Source: a virus. From it: a stretch of 20,884 bases of DNA. The notes beneath the pieces are model-generated. The model saw nothing but the letters and a program-made list of their open reading frames with translations, was not told where the DNA came from and made no database searches. Each line of letters starts with the position of its first letter. The first letter of the stretch is position 1. Below, one piece after another: positions 1 through 20,884 of the stretch. The translations under genes and the position numbers were made by a program. The DNA lies in the IMG/VR virus record IMGVR_UViG_3300010299_003495, positions 1 to 20,884 of that record, one strand, 5' to 3'.

Positions 1-67
1 CGGATGCAATTTTGAAGTATTCAAAACTCTTCGATAAATTTTCTAGTTCAATGTCATCAGGATTCAT
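1..67 (-). CDS. Small hypothetical protein, 5' part only (runs off left edge)
   Basis: An ATG at 67-65 opens a frame with no stop to the window edge, giving 22 codons that begin MNPDDIELENLSKSFEYFKI. It overlaps the 3' end of the upstream coiled-coil gene by 11 nt, so the two are probably translationally coupled. A GGAGA Shine-Dalgarno-like sequence (82-78) lies 11 nt upstream of the ATG, the clearest ribosome binding site in the window. The visible peptide is acidic and looks like the start of a small soluble helical protein. From memory, short ORFs of this sort follow structural genes in cyanomyoviruses, but I cannot assign a function. The start and overlap are seen directly; that the gene is real is inferred from the ribosome site, strand and spacing. 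Confidence 0.65.
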   Translation of the reverse strand, partial: MNPDDIELENLSKSFEYFKIAS

Positions 68-284
68 CGTTTGCTAATCTCCGTAATAAATTTTTAATTT
101 CATTCAAATCATCTTTCATATTAGCAACATCAGACTCTAAATTTTGTATTCTTTGTTGCTCATCTTTTTTTGTTTGTCTACTTGAGACGTACTGCTCATA
201 TTCAGATCTGTTAGTATTAATAATACTATTTGTTCGGGGATCCCTGACTAGGTGATCCCTTCCCTTTACTTTAATATAATCCAT
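57..284 (-). CDS. Small coiled-coil protein, likely virion- or assembly-associated, function unknown
   Basis: This is a 75-residue protein. The N-terminal part (about residues 1-30) is a short mixed region with the motif VRDPRTNSIINTN. Residues about 37-72 are highly charged and have heptad-like hydrophobic spacing (IQNLESDVANMKDDLNEI, then KNLLRRL), predicting a single amphipathic helix or coiled coil. There is no signal peptide or membrane segment. The ATG is one base after the stop of the DUF4815 gene (TAA-T-ATG), so translation by coupling or reinitiation is likely; no separate Shine-Dalgarno is visible. From memory, similar short proteins follow large structural genes in T4-like cyanophages and stay annotated as hypothetical. 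A structural or chaperone role is only inferred from position and coiled-coil character. Confidence 0.85.
   Translation of the reverse strand: MDYIKVKGRDHLVRDPRTNSIINTNRSEYEQYVSSRQTKKDEQQRIQNLESDVANMKDDLNEIKNLLRRLANDES
78..82 (-). promoter_or_regulatory. Shine-Dalgarno-like GGAGA for the left-edge gene
   Basis: The minus strand reads GGAGA here, with 11 nt between it and the ATG at 67-65. It lies inside the coding region of the upstream coiled-coil gene. It supports the choice of that ATG, because the other starts in this window lack an obvious purine-rich site. The spacing is a little longer than the classical optimum. Confidence 0.45.
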
Positions 285-285
285 A

Positions 286-3200
286 TTATGCTAAACTAAT
301 TACTCTAAGTTCCTTAATTCTTGGTGGATATGTCTGGTTTGATGATGTCAAATTAATTTTGATTCTATATGACTTAAAGTTTGGCAATCCGGTTGCGGTA
401 AAGACATATTCTTTAAAGTCTAAATCAAGAGAATCAAATGTTCCGACAGAATTTACTCTAGAAACAAACACATCAGACTGACCATCACTTTCTGCAAGAC
501 TAATAACTTCTCCTCTAGGAGTTAAGTTTCTAAATCCTGGGAATGGAACAAATATTGGCTTGAAGTTTGGTTTATCCCCAAGAGCATAGAATACTCTAAT
601 ATCAGAGAACTCATTAATATGTGCAGAAAGTAATACTTTTATAGAAGAAGCAGATTCTTGCAAGTTAATCTCCTTGGAGAGGTAGATGCAAGCAGAAGGA
701 TCTGTTTCAAAAGCATTTACTCTATTATCAATTGCATAATTTGAAATTAAATTATCAACTCGGTTTGAAACCAACACTGCGTTCATTCTTTGAGTATCAA
801 CAACAGGGGTCAGTCTACTATCAACAGTGCTTAAATTAAGTCTAAGATTGAAAGATCTATCGCCTGGGAGTTGTTGTATTTGAGTATTGTTCGTTTCATT
901 CACCCTAGATGCAATAATTCTTGGGGAACTTAAATAGTTGGACTTATTCAAATTAATTGGTTCAAATCCTTGATCAATGAAAGGAATTTGAATACCCTCA
1001 CCCGATCCATCATTTAAGCTTGATCCAGATACTGTTCTCAATTCTGCAGTAAGATTGGTTCCCTGAACGGTAGTATTTCCAATATTAGGAGATATAATCT
1101 CAAATGGCATATTTTGAGATGCCCTTATTTCCTTTCCACCGGCAGACTTAGTTTGATTTACATACAATTGTGGGAAACTTACTCCATCAGTTCTTGCGAC
1201 TCCAGAAGATGACATATCAAGTTTGATATTGTAAGAGTCAAAAGTGAGAGGATTTGATACTGTAACATCACTAAGACGGTGAGTTTTATTAATTCTTCTC
1301 AAAGACACTCCACCCAATTCATACTTATAGACAGGAGTGCCAGCAAGATAGTTCTTTCTGACAGTTCCATCAATTCCACGAGTTATGCCAGAAATAACTC
1401 CACCAGATGCTCCAGTGTAACTAATAACTTCATCTGCAATCAAAAGATATCCTGGATATGTTGTTCCTACAGATACATTCTCAAAAGTATCAAGATTTTC
1501 TGTGCTATTAACTGTAATATTTGAAGTGGAGTCTGCATTATATGGAAGAGACAATTTAGTTGGAATAATATCAGATTCTACTTCGGAAATAACAACTCTA
1601 TTGAGTTCGTGGTACATTCCGTGGTTTTTATGATCAATTTCAATATGCAAACCATCACTGACAACTTCAATATTATCAATCTGAACTCCTCCTCCAGTTG
1701 AGGAATTCAAGGTAGTGGTAATTCCTAAGTTGTTTACGTACTGTACGGTCTTACCAACCCCAACCACAAAATTACCCTGTACATTATCTAAGATAAACTC
1801 ATTTGTGCTTGCAATTGATACAACAGAGAACCTTGCATTTCTGCCAACAGAATTATTTCCGATGGTTGCAATTCCGAGAACATCACCAACCTGATATCCA
1901 GTACCAGAGTTGACTACGGTTGCTGCAAGAGCAACTCCATTTTCAATATAAACATTGGCGGTAATATTCTTACCAGTTCCTGTAATATTCGTGAGGCCAA
2001 TTCCAGTAAATGTGAATGACCCAAGACTTGGAGTGTAACCAATTCCAGAATTAATTACACCAAGAGCACCTGTAGCAATACCAGCACTTCCAACAAAGTT
2101 ACCAGTTGCATTAGTTCCTTGCTGAATAACAGTATTTCCAAGTGATAATTGGGTCGTAATACCAATACCATCTGTTACACTTGAAGTAAGGCCAACTCTA
2201 ATTCTTCTTGAATTGAGGTTTACAGAATCTGTAAGAAGTTTAGCGACTTGTCCATTTCCTTCAGACAGAATTGGGTTGTAAACTTGAACTTGTCCCTCTG
2301 GTACGAAATCTGCTCTATACAGAATAAATTTCAAGTCTTCCCACTGGCTTGGTTCCCAAGTAGATGCGTTTTGTGATTTGAAGAGTGATCCAAGGTATGG
2401 TTGGTTTGAAATAAATTCATCAGTTACTAGATCCGATTCACCAACTCTAGAGATGAATACTCTGTACTTGGTTGACCAAGAAGCAAGGGTGATTGCATAT
2501 TCCGATCCACCTTCAAGATAAACTGGAGCCTCAAAAGTAATTCTTGTAGGAACAGTTCCATTTTGTGATGTATTGATTTGATCGGGAGTTACAACAACCT
2601 CGGAGAATGGAAGAATTTTCTGAGTTGGAGTACCATTTTGCATAGTACGCAACTGGAATGTCAAAGGAATGCCCATATCATCCTTTGTTTGGAAGAAGAC
2701 ATCACAACTTGTTAAGAATATGCCAGTTTCATCTTCTACTTGGAAAGATTGTGCAAGAGGGTCATAGTAACCAACTTGAACTTGCTGACTTCTAGTTCTA
2801 ATAACGGTTGACTTCGTTAATTCAAATCCCTGACTTCTCTTTACCTGTTTAGATTCACCCTCTCTCTGTTGCTGAACTTTAGCATTTCTAACAGAAATAA
2901 TTTGTTCTTGGACTGTTTCTAAAGTACCAGATGCAGTGTACTTGTCTTCACCAACAGTATCTGCATTATTTTGGTCATTGGTGCTCAGGTTACATACCGT
3001 AAATGTCTTTGTTCCAGTATTAAATCTTGGATTGCTTGAAATATTTGGATTTGGAATATAGAAACTTCCAATCAGGTTTGCACCAAGATCAGATACTAAT
3101 CTGACGTTTGTAATAGTTGCTTGCGCTCCACTGGTCTCACCGACCAAGATCATTCCAGTTTCAACCCAACCATAGTAATCGCCTTGTGCTTGCTCTGACA

Positions 3201-6200
3201 ATGAGAATGTATCAACGTTTAGAACAGTTGATGTTGATGAATATGTTGAAGGTAGAATAGTTGCATTAGCATTATTTTGCTGAACTGTTCCTGGAGTTCC
3301 CAAATAGGTTTCCAGACCTGTTGCTGCAACTTGAGAGAGATATGGGTTGTTGGTGAAGATGGCAGTTGGAGAGTTGTATGGACCCTCTCTGTGGTTTGCC
3401 TGAGCAACTCTAAATCTGATTGAAGGTACTGCGGAATTGTTTTCTCTGGGTGTTGTTCTAACATTACCAATAATTTTTTCGCCAACCTGGAATACTCCAG
3501 ATACCATTTGGATTTCTAATAGTTTAGGAACACAATACTTTGTAACATTGACACCATCGAAGAATGCATAAAGTTGTGTTAATGGTTTTGTTTTCTTAAC
3601 AACAAACTCAACGTTTCTGGAACGCATAAACTGAATTATTTCTCTACTGACAACCTTGTCTCCTTGAGACTGATTATCGAATTGTGGAGTAACAACAGTT
3701 CTTACGCCAGTTCTGGTTGCTGTTCCAACTTGTACTGTTTCTTTATATTCTTCCTCAAAATCCGTTATGTGACGGGTTCCCATAATAGCACCTGGTTGTC
3801 CAGGTCTATGAATGTGACCAATATGCCTAGGATTTCTAGCTTCAGACCTAATTTTTTTAATTGTTTGTCCTGGTTCAGTTCCAGTCCAAGTAGTTTCCCA
3901 AGCATTCCATAAAACTGGACTCATACCAGTCTGTGGGTCTACATTATTAATTCTGGCTTGCTGAGCCATAACTTCGGAATAGTTACCCTCAACATTAATA
4001 ATTTTTGCTTCAATTCTTGCAGTATCAACCCAAGTATCAGATTCTGGAGTAAGTGCAACAGATGCTTGCCAGAAACTTACAAGGAAAGGAGTTACACTTT
4101 CTGTTCTTGTTGCAAAAGTTTGTTTTAACCACTCTTTTTCGACATAATCCAGGGTAATAACGTCAAGTGATTTTTTGATGCCATTTCCTTCTGGTGTCAA
4201 ATATCTACGATCTGCGTTTGGATCTACGCCTTCAACTGGTCCAACCATCAAATCAATGGAATTTGTATAATGGCTAGGTCTCAGTTCTTGGTTTTGAACG
4301 TCAATACTGTTCTTTATTTGCTTGTTTTCGTCTTGGGGAACAAAAGAAGTGAAGTTGTCAACAAAGAATCCTGACTTAAATTTATTAAGTCCTTCTTGAT
4401 CTGGAATAAAGAGGTTTTCTGTTTTTTGCTCAAGCAAACTCAAAGAAGTATAATATTCAAGATTCTTAATTCTTGTTTCCAATTCGCGGATGTCTTGCAT
4501 CCTATATCTCTTATTGTTTAAGAAATCTATTTGTGCTTGATTTGTATGCAATAAGTATGCAGGCAACTCAACAGTTGCTAGTTCAAGTGCATCATCAATC
4601 GGAATTGGTTTTACAGGAGTTTCTGATGGTTCTCCATACTGAACTTGGAAGATACCGTCTTTTGATACAAAGATGGAGTCTTTTCTTCCTAGGTAATATG
4701 AATAATTTGTGGTGATTGCTTCATCAGAAGCCAAAATTTCCGAAACAGAATTTCCAGAACCATCAAATCTTCTTCCAAAGAACTCTAAAGGAGATCTAGA
4801 ACCCGCTTGAACAACGTAATCTGAGGTTTTGGGTCTGATATCAATAATATCAGTGTTTCTGTATCCATCAACAATTTGAATTTCTCTCTTGTAATTAAAA
4901 GTATCGTAAGAATTCTTAGTCAGAATATTTCCAGTATCAGATGCTTCAAAATAACCATTTGCAAAGTAAATCTTTAATTGTCTTGATGATTCTTTAAAGT
5001 TTCTCTTTCTTTGAATGAATGAATAATCATAGAAAGTACCTTGTTGGTTATTATTGAATGAATATGCTGTAGTTACATTCTTACTTGGAGATTCTAAAAC
5101 AGCAACAATTCCTTGGATTTTTGATTCTTCAAACGATACGAATTCGCCCTCTTTAAAAGGTAAAGAATTTTCTGGAATGTATGAAATTTGAGAATCTGAT
5201 AGTTTTTCTGCAACAATTGCAACGGCACCAGAATCTTGTCCAATAACTCTCTCCCCAATGACAAGATCGGAAGATTTTGCAGTAGGACCATTTAATGCGG
5301 AGACTACCATCTTTGGTGCAGATGGTGCGCTGCTGTTTGTTGATTCGTAAATAGCAAGTAATTTTACAACGTCAGCACGGTTTAGACAAATATCTTCGTC
5401 TTGAACCCTAGTTCCATATGGATAATTGCCATAAATCAATCCATCATTAAATGTGGTTGCGCCAATACCAGAACCTTCTGTTTTTGACTTATCAACAATA
5501 ATTGTATTAACTCGGTTTACTCTCTTAATCTTGGCAGTTGGCTTAGATTTTTTGAGAGTTGCAATCAGAGTTGCTCCAGTATCATTTTCTCCAAGGTTAT
5601 TGATCTGAATAATTGTTGATCCTGCAGTATAGGAAAATCTATCAGAAGTTAATTCTTGTGTTTTTCCGTTAGATCTAATTAAGGTATATCTTTCCTCATC
5701 AAATGGAAGAAAAGTTTCATTTGTTCCAGCTACAAGTGCTGAAGAAAGTTGATTTCCAGAAATATTGACAGTATATGATCTTCTAATATTGATCGAAGCG
5801 TCGGTAAGATCAACATCTGAGATCAAGTTACGTGGCATAGGAGTATACAACGTATTATCTTCTGATCTTTGAACAGAAGTTACTAATACCTTAAGATCAG
5901 TTACACTCAGATTGCTTCCCGTTGGAAGACCGCCTTGAGCAACTCCTACTACAGTTGTTATTCCTACAACCTCAACAGAAGTTGTTGCAACGCTTACAAC
6001 TCTGGCATAATTTTTCTCAGGATTTCCAGTATTTCCAGAGTACTCAAGAATATCATTAACTCTAACAATAGTTCCTGGGAAAATTGGATTTGTGCTTCTG
6101 ATTACGCTTATTCCAGTAGATGCTGCGTATGGAGTGATTGTTGCAATTCCAACATTTACAAACTCAGCTTGAATTGTATCCGCAGTAAATGTTTTTGCAA

Positions 6201-7884
6201 AACCAACTTCACCCAAATCTGGTCCAGCATAAACCGACTTAACATCTGCAAAACCATAATTTGTAACTGCGGTTGCTACGCGAGTGTTTTCAATTCCATT
6301 AAAGATGAATGGTTCATTTGCTAAAAACTGACCAACCTGCTCATACACGGTAAGGGCAGTTCCTGCAGAAACAGAACTTCTAAGGAAACCTGTAGCGCCA
6401 CTATACTTTCCTTTGACGAATGAAGGGACTGGAAGACTGATTGGCTCGTTTAATGTAATTTTTGTGAATAATTGTACATCATACAGAGAAAGATCCCACT
6501 GGTTAATATCTGGATTAGCTACGGTATATGAACCAGATTCCAGAGCAAAATCGTATACTCTGGCAACACCAATCTCAGTTCCGGGGGAAGTTAAACTATT
6601 GACACCAACTCTTTGATCTCTTAGACTTACAACATAAGTGTTTCCAAGACCAATCGTAGGATGTCCAGTTACATTGTTAACCATTAACAATGAACCGGTA
6701 TTATAATTAATTGATTGATTTGTTAAGGTTCTGGAAGTTCTTGGTTTAGGAACATCCAGATAAGTGGAGTTTAGAGTTTCTACTTCAAAACCCTTAACAA
6801 ATGCTTTTCCAGGTGATAAAACATAATTTACAAGTTCCTCACTTACAGGATTTCCACCATAAGTGAATTCTCCCTCATTGTAAATACCATTATTTCCAAT
6901 TCTATTATTTAAAGTTTCTCTAATTGAAACGTCAAATGGAGTTACAGTGTAATCTCCAGATTCGGCATATGTTCTTCTTGCCAACTCTCCTGCAATAATA
7001 CTATACTGCGTATTTTTAACCTGAGAGCGTAATTGACCGTCTGTAATAACTGCCAACTCTACAAAGTTGGAGTCATTGAAATCATCTAATGGTTTTGCAA
7101 AAAGAGAAAGAGATATTTTAAGTCTATCTGCTCCAGGAGCAGCATAGTTATTAAATCCTTTTGAATTATCTGTTAAAGACTCGTCTTCGTCTGCATTAAC
7201 AATTTCTTCTTGTATTCTAAGTCCAACTCTAACACTTGGGGTATTAGAATACTGACTTAAAATTATAGTTTCATCAGATACATCAACGAAGTGACCTCTG
7301 ACAAAGTATACACCATTTACAATAGAAAATGCGGATCCTACTGCAGTTGCATTTTCTGAAATGAGAGAAGCAAATGCCTCTCCTGCTGGAATGAATGGAT
7401 TGTTTAAAGGTCCAGTGATGATATCATTATCAGAGGTCAGTAACTCACCATCAGTAAATTCTTTTTGATCATCCTGAGTTCCAGTTGACAGGTATGAAAT
7501 GTAAAGGGTCAAATTTCCTACTTCAGAATCTTCTGGAAGCAGTACTTTAGATACAATTGCAGTTACTCCCGAAGAAAGACCAATTATTCTTCTTCCAATA
7601 AGTTGCTCAGAATAATAAGAGACTGGTATTCCTAAGTGAGTATTATTTAATTGGACAGAATAGTAATCCTGGGAATATGCAGTATTACCAGGAATGACCT
7701 TTGCACCCTCTTTGAAAAAATGTTGCCCAAACTTTTCAATTTGATTTTGAAGAATTGACTGAAGACCAGTTAATTCTCTTGCTTGAACTGGATAACCTGG
7801 CTTGAATAAAACCCTGTAGTAGTTATCCGTTGGATCAAAATCGTCAAAATATGGAGAAACGTTAAGGTTTGTAAGTTGAGCCAT
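286..7884 (-). CDS. DUF4815-type virion structural (baseplate/tail) protein, 2532 aa
   Basis: A large virion protein in the slot that T4 uses for gp9/gp10, directly after gp8. The N-terminus (residues about 12-67) has the family-typical YFDDFDPTDNYYRVLFKPG and QARELTGLQSILQNQIEKFG segments. Residues about 1055-1098 carry YYLGRKDSIFVSKDG and the GEPSETPVKP turn. Residues about 1118-1160 form a predicted coiled coil (YRMQDIRELETRIKNLEYY). Residues about 1320-1335 contain MSPVLWNAWETTWTG. A conserved segment begins at PLAQSFQVED (about 1705) and ends near residue 1865. Then come a Gly-rich block with two GxGY repeats (about 1936 and 1986), a module ending SLRRINKTHR (about 2135-2210), and a C-terminal beta domain (about 2400-2532). 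There is no signal peptide or membrane helix. The ATG (7884-7882) is 6 nt after the gp8 stop and lacks a clear Shine-Dalgarno. Family assignment is by motif recognition; a wedge-periphery or fibre-attachment role is inferred from order. Confidence 0.88.
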   Translation of the reverse strand: MAQLTNLNVSPYFDDFDPTDNYYRVLFKPGYPVQARELTGLQSILQNQIEKFGQHFFKEGAKVIPGNTAYSQDYYSVQLNNTHLGIPVSYYSEQLIGRRIIGLSSGVTAIVSKVLLPEDSEVGNLTLYISYLSTGTQDDQKEFTDGELLTSDNDIITGPLNNPFIPAGEAFASLISENATAVGSAFSIVNGVYFVRGHFVDVSDETIILSQYSNTPSVRVGLRIQEEIVNADEDESLTDNSKGFNNYAAPGADRLKISLSLFAKPLDDFNDSNFVELAVITDGQLRSQVKNTQYSIIAGELARRTYAESGDYTVTPFDVSIRETLNNRIGNNGIYNEGEFTYGGNPVSEELVNYVLSPGKAFVKGFEVETLNSTYLDVPKPRTSRTLTNQSINYNTGSLLMVNNVTGHPTIGLGNTYVVSLRDQRVGVNSLTSPGTEIGVARVYDFALESGSYTVANPDINQWDLSLYDVQLFTKITLNEPISLPVPSFVKGKYSGATGFLRSSVSAGTALTVYEQVGQFLANEPFIFNGIENTRVATAVTNYGFADVKSVYAGPDLGEVGFAKTFTADTIQAEFVNVGIATITPYAASTGISVIRSTNPIFPGTIVRVNDILEYSGNTGNPEKNYARVVSVATTSVEVVGITTVVGVAQGGLPTGSNLSVTDLKVLVTSVQRSEDNTLYTPMPRNLISDVDLTDASINIRRSYTVNISGNQLSSALVAGTNETFLPFDEERYTLIRSNGKTQELTSDRFSYTAGSTIIQINNLGENDTGATLIATLKKSKPTAKIKRVNRVNTIIVDKSKTEGSGIGATTFNDGLIYGNYPYGTRVQDEDICLNRADVVKLLAIYESTNSSAPSAPKMVVSALNGPTAKSSDLVIGERVIGQDSGAVAIVAEKLSDSQISYIPENSLPFKEGEFVSFEESKIQGIVAVLESPSKNVTTAYSFNNNQQGTFYDYSFIQRKRNFKESSRQLKIYFANGYFEASDTGNILTKNSYDTFNYKREIQIVDGYRNTDIIDIRPKTSDYVVQAGSRSPLEFFGRRFDGSGNSVSEILASDEAITTNYSYYLGRKDSIFVSKDGIFQVQYGEPSETPVKPIPIDDALELATVELPAYLLHTNQAQIDFLNNKRYRMQDIRELETRIKNLEYYTSLSLLEQKTENLFIPDQEGLNKFKSGFFVDNFTSFVPQDENKQIKNSIDVQNQELRPSHYTNSIDLMVGPVEGVDPNADRRYLTPEGNGIKKSLDVITLDYVEKEWLKQTFATRTESVTPFLVSFWQASVALTPESDTWVDTARIEAKIINVEGNYSEVMAQQARINNVDPQTGMSPVLWNAWETTWTGTEPGQTIKKIRSEARNPRHIGHIHRPGQPGAIMGTRHITDFEEEYKETVQVGTATRTGVRTVVTPQFDNQSQGDKVVSREIIQFMRSRNVEFVVKKTKPLTQLYAFFDGVNVTKYCVPKLLEIQMVSGVFQVGEKIIGNVRTTPRENNSAVPSIRFRVAQANHREGPYNSPTAIFTNNPYLSQVAATGLETYLGTPGTVQQNNANATILPSTYSSTSTVLNVDTFSLSEQAQGDYYGWVETGMILVGETSGAQATITNVRLVSDLGANLIGSFYIPNPNISSNPRFNTGTKTFTVCNLSTNDQNNADTVGEDKYTASGTLETVQEQIISVRNAKVQQQREGESKQVKRSQGFELTKSTVIRTRSQQVQVGYYDPLAQSFQVEDETGIFLTSCDVFFQTKDDMGIPLTFQLRTMQNGTPTQKILPFSEVVVTPDQINTSQNGTVPTRITFEAPVYLEGGSEYAITLASWSTKYRVFISRVGESDLVTDEFISNQPYLGSLFKSQNASTWEPSQWEDLKFILYRADFVPEGQVQVYNPILSEGNGQVAKLLTDSVNLNSRRIRVGLTSSVTDGIGITTQLSLGNTVIQQGTNATGNFVGSAGIATGALGVINSGIGYTPSLGSFTFTGIGLTNITGTGKNITANVYIENGVALAATVVNSGTGYQVGDVLGIATIGNNSVGRNARFSVVSIASTNEFILDNVQGNFVVGVGKTVQYVNNLGITTTLNSSTGGGVQIDNIEVVSDGLHIEIDHKNHGMYHELNRVVISEVESDIIPTKLSLPYNADSTSNITVNSTENLDTFENVSVGTTYPGYLLIADEVISYTGASGGVISGITRGIDGTVRKNYLAGTPVYKYELGGVSLRRINKTHRLSDVTVSNPLTFDSYNIKLDMSSSGVARTDGVSFPQLYVNQTKSAGGKEIRASQNMPFEIISPNIGNTTVQGTNLTAELRTVSGSSLNDGSGEGIQIPFIDQGFEPINLNKSNYLSSPRIIASRVNETNNTQIQQLPGDRSFNLRLNLSTVDSRLTPVVDTQRMNAVLVSNRVDNLISNYAIDNRVNAFETDPSACIYLSKEINLQESASSIKVLLSAHINEFSDIRVFYALGDKPNFKPIFVPFPGFRNLTPRGEVISLAESDGQSDVFVSRVNSVGTFDSLDLDFKEYVFTATGLPNFKSYRIKINLTSSNQTYPPRIKELRVISLA
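1870..2075 (-). repeat. Two GxGY repeats in the DUF4815 protein
   Basis: The units GVINSGIGYTPSLGSF and TVVNSGTGYQVGDVLGI are 50 residues apart (about residues 1936 and 1986). They sit in a Gly/Asn/Thr-rich block that lies between two well conserved parts of the protein, so they look like an insertion. They match the repeat class seen in the giant protein and in gp8. Confidence 0.7.
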
Positions 7885-7890
7885 AGTTAA

Positions 7891-9441
7891 TTAGAACTGC
7901 AGTATAATTTTAATGTCTTCTTTTTGGCTGGAAGATCTTTTAATCGCTGGTCTATTATCAACATAAATTATATTTCCAGAGTATTTTTTAACTTCTGGAT
8001 TTGAAAGACCATTTACGAAATTCTGACCAAGATAGTATGTTTTATTATTTATTGAGGTAGTGAAACCACTAAAATCAGTGCTGATTGAAAGATTTACACT
8101 TCCACCAATAATTGTCAGACTTCCTCCAGAAGTTGGTGATGAAGTAAATCTAGTGAGATTGTACCCATACTGTGGATTGGTCTGAGCAGTTCCAACAGTA
8201 TTAAAACCTGCAAGAGTTCTATCTTGCCAATATTTTAGAACTCCAGTAGTTTGATCATAACTAACAACTCTACCAACAGCGGTAACTCCTGTTCCTGTTG
8301 TTTGGGTAACAAAAGAATCTTGAGTAAATTTAGCAGAACTGTATCCAACCCCAGCTAAACGTAGTGCATATACAGCACTTGCTTTTTCTGAAGTTAGTTT
8401 CGATGAAGAACCAAAAACTAAAGGATTTTCTACTAATCCAATCCTTGCAATTTCATTGCCGGTAATAAAATCTGGATTTTCTACATCATTTTCTATTCTT
8501 GCATACATTAATACATTTGATGCGCCAAGTTCTTTGTAAACATCATATCCATGACCACCCGATGGGGTCATAATTACGTCAAGAACTGGTTCAGTATCTG
8601 GTTCAGGTATTCCTCCAGCAGAAAGATCAACATTTCCAAATGTATATCCAGATCCTTGGTTGGAAATAGTTACACTTTCAACCTGTTGGTCATTGTTCAC
8701 GACAATAGTACATTCTGCTCCAGTTCCATCACCTCTGATTGGAACTCTCGTATATGTTCTGTTTGCAGTTCCTACTCCAACTCCTCTATTTTTGATTACG
8801 ACAATTTTAATACTACCATCTACAGCGTTTCCTTGAACAGCAGTTGTTTCTGCATTATTGTCCCAATCTTTAGGTACTGGAATAAAATCAACAGTATCAA
8901 ACTTTACAATTTCAGTGGGTTTGATTGTATAAAGATATTTCCAAATATATCCATCTCCACTAGGTCCTGCAGTTCTTGGCTCCAAGTCAACAAATCTTGG
9001 TTCATCTAGAGATGGTTTGCCTTCAGGTGTTTCTGGAGTAGTTCCATTTTGAAGGCAAATATAAACTCTATTGTCACTATTAATTACATAATAATTCGCA
9101 GAGTAGAGAGAAGTTCCGCTAGAATTTGGTGGAGGAGAAGCAACACTATAGTCGTGCCTATAGTAGTCATAAGTTGTTCCTGAAGCCCATATTCTTTTAG
9201 TCACAACTCTCTGAACATCATCAGGAGTTATTTTCTTAAGAGCGATTATAGTGTCCCAAGTATCCCACTCATTGGAAAAATTATCAGTTGGAGCTGGGGG
9301 ATCATCATCCCAATCTTCCTGAATACTTGTTGGATTAGGAAGACCGATAAATGCATAATAAGAATTTAGAGATGTGCTGACACCTGCTGAAAAATTCTTG
9401 GCATTCAGTACCCTAATTTGATCAGTTATAATAGCTGTCAT
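7891..9441 (-). CDS. gp8: Baseplate wedge subunit, T4 gp8-like
   Basis: A 516-residue homologue of the T4 baseplate wedge protein gp8, which joins gp7 in wedge assembly. Three blocks match T4 gp8 as I remember it. Residues about 157-195 have SGDGYIWKYLYTIKP and FIPVPKDW (T4: GDGYVWEYLFEIPP ... YIVVPW). Residues about 325-340 have IARIGLVENPL (T4: FRQISIITNPL). The C-terminus has SGNIIYVDNRPAI followed by a charged stretch ending IKIILQF (T4: SGEMIYMENRPPI ... INILFTF). T4 gp8 is 334 residues, so this copy has about 180 extra. These include a block with ISNQGSGYTFG (about 255-268) and a second between about 345 and 470. The ATG at 9441-9439 is 19 nt after the giant gene and has no obvious Shine-Dalgarno, but a late-promoter-like box lies just upstream. 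Cytoplasmic until assembled. Confidence 0.93.
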   Translation of the reverse strand: MTAIITDQIRVLNAKNFSAGVSTSLNSYYAFIGLPNPTSIQEDWDDDPPAPTDNFSNEWDTWDTIIALKKITPDDVQRVVTKRIWASGTTYDYYRHDYSVASPPPNSSGTSLYSANYYVINSDNRVYICLQNGTTPETPEGKPSLDEPRFVDLEPRTAGPSGDGYIWKYLYTIKPTEIVKFDTVDFIPVPKDWDNNAETTAVQGNAVDGSIKIVVIKNRGVGVGTANRTYTRVPIRGDGTGAECTIVVNNDQQVESVTISNQGSGYTFGNVDLSAGGIPEPDTEPVLDVIMTPSGGHGYDVYKELGASNVLMYARIENDVENPDFITGNEIARIGLVENPLVFGSSSKLTSEKASAVYALRLAGVGYSSAKFTQDSFVTQTTGTGVTAVGRVVSYDQTTGVLKYWQDRTLAGFNTVGTAQTNPQYGYNLTRFTSSPTSGGSLTIIGGSVNLSISTDFSGFTTSINNKTYYLGQNFVNGLSNPEVKKYSGNIIYVDNRPAIKRSSSQKEDIKIILQF

Positions 9442-9457
9442 TTTATTGTTTTTAATC

Positions 9458-9465
9458 TATTTATG
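9458..9465 (-). promoter_or_regulatory. T4-type late promoter-like box CATAAATA before gp8
   Basis: The minus strand reads CATAAATA, one base from the T4 late promoter consensus TATAAATA, which is recognised by the gp55 late sigma factor. It overlaps the TAA stop of the giant gene and ends 16 nt before the gp8 ATG. T4 late promoters have no -35 element, so none is expected. Initiation downstream of it would leave a leader of only about ten bases. An eight-base AT-rich match can arise by chance, but it falls in the largest intergenic gap of the window. Confidence 0.4.
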
Positions 9466-12400
9466 TGCTGTAACCTTGATACCTTAGGCGCTTTGTTCTC
9501 CTTATATAAGGACCTGTTCCTATTCCAGAGAAACCTTTTTTGGTTCTCGCTTCATAGTGATAGAACTTGTTTCTTTCAGACAACTGAACCTTACCCCAAG
9601 TGTATTCTCCATAGAAATTGCTAAATCCAAGTCCAGTTAAGAGGCCATCGTGACTTGTAATACTTACAGTAACTCTTGTTACCGTTGTTACTCCAAATCC
9701 AATAGCAGAAGTCGTGGCTGTAGAAACATTAGCAACACGGTATACATTATCTATAAAGGTTGTTCCAATACCAATAACACCTGTTGATGGATTATTGGTT
9801 TCATCAAGTGAAGTTACTCCAGATCCTACATTTGAATTGAAGACGCAGAAATAATAACCAGTCTGAAGGCCGCTGACAGATGTATAATTTGTGATATTTG
9901 AATTTCTGAGAACAGAATTTTCAGGAATAACTAAATCGAGGTTTAATCCTATAGGAGCTTCTGCAGTAGAAGTTGTTCCAATTCCTGTAATAATTCCAAA
10001 ATCACCCTCATAAGAAATTGAAGTATTTTCCTCTTGAGTGATTGTTGGAGGCGCAATCAATACTAGTGGAGACACCTGATTTGTGTATCCAAAACCAACT
10101 GTAGATCCAACAGAAATTGCAGAAATTGTACCGGCAATTGATACAGTCGCTGTTGCAGTTCCTCTTGCAATTGTTCCTAAACCAACTGGAGTAACTATCG
10201 TCACTTCAGGAGGTTCTGTTGAGGTATAACCAATACCTCCATTTGAAATAGTAAAGTTCTCAAGACCACCAGAATCAGTAACATTAACTGTTGCAGCCGC
10301 ACCCACTTTATCAACTGAGTAATTTACTAATGTAATATCTTTCTGGAAGTTCAAGTTAATCGCACTTTCATTTAATGGATTGAAGAATGGTCTTACGTTA
10401 TCAACGAATACAACGGTTGATCCAATACCAACACTCTTAATAATATTTGCAGTAGGATAAATTTCAGACTCATAGAGTTCGCGGTCCTTGTAAACGTAGT
10501 TACCATTAATAATCTTGTCTTCAGTTTGTTTACGCCACGCAACTGGTCTATAAAGAATAGAGTTTTCACTGAGGCCTGGTCCATAATAAACGTTTGTATT
10601 AACAGAACTTGATGAATTGAGTTCGGTTACAACTCTAGTTGTCTGTTTTTGGAAACTCTTTTGTCCAAGAGTTGGGTGCCAACCAAGAGTTAAAGTATCA
10701 CCAGTCTTGACTGTTGTAACAACATCTTTGTCAAATACATCAGTTCCACTAGTTCCACGATAGAACATAAACTTCAGAGAATCTCCAGACTTCGGTGCTT
10801 CTTCGAAAGTTATATTACTTCCCCCACCAAATGGACCTCTTCTATTTTCAATGAAGAAGTATGAAACTCCAGGAACTTGTAAAACATCATTAATGAACAC
10901 TAAAAGTACATCTTCAATGTTTACCAAAGAACCAATGTCTGATTGGAGAGACAACTGCTCTCCAGAACGTGTGATTGGGAAGGTTTTTCTCTTACCATCA
11001 AATAGATTAGAGAAATCATCGAGAACTTCAATTTCTCCAAGTGTCCAGGCAGAGAAACTATCAGTGTTTGTTTCAATAATTTCTAATTGGAATTCTCTAA
11101 ATGTTCCAATTCCTGTTGTAGGAATTCCCGTAGATCCTCCAATTGGAACGGTAAGAATGTGGTTCAGACCATATCCGTGACCAAAATTTGTAATACTAAA
11201 ATCAATTACACTAGAACCTTGTCCAACTGTAATAGTTGCTTTAGCGCCGGTTCCACCACCACCAACAGAAGAAGAACTATACTCCAAAGGTACGTGTGCA
11301 TATGGGATAGGAGCATCAATAATAACATCTGGTGGATTTGTTGAAGTATAACCAGATCCTGGATTAGTAACTACAACACTCACAATATGTCCATTACTTA
11401 TCGCTGCTGTACCAATAGCAGTCAAATTAGGAGTTCCTCTAGAAGAAACCGCAACACTAACATTTACTGTTGTTTGAATTCCAGATCTATATCCAGAACC
11501 ACTGTTTCCAATAGAAATTGCCTGGATTGTTCCTGCAGCAGAAACAATAGCGGTTCCTCCAGCAGCTACAATTGGTTGATATCCAAATCCAGTTGTTCCT
11601 GAAACAGAAACAATAACACCACCAATTGGAACATTAAGGTCATTTGGTTCATATGCTATTGTGCTTGCAGCACCTGTGAAAGTTACAGAAGTAATTCCAG
11701 AAGTTTCAGTTAAATTATAGTCTCTAGTTGCTCCAGGACCTTGGAATATGCCATTAATTAAGAGAACGCCATTGAAAGTTGATACTCCAATTATATTTGC
11801 TCCACTTACAGTTAACGAATATGAATTTTTAGATCCAGAGAAATTTTGTGAAATATCGTCAAAGATGTAGTTCTTGGAATAAGTTTCCGAAGAACTGCCA
11901 ACAACACCAGATCTCATAAAGGATCTTCCGCTAAATGTAGAGGATGATGTGATACCAGTGAAGTCTCTTTGATCGGTTGGACCAACACTTGTTCCTATTG
12001 GACTTCTTCCAAATGGTGCATCAAGGAAACTCAAAGTGCTTCCAACAATATTATAGTCACCTCTGAGTTTAGTAATTGTTGTTCCAGATGAATGCCCAAC
12101 CAAAGAAGTTCCAGCAAGAGCACGAGTTAATTTAATTGCATTTGTGCTTCCAATACCAACTCCCTGGATCTTCATAATTTCATTGCCAATCTGGACCGAA
12201 TCTCCTCCAAAGAAAGAAGTAATTCCAGAAAAATATGCAATATCCTGAGTGGTTCCAAAGTTATCTACAAGAGAACTTGTTACCGTTGTCTCAGAAAGAG
12301 GTGATTGAATTTGATTGTCAATTGAGATTAATACCTTGTTCTTTTGTTTCGTTGCAGTAATGACGTGAGAAGTTCCAATTCCAACAGAAGTGAACTGAAG

Positions 12401-15400
12401 TGCGATTGGATTAACTCTTAAAGCATTTTCTGCAGTTGAAGCTAACTGAATCTTTTTCTCATCGAGTTTAATAACAAATGCAGTTTCTGGTAATTTGTCA
12501 GTAAGTCCAATTCCAGAAATTGTGGTTGCAGCAATACCAATTGCATTAGTTGAGAAACCAGTTGTGCAAGAATATCTAACTTCCTCTCCACTTACAAAGT
12601 AGTGATTTGGAATGAAAATTGAATTGTCTGTAGTATCAACAACAGAGGAATTAGAGCCATCAAACACTCTCAAGAAGATTGGTTTATCCTTATGTGTTAA
12701 GAAGAAGTCTTTCTTAACATCAACTTCTGTTCCAGTGTATACTGAGAAAGAATCATCAACAGCAATATTACTGAGATCAACTTCACTTATAACATTTGAT
12801 GTTGATTCAGTATCTCTTAATGAATGCATTAAGAGATTAACGTGAACGTTAATTCCTGGATTTGGAGTAAATGTTATCTCAGTAGTGTCTCCTGTTCTTA
12901 ATCCGCCAAAGGTTCCAAGTCCAGAATTTGTTTCAAGAGTTCCATATTCTGTTAGATATACGTCATTGTCATCATCAATAACAATAAGTTCTGATAATTG
13001 ATAATTTCCATTTGTAGTATCTGAAACTTGGACTAAACAATATGCTCCATCAAATGCATTAATAAAACTTACAACTCCAACTGCGTTTGGTGAGCCTGAA
13101 GCACCAATTGTTGTTGTTTTTGCTGTAAGACTTGCATTTGCGAGAGTTACTGTTCCCAGTCCAGTATAAGACTCTGAAGATAATCCAACAACAATACTGT
13201 TGACAACTACTGTTGATATTCCTGGAAGAGCATCAAAACTTACAATTACATTTGATCCCGACAAATATGCATTATAAGTTCCCAATCCAGTAGCAGAAAA
13301 TGCATCTTGGGAATGAACACTAAGTTGACCATATTCAAGAAGTTCAACTTCAGTGCCATCGTGAATAATATTCAATTCATCATATTCAATTTGACCATCG
13401 CTAGATTCTGCTAAAACTAAAATCTTAGCAGATCTTGTGCAAGAGACGGTAGTTCCAATTCCAGAGAGTGTTGCAAGAGTAACTGTACTTCCGCCACCAA
13501 CAGAAATACTAGAAGATGCCAAACTTACCAATGAGCCAGTAGATCCTGTCGATTCTGCAATTGTTGTACTTCCTATTGCAGCGACAGCATCGCCAACCTT
13601 ATCCATACTATATGATATTGTAACAATGTTATAATTGTTTAGTCTAAATTTGGTTGGGTAGAACCTCAATACAGAATCACTACCTTCGACAACAGAGTCA
13701 AATGAACCCAAATCTAAAACGGGATCCAAACGACCATATTGATTGATCATCGACAAACCACGAACAGTGTCGCTGAGTGTTGTCACCATCAGCATCTGTC
13801 TTTCTTGAGTGAATAATCTATCTTTGATATATGTTACGAATTTCTGGGCACTTGCTTCTGAAAGTGACCTTCTGAAGACTTCAGTAAATGGCGTTGGTCT
13901 TGGCTCACTGTTGAAGAGATAACTAACATCATCCATTCTCAGAACTCTATTTGTGATAGATTCTGAATAGTCTGTAAGAATTCTAGTTGTAAAGTTTATT
14001 TCATCAGAGAAAGATACTTCACCGTTTGTCAAATAATTTTCGTGAACTAAGTCATAGTTGAAATATGAGTTTAAATCATAGAAACTATCAAGTTTAACAA
14101 TGATGCTTGTCCCATCAATAGATGATGGGGTCATCTTTACTGTTGGAGTTGATTCAACCTGAAGGTCGCTGAATTTTCTAAAACCACTGGTGTGATTCAA
14201 TCTACTAACAATGTTATTCCATTTTTCATATGGAATAGAAGATTTGATTGAATATGAGAAGTTTTGATAGTATTCATTATCGTGAACTTTCTGGAGTTGA
14301 TTGTTTAAAAATCCAGTTGTGTACTCCCAACCATTTTCTGTAACTGAGAAGAAATCTAACTTGTACTTGGAATCGAAGGCAATTCTCTCTTTAACAAGGC
14401 CTTTAGCTCCCGTTATGGTTGATTTTAATTCGGTTCCAACTTCAAAATCATCATCAGACTCAACAACCAAATATTTACTTTCTGCATCTAATGTATAAAC
14501 TACACCTTGAGAAACTCCATCGGTAATAGTATCAAGTTGCCTGAATTCAAAGGTCTTAAGTTTTGGATCAAATTGTGGGAAATAATGTGAAGGAACTATA
14601 ACACCAGAAGAATTTCCAGTATCGTATACTCCTGGAGATTCTCCTTCATCCAAAATACTAGCCATACTGAAAGTAACAATTCCAATACCACCAAGGTTTG
14701 GATGTGTTTTTGTTACAGTAAATAGAGTATAATCGTAATTTGATGAGTTATATCCAAGTCCAGTAGAACCAACACCAACACTAGTATTTTCAATTAGAAC
14801 CTTATCATTTACAGAGAATGGGAATCCAACACTAAAAGAGTCTCTGAGAGTAACAGTTACATCTTTTGTTGTGGAATCAAAAGTCATATTTGAAATTCTG
14901 ATTCCGTTTGAATTTTGTACGGGAATAATTGATGGTGTTATATTAGAAAGACTAAAAGTATTTCTAACTATTGATAAAGTTTCTTGATTAAAATTGTATC
15001 TGATATCAATGTCTTGAATTTGTTTCTTAGTTCTTCCATCAATTACAACCAGTTTTGGTTCAACAGAGTAGTTTCTTCCAAATGAGGTTACCCCAACTCT
15101 ATCAAATCCTGCGAGTTGTTCTATTCTGAGAATTTGAGGTATCTTTGCGTCAGGACTTAAAGTTCTATCTGCAGGATAGTCAAAACCAATATTTTGTATG
15201 GTGCTCTTTTCAATTTTGCCAATTGTTTTACTTGAAGCTTCAAGAATCGCTCCAGTTCCTGTTAAGGATGTTACTGTTGAAATTCCAGGAACTCTGCTAT
15301 ATCCCTTTCCTCTATTATTAAGAATAACTCTGGTTATAGCGCCATATGCAGTTAAAGAATCTGTCTGATAGTCTAAGTTTGATTCTGTTGAATTGTATTG

Positions 15401-18400
15401 ACCTCTCTCGGGGTATTTTGGTAAACCATATGTAAATGTATTCGGGGAGGTTTTGATAATATCATACTCTCCACTATACGCACTATTCTCAGAAATGAGT
15501 TCATTGTGCAAATCAATAGTTGGATCAATTACAATTTCTCTATTAATTTGGGGGTTATCTGGAGTATTGAGTGGAAGAAGACGATAGTAAAGAACAGGTG
15601 GAGTGAATTCATCAATATTAACAGTAACTTTTGCGTCAGCGGTTACTCCGACAGTTCCAGTTCTAGTAACATCAAATGCTGTTCTTTCGGAACTAGTTTC
15701 GTATGCGTTTTTGAAGTTGGAATCTGTATACAGTTCAAATTTGAATGCAGGATAGCGAAGTCCGCTAACATCATATGACAATGACAAATCAGTTAAGTCA
15801 AAGTTTAAAACCGAATTTTTATATACTCTGATTGGTGGATTGATCGGTAAAATAGTTCCAGATGAAGAAGATGTGATTGATATAATTTCGGGTATCTTCT
15901 TAATTGCATCATACCTAGTCTTCGTCAATTTTATATTATTTCTATCAACAACATATACATAATATTCTTTATCACTTTCAAGACCACCAGAAGGTGTTGC
16001 TGATGTGTGAATTATTTTTTGTCCATTAACTAACTTGTGATCAGCAATATTGATTGTGCTTGTTGACGTAATTACATTTCCAGAAGTAAATGCAATGCCA
16101 GTAGTGACAAGTTTGCGGTTTGGTTGATTGTACTTGATATTAAATGTTGTGGATATTGAGGGATTAACGTCAATAAAGACGGTATCTCCATTGAATAATC
16201 CATGAGTTCCTGCAGCAGAAACAGTTACTAAATTCTTCTCAATATTTCCTGTTACTGTTGTTGGATAAGAAATCTTGAAACTATGAATAGAACCAGTTCC
16301 AACACCAACAAAATATAATAATCCTTGGTGTGAAGAAGTTGATGCAATGCCAACAAAAGTTCCAGTTGTTCCAAGACCAACTCTTACCGTAGAAAGACCG
16401 ATGGTGTCATCATTTAACTTGGCTACAAAGAGAGATGAGTGATTTGTAAGAGGTATTGAAGAACCACCACTAACTGTTGATACTCCGATTGTATCTCCGC
16501 CATTTGTTTGGTATGTAATTATATCACCAGTTTCAAATCTGTGCTTCGGAAGATATATTGCTCTAGAAGAAACAAAATATTGAGTCAATCCAACACCGGG
16601 ATTTGAGAATGATAATGTTACCCCAGCACCAACGCCAACTCCAACAGATTCCGCTGGATTAAAATAATATTCTCTATTTCTATTGGGGTTAAATGAAGTT
16701 GTATATCCAACATTAAATGTAAATCTTCTTGGAAGTTGTGTTGCTTCTGAGAAAATTGTATGTGCTGCTGAAACTGTTCCATTTACAGCTCTTAAAACCC
16801 TTACTCTAGATGAAATCGGATCAATATTCAGTACTTTAACATCTTCATCATCAATTCTGATAAAATCATTTACTTGGAGATTATCTTGACTTAGATTTCC
16901 AAGTAATGAGAAGTATGTTACAATTCCAGTAACATCAGAACCCGCAGATATTTCTCTATTGATTTTAAATTTGCTGGTGCTAACTCCGATTCTGCGTGGA
17001 CCTTCTAAGAATGTTGTTGTTGTGGATAATCCAGAAATATTTAAAATATCTTGATTTATAAATCCGTGGTTGCCAGTATAAACCCCAACAAACTCTCCAA
17101 CATTTAAAGTTGGATAAAATTCTATATTTGTAAGTCTGGAATTCGTTACCGATAATGTTCCAATTCCTACACCAAGAACTCTGGAAACTTTTGCAGCAGC
17201 AAAAAATCCATCTAAAGGATCCTGTTCAAATGCTACCCTATCATTAACTTTATAATTAGAACCACCAGTAATAATTCCGACAGAATCGACAGATCCTTTT
17301 CTTACGTGCTTAATTACTGAATCTTGATTTACATATTTGTAAGACTGGCTTACATAATCATATCCACTATTTTTGCCTCTAAGAGCATATGGATACGTAT
17401 TTCTAATCCAATTAGTTTCATTTAAGTCAATGCTATCTTGGTTTGATTTTTTCCTAAAATTAAATTGATTTGGTTTTGAATTATAGTACTTTCCAATCAA
17501 ATATGGGAAAACTGGGGTTTTGAAATTTTTAAAGGTTCCGTCTGAGGCTGGAGTTGCATCAAGGGTAGCAAAGTATGCATAAGTTCCATTTGGATAATCT
17601 GGGGTAACGCAAAATCTTCCATTATTCTCATCAAGAACCGCTTCATCGATTGAGTTTGTCCAAGTATAATCTTCAACAAAGAAACCTTCTGGGAAAGCAC
17701 TCAACGGAGGTCTATTTTGCTTCAGATCGAGTGTATATCCAGACTTCATCTGAACAATAGTCCCGCCAGATTTTGTCGCATATCCAAAAGGTCCATATAT
17801 TGGATGGCCATCATAAGACCATCCTATAATAGGAGAGTGATTATCATTTCTGATTTGTTCTACGCCATCAATAACGGTTAAGTCTTTTTTACCATAAAGA
17901 ATTTTTCCGCCCTGATCAGTAGCATATATTGATTGTCTTAGTTTTCTTGGAACATAAACGTAAGAACACTGAAGTTCATTGTCTACATTTGTGCCTCTTG
18001 CAACAAAAACATCATCTTCGGTTAAATTTGTTAAATTTTTCCTAAATTCATTTACTTTCCAAGACTGTAGGTTGAAACTGAATACAGCACCAAATCCAGA
18101 AGGTTCTACTGTAACTGTAGTCGTTGAAACACCATAACCAATTCCTGCCTGATTAATTTTTACAGACTTTATAGTGCCAGCGAGAGGTCTTCCCTGAGAA
18201 TCTACTCCAGGACCTAATTCGGGAACTAAAATAGCACCGGTCCCATTTCCGGTGTCTTTAACAACAAGTCTTGGTGGAGAACTGTAACCAAATCCAGAGT
18301 TTTCTACAATTGCATCAATAATCTTTCCGGTTCTTGGATCGACTATTGCAGAAATTTCTGCATCTTGACCCGATAAAAAGTCAATCTCAGGCCATCTTTG

Positions 18401-20884
18401 CAAATTAAGAACTTCTGAAGATCCATAACCAACACCTTTATTTGAAAGGTGAATAGAGGTCATTTCTCCACGTACTATAGGTTGCAAAACAGCATGGAAG
18501 TTATTCCCTTCAATAGATGATATTCCTACAGATCCAAACAGTTCGACTTTAATTTCTGGATAGTTGAATGTATGTGTACCAACTCCAACATTTGTTAAGT
18601 TCTCAAATTGCTTTGTCTTATAATAAAAATCTGTAGAAGTGGTTCCTACTCCAGCAACAGATAGTTTAAATTTATCCTTATCTACTACAGTTACATAATA
18701 TTGCTTCTCTGTAGAAAGACCAGTAACCGCAGTGCCATCTACAGAGTATGTTACAATCTCTCCGTTTTTATAATCGTGGTCAACTATGTTAATAGTATCT
18801 AAGGAAGTAATAATGCCAACTGTACCACAAGTCCTCTTTTTAGTCTGATATCCTTCACCTGGATCGGTAAGAACTACAGTATTTAAAATTGCCTTTCCAT
18901 TTAACGAATTCAAAGAATGATATCCAATACCATAATCTGTGATAACTACGGTATTGATGCCAGTTACAACATCATTCAAATTCTTGTATAATTTGACTGT
19001 CTGAGGGTCAACAACCGACACGAAATATGTTGCACCTGTAGATAGACCTGCGAGAGCCTTTTTACCAAAAGTCTTATAAACTACCCTCTCACCATTTCTA
19101 AATTTATGGTGAGTAGAAAAACCAATTCTTCCAATTGTTCCAGTCGATCCAATTCCAATTGAACCAATTCCAGTAGAATTAAAAGTTACCTCATGAGCAA
19201 CCGTAACTAATTTTGCAGTTGCTGTTGCTGGTCTAATTGGATTACCGCCAGATATTTTTATTGTCGGCACATCAATATAATCAAATCCGGGATCTAAAAC
19301 CCTAATTTCATCAAACTTACCAGTAATTGCTGGATATCCAGTTGCTCCACTACCAACAGCAAATCCCTCTTCGTTGACATCTTTAATTCTCAAAAGAGGT
19401 GGACTAACAACATCATAATTCCTTCCACCAGAAACCACCTCAATTTTTTCAATTCTTCCGTAGTATAAAGTGTCTCTAGATTTATAGTTTAAAATCTCTA
19501 CACCATTAATTAAAATTCCAGTATATCCTGCTGGAGTTTCCGTTCTCTGGTTGTCAACAATCGGATCAGAAATTTCTCTAAGCAATTTCTGTGGTTTTAT
19601 GATTCTCCCTTTAAAAGTGTATTTTTCAACTGTATGATTGGATATTGATGCTGATGGTATTGACAGGGAAACAGTAGCAAAAATATTATTATACAAATTT
19701 GATGTACTTTTTGCTAACTTGATATTATTTTCATCAATTCTCTTTACAAAATACAATCCTTCAGAGAGACCAATGCTACTGAGTAGATTGCCTTCGGAGT
19801 CCTTTTCGGGAGTATAATAAACAGAATCTCCAGTGTAATAATTATGGTCTACTCTATCTGTAATTTTAAAGGTATCATCTCCTGCAATATATGTACCACC
19901 GAATGTATACTTTTGGAGTTTGGGATTTAATTTAAATCCAGCAAAAGCTGGCAGCGAAGGAGAAGCAATAAGATTTTTTCCTTGATCAATATAAACGTTC
20001 TGAACGTTCGCTGTAACTTCATTTAAGTTAGTGTGTAGGTCAGAATCGCATTTGGAAAGAACTCTGGTAACTCTTCCAATTTTTGTTGGGTCCGATACTC
20101 CAAATCCTCTAATTAAACAAGTATTTTCATTAAAGATTTCTTGTACAATAAATCCAAATATAGTTTGGCTTTCATTATCAGTTAAACTTAAATTGTCTCC
20201 AATTCTAAGTAAATTATTATCTTTGGTAACTAACCTGTACGTGCCGTTAACAGCATCGATAAGGGTCATTGAACTTACTTCATAATATGGAGCAGTGTTA
20301 AACAACCAATTGTTTGCTCTTACATCATTTTCTGCAATTCTTCCAAGAGACTTAATCTTAATTCTCGATCCTATTTTCTGGTTATGCGTGTTTGCTGGAA
20401 CATCAAGTTCATTTAATACTGATCTAATTTTTACACGAATTCCATCCGTTCTTCCTAAACCTGCAGAATATGCATATGTATTTTGATCAATGTCAGTACC
20501 ATCAGCAATAGACGCTACAATACCAGAAACTCCCAAGAATTGGTTAACAGTTTTTGATGAATATGTTACTACACCTGCTGTAGTATTTCCATAAGTAAAA
20601 GATAATGTTCCAGTTTGTGGAAATCCTAGAGTAGAATCGACAGTGATGAATGTTTGTCCGACACCAACTTCTCCAATTGTTTTTGACTTTGCATGAACAG
20701 AGAATTGGTCATATAATAAATCGGAAGTTCCTGTGTTTTGAATGTAGGAACCATCAATTCCTAATCTATAATAAGTATCTGTTAAAATACCAACTGTAAT
20801 TCTTTCTACATTTGCAACAGGAGAAGACGCTCTCGGAATGTTTTCAAATGCATCTTGAAATAGTGTATTATTGACGAGATCGAA
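9461..20884 (-). CDS. Giant virion structural protein, gp7-position baseplate wedge candidate (N-terminus outside window)
   Basis: One uninterrupted frame of at least 3807 residues. I translated the 116 codons from 20537 to 20884 and found no stop; they encode structural-type sequence (GQTFITVDSTLGFPQTGTL, VNQFLGVSG). The apparent TTG start at 20536 is therefore an internal Leu codon, and the real start is beyond the edge. Counting from the edge codon: three H-x-F-x-x-G modules (about 343-743), GxGY repeats (about 813-921), a YHYH domain (about 1018-1110), more H modules (about 1446 and 1614), a segment resembling the T4 gp7 C-terminal part (about 2137-2245), a tandem pair (about 2481-2693), GxGY clusters (about 3095-3243, 3546-3600), and a basic C-terminus ending YIRRTKRLRYQGYST. 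No membrane or signal segment is seen. Position before gp8 equals that of T4 gp7 (1032 aa), so a greatly expanded gp7 equivalent is my inference. The structural assignment is firm; the exact wedge role is less so. Confidence 0.9.
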   Translation of the reverse strand, partial: FDLVNNTLFQDAFENIPRASSPVANVERITVGILTDTYYRLGIDGSYIQNTGTSDLLYDQFSVHAKSKTIGEVGVGQTFITVDSTLGFPQTGTLSFTYGNTTAGVVTYSSKTVNQFLGVSGIVASIADGTDIDQNTYAYSAGLGRTDGIRVKIRSVLNELDVPANTHNQKIGSRIKIKSLGRIAENDVRANNWLFNTAPYYEVSSMTLIDAVNGTYRLVTKDNNLLRIGDNLSLTDNESQTIFGFIVQEIFNENTCLIRGFGVSDPTKIGRVTRVLSKCDSDLHTNLNEVTANVQNVYIDQGKNLIASPSLPAFAGFKLNPKLQKYTFGGTYIAGDDTFKITDRVDHNYYTGDSVYYTPEKDSEGNLLSSIGLSEGLYFVKRIDENNIKLAKSTSNLYNNIFATVSLSIPSASISNHTVEKYTFKGRIIKPQKLLREISDPIVDNQRTETPAGYTGILINGVEILNYKSRDTLYYGRIEKIEVVSGGRNYDVVSPPLLRIKDVNEEGFAVGSGATGYPAITGKFDEIRVLDPGFDYIDVPTIKISGGNPIRPATATAKLVTVAHEVTFNSTGIGSIGIGSTGTIGRIGFSTHHKFRNGERVVYKTFGKKALAGLSTGATYFVSVVDPQTVKLYKNLNDVVTGINTVVITDYGIGYHSLNSLNGKAILNTVVLTDPGEGYQTKKRTCGTVGIITSLDTINIVDHDYKNGEIVTYSVDGTAVTGLSTEKQYYVTVVDKDKFKLSVAGVGTTSTDFYYKTKQFENLTNVGVGTHTFNYPEIKVELFGSVGISSIEGNNFHAVLQPIVRGEMTSIHLSNKGVGYGSSEVLNLQRWPEIDFLSGQDAEISAIVDPRTGKIIDAIVENSGFGYSSPPRLVVKDTGNGTGAILVPELGPGVDSQGRPLAGTIKSVKINQAGIGYGVSTTTVTVEPSGFGAVFSFNLQSWKVNEFRKNLTNLTEDDVFVARGTNVDNELQCSYVYVPRKLRQSIYATDQGGKILYGKKDLTVIDGVEQIRNDNHSPIIGWSYDGHPIYGPFGYATKSGGTIVQMKSGYTLDLKQNRPPLSAFPEGFFVEDYTWTNSIDEAVLDENNGRFCVTPDYPNGTYAYFATLDATPASDGTFKNFKTPVFPYLIGKYYNSKPNQFNFRKKSNQDSIDLNETNWIRNTYPYALRGKNSGYDYVSQSYKYVNQDSVIKHVRKGSVDSVGIITGGSNYKVNDRVAFEQDPLDGFFAAAKVSRVLGVGIGTLSVTNSRLTNIEFYPTLNVGEFVGVYTGNHGFINQDILNISGLSTTTTFLEGPRRIGVSTSKFKINREISAGSDVTGIVTYFSLLGNLSQDNLQVNDFIRIDDEDVKVLNIDPISSRVRVLRAVNGTVSAAHTIFSEATQLPRRFTFNVGYTTSFNPNRNREYYFNPAESVGVGVGAGVTLSFSNPGVGLTQYFVSSRAIYLPKHRFETGDIITYQTNGGDTIGVSTVSGGSSIPLTNHSSLFVAKLNDDTIGLSTVRVGLGTTGTFVGIASTSSHQGLLYFVGVGTGSIHSFKISYPTTVTGNIEKNLVTVSAAGTHGLFNGDTVFIDVNPSISTTFNIKYNQPNRKLVTTGIAFTSGNVITSTSTINIADHKLVNGQKIIHTSATPSGGLESDKEYYVYVVDRNNIKLTKTRYDAIKKIPEIISITSSSSGTILPINPPIRVYKNSVLNFDLTDLSLSYDVSGLRYPAFKFELYTDSNFKNAYETSSERTAFDVTRTGTVGVTADAKVTVNIDEFTPPVLYYRLLPLNTPDNPQINREIVIDPTIDLHNELISENSAYSGEYDIIKTSPNTFTYGLPKYPERGQYNSTESNLDYQTDSLTAYGAITRVILNNRGKGYSRVPGISTVTSLTGTGAILEASSKTIGKIEKSTIQNIGFDYPADRTLSPDAKIPQILRIEQLAGFDRVGVTSFGRNYSVEPKLVVIDGRTKKQIQDIDIRYNFNQETLSIVRNTFSLSNITPSIIPVQNSNGIRISNMTFDSTTKDVTVTLRDSFSVGFPFSVNDKVLIENTSVGVGSTGLGYNSSNYDYTLFTVTKTHPNLGGIGIVTFSMASILDEGESPGVYDTGNSSGVIVPSHYFPQFDPKLKTFEFRQLDTITDGVSQGVVYTLDAESKYLVVESDDDFEVGTELKSTITGAKGLVKERIAFDSKYKLDFFSVTENGWEYTTGFLNNQLQKVHDNEYYQNFSYSIKSSIPYEKWNNIVSRLNHTSGFRKFSDLQVESTPTVKMTPSSIDGTSIIVKLDSFYDLNSYFNYDLVHENYLTNGEVSFSDEINFTTRILTDYSESITNRVLRMDDVSYLFNSEPRPTPFTEVFRRSLSEASAQKFVTYIKDRLFTQERQMLMVTTLSDTVRGLSMINQYGRLDPVLDLGSFDSVVEGSDSVLRFYPTKFRLNNYNIVTISYSMDKVGDAVAAIGSTTIAESTGSTGSLVSLASSSISVGGGSTVTLATLSGIGTTVSCTRSAKILVLAESSDGQIEYDELNIIHDGTEVELLEYGQLSVHSQDAFSATGLGTYNAYLSGSNVIVSFDALPGISTVVVNSIVVGLSSESYTGLGTVTLANASLTAKTTTIGASGSPNAVGVVSFINAFDGAYCLVQVSDTTNGNYQLSELIVIDDDNDVYLTEYGTLETNSGLGTFGGLRTGDTTEITFTPNPGINVHVNLLMHSLRDTESTSNVISEVDLSNIAVDDSFSVYTGTEVDVKKDFFLTHKDKPIFLRVFDGSNSSVVDTTDNSIFIPNHYFVSGEEVRYSCTTGFSTNAIGIAATTISGIGLTDKLPETAFVIKLDEKKIQLASTAENALRVNPIALQFTSVGIGTSHVITATKQKNKVLISIDNQIQSPLSETTVTSSLVDNFGTTQDIAYFSGITSFFGGDSVQIGNEIMKIQGVGIGSTNAIKLTRALAGTSLVGHSSGTTITKLRGDYNIVGSTLSFLDAPFGRSPIGTSVGPTDQRDFTGITSSSTFSGRSFMRSGVVGSSSETYSKNYIFDDISQNFSGSKNSYSLTVSGANIIGVSTFNGVLLINGIFQGPGATRDYNLTETSGITSVTFTGAASTIAYEPNDLNVPIGGVIVSVSGTTGFGYQPIVAAGGTAIVSAAGTIQAISIGNSGSGYRSGIQTTVNVSVAVSSRGTPNLTAIGTAAISNGHIVSVVVTNPGSGYTSTNPPDVIIDAPIPYAHVPLEYSSSSVGGGGTGAKATITVGQGSSVIDFSITNFGHGYGLNHILTVPIGGSTGIPTTGIGTFREFQLEIIETNTDSFSAWTLGEIEVLDDFSNLFDGKRKTFPITRSGEQLSLQSDIGSLVNIEDVLLVFINDVLQVPGVSYFFIENRRGPFGGGSNITFEEAPKSGDSLKFMFYRGTSGTDVFDKDVVTTVKTGDTLTLGWHPTLGQKSFQKQTTRVVTELNSSSSVNTNVYYGPGLSENSILYRPVAWRKQTEDKIINGNYVYKDRELYESEIYPTANIIKSVGIGSTVVFVDNVRPFFNPLNESAINLNFQKDITLVNYSVDKVGAAATVNVTDSGGLENFTISNGGIGYTSTEPPEVTIVTPVGLGTIARGTATATVSIAGTISAISVGSTVGFGYTNQVSPLVLIAPPTITQEENTSISYEGDFGIITGIGTTSTAEAPIGLNLDLVIPENSVLRNSNITNYTSVSGLQTGYYFCVFNSNVGSGVTSLDETNNPSTGVIGIGTTFIDNVYRVANVSTATTSAIGFGVTTVTRVTVSITSHDGLLTGLGFSNFYGEYTWGKVQLSERNKFYHYEARTKKGFSGIGTGPYIRRTKRLRYQGYST
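11155..11600 (-). repeat. GxGY repeat cluster in the giant protein, C-terminal third
   Basis: Four units at roughly 35-55 codon spacing: TTGFGYQPIVAAGG, NSGSGYRSGIQTTVNV, NPGSGYTSTNPPDVII and NFGHGYGLNHILTV. Between them the chain alternates Gly-Thr-Ala-rich turns with Ile/Val strands (TAIVSAAGTIQAISIG, GHIVSVVV). Two more units follow at about 10083-10245 (NGGIGYTSTEPPEVTI and VGFGYTNQV). The arrangement suggests a beta-repeat stalk. Confidence 0.75.
12805..13440 (-). repeat. Tandem pair of about 85-residue units in the giant protein
   Basis: Unit one (13440 to 13170) contains EYDELNIIHDGTEVELLEYG and GLGTYNAYLSGSNVIVSFD, ending PGISTVVVNS. Unit two (13065 to 12805) contains QLSELIVIDDDNDVYLTEYG and GLGTFGGLRTGDTTEITFT, ending PGINVHVN. 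The alignment is collinear, with a core of L-x-x-x-x-D-x-x-x-V-x-L-x-E-Y-G followed by G-L-G-T-F/Y. They are separated by about 35 residues. The divergence suggests an old duplication or a family of inserted domains. Confidence 0.75.
14150..14472 (-). other. Segment resembling the T4 gp7 C-terminal region, inside the giant protein
   Basis: Visible residues about 2137-2245. It starts VVESDDDFEVGTELKST-type sequence, passes a short module with GAKGLVKE, then reads DNEYYQNFSYSIKSSIPYEK followed by WNNIVSRLNHTSGFRKF. T4 gp7, recalled from memory, has IIVQSDSLTEDLVGQTIY, then SRSYYVMKIKSNLPSSRWKS and VIRFVHPVGFGFI in the same order and spacing. The shared pattern is an acidic-Ser strand, V-G-x-x-x, then Y-x-x-x-I-x-S-x-x-P/I-x-x-x-W ... 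H-x-x-G-F. Downstream conserved structural sequence (RLDPVLDLGSFDSV, VLRFYPTKFRLNN) continues to about 13590. Confidence 0.55.
17580..17835 (-). other. YHYH-type domain within the giant protein
   Basis: The segment begins IIGWSYDGHPIYGPFGY (about visible residues 1018-1036) and continues through YTLDLKQNRPP, GRFCVTPDYPNGTYAYF. The G-W-S-x-D-G-H-P-I-Y-G-P-F-G-Y signature and the downstream C-x-T-x-D-Y-P-N-G-T-Y-A-Y-F match the YHYH family as I know it, a domain of unknown function found in bacterial secreted proteins and in some marine phage structural proteins. The preceding residues (VYVPRKLRQ, GKKDLTVIDG) may belong to the same domain. Its activity is unknown. Confidence 0.75.
18120..18445 (-). 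repeat. GxGY repeat cluster in the giant protein, N-terminal third
   Basis: Three units follow each other at intervals of about 45-50 codons: NKGVGYGSSEV, NSGFGYSSPPRLVV and QAGIGYGVSTTTVTV. Each is preceded by an Ile/Val-rich strand, and the second leads into a Gly-rich turn (GNGTGA). The pattern is that of short beta repeats. It lies directly before the YHYH domain. Confidence 0.75.
18655..19855 (-). repeat. Three copies of an H-x-F/Y-x-x-G-x-V-x-Y ... Y-F-V-x-x-V/I-D module in the giant protein
   Basis: Protein-level repeats. Copy one (19855 to 19688) contains DHNYYTGDSVYYTP, GLYFVKRIDENNIKL. Copy two (19118 to 18968) contains HHKFRNGERVVYKT, GATYFVSVVDPQTVKL. Copy three (18785 to 18655) contains HDYKNGEIVTYSVDG, KQYYVTVVDKDKFKL. 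Each is about 43-57 residues and looks like a small beta unit. Divergent copies occur further downstream at about 16375-16545, 15897-16041 and 12420-12611, with shorter remnants near 17055 (NHGFINQDIL) and 16195 (THGLFNGDTVF). Function is unknown; structural spacer or ligand-binding roles are both possible. Confidence 0.75.

Follow-up and report, generated by a model that had tools for sequence, protein, structure and literature searches.

A giant cyanophage gp7, very probably grown by insertion at one hinge of a split core, with three candidate gp9-like domains behind it

The window (the whole stretch of DNA analyzed here, a virus record of 20,884 nt, or 20.9 kb) contains three long genes, all on the minus strand, of which the largest very probably encodes a cyanophage baseplate wedge protein, gp7, that has grown by insertion. 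Its gp7 core is present in two halves, and its extra mass is one insertion inside the region equivalent to domain V of phage T4 gp7 together with a C-terminal extension that opens with three related domains resembling the C-terminal domain of T4 gp9. Residues are numbered from the first one in the window, and T4 gp7 domain names are those of Pfam. The features are as follows.

286..7884, minus strand: VrlC/DUF4815 structural protein, a neighbor outside gp7 (PF16075, E 2.8e-58; the S-SM2 gene in the equal position is annotated VrlC)
7891..9441, minus strand: gp8 baseplate wedge protein (PF09215, E 2.7e-14; aligns with T4 gp8; two GxGY modules)
9461..20884, minus strand: giant gp7, baseplate wedge protein, a 5'-open ORF of 3,807 residues without the stop (phrog_2885 'baseplate wedge subunit', E 0; orthologues annotated gp7 or baseplate wedge initiator)
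20756..20884, minus strand: end of the first half of the gp7 core (residues 1-43, matching about T4 780-813, the start of domain V; the remainder of the half is upstream, outside the window)
14450..20755, minus strand: insertion inside the gp7 core, about 2,100 residues (44-2145, ends approximate; phiM12-like gp7 is interrupted in the same domain V region)
18086..18526, minus strand: run of GxGY-type modules (residues 787-933; module matches)
17552..17860, minus strand: YHYH domain within the insertion (residues 1009-1111; PF14240, E 2.8e-23, above cut-off)
18794-18931, 19235-19366, 15248-15400, 11117-11590 and 10043-10327, minus strand: other GxGY modules (module matches)
14159..14449, minus strand: second half of the gp7 core (residues 2146-2242, T4 819-895; profile score 39.6; bridged by a Desulfovibrio phage 7757 protein and phrog_26741)
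13595..13900, minus strand: predicted gp9 C-terminal-like beta-sandwich, copy 1 (residues 2329-2430; AF2 model against 1qex_A; Foldseek)
13160..13435, minus strand: putative gp9-C-like domain, copy 2 (residues 2484-2575; hhalign against the gp9 family; homologous to copy 3)
12815..13063, minus strand: putative gp9-C-like domain, copy 3 (residues 2608-2690; hhalign against the gp9 family; its HMM finds gp9 C-termini)
9464..12814, minus strand: rest of the C-terminal extension (residues 2691-3807; GxGY modules; no Pfam family found)

The giant gene lies directly upstream of gp8 (ORF 9461-20884 adjoins 7891-9441), in agreement with the initial annotation. Since its first residue in the window corresponds to residue 249 of a complete relative of 4,060 aa (L015), the full protein should be about 4,055 aa, or 3.9 times the length of T4 gp7 (1,032 residues), which bears out the earlier estimate of nearly fourfold. 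Complete relatives retrieved from IMG/VR (40 proteins, with start codons picked by a simple rule) span 3,978 to 4,864 residues. The nearest annotated relatives are marine cyanophages, members of the Kyanoviridae where classified. The gene order in S-SM2 is gp25, gp6, the giant gene (product of 4,156 residues), gp8, VrlC, three small genes and gp13-gp15, and the succession gp25-gp6-gp7, then gp8, is shared among the relatives; a gp6 or wedge gene stands upstream of the giant gene in the annotated relatives, while gp6 itself falls outside the window. Among 64 loci with a visible gp7 end, gp7 and gp8 were adjacent in 43 of the 53 in which both were found. Because several GenBank records of relatives name the giant gene gp7 or baseplate wedge initiator, an oversize gp7 is already known as an annotation. 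The closest named counterparts, SSM2_097 of S-SM2 and SynMITS9220M01_083 (Kyanoviridae, PHROG 2885), are orthologues with the same gene order, size class, domains and three gp9-C-like copies; at 41 and 50% identity to the window protein, they showed no difference in kind.

The T4 gp7 family, phrog_964, matched a single place in eight of nine records (T4 included), and in seven of the eight non-T4 records this place was inside the frame in the gp7 slot; S-PM2 gave no match, and the search also matched 1 of 14 control genomes. A separate gp7 gene elsewhere, a possibility raised in the initial annotation, was not found by this search in any of the eight non-T4 records. Simpler searches were less informative. 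Direct sequence comparison of the whole giant protein with solved structures gave no match, blastp of the window against T4 gp7, without profiles on both sides, reached only E 0.41, and the window protein passed no cut-off among gp7-type Pfam families. When ten segments of it were searched against Pfam, only YHYH scored above its cut-off, and an endosialidase beta-barrel family fell below (18.5 vs. 35 bits).

Profile comparison located the first half of the core near the N-terminus of the complete relatives. Residues 186-291 of L015, from a profile of its residues 1-350, aligned by hhalign with T4 726-813 (Prob 96, E 4e-9), with a score of 78.2 against a maximum of 29.8 for 300 column-shuffled T4 profiles. 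A scan of the family in 20 sliding windows against the profile of the T4 gp7 family gave high scores (Prob 96 and 72) for two, both N-terminal and overlapping; the other 18 remained at Prob 1.3 or below, among them the two containing the second half, which matched T4 864-889 at Prob <1. The family alignment omitted the near-copies L046, L053, L075 and L076 and the divergent S-RIM8, P-SSM7 and S-PM2, and structure alignment A1 included 50 of the 80 relatives retrieved. Residues 187-218 of S9220 are 56% identical to T4 727-758 (E 2e-6), and an HMM of the first half found T4-family gp7 among 2,884 frames at E 4e-8 to 1e-5. The family PF23786 (Baseplate_wedge, cut-off 27) was above cut-off in an 85% identical relative (L009, 31.2 bits) and in S-SM2 (28.6) and below it in L015 (25.2 bits), with no match to the window itself; in a search of whole records it missed T4 and SynMITS9220M01 altogether and passed its cut-off only in phiM12. 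The KGT-type motif region of this half was found in the complete relatives, and the window retains the last 43 residues. No counterpart of T4 gp7 residues 1-640 was found with the sliding profiles (none above Prob 1.3), so that nothing has been added in front of the core. Domain VI of T4 likewise has no counterpart in the giant gp7 (no Gp7_6th match in Pfam), and with both the T4 N-terminal domains and domain VI unmatched we regard the protein as a gp7-core protein rather than a gp7 of the Straboviridae type.

The second half lies mid-protein, where the initial annotation had noted three motifs, starting at residues 2140, 2209 and 2228, and had suggested a gp7 profile search of about residues 2050-2450. 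A profile was built from residues 2120-2300 and relatives (giant, phiM12-like and Desulfovibrio proteins; 59 rows, 45 after filtering, with L084 and S-PM2 excluded because the motif pattern missed them). Against the T4 gp7 family profile it scored 39.6 (Prob 46, E 2e-4) and aligned residues 2146-2242 with T4 819-895, whereas 300 column-shuffled T4 profiles gave a mean of 16.2, an sd of 3.0 and a maximum of 29.1. Similarity to gp7 was thus present within the proposed segment, and the first half of the core lay outside it, at the N-terminus. As the score exceeds the null maximum, we take FSYSIKSSIPYEKWNN with YYVMKIKSNLPSSRWKS and RLNHTSGFRKF with RFVHPVGFGF to be true pairs, and the earlier pairings of IKSSIPYEKWNN and HTSGF with T4 gp7 were therefore right. 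The pairing of FEVG with T4 VGQTIY was not: FEVGTEL (residue 2147) aligns with T4 LIAGQEV (820), and VGQTIY (782) is covered by the alignment of the first half, where it meets the opening few codons of the window. With both halves scoring above their shuffled nulls, the proposal of a gp7-like core within the giant protein is upheld. Other evidence for the second half is uneven. Its HMM recovered no T4-family gp7 frame at E<=1 among the 2,884 frames; phrog_26741 matched residues 2185-2287 (E 3e-8), and the pattern YY..FSY.IKS...W...HT.GF is present. A 586-aa protein of Desulfovibrio phage 7757 bridges the halves, matching T4 645-888 (E 7e-8) and residues 2186-2291 (E 4e-9), and its patterns found no further relatives in viral contigs. 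An AF2 model of residues 1900-2500 had a mean pLDDT of 65, falling below 50 across most of the second half of the core (model residues 273-430).

The distance between the two core motifs identifies one hinge of the core as the place that takes the insertions. T4 and Aeh1 have 127 and 126 residues between the motifs, and the Desulfovibrio phage has 155. The spacing rises to 851-969 in phiM12-like proteins (it could be measured in 6 of 14), to 2,218-2,454 in the clade of the window (in 38 of 45 giants, every one of this clade) and to over 2,700 in P-SSM7, where a single frame contains PF23786 positions 165-221 and 235-280, nearly adjoining in the family, with about 2,730 residues separating them. 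In P-SSM7 and S-RIM8 another insertion divides the first half itself (residues 118 to 603 in the former, 119 to 606 in the latter). Both halves occurred in order in all nine cyanophage gp7-slot proteins tested (S-CREM2, ACG-2014f, S-CAM9, S-SSM7 gene 101, S-SM2, SynMITS9220M01, P-SSM7, S-RIM8 and S-PM2), five of which (S-CREM2, ACG-2014f, S-CAM9, S-SSM7 and S-PM2) had not been used for the second-half model; in S-SM2 the halves fall within residues 1-300 and about 2380-2560. The gp7 of Sinorhizobium phage phiM12 and its like (902-1,307 aa, n = 14) resembles the window protein in having the core halves at two ends with an insertion between them, but differs in that 13 of the 14 end 56-87 residues beyond the second motif, compared with about 1,550 residues in the window. 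It matches T4 643-830 without a long break, with a weak further match to T4 850-892. The predicted structure of a 902-residue member (L137, mean pLDDT 66) had as its top PDB match 5iv5 chain BJ (T4 baseplate, 1,004 residues; E 8.9e-6), followed by 9f4a_A0 and 5hx2_A; all three entries contain gp7, and 5hx2_A is named gp7. In this alignment T4 763-853 is covered by 90 residues (Z 10.0) that are scattered across model residues 129..830, which indicates that domain V is interrupted there. T4 gp7 itself (Straboviridae; PHROG 964; Gp7_helical, Gp7_5th, Gp7_6th) shares with the window protein its place between gp6 and gp8 and the core at 726-813 and 819-895, and is set apart by its 640-residue N-terminal part and its closely spaced motifs. 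Taken together, these comparisons support the reading of the gene as the gp7-slot gene of a cyanophage (Kyanoviridae) and of its product as a gp7 equivalent.

GxGY module matches numbered 15 in the giant gp7 and 2 in the adjoining gp8, and there were none in VrlC or in T4 gp6, gp7, gp8, gp10 and gp12 (all at E<0.01). The gp8 modules, at residues 196-274, fall inside a stretch (191-482) that does not align with T4 gp8, which has 89 residues there.

The three gp9-C-like domains directly follow the core as the first part of the C-terminal extension, and such a tandem triplet is new in this analysis. The copies are of one domain: copies 2 and 3 are clearly homologous (Prob 98, E 9e-15), and copy 1 shows a weaker relationship to both (Prob 50-75). 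Likeness of copy 1 to gp9 comes from the predicted fold, in which AF2 model residues 430-531 superpose on gp9 182-284 (1qex_A) over 98 residues at Z 11.8 and an rmsd of 2.2 A by VIA, and T4 gp9 was the top PDB match of the 1900-2500 model by Foldseek (E 5.3e-3, prob 1.00). The sequence of copy 1 gave no support as gp9 (hhalign 13.8, at null level). For copies 2 and 3 the matches to the T4-family gp9 profile are weak to moderate, at 24.3 (null maximum of 20.7 among 200) and 35.3 (22.7 among 200), respectively. An HMM of copy 3 found gp9 C-termini in 7 of 27 T4-family gp9 proteins (E<0.01, Z 100), T4's own gp9 being missed; among the 2,884 frames its sole T4-family matches were two gp9 proteins (E 0.011 and 0.014). 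No Pfam match to PF07880, the N-terminal domain of T4 gp9, was found in the window protein, so the protein would contain gp9-C-like domains without being a gp9; T4 gp9 forms trimers as a protein in its own right and has an N-terminal domain besides, whereas the window has three copies in one gp7 chain. Elsewhere in the same model, residues 94-201 resembled ubiquitin E1 enzymes (VIA Z 7-8), which we took to be a common arrangement.

Exactly three copies were present in all 43 clade members tested, a count that includes near-identical rows and 39 sequences used to build the models; the more distant ACG-2014f, outside the models, also had three places (E 7e-3, 2e-5 and 2e-5). No copy was found in the gp7 of S-CREM2, S-CAM9, S-SSM7, P-SSM7, S-RIM8 or S-PM2, nor in phiM12 or L137. 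Between gp7 and gp13, the annotations of S-SM2 and SynMITS9220M01 show no gp9-gp12 genes, and PF07880, as the gp9/gp10 N-terminal family, is missing from both records. It was found in none of the four complete or large records with the triplet (S-SM2, SynMITS9220M01, the 175-kb L053 record and ACG-2014f), compared with three of six cyanophages without it (P-SSM7, S-RIM8 and S-SSM7, but not S-PM2, S-CAM9 or S-CREM2); phiM12 has neither. A strict exchange between built-in copies and a separate gp9-like gene was nevertheless rejected as a rule, since five IMG loci (L026, L029, L039, L072 and L078) have both the triplet and, after gp7, a gene with a gp9-like N-terminus.

What the triplet does may be read in two ways. 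In T4, gp7 is a monomer present in 6 copies and gp9 a trimer present in 18 copies; the N-terminal domain of gp9 binds gp7, and the long tail fiber attaches to the C-terminal domain (PMC3004832). With three gp9 chains per gp7, the triplet matches the T4 ratio, and a fiber socket made of one chain is testable but unproven. Under this reading the triplet would be a covalent pseudo-trimer socket for a trimeric fiber, functioning without gp9, and growth at the gp7 hinge would have moved the work of gp9-gp12 into one wedge protein. By analogy with T4 this is conceivable, although we think it rather doubtful. More likely than the full socket, and given by us a little less than an even chance, is that the copies serve as adhesins or spacers and belong to a beta-sandwich type widespread in phages, their likeness to gp9 reflecting only a shared common module. 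The same module ends SSM2_107, a tail-fiber-like protein of S-SM2, and S-PM2 protein 086, a virion protein of 1,251 aa; the other structural matches of the copy 1 model are tailspikes and tail fibers at Z 8 to 9; matches of the module in the viral library include unrelated phages and giant viruses; and the T4-family gp9 HMM finds the C-terminus of SSM2_107 (E 8e-4) while failing to find the copies in the giant gp7s. Set against this, the lead of gp9 over the next structural row is about 3 Z units (11.8 vs. 8.9, followed by 8.6), and in a scan of the window with seven T4 proteins (families for gp6, gp8, gp9 and gp10; single sequences for gp11, gp12 and wac) a score >30 was reached by gp9 alone, in its C-terminal domain. 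None of the other six scored >28, the highest being gp8 (27.7, near residues 218-260).

The two pieces of the one ancestral core (T4 726-813 and 819-895) presumably refold together beside gp6 and gp8. The chain of about 2,100 residues, bearing GxGY modules and the YHYH domain, would leave and re-enter the core within domain V, and the further chain of about 1,550 residues, beginning with the three gp9-C-type domains, would leave at the C-terminus. Most likely, these additions make up the wedge's outer rim, where they would hold or replace fibers and receptor-binding parts, for which T4 has the separate proteins gp9-gp12. A baseplate larger or more decorated than that of T4, as the initial annotation had envisaged, can fairly be inferred. 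Proteins of the gp7 slot or of that name have been detected in virions of phages other than the window's. In S-CREM2, the gp7-slot protein was identified by 91 unique peptides (PMC10665884); by our analysis this protein has 1,937 residues, both core halves and almost no C-terminal extension. In S-SZBM1, another cyanophage, mass spectrometry yielded 71 peptides of a protein of 6,619 residues that bears the name baseplate wedge initiator (PMC9146016).

A very different view is that the gp7 label is positional only, gp7 having been lost and its role taken by VrlC. According to PMC7029224, T4 gp7 is absent and apparently replaced by VrlC, PMC3037559 places gp7 among the non-cyanophage core genes, and the direct sequence similarity of the giant protein to T4 gp7 is indeed short. 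However, in phiM12 a protein annotated VrlC-like exists alongside a gp7 of 1,007 aa that contains the core, so VrlC need not be a substitute; the core profile matches exceed all shuffles; and the ordered halves recur in every gp7-slot protein tested, including those outside second-half model building. We consider loss of gp7 very unlikely, and the split core, as judged by sequence comparison, speaks against the published statement, which we find not supported. Among the matches listed in a search of open-licence literature, covering titles and abstract openings, there was no description of a split core or a gp9-C-like triplet, and the part of PMC6224464 consulted had nothing on the giant gp7 gene. 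One continuous gp7 block in mid-protein with additions on both sides, as originally proposed, fits the position of the second-half motifs but is hardly credible, since in complete relatives the first half sits at residues 1-300, its motif about 2,250 residues from that of the second; extra residues are indeed present, within domain V and behind the core, and none precede it.

For these marine phages, the location of gp7 and its mode of growth, at one hinge, can now be given. How their baseplates hold fibers and sense the host cannot be read off T4, and the triplet offers a concrete candidate for fiber attachment or host contact. If the socket reading were true, these phages would keep the three-to-one ratio of socket domain to gp7 seen in T4 without having gp9, and insertion at a single hinge of the core would be how gp7 in these ocean phages took over the work of gp9-gp12.

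Module types of the giant gp7 were also found in other proteins, both within the window and in other cyanophages:

Window 7891-9441: gp8, with two GxGY modules at residues 196-274
S-SM2 (L003) 36122-37786: tail-fibre-like protein whose C-terminal end is the gp9-C-like module also present in the giant gp7
S-PM2 (L158) 34666-38421: large virion protein whose C-terminal end is likewise this gp9-C-like module

The GxGY modules in gp8, which are of the same type as those filling the window gp7, fall within a stretch of the protein that does not align to T4 gp8.

Five IMG loci with the gp9-C-like triplet in gp7 (L026, L029, L039, L072 and L078) carry, directly after gp7, a gene with a gp9/gp10-like N-terminus, and a related gene is present in L081. 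This gene is followed by gp8 in L039, L072 and L078; we looked for gp8 at the gp7 loci of L026 and L029 and did not find it there. A gap of 1.4-4.2 kb separated gp7 from gp8 in 10 of the 53 loci.

The gp7 annotation is attached to two genes in S-SSM7 (L162, 7656-26750), with a gp9-like gene between them. Because our core-half models detected the gp7 core only in the first, the label of the second looks wrong. The gp7 reading frame of L060 is interrupted (about 3423-4382, and from 4318 on), with the N-terminal core in a separate frame of 320 residues, reflecting either an assembly error or a frameshift. PHROG families 4406 and 701 are filed under head and packaging, yet match the gp7 core and the window baseplate protein.

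Window positions 18656-18802 gave a weak match to an endosialidase beta-barrel family (18.5 bits against a cut-off of 35). We also observed a module from the N-terminal region of the giant gp7 (model positions 59-125) in a P-SSM7 structural protein (L157, 32454-36581) and again late in S-PM2 gp7 (L158, 23160-23453), suggesting that it may be another mobile module.
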